Part shown: positions 1 to 64,000 of the stretch, in pieces
Numbering within the stretch: position 1 is the stretch's first letter
How the letters are laid out: each line of letters begins with the position of its first letter
Assembly: GCA_027485675.1 (NCBI GenBank)
Contig: JAIXQP010000025.1
Span: 186,001-250,000, forward strand
Reading direction: 5' to 3'
From: Terriglobales bacterium
GTDB lineage: Bacteria; Acidobacteriota; Terriglobia; Bryobacterales; Bryobacteraceae
Length of the DNA stretch: 64,000 nt
Translations under genes and position numbers: made by a program
The notes under the pieces: model-generated
What the model saw: the letters and a program-made list of their open reading frames with translations, nothing else
The model's database searches: none
What the model was told of the DNA's origin: nothing

Positions 1-626
1 CAGTTCTCGCAGGTCTCGGCCGAGGTCTTCAGCGCGTGCGGCGGCGAAGGGATCGGCCGGTTGTACTGATTGGTCAGCAGCAGATACAACTGCCGCGTTC
101 CGTTCAGCTTGGCCTGAATCATCGCGCCTGCGCCTTCGCCCACGTGGCAATCCACACATCGCACCTGCGCATGCGCCCCGCCGATATGCGCCGCGTACTC
201 CGGACCCATCACGCCATGGCACGCCGTCCCGCAGAAGTTGGTCGTCTCCATGTACTTCACCGTCCGGTAGGTCAGCGCTCCACCCACCACCAGGTTGAAG
301 CCCGTCGCAATGGCCAGAAAAATCAGCAGACGCTGAATCTTCGGATTCGACAGCTCGATCTTCTCCGGCAAATGCAGCTGATGGTCCGGCGACTCGCGCT
401 TCCTCTGCATGCTGATGCCGATCGGCACCAGCGCCAGTCCCGCGAAAAACAGGATCGGCAGCGCGACAAACTGCAAAATGCCCAAATAACCCGACGCCTC
501 GCTCGCTCCCGTCAGGAAGATCCACAAGACAATCGACGACATCACCAGCCACAAACCAATCCGGCTGATCCAATTGTCAGTCAGATACAGGACCGGCAGG
601 ACCCAACGGCGCGTGAACTGTGCCAT
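1..626 (-). CDS. NapC/NirT-family multihaem cytochrome c, 3' end cut by window edge
   Basis: Membrane-anchored multihaem c-type cytochrome, the kind that passes electrons from the quinol pool to periplasmic acceptors. About 208 residues are visible, translated from the minus strand starting at an ATG at 626. Hydrophobic segments lie near residues 22-40, 47-72 and 98-117. Haem motifs follow: a CGTACH with three residues between the cysteines near 132-137, a canonical CVDCH near 157-161, and a third CENC that runs off the edge before its histidine. Only 9 bases separate it from the upstream small cytochrome c gene, so the two are probably cotranscribed and may form one electron-transfer module. 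The number of haems and the partners cannot be known from this window. Confidence 0.85.
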   Translation of the reverse strand, partial: MAQFTRRWVLPVLYLTDNWISRIGLWLVMSSIVLWIFLTGASEASGYLGILQFVALPILFFAGLALVPIGISMQRKRESPDHQLHLPEKIELSNPKIQRLLIFLAIATGFNLVVGGALTYRTVKYMETTNFCGTACHGVMGPEYAAHIGGAHAQVRCVDCHVGEGAGAMIQAKLNGTRQLYLLLTNQYNRPIPSPPHALKTSAETCEN

Positions 627-635
627 GCGTCTGGC

Positions 636-950
636 CTATTGTTTTAAAGTGCGCAGGAACGCTACCAGGTTCGTAGCCTCCGCCTCGGGAAGCGCGACCC
701 CTTTCATTTTGCCCACACCCTCCACCGACTCTTTCTTCAATTGGGCATCGGTTTTGGCCTGCACCTCTTTTGAGCCAAGGTGCCGCATCTCAACTTTCAT
801 CATCTTGCTGATGGCGGCGTTCGGCGCCCCATCGCCCCCATGACAACGCTTGCACGACTTGTCATAGCTTGCTTTTCCGGCCGCAACATCCGCGGCAAAT
901 GCGCCGCAGGCAAAGACGAGAACGGTCAAAAAGGTAAAAATGATTCTCAT
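636..950 (-). CDS. Small secreted class I cytochrome c
   Basis: Monohaem electron carrier for the periplasm. The 104-residue protein begins with a signal peptide (cleavage near residue 19-20, after GAFA) and has one CKRCH haem-binding motif at about residues 33-37. A Met in the C-terminal half (around VGKMKGV) is a plausible sixth haem ligand, and the end AFLRTLKQ is typical of the C-terminal helix of class I cytochromes. It lies first in a minus-strand unit with the multihaem cytochrome 9 bases downstream, which suggests that it feeds or drains that protein. The 175 bases upstream (951-1125) separate it from a divergent glycosyltransferase and must hold both promoters; I see no convincing boxes there. 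Confidence 0.88.
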   Translation of the reverse strand: MRIIFTFLTVLVFACGAFAADVAAGKASYDKSCKRCHGGDGAPNAAISKMMKVEMRHLGSKEVQAKTDAQLKKESVEGVGKMKGVALPEAEATNLVAFLRTLKQ

Positions 951-1125
951 GGCAAAAAAGTAAGTGCAATCGGATGCCCACGAACATCTAAAGGCAATTC
1001 AGGTGCTCATCTGTCCGCATTGGGAAATATGCCCCAGGGGTACTGCGGGATATCCCCCTATCGCTCCGGAGTTTCTTGCCACAGACGGGATTTTGCAGTA
1101 GCCTTATCGGTTCCCGCCTTACTCC

Positions 1126-2808
1126 ATGTCCGCTACGCAGGTTGAGACCCCTTCGGCAAGCACGCGTTCCCGTGTGCTTCACCGCCTCCCGATCGTTGGC
1201 CTGTTGGCCGTCTTCGCGGCGCTATTGCTCTACGGCCTCTGGCAGACCGGCATCACCGCCGACGAGCCGAATCATATCCTCGGAGCGCACTTCTATTGGC
1301 ACGGCAGCAAAGCGTTCCCTCTGGCGGACCTGCCGCCCCTGCTGAAGATCGTCTCGGGTTGGTCCCCGGCGGCGGTTGGACTGGAAATGCCATCCGCCAG
1401 TGATCCGAAATGGCAGCCCGGCGCCGAGTGGAACCTGGCCGTCCAGTGGAGCAGCGCCCTCCAAGACCCGTTCTACCAGAACGTCACTCTCGCCGCGCGG
1501 CTGCCGGTTCTGCTCTTTCCCCTCGCATTAGCCGCCATCGTCTGGTTCTGGGGCCGGTCGGAGTGGGGCCCTTCCGCCGGGCTGCTCGCCGCGGCGATTG
1601 TGGCGATGGATCCCACCCTGCTCGGGCACGCCGTGCTCGTCAAGAACGACGTCGCCAGTGCCTTCGCCTACACCGCCTTCTGGTATGCTGCCTGGCGATT
1701 CTGGCAGGCGCCCACCTGGCCGGCGTTGGCTTGGCTGGCCGCCGCGACGGTGCTGGGGATGACGGCCAAACTGTCTCTCCTGATCTTGGTGGGAATCGCG
1801 CCGGTGTTGATTCTGGCCCGCATTCCCCGGCGGGCGTGGGCCTACTTGCCGGTCTTCGGGAGCTTGGTCTACGCGGGATTGTTCCTCGCCTATCAAGGGG
1901 ACGCCCGCGTGCTCCACCCCGACGAGATCGAAGCCGTCTACGTTCATCGCAACTCCCCACGCCTGTTGATGTGGGCCGCCTCGGTCTTCCGGTGGATTCC
2001 GATCTCCGAGAACCTATGGTCGGGTTGCGTTTCGCTGGTTCTCTCCTCCGGAGATGCCCCCCCGGTCTACCTCTGGGGCCGGACCCATCTGGGCGGGGCC
2101 CCGTGGTACTTCCTGGCGGCTTTGGCGATTAAGGTGCCAATTGGCTTCCAGCTCCTGTTTCTTGGCTCGGGCGGCTTGGCCCTTTGGCGGGGGATCCGCG
2201 AACGCGATCCGCGCTGGCTGTTCCTGCTGCTGCCGCCGGTGCTCTATATCGGCCTGGCCTCGCTCTCCACGTTCCAACTGGGCCTGCGCCTGATCCTGCC
2301 GGCACTTCCGTTCGGCGCCCTGCTCGCGGCCGCGGCGCTGCGCCCCTGGAGAAAGTTCGTGTTGGCGGCAGCGGCAGTGGGCGCCCTCGAGTCCATGATC
2401 TACTACCCCCATGGCATCTCGTTCTTCAATGCCTGGGTCGGCGGCCCCGCCCAGGGCCTCAACTATCTGGTGGACAGCAACCTCGATTGGGGCCAGGACC
2501 TGCCCGCGCTCAAGAAGTGGATGGTCCGGAATCAGGTCTCCAATGTCCGCGTGACTTACTTTGGTATGGACACGGTGTGGCGCTACTTCCGCGACGGCCA
2601 AATCATCGCTGATCCTCCGCCGTGGGGCAAGGAACTGGCGGCCGGCCGGACGGAACTCGCCCCCAAACCGGGCATCTACGCCATCAGCGCCTCCGTACTG
2701 CCGGGCCACTATTTCGCGCCGGAGTACCGGGACTTCTATCGCCACTTCCGCCACCGCACGCCCACCGCGCGGGCGGGTTATTCCATTTACATTTATGACC
2801 TCAGGTAA
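1126..2808 (+). CDS. GT-C fold glycosyltransferase, family 39-like integral membrane protein
   Basis: Probable polyprenyl-phosphate-sugar-dependent transferase acting on the periplasmic side of the inner membrane. The 560-residue protein has around ten hydrophobic segments and the acidic motif TADEPNH in the first periplasmic loop (about residues 44-50), where GT-C enzymes place the catalytic Asp/Glu. A C-terminal DSNLDWGQDL motif is, from memory, common in this glycosyltransferase-39 group. Acceptor and sugar donor cannot be told from sequence. Twelve bases separate it from the amidohydrolase downstream, so cotranscription is likely although the functions have no obvious link. Confidence 0.82.
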   Translation: MSATQVETPSASTRSRVLHRLPIVGLLAVFAALLLYGLWQTGITADEPNHILGAHFYWHGSKAFPLADLPPLLKIVSGWSPAAVGLEMPSASDPKWQPGAEWNLAVQWSSALQDPFYQNVTLAARLPVLLFPLALAAIVWFWGRSEWGPSAGLLAAAIVAMDPTLLGHAVLVKNDVASAFAYTAFWYAAWRFWQAPTWPALAWLAAATVLGMTAKLSLLILVGIAPVLILARIPRRAWAYLPVFGSLVYAGLFLAYQGDARVLHPDEIEAVYVHRNSPRLLMWAASVFRWIPISENLWSGCVSLVLSSGDAPPVYLWGRTHLGGAPWYFLAALAIKVPIGFQLLFLGSGGLALWRGIRERDPRWLFLLLPPVLYIGLASLSTFQLGLRLILPALPFGALLAAAALRPWRKFVLAAAAVGALESMIYYPHGISFFNAWVGGPAQGLNYLVDSNLDWGQDLPALKKWMVRNQVSNVRVTYFGMDTVWRYFRDGQIIADPPPWGKELAAGRTELAPKPGIYAISASVLPGHYFAPEYRDFYRHFRHRTPTARAGYSIYIYDLR

Positions 2809-2820
2809 CCAGGCGCCCGC

Positions 2821-4320
2821 ATGACCCTCCTCCACGGCGGCACTCTTCTCGACGGCTCCGGCGCCCCCGCCACCCCCGGTGACCTCCTCTTCGACGGCGA
2901 TACCCTCCTCGCCCTCGGCGCCTTCGACCCGCCCGCCGATGCCCTCCGCCTCGACTGCACCGGCCTCGTCATCGCCCCCGGCTTCATCGACCTCCACAGC
3001 CACTCCGACCTCCAGGTCCTCGAACGTCACCGCGCCAAAACCGACCAGGGCGTCACCACCGAAGTCGTCGGCAACTGCGGCTTCTCCGCCTATCCCTGCG
3101 GCACCCATCGCCACGAAGTCCAGGAGTTCGCTAACGGCATCCTGTTCGGCTACGGCCGCGATTGGGCTTGGCCCAACGCCCAGCAGTATCTCGCCGATGC
3201 CACCGCGCAGGCCGACCTCGTCAACGTCCACTCCCTCGTCGGCCACGGCACCCTCCGCGTCGCCACCATGGGCCCCCGCCAAGGTCCCGCCACCGCCGCC
3301 GAACTCGACCGCATGGAGCACTCCCTCGCCGAATGCCTCGCCGGCGGCGCCGCCGGCTTCTCCACCGGTCTCATGTACGCCCCCGGCTCGACGGCCCCCA
3401 CCGAAGAACTCGAAGCCCTCTGCCGCGTCACCGCCCGCGCCGGCAAAGTCTACGCCACCCACATGCGCAGCTACGGCGATGACCTCCTGGCGTCAATCGA
3501 CGAGCAGTTGGCGCTTGCCCGCTCCACCGGCTGCCGCCTCCAGATCTCCCACCTCCAAGCCGTCGGCCGGCGCAACTGGACCAAGCAAGCCCAAGCCCTC
3601 GAAAAGCTCGAAGCCGCCCGCCACGAAGGTCTCGATGTCGCCTTCGATAGCTACCCCTACCTCGCCGGCAGCACCGTCCTCACGCAGCTCCTCCCCGCCT
3701 GGGCACTCGACGGCGGCACCCCCGCCCTCCTCGAACGCCTCGCCGACCCCGCCCTCTGCCGCCAGATGAAGGCCACCATGATCGAGCAAACCCCCCAGCA
3801 GTGGAGCGACATCTTCATCACCGCCGTCGGCTCCCCGTTGAGCGAACGCTTCGTCGGCCAGGACCTCGCCTCCATCGGCGAAGCCCTCGGCGAACACCCC
3901 GTCGACGCGGCCCTCCATCTCCTCCGCGTCGAATCCGCCAACGTCAACATCCTCGCCTTCAACCAGTCGGACGAGAACCTCCGCCACCTGCTCACTCATC
4001 CCCTCTGCACCGTGATCAGCGACGGCTTCTATGTGAAGGGCCGCCCCCACCCCCGCCTCTACGGCACCTTCCCCTTCCTCCTCGGCGAGATCGTCCGCGA
4101 GCGCCGCTGGATGCCTATCGAACAGGCCATCCAGAAGATCACCGCCCAACCCGCCGCCCGCTTTGCCATGCCCCGCCAGGGCCTGCTCGCCCCCGGGTAC
4201 TACGCCGACATCACCGTCTTCGACCCCGCCGCCATCGCCGGCCGCGCCACGTACGAATCTCCGGAGACGGCCCCCGCCGGCATCACGCACTGCTTCCGGC
4301 GGGGGCGCCGCACCGTCTAG
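2821..4320 (+). CDS. N-acyl-D-amino-acid deacylase family amidohydrolase
   Basis: Metal-dependent hydrolase of the D-aminoacylase branch of the amidohydrolase superfamily, expected to remove acyl groups from N-acyl-D-amino acids or related cyclic amides. The 499-residue protein shows the family landmarks in order: GFIDLHSHSD (metal-binding HxH, about residues 55-64), VVGNCGFS (the Cys used as a bridging ligand in D-aminoacylases), THMRSYGDD and QISHLQA (metal His residues) and SDGFYVKGRPHPR (catalytic Asp and the family signature) near residue 400. No signal peptide is seen, so it is probably cytoplasmic. It ends directly against the convergent SPFH gene with no room for a terminator. True substrate unknown; dihydroorotase-like activity is less likely. 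Confidence 0.87.
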   Translation: MTLLHGGTLLDGSGAPATPGDLLFDGDTLLALGAFDPPADALRLDCTGLVIAPGFIDLHSHSDLQVLERHRAKTDQGVTTEVVGNCGFSAYPCGTHRHEVQEFANGILFGYGRDWAWPNAQQYLADATAQADLVNVHSLVGHGTLRVATMGPRQGPATAAELDRMEHSLAECLAGGAAGFSTGLMYAPGSTAPTEELEALCRVTARAGKVYATHMRSYGDDLLASIDEQLALARSTGCRLQISHLQAVGRRNWTKQAQALEKLEAARHEGLDVAFDSYPYLAGSTVLTQLLPAWALDGGTPALLERLADPALCRQMKATMIEQTPQQWSDIFITAVGSPLSERFVGQDLASIGEALGEHPVDAALHLLRVESANVNILAFNQSDENLRHLLTHPLCTVISDGFYVKGRPHPRLYGTFPFLLGEIVRERRWMPIEQAIQKITAQPAARFAMPRQGLLAPGYYADITVFDPAAIAGRATYESPETAPAGITHCFRRGRRTV

Positions 4321-6228
4321 TTACTTACTCGGCGACAGGTACTTCATCAGCACCGCCGCCAACCCATCGAGCGAGGCGCCGTTGCCCCCCGCCACGAGAA
4401 TATTCGGCACAATCGGCATCCCGCTCTTGGCAATCGCATCGATGCCGTTCACGATCGCCGTCGCGTTGGCGCCAAACGCCTTCACCTGCGCGTCGTAAGC
4501 TTCGGCCTTTGCCAAGCCCACGGCCCGCACCTCGGCGCCCTTCGCCTTGCCCGTCTGTTCAATGTAGAACGCTTCGCCGTCGGCCTCCGCCTTCCGCGCG
4601 TTCGAGTTGTTCGTCTTGATCGTCACCCCGACCTTCGATTTCGCCAGCTCCGCCTGCATATCGGCCGTGCCGCGCGCCTGCTCGGTCTCAATCCGCTGCT
4701 GCTGCGCCTGCTTCTGCTGTTCGAAGGTAGCGATCTCCTGCTTGGCGATCTCCCGCTCCGTCAACACCTTCACCAGATCCTGCGGCAGAATTACGTCCTG
4801 TATGTAGACCCCGCGCGTCTCCACAAAGTACGACGACAACTGCTCGCTAATCCGCGTGAACGCCTCCCGCTGCACCTGCTGCCGCGTCTCCACAAACCGC
4901 ACCGCCGGCATCGACTGCAGCGTATCCCGGAAGTGGTTGCCCACCGCCGCCTGCAGGACTTCGTCCACCAGGTTGCGAATGGTCCCCACGGTCGAAATCA
5001 CCCGAGGCGCCCGCGTATCCGGAATGTGAATCTGCACCTGCAAGTCCATCTTGAACACGAAGCCTTCCGAGCTCTTGGCCACAATCTGCTCCAGCTTCGC
5101 GTCCAGGTGATGCGCCGACGAAAGCCGGTCCGCCCAGTTCAATGTCAGGATCGCCGTCGGCACCAGTTCGGCCCGGTAGCAGTACGGGTTGATGGGATAC
5201 TTGCCCGTCCGCAGCGGCTCCTGCCAGATGCCGCGATGGCCCGGCCGCACCAGCGAACCGAACTTGAACTCCGCCCCCGAGGTATCGGACGGCGGCAGGC
5301 CCACATAGGCTTTGATCACCGCCACTTCGCCCTGCTCCACCACCAGCATCGGCACCTTTTCGACGCGCACGAGAAACGGGTTCAGCAGATACGCGCCGTA
5401 CAGCAGCGGATCATGCTGCAAGCCAATCCGGCCGCCGTTATCGAGAAACGCCTGAAAGTCCTGGTAATTGTTATGCAGCTCGTTCTTATTGCTGAACAGC
5501 CGCTCAATCACCTCCGCGTCGCTCGTCTCGCTCCGCCGTTCCATCTCCGTAATGTCCTGGAATTGGCCCAGCCGGCTGGCGATATCCCCCGACGAAAGCG
5601 GGTCGCCTTCGAGCGTCGATACAATCCCGATCACATCCGACTCCGAACTCGAATGCTTTGCAATCCGGACCACCTCGAGGTCCGCCGGGGTCAGTCCGAA
5701 GCTCATCGGCGTCAACTGCTGCCGCTGCAACTCCTCCGACACCGGCTGCCCAAAGGCGCGATCCCGCGTGATCACCAGGAACGCCACCGGATGCAGCGGC
5801 AACGTCGTACCCGGCGCCAGCACCGGCCGCTGGACGCCCTTCTGACCGCCCTCCGCGATAAAGGTTTCGAGCTCCGTAAACTGCCCAAAGCTCGGCTTAT
5901 ACACGCCGCTCTTGGCGCCAGTCGGCAGCGGCTGACCCACCTGCGCGATCACCACGCCAATCTGACCCGCCGGCACCTGCACCCACGGATACTTCTCCAC
6001 GCCATACAGCGGCCACAGCTTAAACCGCAGGCCGGGCATCAACAGCTCCGCCTGGTAACCGGCCTCGCCGTTAAAGGCGATCGGGTTATCGTCATCTAAC
6101 TTCCGCGCCGAAAACCGGCGCGTTACCAGACCCACCTCGGTAGGTCCAATCCGGTGCAGCGAGAGCAACGACACAACGGTCGCCGCACCCGCCGCTGCCA
6201 AAAGCAACAGCAAGAACGCAATCAACAT
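4321..6228 (-). CDS. SPFH/Band 7 domain membrane protein (flotillin-like)
   Basis: Membrane scaffold protein of the SPFH (stomatin/prohibitin/flotillin/HflKC) superfamily, 635 residues. An N-terminal hydrophobic segment (about residues 1-23) anchors it. The Band 7 domain is followed by a long Ala/Glu/Gln-rich stretch (about 480-590) that should form coiled coil, and by a C-terminal tail rich in Gly. The region before the main SPFH domain contains a second, diverged copy of its start (compare GQIGVVIAQVG near residue 90 with GEVAVIKAYVG near residue 300), which makes the protein longer than typical flotillins. GGAG-like spacing is good: the ribosome site GGAG lies just upstream of the ATG at 6228. 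No NfeD partner gene is adjacent. Confidence 0.8.
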   Translation of the reverse strand: MLIAFLLLLLAAAGAATVVSLLSLHRIGPTEVGLVTRRFSARKLDDDNPIAFNGEAGYQAELLMPGLRFKLWPLYGVEKYPWVQVPAGQIGVVIAQVGQPLPTGAKSGVYKPSFGQFTELETFIAEGGQKGVQRPVLAPGTTLPLHPVAFLVITRDRAFGQPVSEELQRQQLTPMSFGLTPADLEVVRIAKHSSSESDVIGIVSTLEGDPLSSGDIASRLGQFQDITEMERRSETSDAEVIERLFSNKNELHNNYQDFQAFLDNGGRIGLQHDPLLYGAYLLNPFLVRVEKVPMLVVEQGEVAVIKAYVGLPPSDTSGAEFKFGSLVRPGHRGIWQEPLRTGKYPINPYCYRAELVPTAILTLNWADRLSSAHHLDAKLEQIVAKSSEGFVFKMDLQVQIHIPDTRAPRVISTVGTIRNLVDEVLQAAVGNHFRDTLQSMPAVRFVETRQQVQREAFTRISEQLSSYFVETRGVYIQDVILPQDLVKVLTEREIAKQEIATFEQQKQAQQQRIETEQARGTADMQAELAKSKVGVTIKTNNSNARKAEADGEAFYIEQTGKAKGAEVRAVGLAKAEAYDAQVKAFGANATAIVNGIDAIAKSGMPIVPNILVAGGNGASLDGLAAVLMKYLSPSK

Positions 6229-6406
6229 GGGGCTCCTAAGTTAGGACCGTCGCCGCCCTGTCCTCCCCAGCGGCTTACTACATTCCGAGCCCCAGTTACT
6301 ACTCGGTCCTTCCCCGATTCTGCATCCGTCGGACCATCGACGCAAGAGAAATCGGACGCCGATTCGCCGATCTTATAGCCGGATCTGCGAGACTCGAATA
6401 AGACTT

Positions 6407-6907
6407 ATGGCCTTCGTTCCCCGCACCCCGGTTCATCCTCTCCGCACGGCCGGCAAGGTGATGGCGTTCACCGGCGTCTTCTTCGTTGGCGTCGCGATGA
6501 TTGGGGCCTGGAAGCCCTACTTCCAGCTCCAGGAATCCCCCCGCGCCCGCGTCAAGGTGCTCAAGAACGACATCGGCTACAAAACGGCCAACGGCTATGC
6601 CTTCCAACTGCAGATGAGCTGGCTCACCGATCTCGGCGAACAGCGGACGCAGTTGACCTCCCCCGTCGAAGCCGCTTCGGAAGAGGAGGCCCGCCGCAAG
6701 TATCGCGGCTCCTGGATCGTCGCCGGGCAGGAGTACGATTTCCCCGTCGATCCGGACGACCCCTCCCGCATCCTGCCCTTCAACGGTTACAACTGGAAGA
6801 CCTTCGGCCAGTTCGCCATTACGGCTCTGCTTGGCTTCGTTTCGTTCGGCGTCGGCATGTTCCTCTCGAAGAAAGGGCAGGAGCTCGAAAAGAAGCCGCG
6901 GATCTAG
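6407..6907 (+). CDS. DUF3592-like membrane protein
   Basis: Small protein of unknown function, 166 residues. A hydrophobic segment at about residues 18-35 and another at about 133-152 flank a roughly 100-residue extracytoplasmic domain, followed by a short basic tail ([13 protein letters not shown]). The arrangement and the pattern in the middle domain (Y-x-F-x-Y/W-type strands, then a VDPDDPS turn) resemble DUF3592 proteins. It stands alone: the 178 bases upstream separate it from the divergent SPFH gene and hold no convincing promoter that I can name, and its stop codon overlaps that of dut within a single CTAG. Confidence 0.6.
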
Positions 6908-7335
6908 CGGCCGCTGCTGCCGAAGCCGCCCTCGCCCCGCGTGGTCTCGCTCAGATCGCTTTCCACCAGTTCCACCGCTTCGTACCGCGCGATGATCATC
7001 TGCGCGATGCGGTCGCCCTTGGCAATTGTGTAGGGCGCCTTGCCCAGGTTGAGCAGAATCACTTTCAGTTCGCCCCGGTATCCCGGATCCACCGTCCCCG
7101 GGCTATTCGGCACCGTAATGGCGTGTTTCAAGGCCATTCCGCTCCGCGGCCGCACCTGCGCCTCAAAGCCCGGCGGTAATTCAATCGATAGCCCCGTCGC
7201 CACCGCCTGCGGCACGCCGGGCTCGAGCACGGTATCCACCACTGAACAGAGATCCATCCCCGCGTCTTCGAGCGGACCATGCGCATAGGCCGGCAAAACC
7301 GCCTCGGGCACCAGCTTTCTAACCTTAAGTTGCAT
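6904..7335 (-). CDS. dut: Deoxyuridine 5'-triphosphate nucleotidohydrolase
   Basis: Hydrolyses dUTP to dUMP and pyrophosphate, keeping uracil out of DNA and supplying dUMP for thymidylate synthesis. At 143 residues it is the usual length for a trimeric dUTPase and all five motifs are present: AGMDLCS, RPRSGMA, the [10 protein letters not shown] block with the catalytic Asp, GDRIAQMII and the C-terminal [11 protein letters not shown] that closes over the active site. The ATG at 7335 is only 15 bases from the divergent start of the ThyX-like gene, which would use its product; the head-to-head placement supports a shared role in dTMP supply. Confidence 0.96.
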
Positions 7336-7350
7336 AATGAAGTATTTAGT

Positions 7351-8784
7351 ATGCCAGCCCCCCCGCCCGAACGGCGCATCCTCTCCGTTGCGCCCTTAGC
7401 CCCCGAAAAGAGCGCTTACGCCCTCGCCCGCTACAGCCGGTCGGCTGACTCCATCACTCAATCGCTCGATTGGGTCCGCTCCCACGACTCCTCCAAGTTC
7501 CTCGAAAGCTTCTACTTCCAATACGGCCACGCCTCCATCGCCGACCTCGGCCATCTGACGTTCTGCCTCGAAGGCATCTCCGAACTCGCCGCCGCCGAAG
7601 TCGAAGACGAACAGCTCTGGGACGGCCAGGCCAAATCCTCCCGCTATCAGGACTTCGGCAAAACCGGCTTCGTCATCCCCCCGGAACTCACCGGCATCGA
7701 AATCACCCAATTCCAGGCCGCCGGGCAAACCCTCCTCGCCGCCTACCGCCTCGTCCACGACGCGGCCTTCGCCCATCTCTCCGCCCAACTTCCCCGGCCG
7801 GACGACATGAAGCCCGACGCCTACCAGCGCAACATCGCCGCCCGCGCCTTCGACGTCGCCCGCTATCTCCTCTTCTGGGCCGTCCCCACCAACGTCGGCC
7901 AGGTCACCAGCATCCGGACCCTCGAAAAGCAGATCCGCCGCCTCAAGGCCTCGCCCTACGCCGAAGTCCGCGCCATCGGCGCCGAAATCGCCGCCGCCTG
8001 CGCCGCGCCCCCCGCCTGCCGCTGGGACGACTCCCAAACCGAACCCCTCGCCCCCACCCTCGCCAAATACTGCGACGCCGATTCGCATCTCTCGGAATCC
8101 ACAGCCGCCCTCCGCCTCTGGGCCCAACAGAACCTCCCCGCCGCCCCCGCTCCCAGCCCCGATATCGATCTGTTCAAGCCCACCGATACCGCCGCCGAAA
8201 TCGCCGCCACGCTCCTCTATCCCGTCACCAACTGGCCCTTCCGCGCCCTCTATGAATGGGCCGCCGCGGCCTCCCCCGCCGTCCGTCAGGAGGTCATCGA
8301 TACCGCTCTCCAGTCCCGCTCCAAGCACGACGAACTCCTCCGCGGCTTCCGCGGTGGTCTCTATTGCTACGACATGGTGATGGACGTCGGCGCCTATCGC
8401 GACTTCCACCGCCACCGCCGCTGCCAGCAGTACCGCCAGGACTACTCCGGCCAGCTCGGCTACGAAACGCCCCAGGTCATCACGGAAGCCAACCTGACCG
8501 TTGAATACCAGGCCGCCATGGACCACGCCCTGGCCACCATGCAGCTGCTCCCCGCGCCGGCCAACGAGTACCTCCTCCCCTTCGGCGCCCGCAGCCGCTT
8601 TCTCTTCAAGATGGACTTCGCCGAAACCGAATACATCTGCCGCGTCCGCAGCGGCGTCAAAGGCCACTTCAGCTACCGCTCCATCGCCTGGCAGATGAAG
8701 GAAGCCATGGAGCAGCTCGAACCCGAACTCGGCCGTCTCCTCTCCGGCACCCCGCCATGGATCGAAGACCCGCTCAAGCGCTAG
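7351..8784 (+). CDS. Tandem-domain ThyX-like flavin-dependent thymidylate synthase
   Basis: Predicted to methylate dUMP to dTMP with FAD and methylene-tetrahydrofolate. The product is 477 residues, about twice a standard ThyX, and contains two ThyX-like halves. The N-terminal half keeps the [14 protein letters not shown] pattern and an SSRY remnant (residues 96-99) but has lost the RHR triad. The C-terminal half has RHR at residues 354-356 but lacks the Ser expected seven residues later. I chose the ATG at 7351; an in-frame extension to 7279 lies inside dut and adds unrelated residues. Long double-domain ThyX relatives are known in other phyla such as chlamydiae, so activity is plausible but not certain. 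Confidence 0.82.
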
Positions 8785-9455
8785 CCGGCCTCCTCCTCGC
8801 CCTGCCGCTCTTGGCAGAAGAGGCCAAGCCGCTCCACGCCCACTGGGCCTTCCATTCCGATACCGCAGCCTGCGCCGATCCCACGCGTCCCGACAAACGC
8901 TGGGCCCCCGCCGCCATCCCGGCCGACACCCCCGGCTGCTATCGCAAACGCTTCACGCTGACCGCCGGCACCCGCTTCGCCCTCGCCTTCGACGGCCCCG
9001 CGCCAACTGAAATCTTCCTCAACGGCCAACCCCTCCCGGCCCCCTACGAATTCACCGTCCCCCTAAACACCGAAAACCTCCTCGCCATCATCGCCCCCAC
9101 CGGACTCGCCACGCCCCTCCGCCTCGTCAAAGATCCCGCTCCCCGCCCCTCTGCTCCGCAAGCCACACCCGGCGCCCTCCGCCTCGCCGCCTCCCCCGGG
9201 CCCCTCCCCGCCGATCGCACCGGATTCGCCGTCATCACCGCCAATCAGTCTGGCCCCCTGCAATGGTCCGTCCGCGGTCAAGGTCACCTCGCCGGTCCCG
9301 CCTCCTTCGGCTCCGTCAACCTCATCCGCACCACCGGCACCGCCGGCAAGATCACCGTCACCGCCACCACCCCCGCCGGCGAAACCGCCGCCGTCGATCT
9401 CTGGTCCACCGCCGTCCCCCTCGGCAACTCCTGGATGCGCGAACCCTCGCGGTAA
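8757..9455 (+). CDS. Secreted protein with galactose-binding-like and Ig-like segments
   Basis: Exported protein of unknown function, 232 residues, starting inside the last 28 bases of the ThyX-like gene. The start is supported by a signal peptide directly after it ([20 protein letters not shown]). Residues 30-120 look like a jelly-roll domain of the kind at the N-terminus of family 2 glycoside hydrolases (FALAFDGPAPTEIFLNGQPL), and residues 140-220 resemble the Ig-like module that such hydrolases carry at the other end. There is no catalytic domain between them, so this could be a carbohydrate-binding adaptor or a shrunken hydrolase. The overlap suggests cotranscription with the ThyX-like gene, without a clear functional link. 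Confidence 0.6.
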   Translation: MDRRPAQALAGLLLALPLLAEEAKPLHAHWAFHSDTAACADPTRPDKRWAPAAIPADTPGCYRKRFTLTAGTRFALAFDGPAPTEIFLNGQPLPAPYEFTVPLNTENLLAIIAPTGLATPLRLVKDPAPRPSAPQATPGALRLAASPGPLPADRTGFAVITANQSGPLQWSVRGQGHLAGPASFGSVNLIRTTGTAGKITVTATTPAGETAAVDLWSTAVPLGNSWMREPSR

Positions 9456-9462
9456 AAAGTAC

Positions 9463-9490
9463 TTGACACCCCCGGGCAATCCGCTATGCT
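9463..9490 (+). promoter_or_regulatory. Sigma-70-type promoter of recA
   Basis: TTGACA at 9463-9468 and TATGCT at 9485-9490 are separated by 16 bases, an excellent match to a housekeeping promoter. Transcription would begin near 9497, about 37 bases before the first candidate recA start and about 118 before the second. I see no LexA-type operator overlapping it. Confidence 0.8.
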
Positions 9491-9533
9491 GAAACAGGCG
9501 AAGAAATAGCGAAATACCTTCCGGGGAAAAATA

Positions 9534-10667
9534 ATGCTGGCTACTAGCGAAATGCCACGGGTTGTGGACACTATGGTGAAGGGCTCGAACACGGGTCCGC
9601 GACAGGAAAAGCTAATGTTGGACGAAAAAGAAAAAATGCGAGCCCTCCAAGCCACGCTTGGAGCCATTGAGAAGCAGTTTGGCAAAGGTTCCGTGCTCCG
9701 GCTCGGTTCGAAGGAATCGATTCAGCCGGTCGCGGTTATCCCGTCGGGCTCCATCTCCCTCGATCACGCCCTCGGCGTCGGCGGCTTTCCGCGTGGCCGC
9801 ATCATTGAGGTGTTCGGTCCGGAATCCTCCGGTAAGACCACCATCGCTCTCCAGGTCGTCGCCGAAGCCCAAAAGGCCGGCGGTGTCGCCGCCTTTGTCG
9901 ACGTCGAACACGCCCTCGATCCCGCCTACGCCCGCAAGCTTGGCGTCGATATCGATAACCTGCTCGTCTCGCAGCCGGACTTCGCCGAACAGGCCCTCGA
10001 AATCACCAACACCCTCATTCAGTCCGGCTCTATTGATGTGCTCGTCGTCGACTCCGTCGCCGCGCTCGTCCCCAAGGCCGAACTCGATGGCGAAATGGGC
10101 GATTCGTTCGTCGGCGTCCACGCCCGGCTCATGAGCCAGGCCATGCGCAAGCTCACCGGTATCGTCTCCAAGTCCAACACCTGCCTCATCTTCATCAACC
10201 AGATCCGCGAGAAGATCGGCGTCATGTTTGGCAGCCCGGAAACCACCACCGGCGGCCGCGCCCTGAAGTTTTATTCGAGCGTCCGCCTCGATATCCGCCG
10301 CATCAGCGCCCTCAAGGAAGGCGAAGAGGTCATCGGCAACCGGACGAAGGTGAAGGTCGTCAAGAACAAGGTCGCCCCGCCCTTCCGCGAAGCCGAGTTC
10401 GACATCATCTACGGCCAGGGCATCTCCCGCGAAGGCGACCTCATCGACCTCGCGGTGGCGAACAACGTCGTCGAAAAGTCCGGCTCCTGGTATAGCTACA
10501 AAGGCGATCGCATCGGCCAAGGCCGCGACAACGCCCGGCAGTTCATCAAAGACAATCCGGACTTCTTCCGCCGTATTGACGTCGAACTTCGCGACAAACT
10601 CGGCCTGGCTCAGGCACCGGTAAGCCCGGAGCAGGAGAAGGCGGCCGCCGCCAGCGCGAAGAAGTAA
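9534..10667 (+). CDS. recA: Recombinase RecA
   Basis: ATP-dependent strand-exchange protein for homologous recombination and coprotease for LexA-type repressors. All landmarks are present: Walker [10 protein letters not shown], the [10 protein letters not shown] block, loop L1/L2 regions and the [10 protein letters not shown]-type sequence. The longest reading from the ATG at 9534 gives 377 residues. An in-frame ATG at 9615 has a better Shine-Dalgarno (AGGAAAAG a few bases before it) and gives a 350-residue protein starting [11 protein letters not shown], the usual RecA beginning, so 9615 may be the true start. It has its own promoter and is followed by a perfect 12-bp hairpin. Confidence 0.97.
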
Positions 10668-10766
10668 ACACTGTTCGATTTCGCACACCTGAGGGCGGAA
10701 TCGCACAGTAAATGCGGACGAAACCCCCGCTCTATAGCAGCGTTTTCAATCACTTAGAGAATGGCC

Positions 10767-10801
10767 CGCGGACTGCATTTATACCAAATATGCAGTCCGC
10801 G
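10767..10801. repeat. Perfect 12-bp inverted repeat between convergent genes
   Basis: CGCGGACTGCAT at 10767-10778 is exactly complementary to 10790-10801, with an 11-base loop. It sits 100 bases after recA and 52 bases beyond the end of the convergent LssY_C gene, where a bidirectional terminator would be placed. Neither strand has a T-run after the stem, so it may instead be a transcript-stabilising hairpin or a protein site. The rest of the 185-base gap shows nothing that I recognise. Confidence 0.6.
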
Positions 10802-10852
10802 AAGCCCCTTTCTCACTACCTGCTGGTCGCCTTCGCTCTCGCGATGGGCCTG

Positions 10853-12898
10853 TCACTGTTGCACAACGTCCGTCTTAGCCAAGTCAGCCTGGACGATACG
10901 AACTATCGTCTCGAGCAGCGCGGCTCTCGGGAACCGGGTCTTATCCATGTTGCTCCGGATAGTCGAGTCGGGAGACTTGTCGAACGACAAGGCCACCGCG
11001 AAGTGATCCCCTTTCGCTACACCGAGATACTTGCTTCCGGGTACGATCGCATCCTGTCGCGTCAACTGGCCGTCATGGATCGGATCGAACGAATTCATCA
11101 GCATCCACGTCTGCAGGAGTGCCTTCGAAGTATTCTCCTTGCTGCTTGCCGCCACTACTGAGTAAGTCGGAACCATCGGATTCGGAAACGACGCCAGAAA
11201 CGCCTGCCGGGCCGCCTTCGAAAGACTCTTGAATCCGGAGGACATATCCCCCCGGCAGGTCTTGAACTTAAACTGCTGAATCCATCGGTCGGCCTGCCCC
11301 GGCATGGCGTCCGCAATCGGCGACCCGCCGCTGGCTCCGGCCACGCTGACAAACGCGGCAACCTTATCCGCAATCCCCTCGCGCGCCAGCGCCTCTTGGA
11401 TATCCGGTGTGCCTTTGCTGTAGCCCACCAGAATCCACTTCCGCTGGTCCGTCTTCCAGCTCTCGTTCACGTACTTGGCAATCTCCTTCGCGTTCACTTC
11501 CGCGGCGTCGTTGCCCACCTGCAGCAGCTCCGCCGTCACGCCGTACTGCTTCCTTAACGATCGAATCCCCTCGTCAAACGCCGGGCTCTCCGCGAAACAG
11601 GAACTCATAAAGCCGGGAACCACCAGCACCCGGTACTCTTTCGTCACCGGCCCAAGCTTCACATCGCTCTTGCCCGGCTTCTGCACCCAGTCCTGGCAGC
11701 CGCCCCAGCTGCCCGTGTCCGGGTTGTTCTGCACGAGGACACTGCAGAAGGTATCGCTGAACACTTCGCTAGAGTCCTGCTCGTCGTTCTCCATGTAGAT
11801 GATCAGCGTCCGGCCGTCGGAGACGAACTCCTGCCCGTGCGCCGTCTTCGCCTTCAGCAGCGGGTTCTTCACGGTCATGTACTCCCGCGCCGCCACCATC
11901 CCGGTATCGTGCAGGCTCTGCCCGATAAAGTCCCGCTCCTTATCCGTCTCCGGATCAATCTTGTGGGTAATTTTCCCGTTCCGCTGATCCTTGTCGAAAC
12001 CCACGTCGTGCGTCCCGGCGCCCGCCCAAACGGTCCGCCCGCCCACTTTGAACGGCGCCCGCCAGATCCGGAAATGGTGCCGCGCCGCCACCACCATCAG
12101 CGGATCGGCGTAAGCCCAGCCATAATCCTGCGGCCGGTCGAACAGATACAGCTCGCTCATCGGAATCGTCAGGTAGGCTTGCTTTGAAAAACTCGCTAAA
12201 GCGCCCCGCAGGATGGTGTCCTTAATGGACCGGTCCACCGTCACCCAATCCCCGGCCTGCAGCGCCGCCACCACCTGCACCTCGCTGCCCACGATAAAGA
12301 AGTTCACGCGGTCGCCCGGCGTCCCGTCCTTATCGCCCACCCGCACCGGCACCGAGTTCAACTGCTCGTCCGTCATCTTCACGAGCGGCAACTGCGCCTT
12401 CGCCGCCGTCGCCACCGGCGCCACGCGCTCCAACTTCACCGTAAACGCGCCGTCGGCGCCATCGGTCGGCGCCTGGTTAATGCCCAAAAACAGCCGACCC
12501 TTTACGGGCACCCGCCGCTCTCCTTTCGGACCGATCAGAAACGGGCGGTTCGTCGCACTCTCGCCCACCCGGCCCACCAGCGCCCCCCGCTTCCCGTCCG
12601 TCACCGGAAACGCCTTGATCATGTCCAGCCACCCGCGGGCAATCCCGTCCGGCAGCACCTCTCGGCCGTTGTAGCGCAGTGCGCCGGCCGCCGTGAACCG
12701 CAGCGTCTCCCCCGCCGCCACGTCAATCCCGGTGTCGGTCCACTGCTTATTCCCCGGCACCGTCAACTCCACCGTGCCGCCCTTCGGCGCTGCCGTTGCC
12801 GCGGTCGAGGCCGGCTTTACTGCGTCATACCGGCTCGCCGGCGTCTGCGCCAGCATCATCCCACCCCACACCAAACCCATCCACCAAATCCGCTTCAT
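10853..12898 (-). CDS. Exported LssY_C domain and alpha/beta-hydrolase fusion
   Basis: Large secreted protein, 681 residues, with three parts. After a signal peptide (MKRIWWMGLVWGGMMLAQ), residues 40-165 form a beta-rich domain similar to the lectin-like PA-IL fold. Residues 190-350 match the LssY C-terminal domain pattern (GDxVN, LLF-type DRPQDYGWAYADP, HHFRIWRAP, AGAGTHDVGFDKDQRNGKITHKID). Residues 440-650 are an alpha/beta-hydrolase-like domain with a GYSKG nucleophile elbow. It may cleave an envelope lipid or ester. The gene is the last of a four-gene minus-strand run and overlaps the preceding hydrolase gene by 4 bases. Confidence 0.7.
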   Translation of the reverse strand: MKRIWWMGLVWGGMMLAQTPASRYDAVKPASTAATAAPKGGTVELTVPGNKQWTDTGIDVAAGETLRFTAAGALRYNGREVLPDGIARGWLDMIKAFPVTDGKRGALVGRVGESATNRPFLIGPKGERRVPVKGRLFLGINQAPTDGADGAFTVKLERVAPVATAAKAQLPLVKMTDEQLNSVPVRVGDKDGTPGDRVNFFIVGSEVQVVAALQAGDWVTVDRSIKDTILRGALASFSKQAYLTIPMSELYLFDRPQDYGWAYADPLMVVAARHHFRIWRAPFKVGGRTVWAGAGTHDVGFDKDQRNGKITHKIDPETDKERDFIGQSLHDTGMVAAREYMTVKNPLLKAKTAHGQEFVSDGRTLIIYMENDEQDSSEVFSDTFCSVLVQNNPDTGSWGGCQDWVQKPGKSDVKLGPVTKEYRVLVVPGFMSSCFAESPAFDEGIRSLRKQYGVTAELLQVGNDAAEVNAKEIAKYVNESWKTDQRKWILVGYSKGTPDIQEALAREGIADKVAAFVSVAGASGGSPIADAMPGQADRWIQQFKFKTCRGDMSSGFKSLSKAARQAFLASFPNPMVPTYSVVAASSKENTSKALLQTWMLMNSFDPIHDGQLTRQDAIVPGSKYLGVAKGDHFAVALSFDKSPDSTIRSNMDKTRFPRAALLETIVRIVQADLAKTDVVQQ

Positions 12899-13635
12899 CG
12901 AATCGACTCCAAAATCGCGTTCGTCAACTCTGGCGGCGCCAGAATCAATCCCTTAATCTGTGCCCAGAGTAGCGGATCGGCCTCCATCCGCGCGTGCCCC
13001 CCGCCAAACACCCGCCGCAAGCTCATCTCCGGCAGCGGATACAGCGACCATACCGGATACCGAAACCGGAAGTTCCCTAGGATCTTCGTCTGCCGCGGGT
13101 CCATCGCCTGAATGTAGTCCTCGCCCCGCACGGTCAAAACCTCTTTCTGGTAGAAGTTCACGGCTCGCTTCACGTTCGGCGGAATGTGTCCGTCCCGCCG
13201 CATCGAAACGCTATCCACCTGCACGGTCAGGTCTACCGTCACCCCTGCCTTCCGCAGATCCTTCGCCAGCCGCACCACTTCGCCGCCGCCCAGGCTCTGC
13301 CCGTACAGAATCAGCTTCACGCGGCTCCGCTCCTCCGGGTCCAGCTTCTTGTTCCTGTTCGCGTCCAAGGCGGAGAGAACCAATCGCTTCGCCTCCCGGT
13401 GCCGGAAGTGCGCCAGCGTTTCGGCGTAGACATTCGGCAATCGCATGGCCCGGATGTCCAGCGCCACCTTGCGCACCCCCCGGTCCGGGTCGTTCCAGCG
13501 GTCCAGCCCGCCCACGAATCCCAAAATCAGGGTGCTGCCCTCCGGCAGCGGTGTCGGGATCGACAAGTCCTTCATGGCCTGCGCCCTGGCCCCGCCGCAA
13601 CAGGCGAGCAACATAAAAACTACCCTTGGTAACAT
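12895..13635 (-). CDS. Secreted alpha/beta-hydrolase-like protein
   Basis: Probable exported esterase/lipase relative of 246 residues. It has a signal peptide (cleavage near ARA-QA, residue 19), a GQSLGG nucleophile elbow near residue 112 and a GGGH motif near the C-terminus that could supply the catalytic His. A DANRNKKLDPEE segment near residues 91-102 reads like an EF-hand calcium loop. The stop-start overlap with the downstream LssY_C hydrolase suggests translational coupling and joint action. Substrate unknown. Confidence 0.65.
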   Translation of the reverse strand: MLPRVVFMLLACCGGARAQAMKDLSIPTPLPEGSTLILGFVGGLDRWNDPDRGVRKVALDIRAMRLPNVYAETLAHFRHREAKRLVLSALDANRNKKLDPEERSRVKLILYGQSLGGGEVVRLAKDLRKAGVTVDLTVQVDSVSMRRDGHIPPNVKRAVNFYQKEVLTVRGEDYIQAMDPRQTKILGNFRFRYPVWSLYPLPEMSLRRVFGGGHARMEADPLLWAQIKGLILAPPELTNAILESIR

Positions 13636-13675
13636 CCGTATCCCCTAGATGTCACACCGCCCCGTGGCGTTTCCG

Positions 13676-13999
13676 CTAACTGGCCACCACCGCCGTCCCC
13701 GACACCGAAACCATCAACATCGATCCCCCCGAGCCCACCTGAATCGTCTCGTAGTCGATATCGATCCCGATCACGGCATTGGCGCCCATGTGCCGGGCCT
13801 GCTCCTGAATCTCCTCCATGGCAATCGCCTTCGCCTTCCGCAGCTCCGCTTCGTAGGCGCCACTCCGGCCGCCGACAATGTCGGTGATCTTGGCGAAGAA
13901 GTCCCGGAAGACGTTCGCCCCCAGAATCGCTTCGCCGGAGACGATCCCCAGATAATGAATCTGCCGTCCCTCCAGGGTCGATGTCGTCGAAAGCAGCAT
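13676..13999 (-). CDS. YbjQ/UPF0145 family protein
   Basis: Small cytoplasmic protein of 107 residues in the YbjQ family, which forms pentamers and is often called heavy-metal-binding although its role is not settled. The family signatures are clear: the N-terminal [19 protein letters not shown], the central [14 protein letters not shown] and the [12 protein letters not shown] block. It follows the arylesterase gene after 5 bases and precedes the secreted hydrolase by 40, so it belongs to the same minus-strand unit. Confidence 0.9.
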
Positions 14000-14004
14000 G
14001 GTTC

Positions 14005-14682
14005 CTACCTCTTCCGCAGTAGCGGCGCCAACGCCGGAAATACATTCCGGTTAGCCACGATCTTACAACCCTCGGCCGTCGGGTGAATCCCGTCCTGCTG
14101 CATCAGCTTCGGCACCGTCGCCACGCCTTCAAGCAGAAACCCGATCCGCGGCACCTTATGCTTCGCCGCCAGCGCCGGATACATCCGCTCAAAATCCCGA
14201 ATGTACTCCGGCCCGTAGTTCGGCGGCAGGGTGATCCCCGCCAGCAGCACCTTCGCCCCGGCCCCCTTGAAGGCCGTAATCATCTTGTCCAGATTCTCCT
14301 TGCTCAGCGACACCGGTAAACCGCGCAACCCGTCGTTCCCGCCGAGTTCGACAATCACCACCTCCGGCTTCTCCGCCAGCGCCTGCGGAATCCGCTCCAC
14401 GCCGCCGCTCGTCGTATCGCCGCTCACGCCCTGGTTCACCACCCGGTAGGCGTAGCCCTTCTCGTCGAGCGCCTTCTGCAGGTAGTCCGGATAGGACTCT
14501 CCCGCGTCCAACCCATAACCCGCGCTCAGGCTATCGCCGAAGGCAACAATCACCGGCCGGTCCTCTTTCTTGACCACCTTCGCCGGCGCCGCCGCCGGAA
14601 CAGGCGCTGGTTCGGCCACCGGCTCCGCGGGCTTGCTACACCCCACCAGCAAAACAACCAAAGTTACAAGGCAAATCCGCAT
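14005..14682 (-). CDS. tesA: Lipoprotein GDSL esterase/lysophospholipase (TesA-like)
   Basis: SGNH-hydrolase relative of E. coli TesA, acting on thioesters or lysophospholipids at the envelope. Block [11 protein letters not shown], block III GGND and block V DGIHPT carry Ser, Asn, Asp and His. Unlike TesA it has a lipoprotein signal (LVGC lipobox with Cys near residue 15) and a Pro/Ala-rich linker, so it should be membrane-anchored. It is divergent, 18 bases away, from the ybbA-ybbP pair, the same arrangement as in E. coli, which suggests a conserved link between the esterase and the transporter. Confidence 0.9.
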
Positions 14683-14700
14683 CTAATGCCATAATAAGGC

Positions 14701-15402
14701 TTGGCGACCACCCTAGACTCCTCCCCCTCTCCCGCCATTCGTGTCCGCGGGCTCACCAAGTCGATCACCACCCCCTCCCACCGGGTGGATATCCTACGCG
14801 GCCTCGATTTCGACGTACCCGCCGGCCAGTTCGTCGCCATCATGGGACCCTCCGGCAGCGGCAAAAGCACCCTGCTCGGCCTCCTCGCCGGCCTCGATAA
14901 TCCCACCGCCGGCAGCATCCTCCTCGACGGCGAAGAGATCGTCGGCCTCTCGGAGGATAACCTCGCCCGGCTCCGCGGCCGCAAGCTGGGGTTCGTTTTC
15001 CAGAGCTACCAACTCATCCCCACCCTCACCGCCGAAGAGAACGTCCTCCTCCCCGCCGAACTCTCCGGCGCCACCGGCAACCCCGAAAAGCGCGCCCAGG
15101 AGCTCCTCGATAGCGTCGGCCTCTCCCAACGCCGCGACCACTATCCCGTCCAGCTCTCCGGCGGCGAACAACAACGCGTCGCCCTCGCTCGCGCCTTCAT
15201 GCTCGCCCCGCCCATCCTCATGGCCGACGAGCCCACCGGCAACCTCGACTCCTCGAACGGCCAGCACGTCCTCGATCTCCTCCTCACCATGAACCGCCAG
15301 GAGCGCACGACCCTCGTCCTCGTCACCCACGACCCCCAACTCGCGGCCCGCGCCGACCGCCGTCTCCTGATGCGTGATGGAGTCATCGTCAGTGACGAAT
15401 AG
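14701..15402 (+). CDS. ybbA: ABC transporter ATP-binding protein, YbbA/LolD type
   Basis: Cytoplasmic ATPase that would power the membrane protein encoded next. The 233-residue protein has Walker A GPSGSGKST, the signature LSGGEQQR and Walker B ILMADEPTGNLD, with spacing typical of the LolD/MacB/YbbA group. The start is a TTG at 14701, preceded by an AAGG. Its final 29 bases overlap the permease gene, which indicates coupled translation. Together with the divergent tesA-like gene this reproduces the known tesA/ybbA/ybbP neighbourhood. Confidence 0.92.
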   Translation: MATTLDSSPSPAIRVRGLTKSITTPSHRVDILRGLDFDVPAGQFVAIMGPSGSGKSTLLGLLAGLDNPTAGSILLDGEEIVGLSEDNLARLRGRKLGFVFQSYQLIPTLTAEENVLLPAELSGATGNPEKRAQELLDSVGLSQRRDHYPVQLSGGEQQRVALARAFMLAPPILMADEPTGNLDSSNGQHVLDLLLTMNRQERTTLVLVTHDPQLAARADRRLLMRDGVIVSDE

Positions 15403-17974
15403 CGGCCTGTCCTATTCCACCGCCCTGAAGATCGCCTGGCGCGAGTCCCGCTCCTCGGCCTCCCGTTTTCTGTTCGTCATCCTGGCCGTCGCTATCGGCA
15501 CCGGCTCGCTGACGGGTGTCCGCGGCTTCTCCCGCTCCTTCCGCGCCATGCTGCTCAAGGACGCCCGCACCCTCATGGCCGCCGATCTCTCAGTCCGCGT
15601 CTTCGAGCAACCCACCGAAGACCAATTGGCTTCGTTTCGTAATTGGGAGGCGCGCGGCCTCGAACGCACCTGGATCACCGAAACCGTCTCCATGCTCTCG
15701 GGCGACGCCGTCGCCGTCCCGCAACTCATCGCCGTCAAGGCCGTCGACGCGAGCAAGTACCCGTTCTACGGCCAGGTCACCACCACCACCGGCATCGCGC
15801 TGCCGGACGCCCTCGCCGGCGACGGCGTCGGCGTCTCCGATGATCTGCTTACGCGCACCGGCCTCACCCTTGGCTCGAGAGTCCGCATCGGCTCTGAGGC
15901 CTTCACCATCCGCGCCGTGCTCCTCGAGGAGCCGGACCGCATGAGCGGCTCGGTCAATGTCGGCCCCCGCGTCATGATGTCCCGCGAAAGCCTGGAACGC
16001 ACCGGCCTCACGCAGCTCGGCTCCCGCGCGAGCCAGCGCCACCTCTTCCGCATCCCCTCCGCCAAGGCCGACGAGATCATCCAGAAAGTCCGCGACGATC
16101 TGAAGAAGGTCTTCCCGGACGCCGTCATCGCCGACTACCGCGAAACCCACCCCCTCATCACCCGCGGCCTGAACAACGCCACCACCTTCCTCAGTCTCGT
16201 TTCGCTCATCGCCCTCGTCGTGGGCGCTCTCGGCGTCGCCATGGCCATGCAGTCTCACCTGCAAACCAAGCTCGATTCCATCGCCATCATCAAAGCCCTC
16301 GGCGGCCGATCCTCCCATATCCTCCGCATCTATCTCTCGCAGACCCTCGTCCTCGCCCTCGCCGGCGGCGTCATCGGGCTGATCATCGGGCTCGGCGTTC
16401 AGTTCCTGTTCCCCGTCCTCATTTCGAAATTCTTTCCCGTCTCGCCCACCATCGAATTTGAGTGGCTCTCCATCGTCGAAGGCCTCGGCCTCGCCGTCCT
16501 GTCCACCCTCCTCTTCACCCTTCCCACGCTGCTCGGCATCCGGCAGATCCGCCCCATCGTCATCCTCCGCCGCGATATGGAAGGCGACGCCCCGCCCGCT
16601 GCCGAACGCTGGAAACAGTGGCGCGCCTCCGCCTTCGCCGGCCTGTTGATCCTCATTGGCATGACCGCCATGGCCACGGTCCTCATCGACGCCAATTGGC
16701 GCGACGCCCTCAAAGTCAGCGCCTGGTTTGTCGGCGGCTTGACGGTCGCCCTCTTCGCCCTCGCCGGCCTCAGTTGGGCTCTCCTGCGCGGCATCCGGCT
16801 CCTCCTCCGCGCCCCCGGCCGCAGCATTCCCTCCGCCCTCCGCCACGGCCTCGCCAACCTCTACCGCCCCGGCAACCACGCCGAAGCCGTCCTGGTCGCT
16901 CTCGGCGTCGGCGTCATGTTCACGTTGACCGTCTACCTCCTCCAAAGCAGTCTGCTCGGGCAGATCGCGGCCAGCGCTCCGCCCGGCATGCCCAACGTCT
17001 TCCTCATCAACATCACCGAAAGCGACCGCGTCGCCGTGAAGGCTTTCCTGGAAAAGGGTCCCGGCGTCGAAGGCGACGTCATCGTCTCCGCCACGGCCAG
17101 CGGCCGGATCAAAGCGATTGACGGCAAGCCCATCGAACAGATCGCCGTCGAAGGCCCCGTCAAACGCTATCTCCGGGCCCGGAGTCTCACCTGGAACGCC
17201 GAACTCCCCAAACAGATCGAAGTCCTCGCCGGCGCCTGGTGGAAAACCTGGTCCCCCGACCGCCCCGAAATCGCCGTCAGCCGGGATACGGCCCTGCTCC
17301 TCGGGGTTAAGCCCGGCTCCGTCATGGATTGGGACTGCGGCGGCCGGCTGATCGCCATGCGCGTGGTGGCCATCTATCGCACGGAAGCCGTCGGCCCCGG
17401 CTCGAACACCGAGTTCATCACGAGTCCCGATACCCTCCGCCAAGTCCCGATGCTCTATTTCGGCGCAGCCCGCGTCGCCCCCGCGCAAATCCCCCAACTC
17501 CAAAAGCTATCCTTCGATAAGTTCCCCGCCATCACCGTGATCAACCTGGCTGACGTCCTCGACCGCGTCCAGGAAGTCATCGACCAGGTGGCTCTCGTCG
17601 TCCGCTCCATCTCGGCTTTCTCCATCCTCGCCGGTATGATCATCCTGGCCTCCAGCGTCGCCGGCTCCCGCGTACGCCGGATCCGCGAAGTGGTGATCCT
17701 CAAAACGCTCGGCGCCACGCGCCGCCGCATCGCCCGCACGTTTACGGTCGAGTTCCTGCTACTCGGCGGCGTGGCCGGGCTGATGGGCAGCCTCCTCGCC
17801 AGCGCCTTCGCGAACCTCCTTCTTACCCGCCTCCTCGACGCCAAGTTCGTCTTCTCTCCGTGGCCCAACCTGGCGGCCATCGTGGCCAGCGCCTTGATTG
17901 CCCTCGCCGCCGGATGGCTCGCCAGCTTCCGCATTCTGGGTCAGAAGCCCCTTGAAATCCTCCGGAATGAGTAG
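15374..17974 (+). CDS. ybbP: ABC transporter permease, YbbP type, two FtsX domains
   Basis: Large membrane subunit of 866 residues for the YbbA ATPase. Hydrophobic segments near residues 28-48, 270-295, 315-345 and 360-385 form the first FtsX unit, and three near 730-860 the second, with a further group of segments around 410-520 between them; large periplasmic domains lie in between. This is the YbbP/FtsX layout for moving lipid-like or hydrophobic substrates out of the inner membrane. Start choice is open between GTG 15374 and the adjacent ATG 15377. No membrane-fusion or outer-membrane partner is adjacent. Confidence 0.88.
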   Translation: MMESSSVTNSGLSYSTALKIAWRESRSSASRFLFVILAVAIGTGSLTGVRGFSRSFRAMLLKDARTLMAADLSVRVFEQPTEDQLASFRNWEARGLERTWITETVSMLSGDAVAVPQLIAVKAVDASKYPFYGQVTTTTGIALPDALAGDGVGVSDDLLTRTGLTLGSRVRIGSEAFTIRAVLLEEPDRMSGSVNVGPRVMMSRESLERTGLTQLGSRASQRHLFRIPSAKADEIIQKVRDDLKKVFPDAVIADYRETHPLITRGLNNATTFLSLVSLIALVVGALGVAMAMQSHLQTKLDSIAIIKALGGRSSHILRIYLSQTLVLALAGGVIGLIIGLGVQFLFPVLISKFFPVSPTIEFEWLSIVEGLGLAVLSTLLFTLPTLLGIRQIRPIVILRRDMEGDAPPAAERWKQWRASAFAGLLILIGMTAMATVLIDANWRDALKVSAWFVGGLTVALFALAGLSWALLRGIRLLLRAPGRSIPSALRHGLANLYRPGNHAEAVLVALGVGVMFTLTVYLLQSSLLGQIAASAPPGMPNVFLINITESDRVAVKAFLEKGPGVEGDVIVSATASGRIKAIDGKPIEQIAVEGPVKRYLRARSLTWNAELPKQIEVLAGAWWKTWSPDRPEIAVSRDTALLLGVKPGSVMDWDCGGRLIAMRVVAIYRTEAVGPGSNTEFITSPDTLRQVPMLYFGAARVAPAQIPQLQKLSFDKFPAITVINLADVLDRVQEVIDQVALVVRSISAFSILAGMIILASSVAGSRVRRIREVVILKTLGATRRRIARTFTVEFLLLGGVAGLMGSLLASAFANLLLTRLLDAKFVFSPWPNLAAIVASALIALAAGWLASFRILGQKPLEILRNE

Positions 17975-18016
17975 GGTACGTTATGGTAGACTTCGCTCAG
18001 TTAGAAGGCAAATGGA

Positions 18017-18973
18017 TTGCGTTACTTAGTCACCGGCGCTGCCGGATTCATTGGTAGCCAGACAGTCGACCGCTTGCTTGCGGATGGACATGAAGTTATC
18101 GGCGTCGATAGCTATATCACGGGGAAGCAGGAGTTTCTCGCTTCGGCCAACGCCTCGCCGCGGTTTACCCTGGTCTTGGGTGATCTCTTTGACTTCACCA
18201 CCGTCTTTGAAGCCTGCGCCGATGTGGATGCCGTCTTTCATCTGGCCGCGAATACCGATGTCCGCCATGGCACCGAATATCCGCGCCGCGATCTCGATCA
18301 GAATGTGATCGTTACTTGGAATATCCTCGAGGCAATTCGCCGGCGCGGCATCAAAACCATTCTGTTTGCCAGCACCGCCTCCGTCTACGGCGACACCGCG
18401 CAGCTTCCCGCTTCCGAAGCCGCCCCACTACCCGGACAGACCTCGCTGCATAACGCTTCGAAGGTGGCCGCCGAAGCCCTCATCACCGCCTACGCCCATG
18501 GTTATGGTCTCCGCGCTATCCTCTTCCGTTTTGCCTCCATTGTGGGGGAACGGTGCTCCCACGGCCATATCTTCAACTTTTGCCGCCAACTCTACCAGCA
18601 TCCGGACCGCCTGACCGTCCTCGGCGATGGCGACGTCCGCCGCACTTACCTCGATGTTGGCGATGCCGTGGACGCCATGCTCCTGGCGCTCGAGAAATCC
18701 ACCACCGCCGCCGAGATCTTCAACGTCGCTTCCCTCACTCCGTGCCGGCTCACCGAGTCCATCGCCTGGATCGCCGATGAAATGAAGCTGCAGCCGGCCA
18801 TTGAATACATGGGCCCCGGGCCCCTATGGCTCGGCAGCTACCCCGCCCTGGTGCTCGATTGCACGAAGTTGCAGCAGTTGGGTTGGCAGCCCCAACTCGG
18901 CCCCGAAGCCGCCGTTCGCCGCTCCGTCCGTTACCTGGCGGCGAACCCTTGGTTGCTCGAAGGCCGCTCCTAG
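18017..18973 (+). CDS. NAD-dependent sugar-nucleotide epimerase/dehydratase family protein
   Basis: Extended short-chain dehydrogenase of 318 residues, related to UDP-glucose 4-epimerase. The cofactor motif TGAAGFIG, the downstream AANTDVRHG and STASVYG segments and the C-terminal sugar-nucleotide domain are clear. The usual catalytic YxxxK reads HNASK (His 145, Lys 149), so the Tyr is missing. The start is a TTG at 18017 with an AAGG at 18005-18008. It lies 42 bases after ybbP and 18 before the ThiF-like gene. It may have altered chemistry or only bind nucleotide sugars. Confidence 0.78.
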   Translation: MRYLVTGAAGFIGSQTVDRLLADGHEVIGVDSYITGKQEFLASANASPRFTLVLGDLFDFTTVFEACADVDAVFHLAANTDVRHGTEYPRRDLDQNVIVTWNILEAIRRRGIKTILFASTASVYGDTAQLPASEAAPLPGQTSLHNASKVAAEALITAYAHGYGLRAILFRFASIVGERCSHGHIFNFCRQLYQHPDRLTVLGDGDVRRTYLDVGDAVDAMLLALEKSTTAAEIFNVASLTPCRLTESIAWIADEMKLQPAIEYMGPGPLWLGSYPALVLDCTKLQQLGWQPQLGPEAAVRRSVRYLAANPWLLEGRS

Positions 18974-18991
18974 CCCCACAATCAAACCAGC

Positions 18992-20008
18992 ATGACTAGT
19001 GAGCAGCGGGAGCGTTACTCCCGCCAAATCCTGTTCGCCCCCATCGGGGAATCCGGCCAGGAGCGCCTCCTCTCCGCGAAGGTCGCCATCGTGGGCTGCG
19101 GCGCCCTCGGCTCGTTTCAGGCCGCCTCTCTCGCCCGCGCCGGAGTCGGCTCGCTCCGCCTCATCGACCGCGACTACGTCGAAGCCTCCAATCTCCAACG
19201 CCAATGGCTCTATGACGAAGCCGACGCCGCCGAAGCGATGCCCAAAGCTGCCGCGGCCGCCCGCGCCATCGCCCGCTTCAACTCCACCGTCGCTGTCGAA
19301 CCCCTCATCGCCGACCTCACCCCCGCCAACGCCGACGACCTCCTCGCCGGCGTCGACCTCATCCTCGACGGCACCGATAACTTCGAAACCCGCTACCTCA
19401 TCAACGATTTCGCCCTCGCCAACCAGGTCCCCTGGATCTACGGCGCCGCCGTCGGCAGCTACGGCCTCACCATGCCGATTCTCCCCGGCCAGACCTCCTG
19501 CCTCCAGTGCGTCTATCCCGCGCCCCCCTCCGGCGCCCAGCCCACCTGCGAGACCGACGGCGTCCTCGGCGCCATCACCTCCGCCATCGCCGCTCTGCAA
19601 TCCGGCATGGCCATCCGCCTGCTCTCGGGCGGCCTTCCGGCCACCAAGCTCACCACGCTCGATGTCTGGTCCGGCGCCATCCGCCAGATCGATCAACCGC
19701 CGCCCGATCCCAACTGCCCCGCCTGCGGCCGCCGCGAATTCGTCTATCTCGACGGTGACCGCCGCGCCCCCATCAGCCTCTGCGGCCGGAACGCCGTGCA
19801 AATTCATGAACGCAACCGGCCCCTGGACCTCGCCGATCTTGCCGCCCGTCTCGAACGCCTCGGCACCGTTCGCCGCAACGACTTCGCCCTCCGCTTCTTC
19901 CTCGACCCCTACGAACTTACCGTCTTCGCCGACGGCCGCGCCATCATCAAGGGTACCCAGGATGTCGGAATTGCCCGCAGCCTCTACTCCCGTTACATCG
20001 GCGCATAG
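18992..20008 (+). CDS. ThiF/MoeB/HesA-type sulphur-carrier adenylyltransferase
   Basis: E1-like enzyme that adenylates the C-terminal Gly of a ThiS- or MoaD-type sulphur carrier for thiamine or molybdopterin synthesis. In its 338 residues I see YSRQI (Arg finger), VGCGALGS (nucleotide loop), DRDYVEASNLQRQ, the paired zinc motifs CLQC and CPAC, and the catalytic Cys in TCETDGVLG. The roughly 90-residue C-terminal extension (LCGRNAVQI onward) is known from Bacillus-type ThiF/MoeB proteins. No carrier gene is adjacent, so thiamine versus molybdenum cofactor cannot be decided. Confidence 0.88.
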   Translation: MTSEQRERYSRQILFAPIGESGQERLLSAKVAIVGCGALGSFQAASLARAGVGSLRLIDRDYVEASNLQRQWLYDEADAAEAMPKAAAAARAIARFNSTVAVEPLIADLTPANADDLLAGVDLILDGTDNFETRYLINDFALANQVPWIYGAAVGSYGLTMPILPGQTSCLQCVYPAPPSGAQPTCETDGVLGAITSAIAALQSGMAIRLLSGGLPATKLTTLDVWSGAIRQIDQPPPDPNCPACGRREFVYLDGDRRAPISLCGRNAVQIHERNRPLDLADLAARLERLGTVRRNDFALRFFLDPYELTVFADGRAIIKGTQDVGIARSLYSRYIGA

Positions 20009-20105
20009 GATACTCCTGATAGGGCCTTGGGTGGCTAATCCCACAAGATTTTGTAGTTTTCCACAATCTCCCCACAGCGGGGCATGTTATCATCAACCCT
20101 GAAAC

Positions 20106-21026
20106 GTGGCTACGCAGCAGTCTTGGACTCGCGATCAAGTACGACGCGTCCTGTCGGTGACGGAGCGCCATCTTCGCTGTTGGGAACAGCAGGGCCTGAT
20201 TCCGCCGCAGGAACGCTATGGGCTCGGAGACCTCCTTGCCTTGCGCGCTCTCAACTCGCTCCGCGAAAAGAAGGTGCCGGTGGCTCGCATCCGCCGCAGC
20301 TTCCAATCCCTCCGCGAACGGCTGCAGCACATCGCCAACCCGTTCACCGAACTCAAGGTCTTTCTCGACGGCAAACGCATTGGCGTGCACCTCGGCGGGC
20401 AGAAGATGGACTCGCTTTCCGGCCAGCTTCTCTTTGATTTCGACGCCGCCGCCCTCGAAAAGCTGCGCCCCTTCCCGCGCCCCGAAGGCCGCGTCCTCGA
20501 AGACCGCCGCAAGCGGGCCGCCGAGGCCGATGAATGGTTCCAGCGCGGCCTCGAACTGGAACAGACCGGCGGACCCGTCGCCGATGCCATCGCGGCCTAC
20601 GAAAGGGCCATCAGCCTCAATCCGCAAGCCGCCGGCGCCCACGTCAATCTGGGCACCATCCGCTTCCACCAGCGCCACTGGGCGCAAGCCGAAGAGCACT
20701 ACCGCAAGGCCGTCGAAGCCGATCCCGAATACGCCCTGGCGCAGTTCAACCTCGGCAATCTCTACGACGAACGCGGCGACCGGCTCCGCGCCCTCTCGCA
20801 TTACCACGCCGCGCTCCGCCTCAACCCCCAATACGCCGACGCCTACTATAACCTGGCGCTCCTCCATCAAGCCTCCGGCGACGTCATGCAAGCCGTCCAA
20901 TACTGGAGCACCTACCTGAAGCTCGATCCCTCCAGCCAGTGGTCCCGCATCGCCCGCCGCGAACTCGCCAAGCTCAAGCAGGCCACCGTCATCCAGGGCT
21001 CCCGCTCCCTCACGCAGCACGCCTAG
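20106..21026 (+). CDS. MerR-type DNA-binding domain fused to TPR repeats
   Basis: Likely transcription factor in which a MerR winged helix (residues 8-75, TERHLRCWEQQGLIPP) is joined to tetratricopeptide repeats (about residues 140-285, with AHVNLGTIRF, ALAQFNLGNLYDERGD and AYYNLALLHQASGD helices) instead of a small-molecule sensor. The TPR part should bind another protein. The start is a GTG at 20106. The 97 bases upstream contain two CCACAA direct repeats 20 bases apart (20041 and 20061) that could be an operator. The stop codon overlaps that of the convergent kinase gene in a CTAG. Confidence 0.82.
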   Translation: MATQQSWTRDQVRRVLSVTERHLRCWEQQGLIPPQERYGLGDLLALRALNSLREKKVPVARIRRSFQSLRERLQHIANPFTELKVFLDGKRIGVHLGGQKMDSLSGQLLFDFDAAALEKLRPFPRPEGRVLEDRRKRAAEADEWFQRGLELEQTGGPVADAIAAYERAISLNPQAAGAHVNLGTIRFHQRHWAQAEEHYRKAVEADPEYALAQFNLGNLYDERGDRLRALSHYHAALRLNPQYADAYYNLALLHQASGDVMQAVQYWSTYLKLDPSSQWSRIARRELAKLKQATVIQGSRSLTQHA

Positions 21027-22333
21027 CCGTGCAGCGGCACCCGAATCGTCACCTCCAGCCCCATGTCCGCATTCCGCGCGCTGATGCGCCCGTGATGCAG
21101 ATGCACCGCCCGCTGCGCGATGGCCAGCCCTAATCCCACGCCGCCGCTCCGCCGCGCCCGATCATCCTCCACCCGGAAGAACGGCCGGAAGATCTTCTCC
21201 CGCATCTCCTCCGGCACGCCCGGCCCGAAATCCCGCACGATCACCAACGCTTCGTCGCCCTCCCGCAGCAGCCGCACCCGCACCTGCTCCTCGGCCGGGG
21301 AGTAGCGAATCGCGTTGCGCAGCACGTTCTCAATCGCCCGCCGCAGCAACTCAGCGTCTGCCTGCATCACAATCGGCCCCTGTAAGTCCCGCTCCAGCTG
21401 GATCCCCTTCTCATCCGCTTCAATCAGGAGGTCGTCCAACAACTCCTCGAGCAGTTCCTTCAAATCCACTGCCGCCGACTTCCTCTCCGCCGGATCTCCC
21501 TCCGCCCGCGTCATCTCGATCAGCTCGCCCACCAGCAGCGAGATCCGCTGCGCCTCTTTCTTGATCCGGTCCAGCGCCGCCCCCCGGTCGGCACTCGTTC
21601 GCGCCAACTCCACCGCGACACTCAGCCGCGCCAATGGCGACCGCAGCTCATGCGAGATGTCCTGCAACAGCTGCCGCTCCGCAGTAAGCAGCGTTTGGAT
21701 CCGTTCGGCCATCTCATCAAACGACCGCGCCACATCGCCGAACTCATCCCGGCGCCGCAACCCGGTTCGCGCTTCGAGATCGCCCGAGCCGAACCGCATC
21801 ACGGTTTCCCGCAACTGCCGCAACGGCCGCCCAATGTAGTGCGCGAGCACGTAAATCCCCAGCACGAAGACGAACACGATCGGCAGATAGTAAGGCAAAT
21901 AGTTCGGTGCGTCGATGCGTGGCTCCGGGCTGACCACCTGCATCCAGTAGCGGCTGTCCGCGCTACGGTGCAGCATGTAGGCTCTGCGCGGCGACCGGCC
22001 GAACGGCCAGCGGAAGGGCGGCAGGCTCGTCTCCAGGCCGGCGATGTCCCGCTTCTCGCCGGTCAACACATCCGTGCCGCTTGCGTCGAGAAGCGAATGC
22101 CGGCCCGGAAACCGGTTGTCCATCCGCGCAATCTGGGGCCGCAAGGCCGCCTCCCCGCCGGTCTCCCAGGCCACCCGCAAGTCGTCCAACTGCGAGTCCA
22201 GCACGCGGCGCATGAAGCTGTTCCCCTGCGAATCCCGCCGGAACAGGTAGTAGGAGGTCGCCACGAACGCAACACTCGAAACGACGAACAGCAGGCTGAT
22301 CCAGAGCAGAATCCGTACGAAGATCGAATTCAT
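21023..22333 (-). CDS. Envelope-stress sensor histidine kinase, CpxA-like
   Basis: Inner-membrane kinase of 436 residues. A transmembrane segment at about residues 8-28, a periplasmic sensor of roughly 110 residues and a second segment near 150-168 precede HAMP (GRPLRQLRETVMRFG onward), the phosphoacceptor box DISHELRSPLARL and the ATP-binding N, G1 and G2 boxes (ENVLRNAIRYS, FGPGVPE, GGVGLGLAI). It begins immediately after the stop of the response-regulator gene. With the CpxP-like gene upstream the unit looks like a Cpx-type envelope stress system, an assignment based on order and domain type. Confidence 0.9.
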   Translation of the reverse strand: MNSIFVRILLWISLLFVVSSVAFVATSYYLFRRDSQGNSFMRRVLDSQLDDLRVAWETGGEAALRPQIARMDNRFPGRHSLLDASGTDVLTGEKRDIAGLETSLPPFRWPFGRSPRRAYMLHRSADSRYWMQVVSPEPRIDAPNYLPYYLPIVFVFVLGIYVLAHYIGRPLRQLRETVMRFGSGDLEARTGLRRRDEFGDVARSFDEMAERIQTLLTAERQLLQDISHELRSPLARLSVAVELARTSADRGAALDRIKKEAQRISLLVGELIEMTRAEGDPAERKSAAVDLKELLEELLDDLLIEADEKGIQLERDLQGPIVMQADAELLRRAIENVLRNAIRYSPAEEQVRVRLLREGDEALVIVRDFGPGVPEEMREKIFRPFFRVEDDRARRSGGVGLGLAIAQRAVHLHHGRISARNADMGLEVTIRVPLHG

Positions 22334-23011
22334 CTAGACCTCGGTGGCCGGCAGGCTGAGCTGATAACCCACGCCGCGGACGGTCAGAATCTTGGCGCTC
22401 GAGCCTTCCAGTTTCTTGCGAATATGGCTGACGTGCACGTCAATCGCCCGGTCGAACGCGGTGGCGTCGCGCTGATAGAGCCGTTGCGCGAGCTCGTCCC
22501 GGGAGACCACCCTTCCCGCGCCCCGGTGGAGCACCTCCAGGATGTCGAACTCCACGGACGTTACCTCCAGCCGCCGCCCGTCCACGCTGGCCGACCGTCC
22601 GCCCGGATCCATCCGCAGCCCGTAGGGCTCCGCCGCTCCGGCCTTGCCCCCGCTGCGCCGCAGGATCGCCCGCACCCGCGCCAGCAACTCCATCGGCTCA
22701 AACGGCTTGGGCAGATAATCGTCCGCCCCGCCTTCGAGTCCCCGGATCCGGCTCGCCGATTCGAGGCGCGCCGTCAGCATCAGCACCGGCACATCGCTCG
22801 TCTTGCGCAGACGCTCCAACACCGCGAAGCCGTCCAGGCGCGGCATCATGACGTCCAGCAGCACCAGATCATAGGGCCGCTCCGCCAGCTTCGCCAAGCC
22901 GCTTTCGCCGTCATGGGAGAGCTCCAGCCCCACGCCCTGGCTGGCGAAAAACTCCTGCAGCAACATCCCGAGTTCGACGTCGTCGTCCACCATCAGGAGC
23001 GTCGGGTTCAT
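22334..23011 (-). CDS. OmpR/PhoB-family response regulator, CpxR-like
   Basis: DNA-binding regulator of 225 residues. The receiver has the acidic pair DDD near residue 9, the phosphoacceptor Asp in LVLLDVMMPR (about residue 53), Thr and Lys in LMLTAR and YLPKPFE. The C-terminal winged helix carries the RAIDVHVSHIRKKL recognition region and GVGYQL at the end. It is encoded between the CpxP-like gene (9 bases upstream) and the cognate kinase (no gap), so all three are probably one transcript. Confidence 0.93.
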   Translation of the reverse strand: MNPTLLMVDDDVELGMLLQEFFASQGVGLELSHDGESGLAKLAERPYDLVLLDVMMPRLDGFAVLERLRKTSDVPVLMLTARLESASRIRGLEGGADDYLPKPFEPMELLARVRAILRRSGGKAGAAEPYGLRMDPGGRSASVDGRRLEVTSVEFDILEVLHRGAGRVVSRDELAQRLYQRDATAFDRAIDVHVSHIRKKLEGSSAKILTVRGVGYQLSLPATEV

Positions 23012-23020
23012 GCGTCGTTT

Positions 23021-23533
23021 CTACCGGCCCCGCCTTGGCTGTACCGGCGCCATCAGCATCGGAATCATGTTGTAAACGCCATCGGCCTTCTGCTTCTGCT
23101 TGTCATCCAGCATCGCCAGGACATCGGCGAATACCTTCGCCTCGGCCGCCGCCAACTGGGCCTGCACGGCGCCGTATTTCTCATAGAGGGGCGCTGCATC
23201 CGCCCCGCTCTTCACCGCGGCACGAATCTGTCCCTTCACCTGCATCGAATCCAGTTGCAACGGCTGCACATTCTCTTTGCCGCGGTCCATTACCGTCTTC
23301 AACTGCTTCTTCTGTTCCTTCTTCAATCCGAGCTGGTCGCTCAGCGAATCGAGCATCATGCGTTCCCGTTCGGCGGGATCCATCGGACCGCGGCCCATGC
23401 CACCGCCCATTCCGCCGCCCATGCCGCCTCGCCCACCACCCATACCGCCCATGCCGCCGCCCATGCCAGGGCCCTGCGCCATGGCCACTCCACAGATCAA
23501 CACGATCGCTGCCACAATCCGCATACCCTTCAC
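23021..23533 (-). CDS. Periplasmic Spy/CpxP-like protein with Gly-Met-rich repeat
   Basis: Predicted periplasmic helper or inhibitor for the kinase encoded downstream, 170 residues. After a signal peptide (VLICGVAMA, cleavage near residue 20) comes a Gly/Met-rich tract of GMGGG repeats (about 22-50), then an alpha-helical domain with SDQLGLKKEQKKQLKTVMD and a second heptad-like helix, typical of Spy/CpxP (LTxxQ-type) proteins. The Met-rich repeat could bind copper or simply be a flexible linker. Start is GTG 23533 or ATG 23524. In E. coli cpxP is divergent from cpxRA; here it leads the operon. Confidence 0.78.
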   Translation of the reverse strand: MKGMRIVAAIVLICGVAMAQGPGMGGGMGGMGGGRGGMGGGMGGGMGRGPMDPAERERMMLDSLSDQLGLKKEQKKQLKTVMDRGKENVQPLQLDSMQVKGQIRAAVKSGADAAPLYEKYGAVQAQLAAAEAKVFADVLAMLDDKQKQKADGVYNMIPMLMAPVQPRRGR

Positions 23534-23589
23534 CCTACTGCCTCTCCCGGGCCCGGAAAAGCCCCCCTTTGCAAAGAATTGTCAATCCA

Positions 23590-23615
23590 GGGGGATTTCG
23601 CCTCCTCCTCCGACT
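23590..23615 (+). promoter_or_regulatory. Candidate ECF-type promoter before the sigma gene
   Basis: GGGGG at 23590-23594 and CGACT at 23611-23615 are separated by 16 bases, with ATTTC after the first box. The same two boxes with the same spacing occur at 25207-25232 before the beta-helix gene. The spacing fits an ECF -35/-10 pair, and the sigma gene begins 21 bases downstream, which would be autoregulation. This is a match between only two sites. Confidence 0.45.
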
Positions 23616-23635
23616 CGTAAGATGAGAGAAGCTGC

Positions 23636-24214
23636 TTGCCGTCACCCGCCACCACACAGGATACAGATTGGGCCCTGGCCCAAGCTGTACTCGCCCGCGA
23701 CCGCAAGGCCATCGCCGAGTTCGTTATGCTCTGCTCTGACCCCCTCTATCGGTACATCCGCTCCCGCCTCCAACCCCGCCTCGAATTCGTCGACGATCTC
23801 GTCCAGGACGTCTTCCTCACCGCTTGGCGCAGCCTGCCCCAGTATCGCGGCCAATCGCCGCTCAAGTCCTGGCTCCTCGGCATCGCCCGCCACAAAGTGG
23901 AAGATCACTACCGCGACCGCCTCCGCGATCTCGCTGTTCCCGACGACGCCACCGAAACCATCCCCGAACCCGCGCCCGGCGCCGACTTCGCCCTCGACCA
24001 GGCCCGCTCCGCCGCCGCCACCGCCGCCATTCTCGCCGCCCTTCCCGAGCCCTACCGCGTCGTCCTTCTCTGGCGCTATTGGGAGCAGCGGTCCGCCGAA
24101 GAGATGGCGACCCTCACTGGCAAAACGCCTAAAGCCATCGAACGGCTCCTCTCCCGGGCGCGCCAGGAATTTCGCCAGCAATGGCTCACCAAACCGCAGG
24201 AGGCCACCCGATGA
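23636..24214 (+). CDS. ECF-family RNA polymerase sigma factor
   Basis: Alternative sigma factor of 192 residues. Region 2 is seen in DDLVQDVFLTAWRSLPQYRG and SWLLGIARHKVEDHYR (about residues 48-105), and region 4 in LPEPYRVVLLWRYWEQRSAEEMATLTGKTPKAIERLLSRAR (helix-turn-helix, about 128-178). Start is a TTG at 23636 with a purine-rich GAGAGAAG before it. The next gene starts inside its stop codon, the usual place for an anti-sigma factor. It is divergent from the CpxP-like operon and preceded by a motif that recurs before the beta-helix gene. Confidence 0.92.
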   Translation: MPSPATTQDTDWALAQAVLARDRKAIAEFVMLCSDPLYRYIRSRLQPRLEFVDDLVQDVFLTAWRSLPQYRGQSPLKSWLLGIARHKVEDHYRDRLRDLAVPDDATETIPEPAPGADFALDQARSAAATAAILAALPEPYRVVLLWRYWEQRSAEEMATLTGKTPKAIERLLSRARQEFRQQWLTKPQEATR

Positions 24215-24540
24215 ACGAGGAACTCTGGTTCGCCCAACTCGCCGACGAGACGCCGCTTGAAACGGCCATCCCCGCCCCGTCCTGCCTCAAGTCGCTCGTC
24301 TACTCGCACCTCATCAGCGAAGCCGAAACCGAAGGCCCCCTGCTGCCCCTGCCGGAAACCAAAGCTGCCGGCCGCGGCCTCTGTGTCTTCGAACACCTCA
24401 TCGAAATTCTCCCCGTCGGCGCTCCCCTGCAGAACTTCCAGTACTGCAAGATCTGCCACGCCCGCGTTCTCGGCGAACGCGTCGAGCAAGCCCCCATCTT
24501 CTGGCCCTGCTGCCCCTACAGCGAGTTCCAGAATCGCTAG
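24211..24540 (+). CDS. Small Cys-rich protein coupled to the ECF sigma gene, candidate anti-sigma factor
   Basis: Unrecognised 109-residue protein. The ATG at 24211 overlaps the sigma stop as ATGA, so translation is probably coupled. It has no membrane segment. The C-terminal third holds CKICHAR followed after 18 residues by a CC pair, which could form a zinc site; other cysteines lie near residues 29 and 57. It lacks the HxxxCxxC motif of ordinary zinc anti-sigma factors. Position makes a soluble regulator of the sigma factor the first guess. Its TAG stop shares a CTAG with the convergent barrel gene. Confidence 0.65.
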   Translation: MNEELWFAQLADETPLETAIPAPSCLKSLVYSHLISEAETEGPLLPLPETKAAGRGLCVFEHLIEILPVGAPLQNFQYCKICHARVLGERVEQAPIFWPCCPYSEFQNR

Positions 24541-25193
24541 AACTCGCGTAGGAAGCCGAACATATTCTGAAAGTGCAGCAGATTGCGCTGTCCCCGCGGC
24601 CGCAGCTCCCGGCTGAACGGATTCGCCGAAAACGTCTCCCAGAAGCTATAGCGGAAACGCCAGCCCTTCGCCACCCGTAGGTCGATCCCCACCGCCGTCC
24701 GCCAGAAGACGCGCGTCGCCGCGAACTGCTCCGGCGGCAGCACCACCGCGCCCTTCGCCACCACCACGGCCCCCGCCTTGGAATTCACCCGCACCATGCC
24801 CAACCCCCCGGACACATAGGGCCGAAACCGGCTCGCCCGCGGCCGGAAGTAGAGCAAGCCATCCACGCTCCCCGCGTTCTGCGTGCTCGTCCGCTTCTGC
24901 TCAAACGTCGTCTCCTGTCCGCCTTCCACCAGCGTCTCGGTGAACTGCAGCGCGTTCCGGTTCCACACATACATGCCCTGCACACTCAGGTACTCCCGCC
25001 AGTGCTTCCCTGCAAACAGAGATAAGGCGGCCCCGTTCTCCGGCTTATAGAGCGAGATCGCCGTCGAATCCCGCGTGATCACTGTCCGCCCATCCGCCGA
25101 CAACGTCGACAATCCCCCCGTCCCCCCCGCATACCACTGCCCCTGGCTCGCGCACACCATCCCCATCCCAATCACAATCCCCCGCAAATTCAT
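24537..25193 (-). CDS. Predicted outer-membrane beta-barrel protein
   Basis: Protein of 218 residues that I do not recognise by family. It has a signal peptide (VIGMGMVCASQGQ, cleavage near residue 19) and alternating hydrophobic strands with aromatic ends throughout (for example SLFAGKHWREYLSVQGMYVW and RFRPYVSGGLGMVRV), finishing with LREF, so the last residue is the Phe expected of an outer-membrane barrel. The size fits an eight-stranded barrel. It starts 14 bases from the ECF-like motif on the opposite strand and ends overlapping the sigma-linked gene. Confidence 0.6.
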   Translation of the reverse strand: MNLRGIVIGMGMVCASQGQWYAGGTGGLSTLSADGRTVITRDSTAISLYKPENGAALSLFAGKHWREYLSVQGMYVWNRNALQFTETLVEGGQETTFEQKRTSTQNAGSVDGLLYFRPRASRFRPYVSGGLGMVRVNSKAGAVVVAKGAVVLPPEQFAATRVFWRTAVGIDLRVAKGWRFRYSFWETFSANPFSRELRPRGQRNLLHFQNMFGFLREF

Positions 25194-25206
25194 TGTTCTA
25201 TTTTGA

Positions 25207-25232
25207 GGGGGATTTCCGCCTAAGTCACGACT
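25207..25232 (+). promoter_or_regulatory. Candidate ECF-type promoter before the beta-helix gene
   Basis: GGGGG at 25207-25211, then ATTTC, and CGACT at 25228-25232, with exactly the same 16-base spacing as the site at 23590-23615. Transcription would start near 25239, about 40 bases before the ATG at 25280. This would make the beta-helix gene a target of the nearby sigma factor. Confidence 0.45.
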
Positions 25233-25279
25233 ACACCACCGAAGCGCTTCACAATTTTACTCACTACCAGGACATCGAC

Positions 25280-26038
25280 ATGACAAGAACTCTGTTCGCG
25301 CTTCCCCTCTTCGCCCTCGCCCTCTGCGCTCAACCTCCAGGACAACGCACCATCGGCTCGCCCACCACCATCGATCAGCCCGGCACCTACATGCTCACCA
25401 ACAGCATCTTCACCAATTCCAGCACCGGCGCCGGCATTACCATTACCGCCAGCGATGTAACCCTCGACCTCAACGGCCAAACCATCACCGGCCCCGGTAA
25501 CGGCTCCCACGCTGGTCTCCGCATCCTCAACGCTCAGAACGTCTCGGTCAAAAACGGCAACATCACCGGCACCCTCATGGGCGTCATGGTGAACAACTCC
25601 GCCAACGTTCGCATCGAAGGCCTCAATATCCGTGGCTTCGGCCTGGCGGTCGCCGCGCCGCCGCCTGAAATCGGTATTCTCCTCAATCAGTCCCGCAACG
25701 TGGTCGTCCTGAACAACTCCATCTTCAACGTCGGCCTCGGCCTCTTCGTCCGCGGCAGCCGGAGCTTCGGCAACCGACTGCAGAACAACACTCTTACGGC
25801 CATGGCCAACGGTGTCTTCGGCATCTGCTACAACCCTGCCGATGGCGACCCCCAAGGTCCCAAAGGAGACCTGATTACCGGTAATCTCATCCGTGGATTC
25901 CCCACCTCCATCCAGATCAACGGCCGGTCCGACTACAACGTCATCGACGCCAATACCTTGATCTTCACGGTAGCCGGCCTCGAGAACCCGAACCCCACAA
26001 ACATCGCCCAAGGCAACCGTACCGCCCAGATCCAGTAA
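25280..26038 (+). CDS. Secreted right-handed parallel beta-helix protein (NosD-like repeats)
   Basis: Exported protein of 252 residues. The ATG at 25280 is chosen because a signal peptide follows at once (MTRTLFALPLFALALCAQ) and AGGA lies 8 bases upstream; the longer in-frame reading from 25193 would cross the promoter-like motif. From residue 40 on, short repeats of the form VTLDLNGQTITG, LRILNAQNVSVKNGNITG, VMVNNSANVRIEGLNIRG and NVVVLNNSIFNVGLG form a parallel beta-helix of the NosD/carbohydrate-binding type. No catalytic residues are obvious. It may bind or cleave polysaccharide outside the cell. Confidence 0.78.
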   Translation: MTRTLFALPLFALALCAQPPGQRTIGSPTTIDQPGTYMLTNSIFTNSSTGAGITITASDVTLDLNGQTITGPGNGSHAGLRILNAQNVSVKNGNITGTLMGVMVNNSANVRIEGLNIRGFGLAVAAPPPEIGILLNQSRNVVVLNNSIFNVGLGLFVRGSRSFGNRLQNNTLTAMANGVFGICYNPADGDPQGPKGDLITGNLIRGFPTSIQINGRSDYNVIDANTLIFTVAGLENPNPTNIAQGNRTAQIQ

Positions 26039-26087
26039 TCTCCGCAAGCCGGCGGCGGAGTTGTTATAAAGGTGGGTGCCCTTCCCG

Positions 26088-26486
26088 ATGCCCCCCGACA
26101 AAAAGGCCACCCGCCGCCGCTTGCCGACCATCCGCATCGGCCATCTCTCCATCACTTTGCTGCCGGGCGAATCCGTGGACCGCGTGCAACAGTTGACCGA
26201 CCAGGTCTGGGAACGCTGGCAGCCGCAGAACATCGTCGAACAGTTCGACTGCGACATGATCATCCACGCCCTCTTCAAGATCGAACGCTACGAACGGTTC
26301 CGCGATCAGTTCGTCGCCAGTGGAATTCAGGCCGAAGACCTGGACCGGGCCCAAAAATCCTACCAGTCCACCATCGTCACCGCCGAACGCAGCCTGCTCA
26401 TCGCCCGCGAAGCGCAACCCCGCGCCAACTCCAAGGTGACCCCCGATATGCTGGCCGATTGGCCTGTCGATGGGCCCGTTCAGTAG
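26088..26486 (+). CDS. Small hypothetical protein upstream of the DUF2760/Hsp70 operon
   Basis: Unrecognised soluble protein of about 132 residues from the ATG at 26088; a GTG at 26076 would add four. It starts with a basic segment (KKATRRR), followed by a short beta-rich part and amphipathic helices (VDRVQQLTDQVWERWQ, LFKIERYERFRDQFVASG, LDRAQKSYQSTIVTAERSLLIA) that may form a helical bundle. It lies 36 bases before the DUF2760 gene on the same strand and could be part of that operon. No function is proposed. Confidence 0.55.
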   Translation: MPPDKKATRRRLPTIRIGHLSITLLPGESVDRVQQLTDQVWERWQPQNIVEQFDCDMIIHALFKIERYERFRDQFVASGIQAEDLDRAQKSYQSTIVTAERSLLIAREAQPRANSKVTPDMLADWPVDGPVQ

Positions 26487-26510
26487 TGCACGGTGTATCC
26501 TGAAGGATTC

Positions 26511-26515
26511 AGGAG
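26511..26515 (+). promoter_or_regulatory. Ribosome-binding site that decides the DUF2760 start
   Basis: AGGAG at 26511-26515 lies 7 bases before a TTG at 26523. This favours that start over the upstream in-frame GTG at 26493, which lacks a comparable site. Confidence 0.6.
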
Positions 26516-26522
26516 CTTTTCG

Positions 26523-27065
26523 TTGTCTCGCATTGCTGACGCCTTCTCATCTTTCTTCGGAATCCTTTTCTCCGGAACCCTTTCCCCCGAAATTGCCAAG
26601 AATTACGGCTACACCAAAATCGTAGAAAAGAAGCCGGAGCCGAAACCCGCCCCCGTGCCCGTCGCCAAGACCAGCGACGGCGCGCTGCAGATGCTCGGCA
26701 TCCTGCAGCGCGAAGCCCGCCTCGTCGACTTCCTCATGGAAGACATCTCCGCCTATCAGGACGACCAGGTCGGCGCCGCCGTCCGCACCCTCCATGAACA
26801 GGCCGGCAAAGCCATCGGCCGTTATCTCACCCTCTCGCCCATCATCGATGGCGTCGAAGGCACCTATACCGAAACCCGCGCCGCCGGTCCCCTCGCCAAA
26901 GACAACGCTGCCCTCAAGTTCCTCGGCAACGTCCCCGCCCAAGGCAAGCCGCAGGGCGGCACCCTCCGCCACAAAGGCTGGCACGCCTCGAAAGTCGACC
27001 TCCCCGAAGTGAAGCCGGCCATGTCCGTCCACATTCTCGCCCCCGCCGAAATCGAAATCGAATAG
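26523..27065 (+). CDS. DUF2760 domain protein of an Hsp70 operon
   Basis: Protein of unknown role, about 180 residues from the TTG at 26523. Residues 1-20 are hydrophobic (SRIADAFSSFFGILFSG), then a Pro/Lys-rich linker (KKPEPKPAPVPV), then the DUF2760 domain (GILQREARLVDFLMEDISAYQDDQVG, GKAIGRYL, GTLRHKGWHASKVDLPE). DUF2760 genes are typically found directly before unusual Hsp70 genes, as here: the next gene starts one base after the stop. It may be a cofactor, client adaptor or nucleotide exchange partner of those Hsp70s; this is inference from context. Confidence 0.82.
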   Translation: MSRIADAFSSFFGILFSGTLSPEIAKNYGYTKIVEKKPEPKPAPVPVAKTSDGALQMLGILQREARLVDFLMEDISAYQDDQVGAAVRTLHEQAGKAIGRYLTLSPIIDGVEGTYTETRAAGPLAKDNAALKFLGNVPAQGKPQGGTLRHKGWHASKVDLPEVKPAMSVHILAPAEIEIE

Positions 27066-27066
27066 C

Positions 27067-28704
27067 ATGCAGCCTACCCTTGGCATCGACCTCGGCACCA
27101 CCAACTGTGCCGTCGCGCGCGCCGAAGAGGAAGCCGGCGTCGAGGTTCTCGGTATCCCCCAACTCGTCAACCCCGGCGAAGTCCGCGCCGAACCGCTCTT
27201 CCCCTCGAGCCTCTATCTCCCCGGCCCCTCCGAGTTCGCCCCCGGCGCGCTCGCCCTCCCCTGGGACGAGAGCCCGCCCTACCTCACCGGCGAACTCGCC
27301 AAAAAACGCGGCGCCGAAAACCCCTCCCGCCTCGTCCACTCCGCCAAGTCCTGGCTCGCCGTCGCCGGCGACATGCCCCACCTCTCCGCCGTCGAAGCCA
27401 CCCGCGCCTACCTCGCCCACCTGCGCGCCGCCACCCCGAACTTCGACGCCCACAACGTCCTCATCACCGTCCCGGCCTCCTTCGACGCTGCCGCCCGCGA
27501 CCTCACCCTCCAAGCCGCTCAACAAGCCGGCTACCCCACCCCCGTTCTGCTCGAAGAGCCGCAGGCCGCCTTCTACGCCTGGCTCGAACGCCACCCCGAC
27601 TGGCGCGAACGCATCCATCCCGGCGCTCTCATCCTCGTCATTGACATCGGCGGAGGCACCACCGACTTCACCCTCATCCGCGTCACCGACCACTCCGGCG
27701 ACCTCGCCCTCGAACGCATCGCCGTCGGCGAACACATCCTCCTCGGCGGCGACAACATGGACCTCGCCCTCGCCCGCGCCGTCGAAGCGGAAATGCCCAA
27801 GCTCGACGCCGCCCAGCTCCATGCCCTCTGGCAGCGCTGCCGCGTCGCCAAAGAAAAGCTCCTTGCCCCCGGCGCCACGCAAACGGAAGAGCCGGTCACC
27901 ATCCTCGGCCGCGGCACCGGCCTCATCGGCGGCACACTCAAGGGCGTTCTCCGCCGCTCCACGCTCGAACAGGTGCTCCTCGATGGCTTCCTGCCCCCCG
28001 CCGAAGCCACCGACACGCCCGCCCGTCCCCGCCGCGCGGCTCTGCAAGAGGTCGGCCTCCCCTACGCCTCTGACCCCGCCATCACGCGCCACCTCGCCGC
28101 GTTCCTCCGCGGCCAGCAGCCCACCCACGTACTCTTCAACGGCGGCGTCCTCAACGCCCCACTCGTCCGTGAACGCCTGCTCTCGGTTCTGAACTCCTGG
28201 CTCCCGGCCCCCGTCGAAGTGCTCAGCGGCGAAGACCTCATGCACGCCGTCGCCCGCGGCGCGGCCTACTACGGCCTCGCCCGCCAAGGCCGCGGCCTCC
28301 GCATCCGCGGCGGCGTCCCCCGGACGTACTACCTTGGCATCGAATCCGCCATGCCCGCCGTCCCCGGCTTCCCGCCGCCCATGAAGGCGCTCACCGTCGT
28401 CCCCTTCGGCCTCGAAGAAGGCTCCGCCGTCGCCCTGCCGAAGTACGAATTTTCCCTCCGCACCGGCGAACCCGCCGAGTTCCGCTTCTTCTCCTCCACC
28501 ACCCGAAAAGAGGATCAGCCCGGCGACCTGCTCGACCCCATTCCCCCCGGCGTCGAAGAACTCGCCCCCATGGAAGTCACCCTCTCCGGCGCTCCCGCCC
28601 GCGTCTCGCTCGAAGCGCAGGTCACGGAAACCGGCATGCTCGAAATCTATTGCGTCGCCCCCAGCGGAGAACGCTGGAAACTCGAATTCAACCTACGCTC
28701 ATGA
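27067..28704 (+). CDS. Hsp70-family protein, short form
   Basis: DnaK-like ATPase of 545 residues, distinct from the housekeeping DnaK. The nucleotide-binding signatures are intact: GIDLGTTNCAVA (residues 6-17), VIDIGGGTTDFTLI (about 192-205) and an adenosine-type VLFNGGVLNAPLVRE (about 356). The linker and C-terminal part are short (about 120 residues, beta-rich), without the helical lid of DnaK. It sits between DUF2760 (1-base gap) and a longer Hsp70 (4-base ATGA overlap), implying stoichiometric production of all three. Client and co-chaperones are unknown; no DnaJ or GrpE gene is adjacent. Confidence 0.9.
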   Translation: MQPTLGIDLGTTNCAVARAEEEAGVEVLGIPQLVNPGEVRAEPLFPSSLYLPGPSEFAPGALALPWDESPPYLTGELAKKRGAENPSRLVHSAKSWLAVAGDMPHLSAVEATRAYLAHLRAATPNFDAHNVLITVPASFDAAARDLTLQAAQQAGYPTPVLLEEPQAAFYAWLERHPDWRERIHPGALILVIDIGGGTTDFTLIRVTDHSGDLALERIAVGEHILLGGDNMDLALARAVEAEMPKLDAAQLHALWQRCRVAKEKLLAPGATQTEEPVTILGRGTGLIGGTLKGVLRRSTLEQVLLDGFLPPAEATDTPARPRRAALQEVGLPYASDPAITRHLAAFLRGQQPTHVLFNGGVLNAPLVRERLLSVLNSWLPAPVEVLSGEDLMHAVARGAAYYGLARQGRGLRIRGGVPRTYYLGIESAMPAVPGFPPPMKALTVVPFGLEEGSAVALPKYEFSLRTGEPAEFRFFSSTTRKEDQPGDLLDPIPPGVEELAPMEVTLSGAPARVSLEAQVTETGMLEIYCVAPSGERWKLEFNLRS

Positions 28705-31334
28705 AGATCGGCATCGACCTCGGCACCACCAACTCCGCCCTCGCCTACTGGGACCCCTCCGACGACGACGCGGCCATCAGTGTCTTCGAAATCCCCCAGT
28801 TCACGGCCCCCGGACGCATCGAAAAGCTCCGCACCCTCCCCAGCTTCCTCTACCTCGCCGACCAGACCTACGTCGGCGCCTACGCCCGCGAACAAGGCGC
28901 CCTCACCCCCACCCGCTCCGTCCACTCCGCCAAAAGCTGGCTCTCCAATCCCGACGTCGACCGCACCGCCAAGATCCTCCCCTGGGAAGCCCAGCCCGAA
29001 TCCCGCGAACTCTCCCCCGTCGAAGTCTCCGCCGCGTTTCTCAAACACATCCGCGATGCCTGGGACGCCGCGCACCCGGAAACACCCCTCGCCGCCCAGG
29101 ACATCGTCCTCACCGTCCCGGCGTCGTTCGACGAAGAGGCTCGCGAGCTCACCGTCATGGCCGCCACCCAGGCCGGCCTCGACAACGTCACTCTCATTGA
29201 AGAACCCGCCGCGGCCTTCTACTCCTGGATCGCCAACCACCTCACGGCCTCGCAAAAGCAGCTCTTCGACGGCCAGACCGTCCTCGTCTGCGACGTCGGC
29301 GGCGGCACCAGCGACTTTACCCTCATCAAGGTCTCCCGTACCGGCGACATGGTGGAGTTCACCCGCACCGCCGTCGGCAAGCATCTCCTCCTCGGCGGCG
29401 ACAACCTCGACCTCACCCTCGCCTGGCTCGTCGAAGCCAAGCTCGGCCAGCAGCTCTCGCTCCGCCAGCGCTCCGCCCTCCGCCGCCAATGCGCCGCCGC
29501 GAAAGAGAGATTACTGAACGAACCCAATCTCGAAAAGGTGGAGATCACCGTCCTCGGCGCCGGCAGCTCCCTGATCGGCGGCACCCTGCGTTCGGAAATC
29601 CTCCGCTCGGAAGCGCTCGAACTCGCTCTTGAAGGCTTCCTCCCCGCTGCGCCGCTCGCCGACCGGCCCAAAGACGACAAGCGCAGCCTCTTCCGCGAAC
29701 TCGGCCTCCCTTACGTTTCGGACCCCGCCGTCACCAAGCACCTCGCGGCGTTCCTCACCGATAACGGCGTCACCGAAGGTCCCGACGCTATTCTCTTCAA
29801 CGGCGGCTTCTTCATCCCGGAACTCCTCCGCCAGCGCGTCGCTGACGTCCTCGAACACTGGTTTGCCAAGCGCCCGGCGATCTTCGAGAATCGCGACCTC
29901 GATCTCGCCGTCGCCGTCGGCGCGGCCTATTACGCCAACGTCCGCACCGGCGGCAAGGGCGTCCTTGTCCGCGGCGGCCTCCCGCGCGCTTACTTCGTCG
30001 GCCTGTCGAACGACCGCAAGCAGTCCATCTGCCTAGCCCCGCGCGGCAGCGAGGAAGGCACCGAGATCACCCTCGACCACGAAGGCCTCCAGCTCGTCGC
30101 CAACCGCCCCGTCAGCTTCCGCCTCTACAGCTCGCTCCACCGCACGGAAGATCAGATCGGCGACCTCGTCGACCTCTCCGCCGAACCCGAGATCCACGCC
30201 CACGCCCCGCTCCAGGCCTTGATCCGCTTCGGCAAGCCCACCGGCGAACGCCTGGTCCCCGTCAAGCTCGGGGCCAAGCTCACCGCCGTCGGAACGCTCG
30301 AGATCTGGTGCGATTCGAAGGTCAGCGACAACCGTTGGCGTCTCCAGTTCGAGCTGCGCAAGTCCGCCGCTCCCACGGCTCAACGCGCCGCCACGGTCAT
30401 TGCCGACGAAGCCGTGGCCGCCGGCGAAGCCCTCATCCGCCAGACCTTTGAGGCCGGCACCCTGCCGCCCGAAGAGCTCCCCGCCAAGCTCGAACAGTTG
30501 CTCGGCCTCGGCCGCGCCAGTTGGCCCTTGAGCGTCATCCGCCGCTACGCCGATCTCTTCCTCCAACTCGCCGACTCCCGGAAGCGTTCGGCGGCCCATG
30601 AGGCGCGTTGGTTGAACCTCGGCGGCCTTTGCCTCCGCCCCGGCTTCGGCTTTCCGGGCGACGAGCTCCGCATTGAACAGGCGCGCCGCGTCTTTGCCGG
30701 CGGCCTGACCTTCAGCAATCAGGTCCAACCCGAAATCGAGTGGTGGATCTTCTGGGGCCGCGTCGCCGGCGGCCTGAATCGCAACCAGCAAACGGACATC
30801 TATCAGCGCATCGCCAACCAGATCCTGCCGAAGGGCAACAAGAAGGCGCCCCGAATTAATCCCAGCCTCGTGCGCGAACTCTGGCGCACCGCCGCCAGCC
30901 TCGAACATCTTCCCGCTGGCACCCGCACCGAACTGGGCGAGTCCTGCCTGAAGCGTCTCCGCAACAACCAATCGACGCATCCAGAGACGGATCTCTGGTG
31001 CCTGAGCCGCCTCGGCGCCCGCAAGCTTTTCTACGGGCCGATGAATCTGGTGCTCCCCGCCGCGACGGCGGTCCGTTGGGCCGAGCAGTTGTTGAAGCAT
31101 CCGCACGCCCACGTGCCGGAGACGCTCGTGGCCCTCTGCCAGAAGACCGGCAACGCCACGCTCGACGTCCCGGTCACCACCCTGAACCTCGCCGCCGCTC
31201 GCATCCAGCAGCATAAGGATTCCGAAGCCCTGCTCGCCCGTTTGGAGGGCAAGGCCGCCGACTCCGCCGAGTCGCTCGCCCGCCTGTTCGGCGAGGAGCT
31301 CCCCAGCGGCCTCGTGTTCACCAGCTCTTACTGA
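28701..31334 (+). CDS. Hsp70-family protein, long form with extra C-terminal domain
   Basis: Second Hsp70 homologue, 877 residues from the ATG at 28701. It has GIDLGTTNSALA (residues 4-15), VCDVGGGTSDFTLI (about 200) and ILFNGGFFIPELLRQ (about 368). After the beta-type substrate domain ends near residue 555 there is a helical extension of about 320 residues (AAPTAQRAATVI to the end) that, by position, fits DUF3731, a domain known beside such Hsp70 ATPases. The overlap with the shorter Hsp70 suggests that the two act as a pair. An upstream in-frame start at 28650 lies within the preceding gene and is rejected. Confidence 0.88.
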   Translation: MKIGIDLGTTNSALAYWDPSDDDAAISVFEIPQFTAPGRIEKLRTLPSFLYLADQTYVGAYAREQGALTPTRSVHSAKSWLSNPDVDRTAKILPWEAQPESRELSPVEVSAAFLKHIRDAWDAAHPETPLAAQDIVLTVPASFDEEARELTVMAATQAGLDNVTLIEEPAAAFYSWIANHLTASQKQLFDGQTVLVCDVGGGTSDFTLIKVSRTGDMVEFTRTAVGKHLLLGGDNLDLTLAWLVEAKLGQQLSLRQRSALRRQCAAAKERLLNEPNLEKVEITVLGAGSSLIGGTLRSEILRSEALELALEGFLPAAPLADRPKDDKRSLFRELGLPYVSDPAVTKHLAAFLTDNGVTEGPDAILFNGGFFIPELLRQRVADVLEHWFAKRPAIFENRDLDLAVAVGAAYYANVRTGGKGVLVRGGLPRAYFVGLSNDRKQSICLAPRGSEEGTEITLDHEGLQLVANRPVSFRLYSSLHRTEDQIGDLVDLSAEPEIHAHAPLQALIRFGKPTGERLVPVKLGAKLTAVGTLEIWCDSKVSDNRWRLQFELRKSAAPTAQRAATVIADEAVAAGEALIRQTFEAGTLPPEELPAKLEQLLGLGRASWPLSVIRRYADLFLQLADSRKRSAAHEARWLNLGGLCLRPGFGFPGDELRIEQARRVFAGGLTFSNQVQPEIEWWIFWGRVAGGLNRNQQTDIYQRIANQILPKGNKKAPRINPSLVRELWRTAASLEHLPAGTRTELGESCLKRLRNNQSTHPETDLWCLSRLGARKLFYGPMNLVLPAATAVRWAEQLLKHPHAHVPETLVALCQKTGNATLDVPVTTLNLAAARIQQHKDSEALLARLEGKAADSAESLARLFGEELPSGLVFTSSY

Positions 31335-34300
31335 GTCAGGTTCAGGTAGCGCAGGTACCGCCATCCGCTGTTGGGCAACCCTGCTGACCGGCTCTGCACC
31401 CCACCGAAGTAGAGCAAGTGTCCCCGGAAGCCTGTCTTGAAGGTCAAGCCAAAATTGAGGGTCAGGTCGCGCCCACTGAGCGTGCGGGAACTCGTTGCGC
31501 CATCGAGGGTACATTGCGTGTTCGACACCGTCCCCGGCTGACCCGGTGTAATCCCGGGCAGCAGCAGGTTCGTGCCGGAGTCGCTCAGCAGATACATGAC
31601 GTTGGCCACGCCGTCGTAGCCGACATAGCAGGCATTGGCCCCGTTCAGTTCTCCGTTGATCAAGAACTGCGCTGCCGTAATGTTGCTCGCCGCCACCGCG
31701 TCCCGGTACTGCACCCGGATCCGTCCCGCTTCGTTCTGGGTGTATTCGATGACCTGCGGCCGCGTATTCTCGGGCGCCGTTTCTGGAAGGCGGAAGATTC
31801 CTCGCGGAGACCACCCGGAGTTGGCCCCGCCCCGGTCCCGCGCGGCCAAAAAGGCGATCTTGTCGCCCTGGAACGTCTCCCTAAACCGAATCACCATCGA
31901 AAGGGTCAGAAAATTCCCAAATCGCTCCACCCAAACATTCCGAATGCTGCACTGGCTGTTCTGAATCGGGGTGGAGGACCCGAGCCCCGTCGCGATCAGA
32001 TTGGTGTTGTTGTCGTTCACCAAAAACATCGTATTGCTCACCGAATCAAACGCCAGGTAACAGGCATTACCAGCGTCTAGCGCGTGATTGACCAGAATAT
32101 TGAGAACACCCAGATCTTCATTCCCGTCGCCATCAAAATAGGTGGCCGTCAACTGAGTATCGCGGGGGTCTTCACCGGCCAGCTGCGTCGAAATCGATTC
32201 CGGCCTGGGCACGGCGCCGCCCTGCTCCACCAATACGGAAACGCCTGCCACGCTGAATGTACCGCTTCGCGCGGCACGGTTTGGGGAAGCGTCCACCCCC
32301 ATGACGAGCGGGCCGGATCCGCTGTTGCGATAACTTTGGTAACGAATCCAGGGAACCTGGGAATCTGGGTCCCACATGCACTGGTCCTGTGTCGTCACAT
32401 TGACAATCACCGCGTCGCCTGCCGTCCCTACCCGGAAGCTGCGCGGGTTCACTGCGAACGTACACTCGTACCGGGTATACGAAAAGCTGTAGGCTTTGGG
32501 AGCCGCCGAAGCTTGTATTGTCTGCGAAAGCGGTCCCCCATGGTCCCATCGCCCATCATCGAAATAGTGGGCGTTTGGATACCGAGCACCCGCCCCTCCA
32601 TTCCGGGAAATCGTAATCGTGTGTGTCGTCCCGGGCTGCCAAGCGAACCTCGCCGGCGTGGTGTAGCCAGTTCCGTCCACCGAGAGACTCATCCCGCTCG
32701 GCTGCGAAGTAAACGTGTGCTCAATACTGCCTGTCGTATCGCGGAAACGTGAGAGGAACGCGTATGTCTCGCCGCTCTCCGCCATTGGACTCCTGGTACG
32801 GCTATTGATCGTCGGAAAGTCTGCGGACCGGGTCGTGCCTGCCAACCAGACCCTACCCTGCGGATCAATGGTCATTCCTCGCAGCCGCTCTTCTCGGGAG
32901 CCTCCCAAATAGGTGCCGTAGATGACGTCCTGCCAGTTCCGGGAAAACTTCCTCACGAAGACGCCCGAACCACCAGCGTCGTTCGGTTGGTAGGCGTCAT
33001 AAATCGCGGCTTCACTGCCGCCTCCGCCTAGGATCAGATTGCCACTGCCATCCACTGCCACCTCCGCCGCAAAGAAGTCGAGGCTATTCCGCAGCAAAAT
33101 CCGGTTCGTATCGGCCGAAAGGTTGGCGAAGAACGCTCCCGGACGAGTACCGTCTCCGACGTTCCTTTCTCCCGGTGGCAGCGTAAAGTTCCCTAACGTG
33201 CTCCCCAGCACGAGCAGCGATTGGTCGGGAGCGAATCGAAGCCGTTGCGGCAGCCAGTCGCCTCCCGGGAAAAGCGTAGTGAGCAGCACCGGCGCAGAAC
33301 CGTCCGGGTTCCACTCGACCACCATTCCTTGCCGCCCGCTCGATGTCTTCGCCGCTCCCCCTCCAACCGGAGTAATCGCGGGAGAGTTTGTCTCGACCAG
33401 CCAAAGCGCCCGGCCGGCCGAACTCACCGCCACGCCCTTCACCACCGTGGTGGATCGATCATTGCCAGAAATTGCCGAGGCGTGCAGATACCGGCCCCCA
33501 CTCGGCCCGATCTTCAGGCACAGTCCCATCTCGCTCGCCCGTCCACCCGGAGCGTAGATCGTCGTCGTCGGAAACGATAGCCCCGCCGACGTCGCGGCCG
33601 CCACCAACAGATTCCCCTCGGCATCCACCGCAGCATCATAGGTCGTCGTATTGCCAATTCCCCCCAAAATCGTGGAGTACAACACACTCTGCCCATCCGC
33701 CGACAACCGGAACGCAAACCCCTCCTGGCTCACACTCGCCCGATTCACCGCCACCGGGTTCACCTGCGGAAAGTCGATCGACGTCGTGTGCCCCACCACA
33801 TAAGCCTCCCCCGCCGCATTCACCGCCATCCGCGTCACCTCCTCCTCCCGCGCTCCGCCCACCAACGTCGCGTAAACCAAGTTCGCCCCCGTCGGGTCAA
33901 ACTTCGCCACCAACACATCAAATGACCGCTGCCCCGCGGGGCCAATCGACCTACTACCCGTGAGCGGACCATCCGTCCCCATCGCAACGTATATGTTCCC
34001 TGCCGGATCCGACGCCATCGACAAGCCATAGACGTTGCCTAGATACGTCGAATAGTCCAGCGCCGGGTCAATCAACAGCGGCAAGTTCCGATCATAGGCC
34101 CCTATGCGAAACCGCACGACATTCTTCTCAATGGCAAATCGCACCGCCACCGGCACTCGCCCTTGCGCGCCCTCCTGCCAAGCCACTGGCGCCAACTGCC
34201 GGTAGACTTCTCCCCGCAGGCGCACCGCCAGCGACCCGTCTCCCTCCACCGCGGCCGCCGCGTTTGCTCCCAACTCTAAAGCAATCTGAGCAGGATCGGC

Positions 34301-34693
34301 GCCTGCCGCCACTTCGAAGTCGTACTCCACGGTGCCGCCCCGGCCATGAAACACCGCATCGATGCCCGGATAGAGAGCGCGGTATCGTAACTGATCATGC
34401 GGAGAAAGGACCTCCCGCCGCGGCCGGAAATCGGTCAACCGGAAGGTGGAGGGTCGCTCCAGTACCGGCCGCACCGTCTGCGCCCCCAGGAAACGAAACC
34501 CTAATCCTTGGCTATCTCCAACCCTTACGGAAAAGCCGGTTACTCCAAAATCAACTGCCACCCCGCCCGACCAAGCTACGGCCCCCGACTCCGTGTGCAG
34601 AAAGACAGTCGGCAGGCTTACATACGTTCCCGCCGACAGCAGCATGCAACTGACATGTAACAAAACCAAAAGTAAGTGGCGATGAGACAGCAT
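31328..34693 (-). CDS. Secreted SBBP beta-propeller repeat protein with BACON-like domain
   Basis: Exported protein of 1121 residues. After a signal peptide (to about residue 22) there is a beta-rich N-terminal domain ending in LPLLIDPALDYSTYLG (about 215), the usual lead-in to SBBP repeats. Repeats of the form FDVLVAKFDPTGANLVYATLVGG and GNLLVAAATS follow to about residue 660. Then comes an Ig-like part with a PEGA-type start (FTSQPSGMSLSVDG), a BACON-like domain (FAVNPRSFRVGTAGD...VSVLVEQGG, about 765-850) and two copies of a C-terminal module (AGNACYLAFDSVSNTMFL and GANACYVGYDGVANVMYL). Likely cell-surface adhesion or polymer binding. Its end overlaps the convergent Hsp70 gene by 7 bases. 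Confidence 0.78.
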   Translation of the reverse strand: MLSHRHLLLVLLHVSCMLLSAGTYVSLPTVFLHTESGAVAWSGGVAVDFGVTGFSVRVGDSQGLGFRFLGAQTVRPVLERPSTFRLTDFRPRREVLSPHDQLRYRALYPGIDAVFHGRGGTVEYDFEVAAGADPAQIALELGANAAAAVEGDGSLAVRLRGEVYRQLAPVAWQEGAQGRVPVAVRFAIEKNVVRFRIGAYDRNLPLLIDPALDYSTYLGNVYGLSMASDPAGNIYVAMGTDGPLTGSRSIGPAGQRSFDVLVAKFDPTGANLVYATLVGGAREEEVTRMAVNAAGEAYVVGHTTSIDFPQVNPVAVNRASVSQEGFAFRLSADGQSVLYSTILGGIGNTTTYDAAVDAEGNLLVAAATSAGLSFPTTTIYAPGGRASEMGLCLKIGPSGGRYLHASAISGNDRSTTVVKGVAVSSAGRALWLVETNSPAITPVGGGAAKTSSGRQGMVVEWNPDGSAPVLLTTLFPGGDWLPQRLRFAPDQSLLVLGSTLGNFTLPPGERNVGDGTRPGAFFANLSADTNRILLRNSLDFFAAEVAVDGSGNLILGGGGSEAAIYDAYQPNDAGGSGVFVRKFSRNWQDVIYGTYLGGSREERLRGMTIDPQGRVWLAGTTRSADFPTINSRTRSPMAESGETYAFLSRFRDTTGSIEHTFTSQPSGMSLSVDGTGYTTPARFAWQPGTTHTITISRNGGAGARYPNAHYFDDGRWDHGGPLSQTIQASAAPKAYSFSYTRYECTFAVNPRSFRVGTAGDAVIVNVTTQDQCMWDPDSQVPWIRYQSYRNSGSGPLVMGVDASPNRAARSGTFSVAGVSVLVEQGGAVPRPESISTQLAGEDPRDTQLTATYFDGDGNEDLGVLNILVNHALDAGNACYLAFDSVSNTMFLVNDNNTNLIATGLGSSTPIQNSQCSIRNVWVERFGNFLTLSMVIRFRETFQGDKIAFLAARDRGGANSGWSPRGIFRLPETAPENTRPQVIEYTQNEAGRIRVQYRDAVAASNITAAQFLINGELNGANACYVGYDGVANVMYLLSDSGTNLLLPGITPGQPGTVSNTQCTLDGATSSRTLSGRDLTLNFGLTFKTGFRGHLLYFGGVQSRSAGLPNSGWRYLRYLNLTQ

Positions 34694-34761
34694 GACTGAC
34701 AGGCTAGCGCATGTTGGCGGCCGGTGAATCGATCCGGTGTGCTACCCCGGAAGAGTTTCCG

Positions 34762-34891
34762 TCCAGCCGGCGACACAGGTTGACCCCGGCTCGGATCCAG
34801 AGGGCGTTTCAAATGGAAAACCAGGGTGCAACCCGGAAATCGCTCTTCCCCGGAAGTGTTACCCTTTAGTCACAAGGGGCACTGTCCCTTG
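34762..34891 (+). promoter_or_regulatory. Structured leader with two inverted repeats before a TonB receptor gene
   Basis: Within the 228-base gap, AGCCGG at 34765-34770 pairs with CCGGCT at 34786-34791 and, across a one-base bulge, TCC 34762-34764 with GGA 34793-34795. A second hairpin, CAAGGG 34873-34878 with CCCTTG 34886-34891, ends 14 bases before the AGGAGG of the receptor gene. It matches no riboswitch that I know. The first may also be a terminator or protein site. No promoter is convincing. Confidence 0.35.
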
Positions 34892-34905
34892 GTTTCCCAC
34901 TCCTT

Positions 34906-34911
34906 AGGAGG
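34906..34911 (+). promoter_or_regulatory. Strong Shine-Dalgarno that fixes the receptor start
   Basis: A perfect AGGAGG lies 10 bases before the ATG at 34922 and rules out the longer in-frame reading from 34826. Confidence 0.75.
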
Positions 34912-34921
34912 TCTATCAATA

Positions 34922-37900
34922 ATGAAGATGCCTGCGCAACGCTGGTCTTCCTTAGCAGTTTTGTGTTATGCCCTAGCGCTACCCGGCCTGGCCCAGCTCG
35001 CCAGCAATACGTCGATCGTCGGCAATGTTGCCGATGCCACGGGCGCAACCATCGCCGGAGCGCAAGTCACCGCTCTCAATCAGCTCACCGGCGAAACCGT
35101 CAACACCACCTCAAATGACAGTGGTAACTACGAGTTCCAGTTTCTCAAGGCAGGCGTCTACACCGTCACCGTCCAGAAGTCCGGTTTCAGCACCACCGCC
35201 ACCAAGGACATCAACCTGTCCGCCAACCAGACCGTCCGTTCCGACTTCGCTCTGAAAGTCGGCTCCGTCGATACCCGCGTTGAAGTCACCGCTGACATTC
35301 CGCCCATCAAGACGGACGAAGCTTCGATGAACGAAGTCATCTCCACCAAGAGCACCGCGGAACTGCCGCTCAACGGCCGCAACCCGATGCGCCTCGCCAT
35401 CACCACTCCCGGCGTCATTTTCGGCGCCCGCGGTACCAGCAACCCCGGCGGCGGCGAAGCTTACATCGGCGCGGGTCTGCGCGAAATCACGAATAGTGTC
35501 TCGCTCGACGGTGTGAGCATCATGTCGAACCTCATCACCACGACGACCCTGCGTCCTTCGGTCGACGCCGTCGCCGAAGTGCAGGTCCAGACCGGCACCT
35601 ACCCCGCGCAGTACGGCGGCTACCTCGGTGTTCAGGTCAACATGGTCACCAAGTCGGGCTCGAACAACTTCCACGGCGCGGCCTATGAATTCCTGCGCAA
35701 TCAGGTTCTCGATGCCAAGCCGTTCTTTCTCGCCCAGGGCCGCAGTAAGCCCCCGCTGCGCCAGAACCAGTTCGGCGTCCAGTTCAACGGCCCCGTGGTG
35801 ATCCCGAAACTCTACAACGGCAAGAACAAGACCTTCTTTATGTTTGGCTGGGAAGAGCTTCGCCTGGTCTCGCAGACTCCGGTCATCGACAGCGTCTTCA
35901 CGCCGCTGATGCGCCAGGGCAACTTCAGCGAAACCACCACCATCGCTCGCGACCCGCAAACCGGCAATCCGTTCCCGGGCAACATCGTCCCGTCGAACCG
36001 CATCGCTCCCCAAGCCACCCGCTCTCTAGCTTACATGCCGCTCCCTAACGGACCCGGCTTGCTCCAGAACTACAACACCAACGTCGCCGCTAACAACACG
36101 GGTCGCCAGTATGTCGGCCGTCTCGACCAGTCCATCGGCGAAAACAACCGCTTTTTCTTCCGGTATGTGACGAACTCCACGCTGCTGTTCAACGAGAACT
36201 CGAACCCCTTCAACGGGTCCGAACAGCCCGTCGGCGACCGCAACTACGTTATCGGCTACACCAAGATTTTCAGTTCCTCCATCGTGAACGACTTCCGCTA
36301 CGGCGATCAGCGGACCACCATCGATGCCCTGAACTTCTTTACCCCGGGCAAACGGTTCCCGGCCACCGCTGGCACGGATCTGGGTATCCCCGGCTTCACC
36401 ACTTCGGCGGAAAACCCCGGCCTTCCCTCGCTCGGTATCGCGAACTACATGGCCATCGGTGGTCAGAACATGAGCTCGACGAACTGGTTCCAGCAGGACG
36501 CTACGCACCAGGTCTCGAACACCACCAGCGTTCTCAAGTCGGCGCACAACATTGCCTTCGGCGTCGATAGCCGCAAGGTCGTCACCAACCGCACGGCGAA
36601 CAACAACCCCCGCGGCGGCTTCGGCTTCAACGGCCAGCTCACCGGCTATGCCCCCGCCGACTTCATGCTCGGCCTGCCCCAGAACATCACCACCCCCGGT
36701 CCGCTGTTCCCCGGTGGCGGTCAGCAGTGGCGTCATGGCTTCTTCGTGCAGGATAAGTGGCAGGTTTCGAACCGCCTCACCCTCACCCTCGGCATCCGTT
36801 ACGAACTCCCGATCGTGCCCCAGTCCACCACGGGCAACGGCACCATCCTGAATCCGGAGCAGACCGCCTTCATTCCCGGCACCGTGCCGTCGAAGATCCC
36901 CTACCACCAGGCGGACCGCAACAACTTCGCGCCACGCTTCGGCTTTGCCTACCGCATGCCGTCGAAGTTCGTCATCCGCGGCGGCTTCGGGCTCTACTAC
37001 AACCCCAACCAGATGAACTCCTTCACTCTGGCCACGACGAACCCCCCGTTCTCGACCATCTTCACCTTCAACAACTCGCTCGTGAATGGGATCCTGCCGT
37101 CGAACGCCTTGACCCTGTCGAACCCGCTGCCCGCCACCGGCGGTTCGGTGTCCGCCCGGCCCAACGCGTTTCACATCAGCCCTTACCTCCCGAACGGCTC
37201 AATGAACCAGTGGAGCCTCAGCATCGAGCGTGGCCTCTGGCGCAGCGCCGGCATCGCGGTGGAGTATCTCGGCAACTACGCCTACCACCTCGATCGGAGC
37301 TTCTTCCTGAACACCCCCCGTCCGGGCCCGGGCGCCATCAACGATCGCCGCCCGAATCCCCGCTTCGCCGTCATCCGTCAGATCACCAACGACCTGAACT
37401 CGAAGTACAACGGCATGAGCGTCGTTTATCGCCAGAATGGCTTTAAGGGTCTTACCACCCTCTTTAGCTACACCTTCTCGAAGGTCCTCGACGTCTCCAC
37501 CGACTCCAACAGCGGTTCGAACGTCATGGATCCCTTCAACTGGCGCCTCGACTACGGCCTCGCCAACTGGGACGTCCGCCATCGGACGGTAGCCAGCTAC
37601 AACTACGAACTGCCCTTCTTCGCCAACTCCTCGAGCAAGCTCCTCAAGAACACGCTCGGCGGCTGGCAGATGAACGGCATTACCACCATCCAGTCCGGTC
37701 AGCCGTTCGGCTCGGTGCTCGCCACGGACCGCGCCAACGTCGGCCAGGGTACGCAGCGCGCTAACCTCTCCGGCACGCCCATCACGGTGAACTGCGGTAG
37801 CGGCAAGCTTGTGAACTGCGTGAACATCAGCGGCTTCGCTCTTCCCGCCGAGTTCACCTATGGCAACTCGCCCCGCAACTTCTTGCGCGGCCCCGGTCTC

Positions 37901-38110
37901 GTCAACTTCGACTGGAGCCTCTTCAAGAATTTCACGATCACCGACAACTTGAAGCTCCAGTTCCGTTGGGAGACCTTCAACACGCTCAACCATCCGAACT
38001 TCGGCCTCCCCAACACAAGCTTCGTTGTGGGCGCCACCAACTTCGGCAACATCACCGGCACCGCCACCAACATGCGCCAGCAGCAGTTTGGTTTGAAGTT
38101 CCTCTTCTAA
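34922..38110 (+). CDS. Oar-like TonB-dependent receptor with carboxypeptidase-regulatory domain
   Basis: Outer-membrane receptor of 1062 residues of the large acidobacterial Oar type. A signal peptide (to about residue 23, ALPGLAQ) is followed by a CarboxypepD_reg domain ([22 protein letters not shown], about 27-110), a TonB plug-like region ([19 protein letters not shown], near 225) and a long beta-barrel ending in QFGLKFLF with terminal Phe. Such receptors probably import oligosaccharides or other large substrates but the cargo is unknown. Codon choice is more even and A/T-tolerant than that of neighbours, and the strong ribosome site and terminator suggest high expression. Confidence 0.9.
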
Positions 38111-38134
38111 CGAACCGCTCCGGTGTACTAACTG

Positions 38135-38168
38135 AAAGGGCCTCCCCACCGGGGGAGGCCTTTTTCTT
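38135..38168 (+). terminator. Rho-independent terminator after the TonB receptor
   Basis: GGCCTCCCC at 38139-38147 pairs with GGGGAGGCC at 38152-38160 around an ACCG loop, flanked by AAAG and a TTTTTC run. This is the clearest intrinsic terminator in the window, 25 bases after the receptor stop. Confidence 0.93.
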
Positions 38169-38223
38169 TCAGGACTGCAAACGGATCGCCGATAAGCTAA
38201 CTTGGTACGACGACCGACAAACC

Positions 38224-40299
38224 ATGCCCTTAGCAAGCCACTTGATCGCACGGCTAGCGGGCGCCGCGGCCCTGGCAGCGTTGCTCCTGGGTGGCTACTT
38301 TCTCCTGAGGGATCAACTGCCGGTTGACCGCGATCGCGTTTTCCGCGTCGGGTATGGATCGCTGCCGCCGGCCATGACGGTCTCCGCCGATGGCCAACCC
38401 GATGGCCCGGTTCCGGAGGGAATCCGCGAAGCAGCGGCCAATCTCGGTCTGTCTCTCGAATGGGTACCGGTCAACGGCTCGCCAGAGGAAGCGCTCTCCG
38501 GCGGAAGCATCGACCTTTGGCCGCTGTTGAACGAACGCCCAAAATTCACCGGCCAGATTCACTTCAGCGCCCCCTATCTTCGGCTCGCCTACTGGGTCAT
38601 CACCCGTGACGATGCGCCGTTGCCCCCCAATTGGAAGGGACTCCGCATCGCCCGCGTCCGCGGCGGCCAAGCCCGCACCTGGAGCGAACGGATTGCCCCC
38701 GGCGCCACTGCCGTCGAAGCTCCCACTCAGGTCGCCGCCTTCGACGCCTTTTGCCGCGGCGAAGCCGACGCCGCCCTCGTCGCCGAAGGCATGAGCGACG
38801 GCGTCCTGTCGGCCAAGCCCCCCAGCTGCGGAGACCGCCGCATCGGCCTGCACACCCATCCGGATTGGCTCCTGCTGTTCGGCATCGCCGCCAACCGCGC
38901 CGATCGCCAGGCCGTCCGCGCCGCCGAGCGTCTCCGCGAGGAGTTCGGCCGCATGACCCGCAGCGGGCGCTTCGCCTCCATCACCTTCAACTGGGGGCTG
39001 GTCACCTCGAGCCAGCTCTTCACCATCTCGGAATATCTGGAGTCCGGCCGCCGCACCCGCGAACTCTGGTACGGCATGGTCATGCTGGGCCTCGTCTGCC
39101 TCCTCCTGGCCTGGCAAACGCTCCGCCTCCGCCGCGCCCGCCAGGCCGCCGAATGCGCCAATCGCGCTAAATCCGCCTTCCTGGCCAACATGAGCCATGA
39201 GATTCGCACCCCCATGAACGGGGTCCTCGGCATGGCCGATCTCCTGCGCCAGACCAGCCTCACCGTCGAACAACGCGAACTGGCCACCACGATTAGCGAA
39301 TCGGGCGAGGCCCTGCTCGAACTCCTCAATGAGATTCTCGATCTGGCCAAGGTCGAAGCCGGCAAACTCGAACTGCGCCTCGCTCCGGTCTCGCTCTCCG
39401 CCCAGCTCCACGAAGTCGAGCGGCTGTTCCGCGCCCGCGCCCTCGAAAAGGGTCTGCGTCTCCGTCTGGGCGAACTCCCGGAGGACCCGCTCCTGGTGCT
39501 GGCCGATGAACTCCGCCTCCGCCAGATTCTCGTCAATCTCGTCAGCAACGCCGTGAAGTTCACGGATCAGGGCGAGGTTACCATCGACCTCAAAATCGAG
39601 CGCAAAGCCCCACACCAGCTCACAGCCCTATTCAGCATCACCGACACCGGGATCGGCATCTCGCCCGCCGATCAGGATCGCCTCTTTGAAGTGTTCACGC
39701 AGGCCGAAGACAAGGGCGCCAGCACTCGCGGCGGCTCCGGCCTGGGCCTGGCCATCTCCCGGCGGCTCGCCGAACTCATGGGGGGCTACGTGACGCTGCG
39801 TTCCCGCCTGGGCGAGGGCTCCACGTTCATCGTCTCCATTCCGTTCCTCCGCTCCGCTGCCGCCAAATCCACCGCGGCTAAGCCCGCGCCCTCCGGCAGC
39901 GCCTCGGCCCGCGTCCTCGTCGTCGAGGATAATCCCGTCAACCGCCGCGTGCTCGAGCTCATGCTGAAGAAGCTGGGCTGTGAGACCACGCTCGTCAACT
40001 CCGGCGAAGAAGCGCTGGCGATCACCACCTCTCGGGCCTTTGATCTCATCCTCATGGACTGGCAGATGCCCGGCATGGATGGTATCGCCACCGCCCGGGC
40101 TCTGCAGCAACGCTGGACCGAAAGCGAACGGGTGCCCATCATCGCCATCACCGCGAACGCCATGCAAGGGGATCGCGAGATCTGCCTCGCCGCCGGCATG
40201 GCGGACTACCTCACCAAACCGGTCGACCTCGTCAGCCTCAGCGCCGCCATTGAACGTTGGGCGCCTACCAGTGCATTACCTGCCCGCCATCCACGTTGA
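38224..40299 (+). CDS. Hybrid sensor histidine kinase with periplasmic solute-binding domain
   Basis: BvgS/EvgS-like kinase of 691 residues from the ATG at 38224. A membrane segment (about 8-25) precedes a family 3 solute-binding domain in the periplasm (about 37-265), a second segment (about 280-300), the phosphoacceptor box [14 protein letters not shown] (about 325), an ATPase domain ([26 protein letters not shown]) and a receiver ([12 protein letters not shown], Asp in [10 protein letters not shown], about 615). It probably senses an amino-acid-like ligand. No cognate output regulator is adjacent. Its 3' end overlaps the convergent SDR gene by 35 bases. Confidence 0.9.
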
Positions 40300-41020
40300 T
40301 CGTCTGTCCGGTCACGGACGAAGATCGCGCCGACGAGAGAAACGCTACCATATCGGCAATCTCGGCCGGCTCCTGCCATCGCCCTAACGGCGCCACGGCC
40401 TTCACCTTGTCCCCCGCCCACTCCTCGTACGTCCGCCGCTGCCCCTCCGGCTGCTGATCGTGCCACGCCTGCCACACCGCCCGGTTCAGCGGCGTCTTCA
40501 CCATCCCCGGATTCACCGTATTCACCCGCACTCCATACCCCGCCAGATCCTTCGCCAGACACTGCGCAAAATTGATGTTCGCCGCCTTGCTCGCCGAGTA
40601 CGGCGGATCCGTCTGCGAACCGATCTGTCCCGCCACCGACGCGATAAACACCATGGTCCCCGCGCGCCGCTCCATCATCCCCGGCGCTAGCACCTGCGCC
40701 ACGTTCACCATGCCCATGATGTTCACGTCCAGCACCCGCGCCCAGTCCCCCGGCTCCAGGTTCAAGAACGGAAATCCGAACTTGCCGGAGCCCATCGCCG
40801 CCGCATGCACCAAGTGCCGCACCGGGCCGTAGTTCGCCTCGGTCTCGCGTAGCGCCTCGCGCACGCTCTCAAGCGAACTCACGTCCACGCTCCGCGGCCC
40901 CTGCCGGTCCCACACCGCCACCCGGCATCCCTCGCGCTCGAGCGCCTCCACGCACGCCCGGCCAATCCCGCTCGCCCCGCCCGTCACCACCGCCACGTTG
41001 TCTCGCAGTTCCAGATCCAT
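40265..41020 (-). CDS. Short-chain dehydrogenase/reductase
   Basis: Classical SDR of 251 residues. [10 protein letters not shown] binds NAD(P), the catalytic Ser lies in [11 protein letters not shown] and the YxxxK in YSASK, followed by the [12 protein letters not shown] segment and a C-terminal [14 protein letters not shown]. An Asp at the end of beta2 (VAVWDRQG) favours NAD over NADP. The start is the ATG at 41020, 14 bases after the patatin gene; the longer frame to 41254 runs into that gene. It is last in the sigma-headed array. Substrate unknown. Confidence 0.92.
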
Positions 41021-41034
41021 CGCGCCAGCATATC

Positions 41035-43545
41035 TTACGGCGGACACTCGCAGCCCGCCCGGCCCAACGCCTTCGTTAACCGGCACCAGCCCGCCCGGAA
41101 CTCCTCCGTCTCCGTGATCACGGCCCGCAACTTCTCCGGCGCCGCCTCCGCCCGGCACCCGTAGCTCTGTCGCAGCGCTTTCACCACATCCTGCCCGCGA
41201 AACACCTCTTTGCCCGAGCTCGTGCTCACTGCAATGTAGGGCTGCAACATCCAATGGGTCCCAAACGAGCCGGAGGTCCGCAGCGCCAGCGGCATCGCCA
41301 CCATGTGAAACCGCACGCCGGGCAACTGCCGCGCCAACTCGATATTCAACTGCCCGGCAAACTGCGCCCCCGCCCCCATCGCCGACCCGATTCCCCGGTC
41401 CTGGCTAAACGTCTCGCTCACCCCGGAAGCCTCGATCACCACCACATGGATCTCCGGCGGGGCAGGGCACGCCGCCTGCTCCGCCCGCAGTGCGAACAGC
41501 AGCATCTCCAGGCCCCGGTTGTCCGCCGCGCCCCCGTCCGTCACCCAGTACCGCGTCTGCTCGCCCACGTCCACCGCGGCATTCGAGAACACCGGCGGAA
41601 AGTTCGCGCTCAGCGCCGCCGCATCCTCCAGCCGCGTGGCCGGATCATCCACCAGCACCGGCAGCGGCTCTTTCGGTACAAAGGGCAGCTCCGTCCGCGG
41701 AAACGCCCCCCGCAGCGCCAGATTCGTCAGCACCAGCCGGCCCCCCGCCACGTCCGATTTCGTCTCCCCAAACCGCTCGGACGCCAACCGCCTCAGCCGG
41801 AGATCCGGATGCCCCGCCTCCCGCCGGAATCGCCCGGCCAGCGTCGTGTTCAGGATCAGTCCAAAGTCGCCGACCTGCCCCATCGTCTGTCTCTCCTGGA
41901 GCTCCCACCGTCGCCGAAAGCTCTCCGCCAACAGAATCCCCAACCGTCCGCCCTTCACCATCCGCCACTCGGACGCTCGCTCAATCACATCGGCGATGAA
42001 CGGCTCGCGCATCGTCTTGTGAAACCGGTCCCACGGCGCCGCATCCGGCCGCAGCAACTCCCGCCGCTTCCCGGCATAGTACGCCAACGCCGCCGACCCG
42101 CCCGATACCCCGCTCCCCGCCACAATCGCGCCCTCTGGCGCGCGCTGCGTGATCCCTTCAAGCACCGCCGCCGTAAACAGCGCCGCCCGCGTTCCCCCGC
42201 CGGACGCCGCCACCACGATCCGCGGCCCGCCCCCACATCCCACGAGCGCCGCCAGCTTCTTCCCCTGGCCCGACTCCGCCGCCGCCTCCAAGCCCGGAAT
42301 CTGCGTCTGCCGGCTCAACGCCCACGCGCCGCCGCCCAGCAGCGCCGCCACCAGCAGGCCAATCGCCGCGAAGTACTGGCTCAGCCGCCGGTCGATCTGC
42401 CGGGGCTTCGGCTCGGCCTTGCCGCCGGGGTTCCCCGTCGCCGCCAGATGCACAAAGAGATCGCGGAACGCCCAGGCTTCGAAATATGGCTCGGCCGGCT
42501 TCGCCGGATTCGGCCGGTACGCCACAAAGCGGCCGAGCCCGTGCAGCGCCAGCGTCCGCTGGTCCGGCGGCACCTTCGTGACCTCCGGCCCGGCGTACGG
42601 ATACGGAATTTCGCACGCCTCCTCCGCCCCGCTCCGCAGCAGCGCCAACAGCTCCGCTCCCGCCAGGCGCTCCATCCAGTAGTCGTACCACCACGTCAAC
42701 GCGTAGGCGAAGCCCAAGTACAGCAGGATCTCCAGCCGCTCCGCGCCGTCGAAAATCGTGGTGACGTACGACACCTCCGCAATCCGCGCCGCGCCCAACG
42801 CAATCAACAACAGCGAAACCCCCAACGCCGCGTTCCGGAAAAATCGCGCCGTCAGAGTCCGCAGCATCGCGTAGAGCCGCTCATTCAACGCCGTGAACAC
42901 CACCAGCAGCCCCATCGCCCCCAACACCGTCGCGCCCGCCAGAAACGTGTACGCGGGCGGCGCCAGCAACACCGCAATCGCCGCCGGCAACAGCAGCAAC
43001 AGCGCACTGCCGAACAACCCCGTGATCACCTGCCACAGCAACGACCGCCCCACCGCCGCGGCCCGCCCTCGCGATTGAAACAGCTCCGTCACCACCAACC
43101 CCTGCCGGTACGTCGATCCCTCGGCGAGCGGCGCCATCAGACTTCGCGCCAGCCGCGCCGCCAGCAACAGCGCCACCCCCACCACCGCCGTCACCGGAAT
43201 CAACAGATGCCGGTAGATCCCGCCATCCCCCGGCGCCGCATCCGCCCCAAGAATCCAAACTCCCGCGCCGATCAATCCCAGCACCGCCACCTGCACCAAC
43301 AGCAAGTGCCGCCCCGCTTGCCGAAAGATCGTCCACGCCGCCAGCCCTACCAGGCCGCCCACCGCCAGGTGCCACCCGAGCGACGGCATCCCGGTCCACA
43401 GCGCCGCCGCCACCAGGCTCGGCCACACCAACGCATCCGCATTGTGGCCGTCCGCGCCCATCCGCTGCCAGCGGATATCCGCAAACCGCATCCAGTCATC
43501 GAGAGCATTGGCCCACCGGCGCAAAATACCGATCATGGTGGCCAA
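41035..43545 (-). CDS. Membrane-anchored patatin-like phospholipase
   Basis: Protein of 836 residues with two parts. Residues 40-300 hold about seven hydrophobic segments and a further one lies near 395-415. The C-terminal half is patatin-like: the oxyanion loop ASGGGTRAA, nucleophile elbow GSGVSGGSA (Ser near residue 485), and the catalytic Asp in VTDGGAADNRG. Ordinary bacterial patatins are soluble or secreted and 300-400 residues long, so the polytopic membrane domain is unusual. Likely a membrane lipid acyl hydrolase. It is seventh in the minus-strand array, 14 bases from each neighbour. Confidence 0.82.
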   Translation of the reverse strand: MATMIGILRRWANALDDWMRFADIRWQRMGADGHNADALVWPSLVAAALWTGMPSLGWHLAVGGLVGLAAWTIFRQAGRHLLLVQVAVLGLIGAGVWILGADAAPGDGGIYRHLLIPVTAVVGVALLLAARLARSLMAPLAEGSTYRQGLVVTELFQSRGRAAAVGRSLLWQVITGLFGSALLLLLPAAIAVLLAPPAYTFLAGATVLGAMGLLVVFTALNERLYAMLRTLTARFFRNAALGVSLLLIALGAARIAEVSYVTTIFDGAERLEILLYLGFAYALTWWYDYWMERLAGAELLALLRSGAEEACEIPYPYAGPEVTKVPPDQRTLALHGLGRFVAYRPNPAKPAEPYFEAWAFRDLFVHLAATGNPGGKAEPKPRQIDRRLSQYFAAIGLLVAALLGGGAWALSRQTQIPGLEAAAESGQGKKLAALVGCGGGPRIVVAASGGGTRAALFTAAVLEGITQRAPEGAIVAGSGVSGGSAALAYYAGKRRELLRPDAAPWDRFHKTMREPFIADVIERASEWRMVKGGRLGILLAESFRRRWELQERQTMGQVGDFGLILNTTLAGRFRREAGHPDLRLRRLASERFGETKSDVAGGRLVLTNLALRGAFPRTELPFVPKEPLPVLVDDPATRLEDAAALSANFPPVFSNAAVDVGEQTRYWVTDGGAADNRGLEMLLFALRAEQAACPAPPEIHVVVIEASGVSETFSQDRGIGSAMGAGAQFAGQLNIELARQLPGVRFHMVAMPLALRTSGSFGTHWMLQPYIAVSTSSGKEVFRGQDVVKALRQSYGCRAEAAPEKLRAVITETEEFRAGWCRLTKALGRAGCECPP

Positions 43546-43559
43546 TCGTACTAGATGCG

Positions 43560-44786
43560 TTAGCCGCGCGCGATGGCGATGATCGCCCGGCTGAACCGGT
43601 CCACGTCCTCAAGCGACGCATAGATGTTCGGTGTCACGCGAATACACTCAAACTCGCCCGGCATCACCCGCGTCCGCACATGAATCTTGAACTTGTTCAA
43701 AAGCGTCGCCGTCAGTTGCTCCGCCCGCATCCCCGCGATGCTCAACGCCCCAATGCCGCAGGACTGCTCCGGCGCGTCCGCGTTCAACAGCGTCACCCGT
43801 TCCACCCCGCGCAACGCCCCCTCCCAACGCCGCCGCAGATACCGCAGCCGCTCCTGCTTCCGCAGCGCGCCCAGCCCCCGATGAAACGCGAGCGCATCCG
43901 CCACCGCGTTCCGCATCGCCACCGGCGCCGTGCCGATGCTCTCAAACTTCCGGATGTTCGCCTTCATCGCCGCCGGCGTGCCCACCAGCGGCCACACGCG
44001 CGGAATCAGCTCCCGCCGCATGTACAGAAAGCCGGTGCCCACCGGCGCCGTCAGCCACTTGTGCAGGCTCGTCGCGTAGAAGTCGCAGTCCAGGTCATCC
44101 CGGCGGAAGACCAAATGCGCAAACCCGTGCGCCCCATCGACGATCGAGTAAATCCCCCGCCGCCGCGCCTCCCGGCAGATCGCCCCTACCGGAAAGATCT
44201 GCCCGGTGGTGAACGTCATATGCGAAACCAGGATGGCCCGCGTCTTCGGCCCCACGTTCGCAAAGAACAAATCGAACAACTGCTGCGGATCCTTCGGAGG
44301 AGTCGGATAGGCAAACTTCTTGACGACAATCCCCTCCCGCGCCGCCCGCTGGTCCAGGCTCGCGAACATGCTCGGGTAGTCCTGTGTCGTCGTCACCACC
44401 TCGTCGCCGGGCTTCAGGTCCAGCCCCAGAATCACCGCGTGCAGCCCCTCGCTCGTGTTCCGTGTCAACGCCAGCTCTTCGGGCGAACAGCCGAACTCCC
44501 GCGCCAGCTCCTCGCGGATCACCTCCGTCTCCGGCAGCAGCAACTCGTCCACGTAGTGCGACGGCGAAAGATTCGTAACCGTCCAATACCGCTCCATCGC
44601 CTCCTGCACCACCTTCGGCGCCGGGCAGACGGACCCGTTGTTGAAGTTCAGCAGGTTGCGGTCCACGGTAAACGCCATCCGCGCCGCGAACCAGAAGTCT
44701 TCGTTCGCCGCGGCCTCCGTGGCGCTTTGCCCCTGCAGATTCCCTACCGCGGCAGCCAGCGCTCCCAGAACCAGGCGACGAGTCAT
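43560..44786 (-). CDS. Tat-exported class V aminotransferase fold PLP enzyme
   Basis: PLP-dependent enzyme of 408 residues, related to isopenicillin N epimerase and cysteine desulphurases. The N-terminus MTRRLVLGALAAAVG looks like a twin-arginine signal, so it probably folds with PLP in the cytoplasm and is exported. Motifs include the cofactor-contacting TRNTSEGLHAVI, the SHMTFTTGQIFPV stretch, the PLP-ring Asp in VDGAHGFAH and the Schiff-base Lys in TSLHKWL. The ATG at 44786 is chosen because it lies 4 bases after the ankyrin gene. Substrate unknown. Confidence 0.82.
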   Translation of the reverse strand: MTRRLVLGALAAAVGNLQGQSATEAAANEDFWFAARMAFTVDRNLLNFNNGSVCPAPKVVQEAMERYWTVTNLSPSHYVDELLLPETEVIREELAREFGCSPEELALTRNTSEGLHAVILGLDLKPGDEVVTTTQDYPSMFASLDQRAAREGIVVKKFAYPTPPKDPQQLFDLFFANVGPKTRAILVSHMTFTTGQIFPVGAICREARRRGIYSIVDGAHGFAHLVFRRDDLDCDFYATSLHKWLTAPVGTGFLYMRRELIPRVWPLVGTPAAMKANIRKFESIGTAPVAMRNAVADALAFHRGLGALRKQERLRYLRRRWEGALRGVERVTLLNADAPEQSCGIGALSIAGMRAEQLTATLLNKFKIHVRTRVMPGEFECIRVTPNIYASLEDVDRFSRAIIAIARG

Positions 44787-44790
44787 CCCC

Positions 44791-46107
44791 TCATGGTAGC
44801 TGGCGGAATGCCGCCATGGTGACGTCCGATGGTTTGTAGTTGCCGAAGCGGTAGCCCTCGGCAATCCGCATCGGCGTCCAGCCGAACTTATTCGGCCGGT
44901 CCCAGATCTCCCGCTTCGCTCCGCGCTTAGCCAGCAGCCGCACCGCGCCCGGCAGGTTCTTGTAAGCCGCGCCGTGCATCGCCGTCTCGCCGTTGTTGTC
45001 GACGGCGTTCACGTCGTTGCCCAGCTCAATCGCCACCTCAATGGCCTCCATCACCTCAGCCTCGGTGCCGGCATCTTCGCCCGGCGACCGCGTACCCAAA
45101 CCCGCCGCTGCCATCAACGGCGTCGAGCCGTCCACGTTCGGCAGCTTCGGGTCTGCGCCCAACTGCGCCAGCAGCCGCATCAGCTCGGCGTCCGCCGTCC
45201 GCGCGGCCAGAAAGAACGCGGTGCCGCCGGCGGTGTTCAGCCCGGTCATGCCCACGCCGATCTTCTTGCTCATCCGCGCGTTGATATCGGCGCCCTTGGC
45301 CACCAGCGCCTTCACGAAATCGAGACTCGTCAGGTTGCCGGAGCCGTCCGGCGCGGGGTCGTTATCGCCCAGCCCCGGTTTCCGCACCCACGTCACGGCA
45401 TGGAGCGCCGTATAGCCCGGCCCGTCCGCATTCGGATTGGCCCCGGCGTCGAGCAGCACCTTGCCCAGTTCGTAGTGCGCGTTCACGGCCGCCAGAATCA
45501 ACGCCGAAGTTCCCGTCCGCGGCGCCTTCGGCGGAGCCGCGCGGCGCCCGCCCGAGGGCGTCGTATCGTTCACCTCGGCCCCGGCTTTGAGCAGCGCCTG
45601 CACGGCGGCAATCTTGCCTTCGCGCACCGCAAACAGCAGCGGCGTATAGCCGGAGTCGAGCCGGTCGTCGACGGGCGCGCCGGCCTTCACCAGTTCCGCG
45701 ATCACGTCCGCATGGCCTTCGGCCGCCGCCCAGTGCAGCGCCGCCTGCCCCTGCTTCTTCTCCTTGGCCTTCACATCGGCGCCGGCCTTGAGCAACGCCC
45801 GCACCGCTTCCAGGCTCCCTGTCCGCGCGGCCGTCATCAACGCCGTCTCGCCCCCGGGCAGCACCGTGTTCGGATCCGCCCCGGCGGCCAGCAGCCGCGC
45901 CACCATCGCTCCATTGCCGTTCGTGCACGCCAGCGACAGCGCCGTGACGCCATAGCGATTGGCTTCCTTCACGTCCACGCCGTCGCGGATCAACCGCTCC
46001 ACCGCGACCAAATCGTCCTGATACGCCGCGCGATGCAGCGGCGTTGTCCCATCAGAAGCCGCCGCTAAGGCGCCCGCGAAAACCAATCCCAACGCCCAGC
46101 GCCGCAT
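44791..46107 (-). CDS. Secreted ankyrin-repeat protein
   Basis: Exported protein of 438 residues. A signal peptide (MRRWALGLVFAGALAAA, to about residue 18) is followed at once by ankyrin repeats (GTTPLHRAAYQDDLVAVERLI, YGVTALSLACTNGNGAMVARLL, GETALMTAARTGSLEAVRALL and so on), about nine in total and partly irregular near residues 190-230. It should bind a periplasmic or outer-membrane partner. It sits between the DUF1552 gene (3 bases) and the Tat PLP enzyme (4 bases) in the array, so its partner may be one of these exported proteins. Confidence 0.85.
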   Translation of the reverse strand: MRRWALGLVFAGALAAASDGTTPLHRAAYQDDLVAVERLIRDGVDVKEANRYGVTALSLACTNGNGAMVARLLAAGADPNTVLPGGETALMTAARTGSLEAVRALLKAGADVKAKEKKQGQAALHWAAAEGHADVIAELVKAGAPVDDRLDSGYTPLLFAVREGKIAAVQALLKAGAEVNDTTPSGGRRAAPPKAPRTGTSALILAAVNAHYELGKVLLDAGANPNADGPGYTALHAVTWVRKPGLGDNDPAPDGSGNLTSLDFVKALVAKGADINARMSKKIGVGMTGLNTAGGTAFFLAARTADAELMRLLAQLGADPKLPNVDGSTPLMAAAGLGTRSPGEDAGTEAEVMEAIEVAIELGNDVNAVDNNGETAMHGAAYKNLPGAVRLLAKRGAKREIWDRPNKFGWTPMRIAEGYRFGNYKPSDVTMAAFRQLP

Positions 46108-46110
46108 GAC

Positions 46111-47430
46111 TTACACCGCCGTCAATTCGGGAATCTTGCCGGTGCTGTCGGCAAAGCGGTCCAGCCGCACGCCGACGCGATCAAGCAGCGTCAGATGCAG
46201 GTTCGCCAGCGGCTCCGGCTTCGTGTACCGCAGGTGCCGGCCTCCCGCCTTCTTGCCCGCCAATCCGCCCGCCACCAGAATCGGCAGATTCACATGGTCG
46301 TGTTTATCGGCGTCGCTCATGCCGCTGCCATAGAGATAAATCGAGTGGTCGAGCAGGCTGCCATCGCCGTCCGGCGTGGCCTTCAGCTTCTCGAGGAAGT
46401 AGGCGAACAGCGAGACATGGAACGCGTTGATCTTCGCCACGCGCGCCAGCTTCTCCGGGTCGCCGCCGTTATGCGTCAACGGATGGTGCGCATCCGGCAC
46501 GCCAATCTCCGGGTAGGTCCGCGTGCTTGTCTCACGCGCCAATTGGAACGTCGTCACCCGCGTCACGTCGCCCTGCAGAGCCAGCACCTGCAGGTCGAAC
46601 ATCAGCTTCGCGTGGTCGGCGTAGGAAGCCGGCACACCCACGGGACGGTCCAAATCCGGCAGTTTCGATTCTGCCGTTGCCTTCTCGGCCTTCTGAATCC
46701 GGCGCTCCACTTCGCGCACCGTGTCCAGATACTCGGACACTTTCGTACGGTCGCTTGCGCCCAACTTGCGTTGCAGGCGGGCGATGTCGGCGCTCATCCA
46801 ATCGAGCAGGCTCGCGTCCTTCCGCAATTCGGCCTGCCGGTCACTCGCGCTGCCGCCGTCGCCGAACAGCCGTTCAAACGCGATGCGCGGGTGCGCCTCG
46901 GCCGGCAGCGGCGTCGTGGGCGAAGACCACGAAAGATTGTTCTGATAGACGCAGGCGTAGCCGTTGTCGCACTGGCCCACCGTGGTCAACAGGTCCATCG
47001 AAAGTTCGAGCGAAGGCAGCCGTGTGCTCTGGCCAATCTGCTGCGCCGCCACCTGGTCTGCCGTCGTGGCCAGATAGTAGTCGGTGCTCTCGGTCCACTT
47101 CGCGGTCGCGGCGCTCAGGAACGACGCGTTCGACGTCGCGTGCGTGCCGGGATAGGCGTTGCGCAGCTCCATATTGGTCAGCACGGAGAGATAGTCCACC
47201 ACCGGCGCGAGGCTGCGCAGCGCGGGCGAGAGCGTCCGCAGGTCGGCGCCCGGCGGCGTCCAATCAGCAATGTGCGCGCCCATGGGCATATAGACATAGC
47301 CCAAACGCCGCACCGGCGCGGCCGCGGCGCTCAGCGCGGGCGCCATCGCATCGAGCAGCGGCAGCGCTAAAGTGGCGCCCAGGCCACGCAATAGAGCACG
47401 CCGGGGCAGGGCTTTCTTCGTGATGATCAT
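46111..47430 (-). CDS. DUF1552 protein, Tat-exported, copy 1
   Basis: Protein of 439 residues with a twin-arginine leader (PRRALLRGLGATLALPLLDA). The DUF1552 domain follows over almost the whole length (RLGYVYMPMGAHIADWTPPG, LSWSSPTTPLPAEAHPRIAFERLFG, MFDLQVLALQGDVTRVTTFQLA, HHPLTHNGGDPEKLARV, LYGSGMSDADKHDHVNLPILVAGG). The family resembles the DUF1501 group, whose fold is of the alkaline phosphatase/sulphatase type, but its activity is not established. It overlaps the DUF1592 gene by 4 bases; the pair recurs at 56030-59208. Confidence 0.92.
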   Translation of the reverse strand: MIITKKALPRRALLRGLGATLALPLLDAMAPALSAAAAPVRRLGYVYMPMGAHIADWTPPGADLRTLSPALRSLAPVVDYLSVLTNMELRNAYPGTHATSNASFLSAATAKWTESTDYYLATTADQVAAQQIGQSTRLPSLELSMDLLTTVGQCDNGYACVYQNNLSWSSPTTPLPAEAHPRIAFERLFGDGGSASDRQAELRKDASLLDWMSADIARLQRKLGASDRTKVSEYLDTVREVERRIQKAEKATAESKLPDLDRPVGVPASYADHAKLMFDLQVLALQGDVTRVTTFQLARETSTRTYPEIGVPDAHHPLTHNGGDPEKLARVAKINAFHVSLFAYFLEKLKATPDGDGSLLDHSIYLYGSGMSDADKHDHVNLPILVAGGLAGKKAGGRHLRYTKPEPLANLHLTLLDRVGVRLDRFADSTGKIPELTAV

Positions 47431-49694
47431 TGGGCTCTCCTCATCTGAAACGACGGGCTGCCGGCGATCCCCAGGATGAGCGAGGAGAACCGGAAATTGT
47501 TGGTCTGGGCCTGCCGTACGATCTGCCGTACCGCCGGGGCGTCGGTGTATTCCACCCCCCGGCCGAGCGCGTAGGTCAACAGCTTCTCTGTAATGGTTGT
47601 AGCAAAAAGCTCGGGCCGCGTCAGTAGGGCCTTTTCGAGGCCCGCCGCCCCATCGAACTTCGCGCCATCGGGCAAGCCGCCGCTAGAGTCCACCGGCACG
47701 CCATCTTCGGCGCGGCGCCAGCGACCCACGGCGTCGTAGTTCTCAAGCGAAAAGCCCACCGGGTCCATCAGCTTATGGCAGCCCGAACAGGCCGGATTCT
47801 TGCGGTGCTCGGCGAGGCGCTCCCGGACGGTCATCTTCTTCAACGCCGACTTCGTCTCTTCAAGCGCCGGCACGTTCGGCGGCGGCGGCGGCGGCGGAAC
47901 GCCCAGAATGTTATCGAGAATCCATTTGCCGCGAATCACCGGCGAGGTGCGGGTGGCGTAGGAGGTCACGGTCAGAATGCTGCCCTGCCGCAGCAGGCCG
48001 CCGCGTTCGGCGCTCGCGTCGAACGTCACTTTGCGGAAGCGGCTGCCGTAGACATTCGGCACGGCGTAGTGCTTCGCCAATCGCTCGTTCAGAAAGCTGT
48101 AGTTGGCGCTGAGCAGGTCCATCACGCTGCGGTCCTCCCGCAGCACGCTTTCGACAAACAGGTGCGTCTCCTTGCGGAAGGACTTGCGCAGGTTATCGTC
48201 GAAGTCCGGAAACGACCGCATATCCGGCGTAATCGACGCCAGATTCCGTAGATACAGCCACTGGTCCGCAAAGTTCGTCACCAGCATCCGCGACCGCTCA
48301 TCGGCCAGCATGCGGCGGACCTGTTTATCGAGCACCCCCGGCTTCCGCAGCTCGCCCCGTTCGGCCAAGCCCAGCAACTCCTCATCCGGAACGCTACTCC
48401 ACAGGAAGAACGAAAGCCGCGAAGCCAGTTCGAGATCGCTGATCCGGTAGGCCGCCTTCGGCCCGACGCCCGCCGGGTCCTGCTCCACACGGAAGAGAAA
48501 CTCGGGGCTCACCAGCACCGCCCGCAGCGCCATCTCGATGCCCGGCTCGAAGCCTTCCTTGGCCTGGGTCTCGCGGTAGAACTTCATGGGCACGGCCAGG
48601 TCCGCCGCCTTCACCGGCCGGCGATACGCCCGGCGGGCCAGATTGCTCACAATCTTGCTGGCGCACGCTTCGTCCTGCGTCGAGCAGACAAAAATCGCCC
48701 GCCGGCTCGGCGTATCGCCGGGGCCCTTGGCGTTGTACGGCCCGTTCACCGTCACCGAAAACACGGCCGGCGTAATCCGCGGATGGCGATCCATATTGAA
48801 GTGCGCCTGGTAAGGCTGCCGCTCGGTTTCGAGCATCGCCGAAGCCTGCTTCGGGAACACCGCCGCCACCGTATGCGGCCCCGCGCTCACCCGGATCCGG
48901 ACGTTGAACTCGCGATCGACTCCCGAATGATCCTGCCCTGGAGCCGGCGGCTTAGCCAAAAAGGCCTGGATGCGTTCGCCATCGAGCAGCAGCTCTACGG
49001 CGTGTTGCCCCCGCAGCCCTTCGACGTGCTCGTTCCGGTCGCGCTGTAGCCGGACTTGAATCTCATATTCGGCATCGAGCGGGAACGTATACCGCACCGC
49101 CGTGCCGCCCCGCGTCCCCAGCGGCATGTCTTCGAAATGCTCTTCCTGCGTCAGATCCGGCGGCAGCATCACGGTCTCGCCGCCCGGCTGCTTCGGCGCA
49201 ATGCCAATGGCCAACCGGCTGATCTTCCGCGCCGCGCCCAGATAGCGTTCGAGCAGCGTCGGCGAAAGATTGCCCACGGTTACGTTATCGAACCCGTGGC
49301 TCGCGTCATCGGCCGGCAGCAGGCTCGTCACATCCACGTCCAGCGCCAGCAGATCGCGGATCGAGTTCTGATACTCCGTCCGGTTCAGCCGCCGGAACGT
49401 ATCGGTGCGGCCAGGGTTCACGGGGCCGCTGTCGAGCCTCTCTTCGAGCGAAGCCACCAGCGTCTGATACTCCGGCTCCTTCGGCCGCGGCAAACCCACG
49501 GGCGGCATCGTCCGGCCCCGCACCCGTCGCAACACTTTCTCCCACGTCGCGGCATCGTCCGGCTTCGCCGTGTCGAGCGCCAGTCCCGCGGCCTTCGACT
49601 GCGTGTTGTGGCACCCGATGCAGTACTGATTGATCACCGGCTGTTGGGCCAGCAGCAACGCCGGGAAGAAGGCTGCTACGCGGAGCATGACCAA
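47427..49694 (-). CDS. DUF1592 planctomycete-type cytochrome protein, copy 1
   Basis: Exported haem protein of 755 residues carrying the DUF1587, DUF1595, DUF1592, DUF1588 and DUF1585 blocks in that order. A signal peptide ends near residue 16. An N-terminal CIGCH (about 23-27) and a second CSGCH before the DUF1585 part can each bind covalent haem. Family landmarks include FRRLNRTEYQNSIRDLLALD, FLFRVEQDP, SRLSFFLWSSVPDEELL and HKLMDPVGFSLENYDAVGRWR. About 130 more residues than copy 2, mostly a jelly-roll insertion near 190-310. Role unknown; electron transfer coupled to DUF1552 is a guess. Confidence 0.93.
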   Translation of the reverse strand: MVMLRVAAFFPALLLAQQPVINQYCIGCHNTQSKAAGLALDTAKPDDAATWEKVLRRVRGRTMPPVGLPRPKEPEYQTLVASLEERLDSGPVNPGRTDTFRRLNRTEYQNSIRDLLALDVDVTSLLPADDASHGFDNVTVGNLSPTLLERYLGAARKISRLAIGIAPKQPGGETVMLPPDLTQEEHFEDMPLGTRGGTAVRYTFPLDAEYEIQVRLQRDRNEHVEGLRGQHAVELLLDGERIQAFLAKPPAPGQDHSGVDREFNVRIRVSAGPHTVAAVFPKQASAMLETERQPYQAHFNMDRHPRITPAVFSVTVNGPYNAKGPGDTPSRRAIFVCSTQDEACASKIVSNLARRAYRRPVKAADLAVPMKFYRETQAKEGFEPGIEMALRAVLVSPEFLFRVEQDPAGVGPKAAYRISDLELASRLSFFLWSSVPDEELLGLAERGELRKPGVLDKQVRRMLADERSRMLVTNFADQWLYLRNLASITPDMRSFPDFDDNLRKSFRKETHLFVESVLREDRSVMDLLSANYSFLNERLAKHYAVPNVYGSRFRKVTFDASAERGGLLRQGSILTVTSYATRTSPVIRGKWILDNILGVPPPPPPPNVPALEETKSALKKMTVRERLAEHRKNPACSGCHKLMDPVGFSLENYDAVGRWRRAEDGVPVDSSGGLPDGAKFDGAAGLEKALLTRPELFATTITEKLLTYALGRGVEYTDAPAVRQIVRQAQTNNFRFSSLILGIAGSPSFQMRRAQ

Positions 49695-49711
49695 ACTATA
49701 TCGCGGTCACG

Positions 49712-50374
49712 TTACTCCCAGGGACGGTCTTTCACGAAGCCGGCGTGTTCCACCAGCGGCTGGTCCGTGCGGAAGTACTTCTGATAGGCCGCAATCCAAT
49801 CGGTGGCGATGTCTTCCTGCGCCGTCGCCAACTCCAGGCGCCCGTTGCAAACCATCTTCCGCAGATAGTCTTCGAGCGCGTCCTTCACGCGCGCCGTCCA
49901 CACGCTGCCGCCATACGGCTGCGGCCACAGGTTCCGCACGTCCTCGGCGCCGCCGAGCGCCGGGGTGATCAGGTAGTCCACCTCGTAAGCGCGCGGCTGC
50001 GGATTGCGGATGCCGTACTTGGCAAACACCTGCTCGGCCATAGCCCGCGGGGCAATGCGGTCGTCGTCCTGCGCCAGCGCCACACAGACCTCGGCCTGAG
50101 TCATGGGCCGTGTCGCGCCCGGCGTCAGCGCCGCATTCGGCAGCTCCGGCCGGCTCCGCATCAGCCACAGGCCGGCCGCCACCAGCAAACACGCCGCCGC
50201 CGCATACCGCCACCACGCCACCGGCCGCCCGCCCCGATGGATCGCCGAAAACTCCCGCAACGCGCCTGCAAGCTCCGCATACCGCGCCCGGCAGTGCGGG
50301 CAACCCTCGAGATGCTCCCTCGCCCCCTCGCCGTCCATAATCGCCATCAGCTCCGCGTCGGTGCAGTGTTTCAT
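49712..50374 (-). CDS. Zinc-finger anti-sigma factor with periplasmic domain
   Basis: Membrane regulator of 220 residues whose start overlaps the ECF sigma stop as ATGA. The cytoplasmic part has the anti-sigma zinc motif HLEGCPHC (HxxxCxxC, about residues 23-30). A transmembrane helix follows (YAAAACLLVAAGLWLM, about 60-78), then an extracytoplasmic domain of about 140 residues with several Trp and Tyr but no recognised fold. It should hold the sigma factor inactive until a signal outside the inner membrane is sensed. The downstream DUF1592 gene begins 17 bases later. Confidence 0.88.
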   Translation of the reverse strand: MKHCTDAELMAIMDGEGAREHLEGCPHCRARYAELAGALREFSAIHRGGRPVAWWRYAAAACLLVAAGLWLMRSRPELPNAALTPGATRPMTQAEVCVALAQDDDRIAPRAMAEQVFAKYGIRNPQPRAYEVDYLITPALGGAEDVRNLWPQPYGGSVWTARVKDALEDYLRKMVCNGRLELATAQEDIATDWIAAYQKYFRTDQPLVEHAGFVKDRPWE

Positions 50375-50883
50375 CGCCCCTCCACCGCCGCCAGCTTGCC
50401 GACGGACCGCGCCAACGCCGCCGCCACCGCGCCCAGCGAAATCTCCACCACTTCGGCGATCTCCCGGTACCGTAACCCTTCCGCCCGCAGCAGCAGGCAC
50501 CAGCGGTCCCGCTCCGGCAACGCCGCCACCACGGCCTGCAGCCGCTCCCGCCGGCAGCTCAGCAAAGCCAGCTCCTCGGGCGTCGGCGCCGGATCCAAAA
50601 CCTCCACCGGCTCCACCGTCCGTCCTAGCTGCGTCCGCCGCTGCAGCGCCAGATTATGCCCCACCCGGAACACCCAGCCGCGCAAATTCTCCCGCCCGCC
50701 ATCCCTGTGCAGATGATGGCATAGGGCGAGGAACACCTCCTGCCCCACGTCCTCCGCATCGGCTTTGGGCAGGCCGAGCGCCAGCAGGTACCGCAGCAGC
50801 GGCCCGCGCCACTGCCCGTACATCTCGGCCACCTCTCCGGCCAGCGGCCAGGGCTGACCCGGCCATAACGCTGCATTCGACAC
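50371..50883 (-). CDS. ECF-family RNA polymerase sigma factor heading a long array
   Basis: Sigma factor of 170 residues. Region 2 reads DAEDVGQEVFLALCHHLHRD and LRGWVFRVGHNLALQRR; region 4 reads LPERDRWCLLLRAEGLRYREIAEVVEISLGAVAAALARSV with a helix-turn-helix. Start is a GTG at 50883. It is the first gene of an eight-gene minus-strand run and is divergent (48 bases) from a TonB receptor. The short divergent gap contains neither of the boxes seen at 23590 and 25207, so this sigma factor probably reads a different promoter. Confidence 0.92.
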   Translation of the reverse strand: MSNAALWPGQPWPLAGEVAEMYGQWRGPLLRYLLALGLPKADAEDVGQEVFLALCHHLHRDGGRENLRGWVFRVGHNLALQRRTQLGRTVEPVEVLDPAPTPEELALLSCRRERLQAVVAALPERDRWCLLLRAEGLRYREIAEVVEISLGAVAAALARSVGKLAAVEGR

Positions 50884-50931
50884 TCTCTAAAAATACTCTG
50901 AACAAAGCCGCCGCTGCTGCAATATCCTCCC

Positions 50932-53550
50932 GTGAGCTTTTTTATCCTCTTCGCGGCCACGCTCTCGTTGACCGTCACCGACCCCTCCGGCGCCCCCGTT
51001 AGCGCCTCTGGCCAGCTCGACCAACTCTCGAGCGGCGTCACCACCCGTTTCACGACCAACGCCCAAGGCAAGGCCACCGTCGATGGCCTCTCCGGCCGCT
51101 ACCGCCTCTCCCTCGCGAAGGCCGGCTTCGTCACCCACGCCGAGCTCCTCGATCTCGACACGCCCCAAACGAAAACCATCGTCCTCGCCGTCGGCGCCCC
51201 CACCTATACCGTCGCCGTCATCGGCACCACCCCTCTCCCCGGCCTGAGCCAGACCCGCGACGAAATCGCCGCCCCCGTCCAGGCCGCCACCGCCGCCGAC
51301 CTCACCGCCTCCGGCGCCCTCGACCTCTCCGATTTCGCCAACCGCCGCCTCGCCGGCGTCTTCCTCAACGAAATCCAAGGCAACCCGCTCCAGCCCGATC
51401 TCAACTACCGCGGCTACACCGCCTCCCCCCTCCTCGGCACCCCCCAAGGCGTCTCGCTCTACATGGACGGCGTCCGGCTCAACCAGCCCTTCGGCGACGT
51501 CGTCAGTTGGGATCTCATCCCCCGCATGGCCATCGCCGAAATGTCGCTGATCCCCGGTTCCAATCCCCTCTTCGGTCTCAACACCCTCGGTGGAGCCATC
51601 TCGATGCGGACGAAAGACGGCCGCACCCATCCCGGCTCCGCGCTCACCCTCAGCGGCGGCAGCTTCGGCCGCAAGGTGGGCGAGTTCGAGCACGGCGGCA
51701 GCCTCTCGAACGGCTTCCATTGGTTCACCGGCGGCAATCTCTTCTTCGAAGATGGCTGGCGCGACTCCTCCCCCTCGAACGTCCGCCAGCTCTTCACCAA
51801 AGTCGGCTACCAGCGGGAACGCACCGCCATCGGCCTCACCATGGCCTATGCCAACAACGCTCTGGTCGGCAACGGCCTCCAAGACATTCGCCTGCTCGAA
51901 CGTAACTTCTCAAGCATCAACACCAAGCCCGACTTCACCGGCAACCGTTCCCCCTTCCTGAACCTCACCGTGCAGCGCGCCCTCAGCTCCCGGCTCACCT
52001 TCTCCGCCAACGCCTACTTCCGCCACATCCGCACCCGCACAATGAACGGCGACATCAACGAGGACTCGCTCGACCAGTCCGTCTATCAGCCCAACGCCGC
52101 CGAACGCGCCGCCCTCACCGCCGCCGGATTCACCGGCTTCCCCTTGAGCGGCGAAAACGCGGCCAACACGCCCTTCCCCAAATGGCGCTGCATCGCCAAC
52201 GTCCTGCTGGTGGACGAGCCCGCCGAGAAGTGCAATGGCCTGCTCAACCGGAGCTTGACACACCAGCGCAACTACGGCCTCTCCGGCCAGTTCACCTGGA
52301 CCGGCGGCCGCCACCAGTTCACCGCCGGCGCCGCCTACGACGGCAACAGCGTCGGCTTCAGCCAGTCCACCGAACTCGGCTATCTCAACCCGGACCGGAG
52401 CGTCACCCCCCTCGGCGCCTTCGGTGATGGCATCACCGGCGGCGAAGAGGACGGCGAACCCTTCGACACCCGGGTCAACCTTCGCGGCCGCATCCATACC
52501 GGCAGCCTCTTCCTCACCGATACCTTCCGCCTCGGCCAGGTCCACGTCACCGCCTCCGGCCGCTTCAACAGCACCACCATCGACAACCTCGATCTCATCC
52601 GCCCCACCGCCGGCACCGGCTCGCTCACCGGACGCCATACCTTCAACCGCTTCAATCCCGCCATCGGCCTCACCTACCGCTGGCTCTACGCCAGCTACAC
52701 CGAAGGCAGCCGCGCCCCCACCTCCATCGAACTCGGCTGCGCCGATCCCGAAGCCCCCTGCCGCCTGCCCAACGCCCTGGCCGGCGACCCGCCCCTCAAT
52801 CAGGTGGTTACCCGCACCGTCGAAGCCGGCATCCGCGGCGGCGGCGAAAGCAGCTTCCGGTGGAACGCCGGCTGGTTCCGGTCCGACAACCGCGACGATA
52901 TCCTCTTCGTCGCCTCCGAACAGGTCAGCTACGGCTACTTCCGCAACTTTGGCAAAACGCTCCGCCAGGGCCTCGAGGCCGGGGCCAGCGCCCGCATCCG
53001 CCGCGCCACCCTCGGCGCCAGCTACACCCTCCTCGACGCCACCTTCCGCAGCCCCGAAGAGGTGAACGGCGAAGCCAACAGCTCGAACGACGATGAGTTC
53101 ATCGAGATCCAACCCGGCAATCGGATCCCGCTCATCCCCCGCCACATGACCAAGCTCTATGCCGACGTCCAGGTGACGGAGAAGTTCGTCGTGAACCTCG
53201 GCGTCGTCGGCACGTCCAGCTCCTTCGCCCGCGGCAACGAAAACAACCTCCACCAGCCGGACGGCACCTTCTTCGTCGGCCGCGGCGATTCCCCCGGCTA
53301 CGCGGTCGCCAACCTCGGCGCCCGCTACGACGTCCACCCCCGCGTGGAGCTCTTCGGACAGATCAGCAATCTCTTCGACCGGCGGTTCTACACCGGCGGC
53401 CAACTCGGCCCCGCCGGCTTCACCCTCGAAGGCAACTACGTCGCCCGGCCCTTCCCGGCCGTCGACGGCGAGTTCCCGGTGCGCAACTCAACCTTCTACG
53501 CGCCCGGCGCTCCCCGCGGCATCTGGGGCGGTCTCCGCTTCCGGTTTTAG
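50932..53550 (+). CDS. TonB-dependent receptor, second copy
   Basis: Outer-membrane receptor of 872 residues starting at a GTG. A very short signal-like start ([13 protein letters not shown]) leads into a carboxypeptidase-regulatory domain ([17 protein letters not shown], about 12-80), a plug ([31 protein letters not shown], about 125-155, and [13 protein letters not shown]) and a beta-barrel ending GGLRFRF. The plug and size are closer to classical siderophore or vitamin-type receptors than to the Oar-like protein at 34922. The divergent ECF sigma/anti-sigma genes suggest regulation by them. The last 63 bases overlap the convergent YfhO gene. Confidence 0.9.
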
Positions 53551-55614
53551 CCGCCGCATCCAGAGCCCAAGAGCCAGCAGCGTTACGCCGCTCACCAGCG
53601 CCCCCCACCACAAAATCGGGGGGCGAAACTCCATCACCACCGTGTGCGGCCCCGCCGGCACCGTGATCCCACGAAACGCGTAATTCACCGTCCGGATCGG
53701 TACGGGCTGTCCGTCGAGGGTGGCCCGCCAGCCCGGATACTCCGTCTCCGAAGTGACCAGCAACGACGGCCCCGTCGACCGAGTCTCCAGCTCCACCCGG
53801 TTCGAGGCATACTGCACCACGCGAACCTCCCCCGCTGTCGAAACCGGCGCCGGAGTCCCTTCCACCACGGCGGCCCGCCGCAATCCCCCCGGCTCCTTCA
53901 CCAGCTGCGCCAGCCGGCCCCACGCGGCTTCCGAGCCGGCGGCCCACCGGGCCTCGCCCACCAGAAAGAATCGCTCCTGCGGCTGCTGGTTCCGGTACAG
54001 CCGTACGAAAAACTCCTGCGGACGCCGCTCCCACTCCGCCTCCCGGAACTGCTCCTCCGTCACTCCCTGCTGCCACGCGGCCAGCACCCCCACGTTCAGA
54101 AAATCCAGCCACGGCGACGCCACGTCCGTCACCGGCAGGTTCCGCTCCCACGCCTGCCCCCCGGCAAACTGCCGCCGCAGCGCCAGCACCCGCAACGGCG
54201 CGAACGGACTGTCGCCCCCGCTCGCCGGCAGCGTCCGCACCGGCGACGCCATCGAGAAATCGGCCAGCACGTCCATCGAATCGATGCGCCGCGGAGGGAA
54301 CTGCTGGTGGAGCTCGGCCTGCAAATACTCCACCAACCCCGGCGCATTGCCAATCGCCCGTTCATGGCCCTGTAGCCGCCAACTCCCTTCGCCGGTATTC
54401 ATCGGCCGCCGGCTGCCCACCAGCACCAGCTCCACCGCCAGCGCCCCCGCCGCCGCCCACTTCCAGCGCCGGCCCGGCAGCCGCTCCAGCATCAACGCCG
54501 CCGCCAGCGCCATGGCCCCGCAAAACGCCGCCACGAAGAACTCCGGATACCACCCGCTCTGCACCTCACGCGGCATCGCCCGCATCAGCGCCTCCAACCC
54601 GGGCACATGGCTGCCAAAACTCAGCAGCAGCAGCACCAACGCCAACCCCCCGGCCAGCCGGGTCCGGCGTCCCGGCCACGCCAGCGCCCCCAGCGCCAGC
54701 GCCAGCGGCGCCCAGCCGTTGTACAGGTAGAGAAAGGTGTAGTTGTACGGCTCGGTCACCTTTTCCGGTTCGAATACGTGCAGCGCGTCCGGCCAGAAAA
54801 TCGACTTCCAGGCGTTCACCGGAATCCCCCCGCCGTCGGCCCAGTCCGCACGGAACTGCGCCACGCTCAAGCCGGTCAGCTCCATCGTCGGCAGCAGTTG
54901 CACCGCAACCACGCCCACCGCGGCCCCAAACGCCACCGCCACCCTCGGCAGCATCCAGCGGTTGCCCTCGCCAATCGCCCACAAGCCCACCGCGAACAGA
55001 ACCACGGCCGCGTACACGGCATACGTCACGGCGACAAACCCGCTCAGAAAGGCCATCGCCAAACCCAACACCAACGCCAGAAACCAGCGGCGGGAGAACC
55101 CCCGCCGCAGCTCATAAACCCCCAACCAGCAAAGCGGCAACCACGCCGCCGCGCACACCGCGCCCACATGCTGCGCCTGTGTTGCAAAGAAGGCGGAAAG
55201 CTGGAAGCAGGTGCCGCCAAACAGGCTCACCGCCCGCCCACAGCCCATCCGGCGCAGCAGCCAGTACAGCAGCAAACCGGCCAGCATCATATGGGCCACA
55301 TCGAACCACTGCAGCAGATACCCTTCGAGCGGCTGGCTACTCGCGTTCCGCAGCCCCCACAGAATCCAGTTCGGCGGATAAAACGTCTGCGCCTGCACGT
55401 CGGCCACCGCCGGAAAGCCGCAGTAGACGAGCGGGTTCCACAGCGGAAACCGGCCCTCGCGCAGCTCCCGCGCCTGAAAGGTCAGCAGCGGGACGTGAAA
55501 ACCGTAGAGGTCCCACGGAATATGGTGCTTGGGATTGATGAGAACGTGCCGGAAAAAGAGGACCGGCTGCAGCACCAGCAGCGCGATCGAAGCCAGCCGG
55601 GCGAGTACGGTCAT
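53488..55614 (-). CDS. YfhO-like polytopic membrane protein
   Basis: Integral membrane protein of 708 residues in the YfhO group, related to GT-C glycosyltransferases. There are about twelve hydrophobic segments, then a soluble domain of about 200 residues (from about 400 to 660), and a last segment near 670-690. [29 protein letters not shown] near residue 35 is the typical beginning with the acidic residue. In Bacillus, YfhO glycosylates lipoteichoic acid; the acceptor here is unknown. It is last in the right-hand minus-strand array, 12 bases after the small secreted protein. Confidence 0.83.
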
Positions 55615-55626
55615 GTTCTCCGCGGG

Positions 55627-56037
55627 CTAAGTCAGCCGCTTTAGTCGAACCATCTGTCCGCTGCCCGGCCGCACGAACGCACCGCTCTTGGCCCCGGCCC
55701 GGGTCGAGCTCTCCCGCTCGCGCGTCAGCTCCAATTCGCCGTTCACCAGGCGCCCCGTGAACCGCACCTTCGTATCGTTAATCTCGTTGCCGGCCTGCTC
55801 CGGGGTAATCACCACAAACGTCACCAGCTCCCCCGCCACCACGCCCGAGGCAATCGGCGTGCTCTGGTGGTCGCCATACTGCTTCCCGCCCAACGCCGTG
55901 CCCTTCTGTACGAACTGAAACGAAACCTGAATCGGGTCGCGATCCGGCCGTCCGCTCGCAATCTCGCCCACCCAAATCCCGGTCAGGTCCGCCGCCCAGG
56001 CGCTTCCCGCCAGCAGCAGCAAGGCCAGGCTACGCAC
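55627..56037 (-). CDS. Small secreted beta-rich protein
   Basis: Exported protein of 136 residues that I do not recognise by name. The signal peptide (MRSLALLLLAGSAWA, cut near residue 15) is followed by DLTGIWVGEIASG and repeated amphipathic strands with F-T-G-R-L-x-x-G-E-L-E-L-T-R-E, a pattern typical of small lipocalin-like barrels. Its start overlaps the DUF1552 gene end by 8 bases, so it is probably translated together with the DUF1552/DUF1592 pair and may be a third component of it. Copy 1 of the pair has an ankyrin protein in the same place. Confidence 0.6.
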   Translation of the reverse strand: MRSLALLLLAGSAWAADLTGIWVGEIASGRPDRDPIQVSFQFVQKGTALGGKQYGDHQSTPIASGVVAGELVTFVVITPEQAGNEINDTKVRFTGRLVNGELELTRERESSTRAGAKSGAFVRPGSGQMVRLKRLT

Positions 56038-57352
56038 GCAGCAGCCCCTTCAAAGGACCGTTGCTATCGGCGAAGCGCTCCACGGGCGTCCCGAAGGCGT
56101 CCAGCATCGAGACGTACAGATTCGACATCGGGCTGTCTTCGGCATAAACCAAATGCTGCCCGGCGTTGATCCGGCCCCCCGCGTTGCCGCCCAGCACCAG
56201 CGGCAGATTCCGCGGGCTATGCCGGTCGCCATCGCTGAGCGCCGAGCCGAACAGGATCATCGAGTTATCCAGCACCGTCGATTCGCCCTCTTTCATGCTC
56301 TGCAGGCGGCGCAGCAGGTAAGCATACTGCTCCACGTGCCAGCGGCTGATCCGCTCATACTGCCGCAGCTTGTCCTCGTTCTTCTGGTGGTGCGAAACGT
56401 CGTGGTGCCCGGCGCTGACGCCTTCGAGGAACCGGAAGCTCACGTTGCTCACGGCGTTGCCGAACATCATCGTCGCAATGCGCGTCGTGTCCGTCTGGAA
56501 AGCCGTGGCAATCATGTCGAGCATCAGGCGGACATGCTCGGCGTGGTCGGCCGGCCGCTCGGTGGGAATCGCCTTCGGGTCCATCGCGGCGCGCGGCTTC
56601 CACGTCCGCTGCTGCGAGTTCGACGCCCGCTGCACCCGCTCTTCGAGCGACCGCATCACGGAAAGGTACTCATCCAGCCGCACCCGGTCCGCCGTGCCCA
56701 CCTGGCCCCGCAGCTTCTTCGCATCGCCCAGCACCCGGTCCAGCAGCAGCGCGTCCATCTTCGCTTCGTTACCCTGCGGCCCGGACGAGGCGCGGAACAG
56801 CCGCTCGTACACCGACCGCGGATTCAACTCGCGCGCCAGCGGCGTCGTCGGGCTGCTCCAGGCGATATGCGAACCATAAACCCGCGTGTAGCCCACCACC
56901 GCGTCCACGCCCACCGCCACCGGCGTCACGCCCAGTTCGAGCGACGGCAGCGGCGTCTGCCCGGCAATCCGCTGCGCCGCCAACTGGTCCACGGAAACGC
57001 CGTTGGCAATGTCTTCGCCCGGCGTCTTCTTGATCGTCTGGCAGGTCAGCCAGGCGGCTTCTTTCACGTAGTGCCCGTCGCCGCCCTTAGAGTTCTCGTT
57101 CCAGAGGTTGGTCATCACGGTGATCTGGCTCTTCAGATCTTCGAGCGGCTTCAGCGTCGTCGAGAACTGAAAATCACGGCCCGTGCCCTCCGGCTTCCAG
57201 TGCCAGGGGTTCACGCCGTTCGGCATGTAAAGCGCGGCCATCCGGATGGGCGGCTTGCCCGTCGAATCGCCCGTGGCGGCCATGGCTTCAAGCCAAGGCA
57301 GTCCGAGGCTCACCCCGGCTCCGCGAAGAATGGTACGGCGGCTGATCTTCAT
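56030..57352 (-). CDS. DUF1552 protein, Tat-exported, copy 2
   Basis: Paralogue of the gene at 46111-47430, 440 residues. The Tat leader is a strong match (ISRRTILRGAGVSLGLPWLEA). Conserved blocks parallel copy 1: AALYMPNGVNPWHW, HIAWSSPTTPLARELNPRSVYERLF, MLDMIATAFQTDTTRIATMMFG, HHDVSHHQKNEDKLRQYERI and LFGSALSDGDRHSPRNLPLVLGG. It overlaps the DUF1592 gene upstream by 4 bases. The His-rich segment HHDVSHHQK is a plausible metal site. Enzymatic activity not established for the family. Confidence 0.92.
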   Translation of the reverse strand: MKISRRTILRGAGVSLGLPWLEAMAATGDSTGKPPIRMAALYMPNGVNPWHWKPEGTGRDFQFSTTLKPLEDLKSQITVMTNLWNENSKGGDGHYVKEAAWLTCQTIKKTPGEDIANGVSVDQLAAQRIAGQTPLPSLELGVTPVAVGVDAVVGYTRVYGSHIAWSSPTTPLARELNPRSVYERLFRASSGPQGNEAKMDALLLDRVLGDAKKLRGQVGTADRVRLDEYLSVMRSLEERVQRASNSQQRTWKPRAAMDPKAIPTERPADHAEHVRLMLDMIATAFQTDTTRIATMMFGNAVSNVSFRFLEGVSAGHHDVSHHQKNEDKLRQYERISRWHVEQYAYLLRRLQSMKEGESTVLDNSMILFGSALSDGDRHSPRNLPLVLGGNAGGRINAGQHLVYAEDSPMSNLYVSMLDAFGTPVERFADSNGPLKGLLRA

Positions 57353-59208
57353 GATGACTTCTTCTCCTTCGGGCGCTCTTTCTGCCGGAACGGCACACTC
57401 AGTACGATGCTTTCAATCAGCGCCTGGGCGCTGTAGTCTTTGGCCTTCACCTCGGCGACGATGGCGTCCACCGTGCACGAGTCGCGCAGCGTCAACCCGC
57501 GGCCCAGCGCATAGCCGAGCAGCTTATTGGTCAGGTTCCGCAGGAACAGGTCCTTATGCTGCATCAGCGCGGCCTTCAACGCGGCCGGGCCTTGAATCTT
57601 CGTGCCGTCGGTCATCTCGCCGGAGTTGTCCACCGGCTTGCCGTTTTCCTCGGTCCGCCAGCGGCCAATCACGTCGTAGTTTTCGAGCGCGAAGCCCAGC
57701 GGGTCAATCCGGCTGTGGCAACTGGCGCAAACGGCGTTGGCGCGGTGCTTTTCAAGACGCTCCCGCACCGTCGTCGGCGCGGCACCCGCGGCCGGCTCTT
57801 CGAGCGGCGGCACATTCGCCGGGGGCGGGGGAGGCGGCGTACCGAGCAGCGAATCGAGAATCCAGGTGCCGCGCAGCACCGGGCTGGTGCGATAGGGATA
57901 GGACGAGACAGCCAGCACCGCCGGCATCCCCAGCAGGCCGCCGCGATTGGAATCCTTGGGCAGCTCTACCCACTGCGGCTGCTTCGACGCGTTGGCGCGC
58001 ACGGCCAATTTGAAGCCGAAGTGCTTCGAGAAGTTGCTGGTCGCTACCGTCCCGTCAGAATCAATCAAATTCAACAGCGACAGATTCCGCACCAGGATCT
58101 CGCGGAAGAACTGCTGCGGCTGAATCCGAATATCGCCCCGCAACTCCTCGTCCTTCGAGTACTCCGGGAACAGCTTCGCGTCCGGGGCTTTATCGCCGCT
58201 CAGTTCGCGCGTATGCAGCCACTGCTCGGTGAAGCGGCGCGCCAGGTTCCAAGAGCGGTCGTGCTTCAGCATCCGACGGGCCATCTGCCGCAGCACCTCC
58301 GGATCCTGTAGCTTGCCGGAGGCGGCTAGGTCGGTCAGCAACTCGTCCGGCTGGCTGCCCCAGATAAAGTAGGAAAGGCGCGAAGCCAAAGCATAGTTGT
58401 CCACCTGGTCCACCGGCTCCGTGCGGAACAGAAACAACGGCGAAACCAGCGCCCCGCGCAGCGCAAAGAAGATCGCCGGCTCAAAATCCTCGCCAGACTT
58501 CCGCGCTGCCCGGAACAGTTCGAGATAGGGCAGCAAATCCGCCTCCGTCACCGGCCGGCGGAAGGCTCGCGGCAGGAACGCCTGCAAAATCTTCCGCGCC
58601 GCCTGGTCCGGCGTCACGCCGGGGCCCGGCTTGGCCACCAGAATCCGCTCGCGGGATTTGTACTCCTTCGCCGCGAAGTCCATGGCCAGCTTGGCTGTCT
58701 CCATGTACTTCTCGGAGTGCAGCGGCGAAAGAAACAGCGTCTCCGCCGCGTTGTCAAAGCCTTCGCCACCCGCGCCATCGATGGGCAGCGCGTGGCCGAT
58801 GTCGAGATGGATATCGAGCAGGTCCTGCACCGTGGCCGTGTATTCGTCCCGGTTCAGCCGCCGTATGGGCGCCGGGCCGGGCACAATCCCGGACGCGCAA
58901 GCCGTCGAGCGCAGCGTCGTATCCACATACTTCGCAAACTCTTCCCGCGCGTTCAGGTCCGGAGCCGGCAGCCCCTTGGGGGGCATCTCGCCATTGCGCA
59001 CCCGCAAGGCGAGGCGATTCCAATCGTGCGCCGCAGTCTCAAAGCTCTGCTGCGTCGCCACCTTCTCGAGGCGAAAGCCGCCCACCGCGGACTTGCCCGA
59101 ATGGCAGTTCTTGCAGTACGTTTCGAGGAATTTCTGGCTACCGGCGAAATCAGGCGCACCCCAGGCGCACACCGCGGTCAGCGCGACTGAGGCGAGAAAA
59201 CGCATCAC
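57349..59208 (-). CDS. DUF1592 planctomycete-type cytochrome protein, copy 2
   Basis: Paralogue of the gene at 47427-49694, 619 residues. A signal peptide (to about residue 17) is followed by an N-terminal haem site CKNCH (about 33-37), the DUF1587 start PIRRLNRDEYTATVQDLLDIH, DUF1595/DUF1592 (FLFRTEPVD, SRLSYFIWGSQPDELL, RFTEQWL), DUF1588 (FGFKLAVRAN...LLGTPPPPPPANVP) and DUF1585 with CASCHSRIDPLGFALENYDVIGRWR. It lacks the jelly-roll insertion of copy 1. A GGAG lies 8 bases before the ATG. The response-regulator gene ends 21 bases upstream, so the two-component genes may be cotranscribed with the pair. Confidence 0.93.
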   Translation of the reverse strand: MMRFLASVALTAVCAWGAPDFAGSQKFLETYCKNCHSGKSAVGGFRLEKVATQQSFETAAHDWNRLALRVRNGEMPPKGLPAPDLNAREEFAKYVDTTLRSTACASGIVPGPAPIRRLNRDEYTATVQDLLDIHLDIGHALPIDGAGGEGFDNAAETLFLSPLHSEKYMETAKLAMDFAAKEYKSRERILVAKPGPGVTPDQAARKILQAFLPRAFRRPVTEADLLPYLELFRAARKSGEDFEPAIFFALRGALVSPLFLFRTEPVDQVDNYALASRLSYFIWGSQPDELLTDLAASGKLQDPEVLRQMARRMLKHDRSWNLARRFTEQWLHTRELSGDKAPDAKLFPEYSKDEELRGDIRIQPQQFFREILVRNLSLLNLIDSDGTVATSNFSKHFGFKLAVRANASKQPQWVELPKDSNRGGLLGMPAVLAVSSYPYRTSPVLRGTWILDSLLGTPPPPPPANVPPLEEPAAGAAPTTVRERLEKHRANAVCASCHSRIDPLGFALENYDVIGRWRTEENGKPVDNSGEMTDGTKIQGPAALKAALMQHKDLFLRNLTNKLLGYALGRGLTLRDSCTVDAIVAEVKAKDYSAQALIESIVLSVPFRQKERPKEKKSS

Positions 59209-59229
59209 GACGTCTCCACTATATACCTC

Positions 59230-59919
59230 TTAAGGCTCCTTCACAAACCGGTACCCCACCCCACGCACCGTCAGCAAATGGCGGGGCTTGGCGGGGTCGT
59301 CTTCAATGTATTTCCGCAGCCGGACTATGAAGTTATCAATCGCCCGCGTGTCGGTGTCTTCATGCAGGCCCCAGACCTCTTCGAGCAGCACCTTCCGCGA
59401 CACCGGCGCGCCGTCGTGCTGAATCAGATAGCGCAGCACGTTCGCCTCCATCAGCGTCAGCGGATAGCACTCCTGGCCCACCCGGAGCTCCAACCGGTCC
59501 AGGTCCACGGACTTGTTGCCAAAGACGAACGCGGGCGGCTTGCGCAGCCACTCCCGGCGGCGGAGCAGGCTGCCGATGCGGGCAATCAGAATGGAGAGCT
59601 CGAACGGCTTGGGCAGATAGTCGTCGCACCCGGCGGCGAACCCGTTCAGCACATCGTCGGCGTGGCCGCGCGCCGTGAGAATCAGCACGGGAACAAACAG
59701 CCCCGCCGCGCGGAGCTCCCGCAGCACGGTAAACCCATCTTTTCCCGGCAGCATCACGTCCAGCACCACGACGTCGAATTGGCTTCGTTTCGTTAAAAGC
59801 ACGGCGAGCGCCGCTTCGCCGCTCTCCACCACTTCCACCGCATAGCCTTCGGCTTCGAGATTGAAACGCAGCCCTTCCGCCAGGGCGCGTTCGTCTTCCA
59901 CCACCAGGATCGTGCTCAT
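59230..59919 (-). CDS. OmpR/PhoB-family response regulator
   Basis: DNA-binding regulator of 229 residues: acidic EDE near residue 9, phosphoacceptor Asp in VVVLDVMLPGKDG (about 54), LILTARG and YLPKPFELS, then a winged helix ending in the recognition region DNFIVRLRKYIEDDP and GVGYRF. The start overlaps the kinase stop by 4 bases. It precedes the second DUF1592/DUF1552 pair and follows a desaturase gene, either of which could be a target. Confidence 0.94.
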   Translation of the reverse strand: MSTILVVEDERALAEGLRFNLEAEGYAVEVVESGEAALAVLLTKRSQFDVVVLDVMLPGKDGFTVLRELRAAGLFVPVLILTARGHADDVLNGFAAGCDDYLPKPFELSILIARIGSLLRRREWLRKPPAFVFGNKSVDLDRLELRVGQECYPLTLMEANVLRYLIQHDGAPVSRKVLLEEVWGLHEDTDTRAIDNFIVRLRKYIEDDPAKPRHLLTVRGVGYRFVKEP

Positions 59920-60806
59920 GTCTTCAGAGGGAGTTGCAGGATAAACGTGCTGCCGGAACCCGGTCCGGCGCTCTCGGCCCAGGCCTTGCCACCGTGCCGC
60001 TGCGCCACGCTGCGGACGATGAACAGCCCCAGCCCCGTCCCCTTCACCTTACCAGCCAATGCGCCCGGAATCCGATAAAAGCGCTTGAAAATCTGCTTCA
60101 GCTCGTCCTTCGGGATGCCGGCCCCTTCGTCCCGTACCCGCAACTGCACATATTTGCCCTCCACCACGCGGGTCTCCACCTCCACCTGCGCCGGCTTGGT
60201 CGAATACTTAATCGCGTTATCGAGCAGATTCGAAACCGCCGCCCGAATATCGTCGGCGTCGGCACGCATCGGAATCGGCCCGCTGGGCTCGAACGCCAGA
60301 TGCACCACCGGCTCGGGATGAATCGTCCGCAGACGCTCCAGGCATTCGCCGATGATCGTGTTGAGATCAAACGAACTCAGGTTCAGCTTCCGGCTCGCGC
60401 CCATTCGCCCCGTGCGCAGCACCTGCTCGATCGTCGAATGCAGCCGATCGTTCTCGGCTAGCATGATCCGGTAGAACTCCTGCCGCTTGGCCTCTTCCAC
60501 TGGCCGGCTCTGCAGCGTCTCGAGGTAAAGCCGGATGGAAGCCACCGGCGTCTTCAACTCGTGCGTGACGGCGTTGATAAACGCGTCATGCTGCTCGTTC
60601 CGCCGGATCTCGCGGACGAGGAAGATCGTATTCAGCACCACCCCGCCGATGATGATCGCCAGCAGGACGACGCCGAGAAACAGCAGAATGCCGGTCCGCC
60701 AGTTGAGCAGCACCCAGCCGACGTACAGCAGCAGGGTGATCGAGACAAGGCCGGCGCCTAAAGCGATGAAGAACGCAATCGTTTTCCGCCGGCCAGTCAC
60801 AATCAC
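59916..60806 (-). CDS. Sensor histidine kinase with two membrane segments and almost no periplasmic part
   Basis: Kinase of 296 residues beginning with a GTG. Two hydrophobic segments (about 10-32 and 38-62) are separated by a few residues only, so the sensor must read the membrane itself or a partner. There is no HAMP domain: the phosphoacceptor box VTHELKTPVASIRL comes at about residue 80, followed by NLLDNAIKYS, DEGAGIP and KGTGLGLFIV. The 4-base overlap identifies the next gene as the cognate regulator. The desaturase gene lies 9 bases upstream, which would fit a membrane-fluidity role like that of DesK, although the kinase family differs. Confidence 0.92.
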   Translation of the reverse strand: MIVTGRRKTIAFFIALGAGLVSITLLLYVGWVLLNWRTGILLFLGVVLLAIIIGGVVLNTIFLVREIRRNEQHDAFINAVTHELKTPVASIRLYLETLQSRPVEEAKRQEFYRIMLAENDRLHSTIEQVLRTGRMGASRKLNLSSFDLNTIIGECLERLRTIHPEPVVHLAFEPSGPIPMRADADDIRAAVSNLLDNAIKYSTKPAQVEVETRVVEGKYVQLRVRDEGAGIPKDELKQIFKRFYRIPGALAGKVKGTGLGLFIVRSVAQRHGGKAWAESAGPGSGSTFILQLPLKT

Positions 60807-60815
60807 ACTACCAGA

Positions 60816-61631
60816 CTACGCCGCTTTCTCCACCGGCAACTCTTCGTCCAGCCGCGCCACCTTCACCGACTGCGCAATGCCGAGCTTTTCGAGCAGCTTG
60901 ATCTGCAGGAACGACGGATCGAACTCGTACCAGGCCAGGCCGTGCCGGGCCGAAACCGGATGCGCGTGATGGTTGTTGTGCCAGCCCTCGCCGAACGTCA
61001 TCAGCGCCACCCACCAGTTGTTCCGCGAATCGTCCCGCGTGGCGAAGCGCCGGCCGCCCCACAGATGGGTCGCCGAGTTCACGAGCCACGTTGCATGCAG
61101 ACCCACCGTCACCCGCACAAAGGTGCCCCACAGCAGAAACGGCCAGCCGCCCACGGCGTACAAGAGCACGGAAAGCACCACCAACGGCAGCCAGTGCCAG
61201 TTGTTCAGCCACACATAGAACGGGTCCTTCGCCAGGTCCGGCGCATACTTCGACATCCGCTTGGTGTCGAAATGATCGGCCGGGCCCACCAGCATCCATC
61301 CGAGATGCGCCCACCACGCCCCATCCCGCGGAGAGTGCGGGTCGCCCGGCTGGTCCGACTTCTGGTGATGAATCCGGTGCGTCGCCACCCAGAAGATCGG
61401 CCCGCCCTCGAGCGTCAGCGAGCCGCAGACGGCAAAGAAATGCTCCATCCACAGCGGAGCCTTATAGCTGCGATGGGTGTGCAGCCGGTGGTAGCCCATG
61501 CTGATGCCCCAGCAAATGGTCATCCAATACAGGGCGGCCGCTACACCAAGGGCAGCCCACGAGAAATGGAAGAGCGCGGCAACGGCGCCGGCATGAAGCA
61601 CGATCAGGACGATAACTGTTGGCCAGTTCAT
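60816..61631 (-). CDS. Fatty acid (acyl-CoA delta-9 type) desaturase
   Basis: Membrane di-iron oxygenase of 271 residues that introduces a double bond into acyl chains. The three His boxes are intact: HRLHTH (about residue 48), HRIHH (about 85) and HNNHH (about 220). Hydrophobic segments around 5-40 and 140-180 give the four-helix desaturase topology. Length fits the short bacterial acyl-CoA/acyl-lipid desaturases. It is 37 bases after the threonine aldolase gene and 9 bases before the kinase gene. Confidence 0.93.
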   Translation of the reverse strand: MNWPTVIVLIVLHAGAVAALFHFSWAALGVAAALYWMTICWGISMGYHRLHTHRSYKAPLWMEHFFAVCGSLTLEGGPIFWVATHRIHHQKSDQPGDPHSPRDGAWWAHLGWMLVGPADHFDTKRMSKYAPDLAKDPFYVWLNNWHWLPLVVLSVLLYAVGGWPFLLWGTFVRVTVGLHATWLVNSATHLWGGRRFATRDDSRNNWWVALMTFGEGWHNNHHAHPVSARHGLAWYEFDPSFLQIKLLEKLGIAQSVKVARLDEELPVEKAA

Positions 61632-61668
61632 ACCTCCACGCTACCAGCGCCCCGCCCAAGTCTATGTA

Positions 61669-62694
61669 TTAGTTGTGTAATAGCTGTCCGAGCAGGGCGA
61701 CAGCCTCTTCGCAGGCCGCGCGGTCCACATCAAAATGCGTCACCGCCCGCATCCGGTATGGCCCCATGGCAATCATCACGACACCCTTGGCCAGCAGCCG
61801 GTCCGCCAACTCCGCCGCCGTCATCCCTGTGCCCGCGACATCGAAGAAGACAATGTTCGTCCCGGCATACGGCTCAACCGCGATCCCCGGCAACTGCGCC
61901 AAGGCCTCGGCCAGATACGCCGCATTGGCATGGTCTTCGCCCAGCCGCCCCCGCATCTCTTCGAGCGCCACCAACCCCGCCGCCGCCAGCACCCCGGCCT
62001 GCCGCATCCCCCCGCCCAGCCGCTTCCGCAGCAGCCGGCCCTTATCCATCTGCTTCTGCGTACCCACCAGCATCGATCCCACCGGCGCGCCTAAACCCTT
62101 CGAAAGGCAGAACATCACTGTATCGGCGTACTGCGCAATCTCCACCGGCGCCACGTTCAGCGCCGTCGCCGCATGGAAGAACCGCGCCCCGTCCATATGC
62201 ACCGGCAAGCCCCGGCTCTCCGCCCCGCGCTTGATCTCGGCCAACTGCTCCAGCGGATACACCGTCCCGCCAGCGACATTGTGCGTGTTCTCGACGGCAA
62301 TCAGCCCCGTCGGCGCGGCGTGCGGACCCACCGGGCGGATCTCCTTTGCAATCGCCTCCCAGCTCAGATGGCCCCGCTCGGTCGGAATGGCGCGCGCCAG
62401 GCACCCGGCGAACCAGGCCATCATCGAAAGCTCATAGTTCAGCACATGAGCCCGCGAATCGCAGATCACCTCCTGCCCGTGCTCCGTGTGCACCGTCATG
62501 CCGATCGTGTTGCCCATGCAACCCGTCGGAACAAACAGGCCGGCCTCTTTGCCCATGATCTCCGCGGCGCGGGCTTCCAGGCGGTTGACCGTCGGGTCTT
62601 CCTGATAAACGTCGTCGCCGACTTCCGCTTCGGCCATGGCCCGGCGCATCGCCGGAGTAGGTTTGGTGACGGTGTCACTTCGCAAATCGATCAT
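61669..62694 (-). CDS. ltaE: Low-specificity L-threonine aldolase
   Basis: PLP enzyme that cleaves threonine or allo-threonine to glycine and acetaldehyde, 341 residues. The N-terminal [32 protein letters not shown], the ring-stacking region and MDGARFFHA are family signatures, and the Schiff-base Lys is in [14 protein letters not shown] (about residue 200). The start overlaps the hemW stop by 4 bases. A glycine supply is far from haem biosynthesis here, so the coupling may be incidental. Confidence 0.93.
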
Positions 62695-63761
62695 AAGAAT
62701 TCCTGGAGTACTTCGTTAGAAAGCAAGACGCCGCGCGGCGAAAGGCGCAGCCGGCCGCCCGTCCGTTCAAGCAGCCCATCGGACAAAAAACGCTCAATCG
62801 GCTCGGCCCAACGGGTCCACTCGGCTGGCTCCGGCTCTACGCCCTCACTCAGGCGGAGGCCCACGAAGAAACGTTCGCTGGCCGGGTCGGCGGGCGCCGC
62901 CTCCTCGCGGCCGGGGCCCTTCTCGACGTAAGCCAGCGCGGTTTCCGGGTTCTGCCAGCGCTGCCCCGCGGCGTTCGAGTGCGCATCCGCCCCGAAGCCG
63001 AGATACTCTTCGAGGCGCCAATATTTCAGGTTGTGCAAAGACGGCTGGCCAAAGTTCGAAACCTCGTAGCGCGGCAGCCCCATCGCCTCCAGCCGCTCCA
63101 CCGCCCGTTCGTACATCGTGGCAATCGCGTCATCGTCCGGAATGTCCCGCGCGCCGTACTTCGGCCCGTTGTTCAGAATCTCGAGGCCCAACCGCGAGTC
63201 TTCATCAACTTCGAGCATATAGACGGAAGCATGCGGCGGCGCGAGCCGTTCGATCCAGTCGAGCGACGTCTCCCAGCTCGCCGGCGTTTGCGCGGCCAGC
63301 CCCGCGATCAGATCGAGGTTGATGTTCGCCATCCCCTCTTCCCGCAGCATCGCCACATCGGCGGCCACGATCTCCGCCGTATGCTTGCGGCCCGTCTTGC
63401 GCAGCTCCGCTTCGACGAACGACTGCACCCCCAGGCTCACCCGGTTGATTCCCGCTTCCCGCCACGCGGCCACCTGCTCCCGGCTGAACGATCCCGGCGC
63501 AGCCTCCAGCGTAGCCTCGGCCCACGGCCGGCCCGGGATGCGGTTCAACAACTCGCGCAGATCCTCATTGCCAATCTGGCTCGGCGTCCCGCCGCCGAGA
63601 TACACCGTCTCGGGCGTCCACGGCCATGCCGCCTGCTCCAGCTCCTGCCGCAGCGCCGCGTGGTACCGCCCCTCCAACTCCCGCGGGAACACCCCGGAAG
63701 CGAAGTTGCAGTACGTGCATTTCTGGGCGCAGAACGGGAAGGAGAGGTAGACGCCGGGCAT
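62691..63761 (-). CDS. hemW: Radical SAM haem chaperone HemW (HemN-like)
   Basis: Radical SAM protein of 356 residues. The 4Fe-4S motif CAQKCTYC (CxxxCxxC, about residues 11-18) is followed by [24 protein letters not shown] and the C-terminal HemN domain. HemW has the short N-terminus seen here and inserts haem into respiratory proteins, whereas true HemN is longer; I therefore favour HemW. The start abuts the stop of the frataxin-like gene, an iron-handling protein, and both relate to cytochrome biogenesis. Confidence 0.9.
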
Positions 63762-64000
63762 TTAAGAGAGGCTGACGGTCTCGCCGAGTTGCTCACTGAC
63801 GTGGGCGCCGATCAGCTCCGCCAGCGATTGGCCCGTCTCCGTCAGCACGAAGGCGCTCCGGTCCGCCACCCAATCGAGCTTAAAGCTGCGGGAGTGCGCC
63901 GACACCCAAACCTGGCGAACCGGCGTCTGAGGGCTCACCACGAACTTCGCCCGCGGCGAATCAAACTCCACCGTCAACGTGCCATTATTGAAGTCGGCCT
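63762..64000 (-). CDS. cyaY: CyaY/frataxin-like protein, 5' end cut by window edge
   Basis: C-terminal part, about 78 residues, of a frataxin-family protein. The frame stays open to the right edge (reading ADFNNGTLTVEFDSP before the first in-frame start-like codon at 63977), so the gene is truncated. The pattern LTVEF...FVVSPQTPVRQVWVSA...FKLDW...GQSLAELIGAHVSEQLGETV matches the CyaY beta-sheet and second helix, including the Q-V-W core. Frataxins bind iron and tune Fe-S cluster assembly. hemW starts immediately after its stop codon. Confidence 0.75.
   Translation of the reverse strand, partial: ADFNNGTLTVEFDSPRAKFVVSPQTPVRQVWVSAHSRSFKLDWVADRSAFVLTETGQSLAELIGAHVSEQLGETVSLS

Follow-up and report, generated by a model that had tools for sequence, protein, structure and literature searches.

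A two-box, promoter-like motif accompanies an ECF sigma factor and its adjoining exported genes in a conserved bacterial cassette

Comparison of 44 cassettes shows that a fixed motif, GGGGG and CGAC with 16 bases between them, goes with one family of ECF sigma factors and with the exported genes that adjoin it. Two copies lie in the 64,000-nucleotide stretch of Terriglobales DNA that we analyzed (the window; Table 1), and very probably both are −35/−10 promoters for the ECF sigma factor whose gene spans 23636-24214. The cassette consists, in order, of the sigma gene, a gene for a 109-aa Cys/His protein, an outer-membrane barrel gene on the opposite strand, and an exported cargo gene. An earlier reading of the sequence alone (the sequence-only reading) had proposed that the ECF sigma factor regulates both itself and a local regulon that includes a secreted beta-helix protein, a proposal that gains support from conservation of the motif (38/44 upstream of sigma genes and 17/17 upstream of unbroken beta-helix genes). 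Beyond that proposal, from comparison of the cassettes we infer an exchange of cargo, a new family of Cys/His regulators and an antiparallel overlap of promoters. In related bacteria of soil and water, the motif persists while the exported protein appears often to have been replaced.

Table 1. Features of the sigma factor cassette in the window
Feature	Position	Strand	Basis or detail
ECF promoter of sigma operon (predicted)	23590..23615	+	−35 GGGGGATTT 23590-23598, −10 CGACT 23611-23615
ECF sigma factor, 192 aa, TTG start	23636..24214	+	Pfam Sigma70_r2 and Sigma70_r4_2 above cut-off; orthologues
Small Cys/His protein, 109 aa, candidate anti-sigma factor	24211..24540	+	ATGA overlap with sigma gene
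Outer-membrane beta-barrel protein, 218 aa	24537..25193	−	Pfam OMP_b-brl
Sigma70-like barrel promoter (proposed)	25200..25228	−	−35 GTGACT (25228-25223), N17, −10 CAAAAT (25205-25200)
ECF promoter of beta-helix gene (predicted)	25207..25232	+	−35 GGGGGATTT 25207-25215, −10 CGACT 25228-25232
Palindrome GAAGCGCTTC, possible operator	25241..25250	.	Just past expected beta-helix start; AAGCGCTT in 8 loci
Exported beta-helix protein, 252 aa (cargo)	25280..26038	+	Pfam Beta_helix and NosD; signal peptide by eye

In the window, GGGGG occurs at 23590-23594 and 25207-25211, ATTTC follows immediately 3′ of each, and CGACT lies at 23611-23615 and 25228-25232, 16 bases from GGGGG in either copy. Both copies are on the forward strand, with 20 and 47 bases separating the boxes from the TTG at 23636 and the ATG at 25280, respectively, where the two reading frames begin. 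The pair at 23590-23615 and 25207-25232 thus has the coordinates, strand and gap that the sequence-only reading gave it, and each copy is, as described there, upstream and on the strand of the gene that it precedes. The same reading was also correct that neither box is a GGAAC/CGTC element, as the boxes are GGGGGATTT and CGACT. However, 23636 and 25280, which it gave for mapping of 5′ ends, are the start codons. Since transcription is expected to start 6-9 nt past a −10 box, the 5′ ends should lie at about 23621-23624 and 25238-25241.

The motif is rare in the host genome. Across its 6,591,471 bases (6.59 Mb), exact GGGGGATTT-N12-14-CGACT matched twice on the forward strand, at 23590 and 25207 of the window, and never on the reverse strand, while the pattern read backwards as a control matched on neither (0 forward, 0 reverse). 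Allowing up to two mismatches gave 58 sites (25 + 33) compared to 20 (7 + 13) for the backwards control; thus, composition does yield loose matches. All four sites with one mismatch fell within open frames of 330-544 codons. The concern that the motif might be common inside genes is answered by the two exact sites, both of which are intergenic. In a survey of 61 genomes, we found 14 exact matches, compared to one for the backwards control. Seven were in the 12 sigma-bearing genomes, every one inside the cassette; the other seven were spread across the 49 genomes that lack the sigma gene, and open frames of 172 codons or more cover all seven, which is a weak criterion at this G+C. The paired motif in the window is not due to chance.

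The sigma protein matched Pfam Sigma70_r2 (50.3 bits; cut-off 24) and Sigma70_r4_2 (43.9; cut-off 25.7) and the NCBIfam superfamily model TIGR02937 (89.8; cut-off 42.9). Among the best 25 of 77 matched NCBIfam models, no named subfamily scored above its cut-off, the best subfamily among the matches listed being TIGR02989 (91.4 compared to a cut-off of 124.55). Like ECF (group IV) factors of about 190 aa, the protein has sigma regions 2 and 4 only, and an autoregulated two-box promoter is indicated by conservation. The canonical AAC of the −35 box and CGT of the −10 box are absent from the motif, which has GGGGGA and CGAC instead. Literature searches found nothing that links Bryobacteraceae with ECF sigma factors or Sulfopaludibacter with sigma factors. 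Papers retrieved for GGGGGATTT and sigma factor concern Clostridium, Bacillus and cyanobacteria, as judged by their titles.

We determined how the cassette is distributed. Matches to the sigma protein at E 1e-20 or better were present in 12 of 61 genomes, the host's own included. These 12 genomes carry the sigma gene, the small-protein gene, the barrel gene on the opposite strand and, mostly, the beta-helix gene next; the exceptions are G003 and G021, which have no beta-helix gene, G001, which stops at the barrel gene, and G011, in which just a fragment is left. Searching with a small-protein profile gave matches in 35 of the order's 257 genomes, spread over 18 of its 84 genera, while among 396 genomes drawn from the phylum the host genome was the sole match. 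Scanning 84,980 species, one genome each, revealed 33 cassette loci in records titled Acidobacteria, Acidobacteriaceae, Terriglobia, Bryobacterales, Bryobacter and Candidatus Sulfopaludibacter, with one of the 33 titled Acidimicrobiia (L130), which is possibly a binning error. Twenty-four of the 33 came from genomes already in our set and nine were new, giving 44 cassettes altogether; since they come from related orthologues, counts over them are not counts of independent events. In two loci, extra DNA separates the small-protein and barrel genes (4.4 kb in L029, 9517-13893; 1.3 kb in L100, 4447-5744).

The motif is conserved before the sigma orthologues, a check that the sequence-only reading had suggested. 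In 38 of 44 cassettes, GGGG[GA]-N16-CGAC lay no more than 260 bp 5′ of the sigma match, compared to an average rate over the same loci of about 0.02 per region, in which the true sites are counted. Among the nine cassettes kept out of the motif definition, eight had the strict motif. When the gap between GGGGG and CGAC was relaxed to 15-17 bases, 40 of 44 cassettes matched. Gaps from 8 to 26 bases after GGGGG upstream of sigma were tested, and only 16 (34/44), 15 (4) and 17 (7) were found, with longer G runs counted more than once. The six cassettes without the strict motif are L037, L103, L105, L104, L138 and L117. L104 has a gap of 15 and L138 a gap of 17. In L103 and L105, the motif fronts a lactonase-type propeller gene that lies directly 5′ of the sigma gene and heads the sigma operon (assigned by family scan in L103 and by resemblance in L105). 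In L037, where the sigma, small-protein and barrel genes are broken, the −35 box is degraded, with GGGGG and ATTT gone; in L117 the motif was not found in the 186 nt upstream of the sigma match. The reverse strand of the sigma-upstream regions carries the motif with a gap of 16 in L034, L097, L098 and L114, and in three of these it heads a divergent exported protein. The rows of the gap and box tabulation, the barrel-promoter comparison and the eight-locus column comparison were chosen with the strict motif as the criterion, which by construction makes GGGG and CGAC fully conserved in them.

The motif is likewise found before the cargo. A beta-helix gene is present in 18 cassettes, although the copy in L037 is a fragment and that in L030 ends at the contig edge, and GGGGG-N16-C(G/T)AC lies 5′ of all 17 unbroken copies (all except L037), with CGAC in 14 and CTAC in L032, L106 and L112. 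Two beta-helix homologues with 51-52% identity come from G013 and G018, genomes that yielded no sigma factor and no small protein; in the loci examined, these homologues had neither a motif with a gap of 16-18 after GGGG nor AAGCGCTT. In other genera, motif copies away from the sigma gene precede different proteins whose N-termini resemble signal peptides by eye. A family scan of ten of these non-beta-helix cargo proteins gave matches above cut-off to Spond_N (L035, L136), Lactonase (L103, L147), NHL (L114) and DUF7482 (L034, L116), while the L098 barrel fell below its cut-off and L107 and L132 had no family. The cargo behind the motif thus appears to have been swapped among beta-helix, spondin-type, lactonase- and NHL-type propeller and DUF7482 proteins. 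We found no literature joining Spondin_N with ECF sigma factors.

In all, we counted 35 cargo sites in 34 of 44 loci. They derive from 48 strict matches not 5′ of sigma in the 44 loci (the window was covered from 15000 to 35000 only), of which 13 were dropped, eight with no frame downstream and five inside genes by eye. The 35 cargo sites of the gap and box tabulation form a different set, having been picked under a separate rule. The ten loci without a strict cargo site are L028, L032, L037, L099, L102, L104, L106, L112, L130 and L149, some of which run out at a contig edge. Several cargo mRNAs looked hairpin-like by eye at their 5′ ends, and we rejected an RNA hairpin as a general feature by folding: the 35 cargo leaders had a mean z of −0.10 (two with p < 0.05), compared to +0.29 for 38 sigma leaders (two) and −0.15 for 40 barrel-upstream stretches (five). 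Rfam gave no match over 20000-29000.

In some genomes, the cassette is absent together with its neighbors. The block at 21023-26038 comprises the sigma cassette and genes for a kinase, a response regulator and an LTXXQ protein. Three relatives (G016, G009 and G015) lack the entire block, and the genes that flank it in the window are about 50 bp apart in them; no convincing junction repeats of a mobile element were found. In L037 (8621-10736; relative G011), the sigma, small-protein, barrel and beta-helix genes are broken or reduced, while their neighbors are intact. A stretch at 23574-23587, AAGAATTGTCAATC, lies 5′ of the divergent LTXXQ gene and is nearly identical in L027, L028, L029 and L037; it is possibly the promoter of the LTXXQ gene or a regulator site. 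On the other side, 26493-31334 encodes a DUF2760 protein and, after it, two frames that by eye resemble Hsp70-type ATPases and are 38% alike in L027.

This neighborhood bears on whether the boxes could be the site of another regulator, such as the OmpR-type response regulator encoded at 22334-23011, rather than sigma promoter elements. In favor of such a site, L027, L028, L029 and L037 have the kinase, regulator and LTXXQ genes beside the cassette, and in G016, G009 and G015 these genes are absent together with it. However, the motif persists at the sigma gene in loci with no kinase, regulator or LTXXQ matches at that level (for example, L032 and L035), and the spacing, order, strand and distance to start codons of the boxes fit a −35/−10 pair, making this explanation very unlikely. 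The reading of both copies as promoters of the adjoining sigma factor also has to be weighed against one in which the factor is autoregulated through the motif but a different ECF factor of similar specificity reads the cargo copy. Other ECF factors do exist in the host genome, which has 44 candidates for ECF-type matches at first look. Yet the motif accompanies this sigma family, and the two cargo homologues in sigma-less genomes lack it; we give a second factor little credence.

The two copies in the window are only 1.6 kb apart and alike over the boxes, as recent local duplication or chance would have it. However, the copies have different bases between their boxes, the spacers of eight beta-helix promoters have a mean pairwise identity of 0.33, and the box pair is present in cassettes of 18 genera. 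Together, the 38/44 conservation and the restricted gap values practically refute duplication or chance, and recognition of both copies by the adjoining sigma factor is the reading that we carry forward.

We characterized the small protein encoded beside the sigma factor. In all 44 cassettes, its gene lies directly 3′ of the sigma match, with gaps from −15 to 178 (co-direction with sigma was required when the pair was chosen). C58, C79, H83 and C101 are conserved in 43 of 43 small proteins and C82 in 42 of 43 (L037 left out), a set of residues that would suit one metal site. No signal peptide was seen in the 109-aa protein. Pfam and NCBIfam placed it in no family (best stray match, E 0.044), and the PDB gave no sequence match at E 5 and no Foldseek match to its fold at E 10. 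A structure model had a mean pLDDT of 87.3, compared to 52 for an earlier model from 11 sequences; failure of Foldseek to match the PDB does not exclude a class I anti-sigma fold. The ZAS signature Hx3Cx2C was present in none of 34 small proteins, while CxxCH was present in 33. The mirror-tree correlation between the sigma factor and the small protein was 0.69 (L037 left out), which adds no evidence because linkage alone would give this value. On gene position and the Cys/His residues, the protein is a candidate anti-sigma factor. Whether it silences the sigma factor in the cytosol until a metal or redox signal frees it we regard as an even bet.

The barrel gene was found in 41 of 44 cassettes and is opposite in strand to sigma in all 41. 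Within the genus, barrel and sigma genes occur in the same 8 of 19 genomes (Fisher p 1.3e-5, uncorrected for kinship). Lying between the two promoters, the barrel gene is probably part of the circuit. Its proposed sigma70-like promoter in the window matches the sigma70 consensus at 8 of 12 positions, with the −10 box ending six bases from the barrel ATG, so that the barrel mRNA is perhaps leaderless. We compared eight beta-helix loci selected by a shared palindrome (the window, L027, L029, L030, L031, L096, L100 and L109), in all of which AAGCGCTT lies 10-11 nt 3′ of CGAC. These loci keep the columns ATTNTG (5/6 invariant) and GTCA (4/4), which are dispensable to the ECF motif elsewhere, while 0/8 of the spacer columns are invariant. 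Read on the opposite strand, these loci have GTGAC[AT]-N17-CA[AG]AAT, with 8 or 9 of 12 sigma70 consensus matches, six bases from the barrel start codon in 8 of 8 (GTG in L100 and ATG in the others). At the other 27 cargo sites, sigma70-like boxes were absent from that place and occurred in other registers or not at all. Scanning 23400-26200 for sigma70 promoters at a cut-off of 9/12, which the window's barrel promoter falls under, gave no match (shuffles, 0.5), and scanning L031 gave one (shuffles, 0.0). The palindrome GAAGCGCTTC, which we take to resemble LacI-family operators, is a possible operator in the beta-helix subgroup.

From these columns we infer, for the beta-helix subgroup, that the barrel promoter lies under the ECF promoter. 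Such an overlap would mean that the two promoters cannot both be occupied at once, and the antiparallel arrangement predicts a reciprocal switch in which active sigma turns the cargo gene on and the barrel gene off. This remains tentative, and we lean somewhat against it.

There may be a third target outside the cassette. On contig C24 (L119, about 8304), an intergenic site with two mismatches, G7/CGACT, lies 5′ of a PhoB-type winged-helix gene, and orthologues of this gene in G006 and G011 have an upstream G5-6/CGAC pair with a gap of 15-16. The pair is absent before 13 other orthologues, among them those of the sigma-bearing genomes G017, G001, G014, G003 and G010. In G012, the G run is kept and CAAC replaces CGAC. 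Excluding the unreadable G002 orthologue, the site is present in three of eight sigma-bearing genomes and in none of eight others, yet the two nearest relatives bear the sigma gene and lack the site. The winged-helix gene is thus a possible target.

A model that would accommodate these data is that the sigma factor transcribes its own operon, composed of the sigma gene and the 109-aa Cys/His gene, in a positive feedback loop, and also transcribes the exported cargo gene. The Cys/His protein would hold sigma inactive in the cytosol until a metal or redox signal releases it, and in the beta-helix subgroup active sigma would turn on the cargo gene and turn off the barrel gene through the overlapping promoters. 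In its entirety, as a self-contained sigma cassette with a private promoter code, a new Cys/His regulator family, swapped exported cargo and a barrel/cargo switch in the beta-helix subgroup, this model is possible but, on balance, doubtful. The interest of the cassette is threefold: the promoter code of its ECF sigma factor is non-canonical and apparently private, its small protein is a candidate for an anti-sigma family that has no known relatives, and the cargo exchanged behind a single promoter forms a natural series, all of this in a phylum whose members are hard to grow. The sigma-promoter pair could serve as an orthogonal switch. If the overlap is as predicted, with cargo on and barrel off, an outer-membrane protein would be exchanged for an exported one.

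Autoregulation is the usual case for ECF sigma factors (PMC3817407, PMC8103513). The systems described there likewise have a sigma factor with its own promoter, a regulator directly 3′ and few adjoining targets, but their −35 and −10 boxes are of the AAC and CGT types, in contrast to GGGGGATTT and CGACT here. The 109-aa protein matched none of the known anti-sigma families. According to PMC8999054, the ZAS systems ChrR and RshA also have a soluble, small Cys/His protein encoded beside an ECF sigma gene; they carry the Hx3Cx2C signature, which the small proteins here lack, as they lack any PDB match by sequence or Foldseek. ECF270, a ZAS-regulated group with one listed model from an Acidobacteria bacterium, similarly pairs an acidobacterial ECF sigma factor with a soluble regulator in that source, and when the two are compared by description, the cassette differs in missing the ZAS signature. 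SigX-CfrX-OprF of Pseudomonas, as that source presents it, also unites in one circuit an ECF sigma factor, a putative anti-sigma factor that is small and soluble, and an outer-membrane protein. Likened to it by gene set, the cassette differs in having its barrel gene on the strand opposite to sigma, a proposed barrel promoter beneath the ECF promoter and an additional exported cargo.
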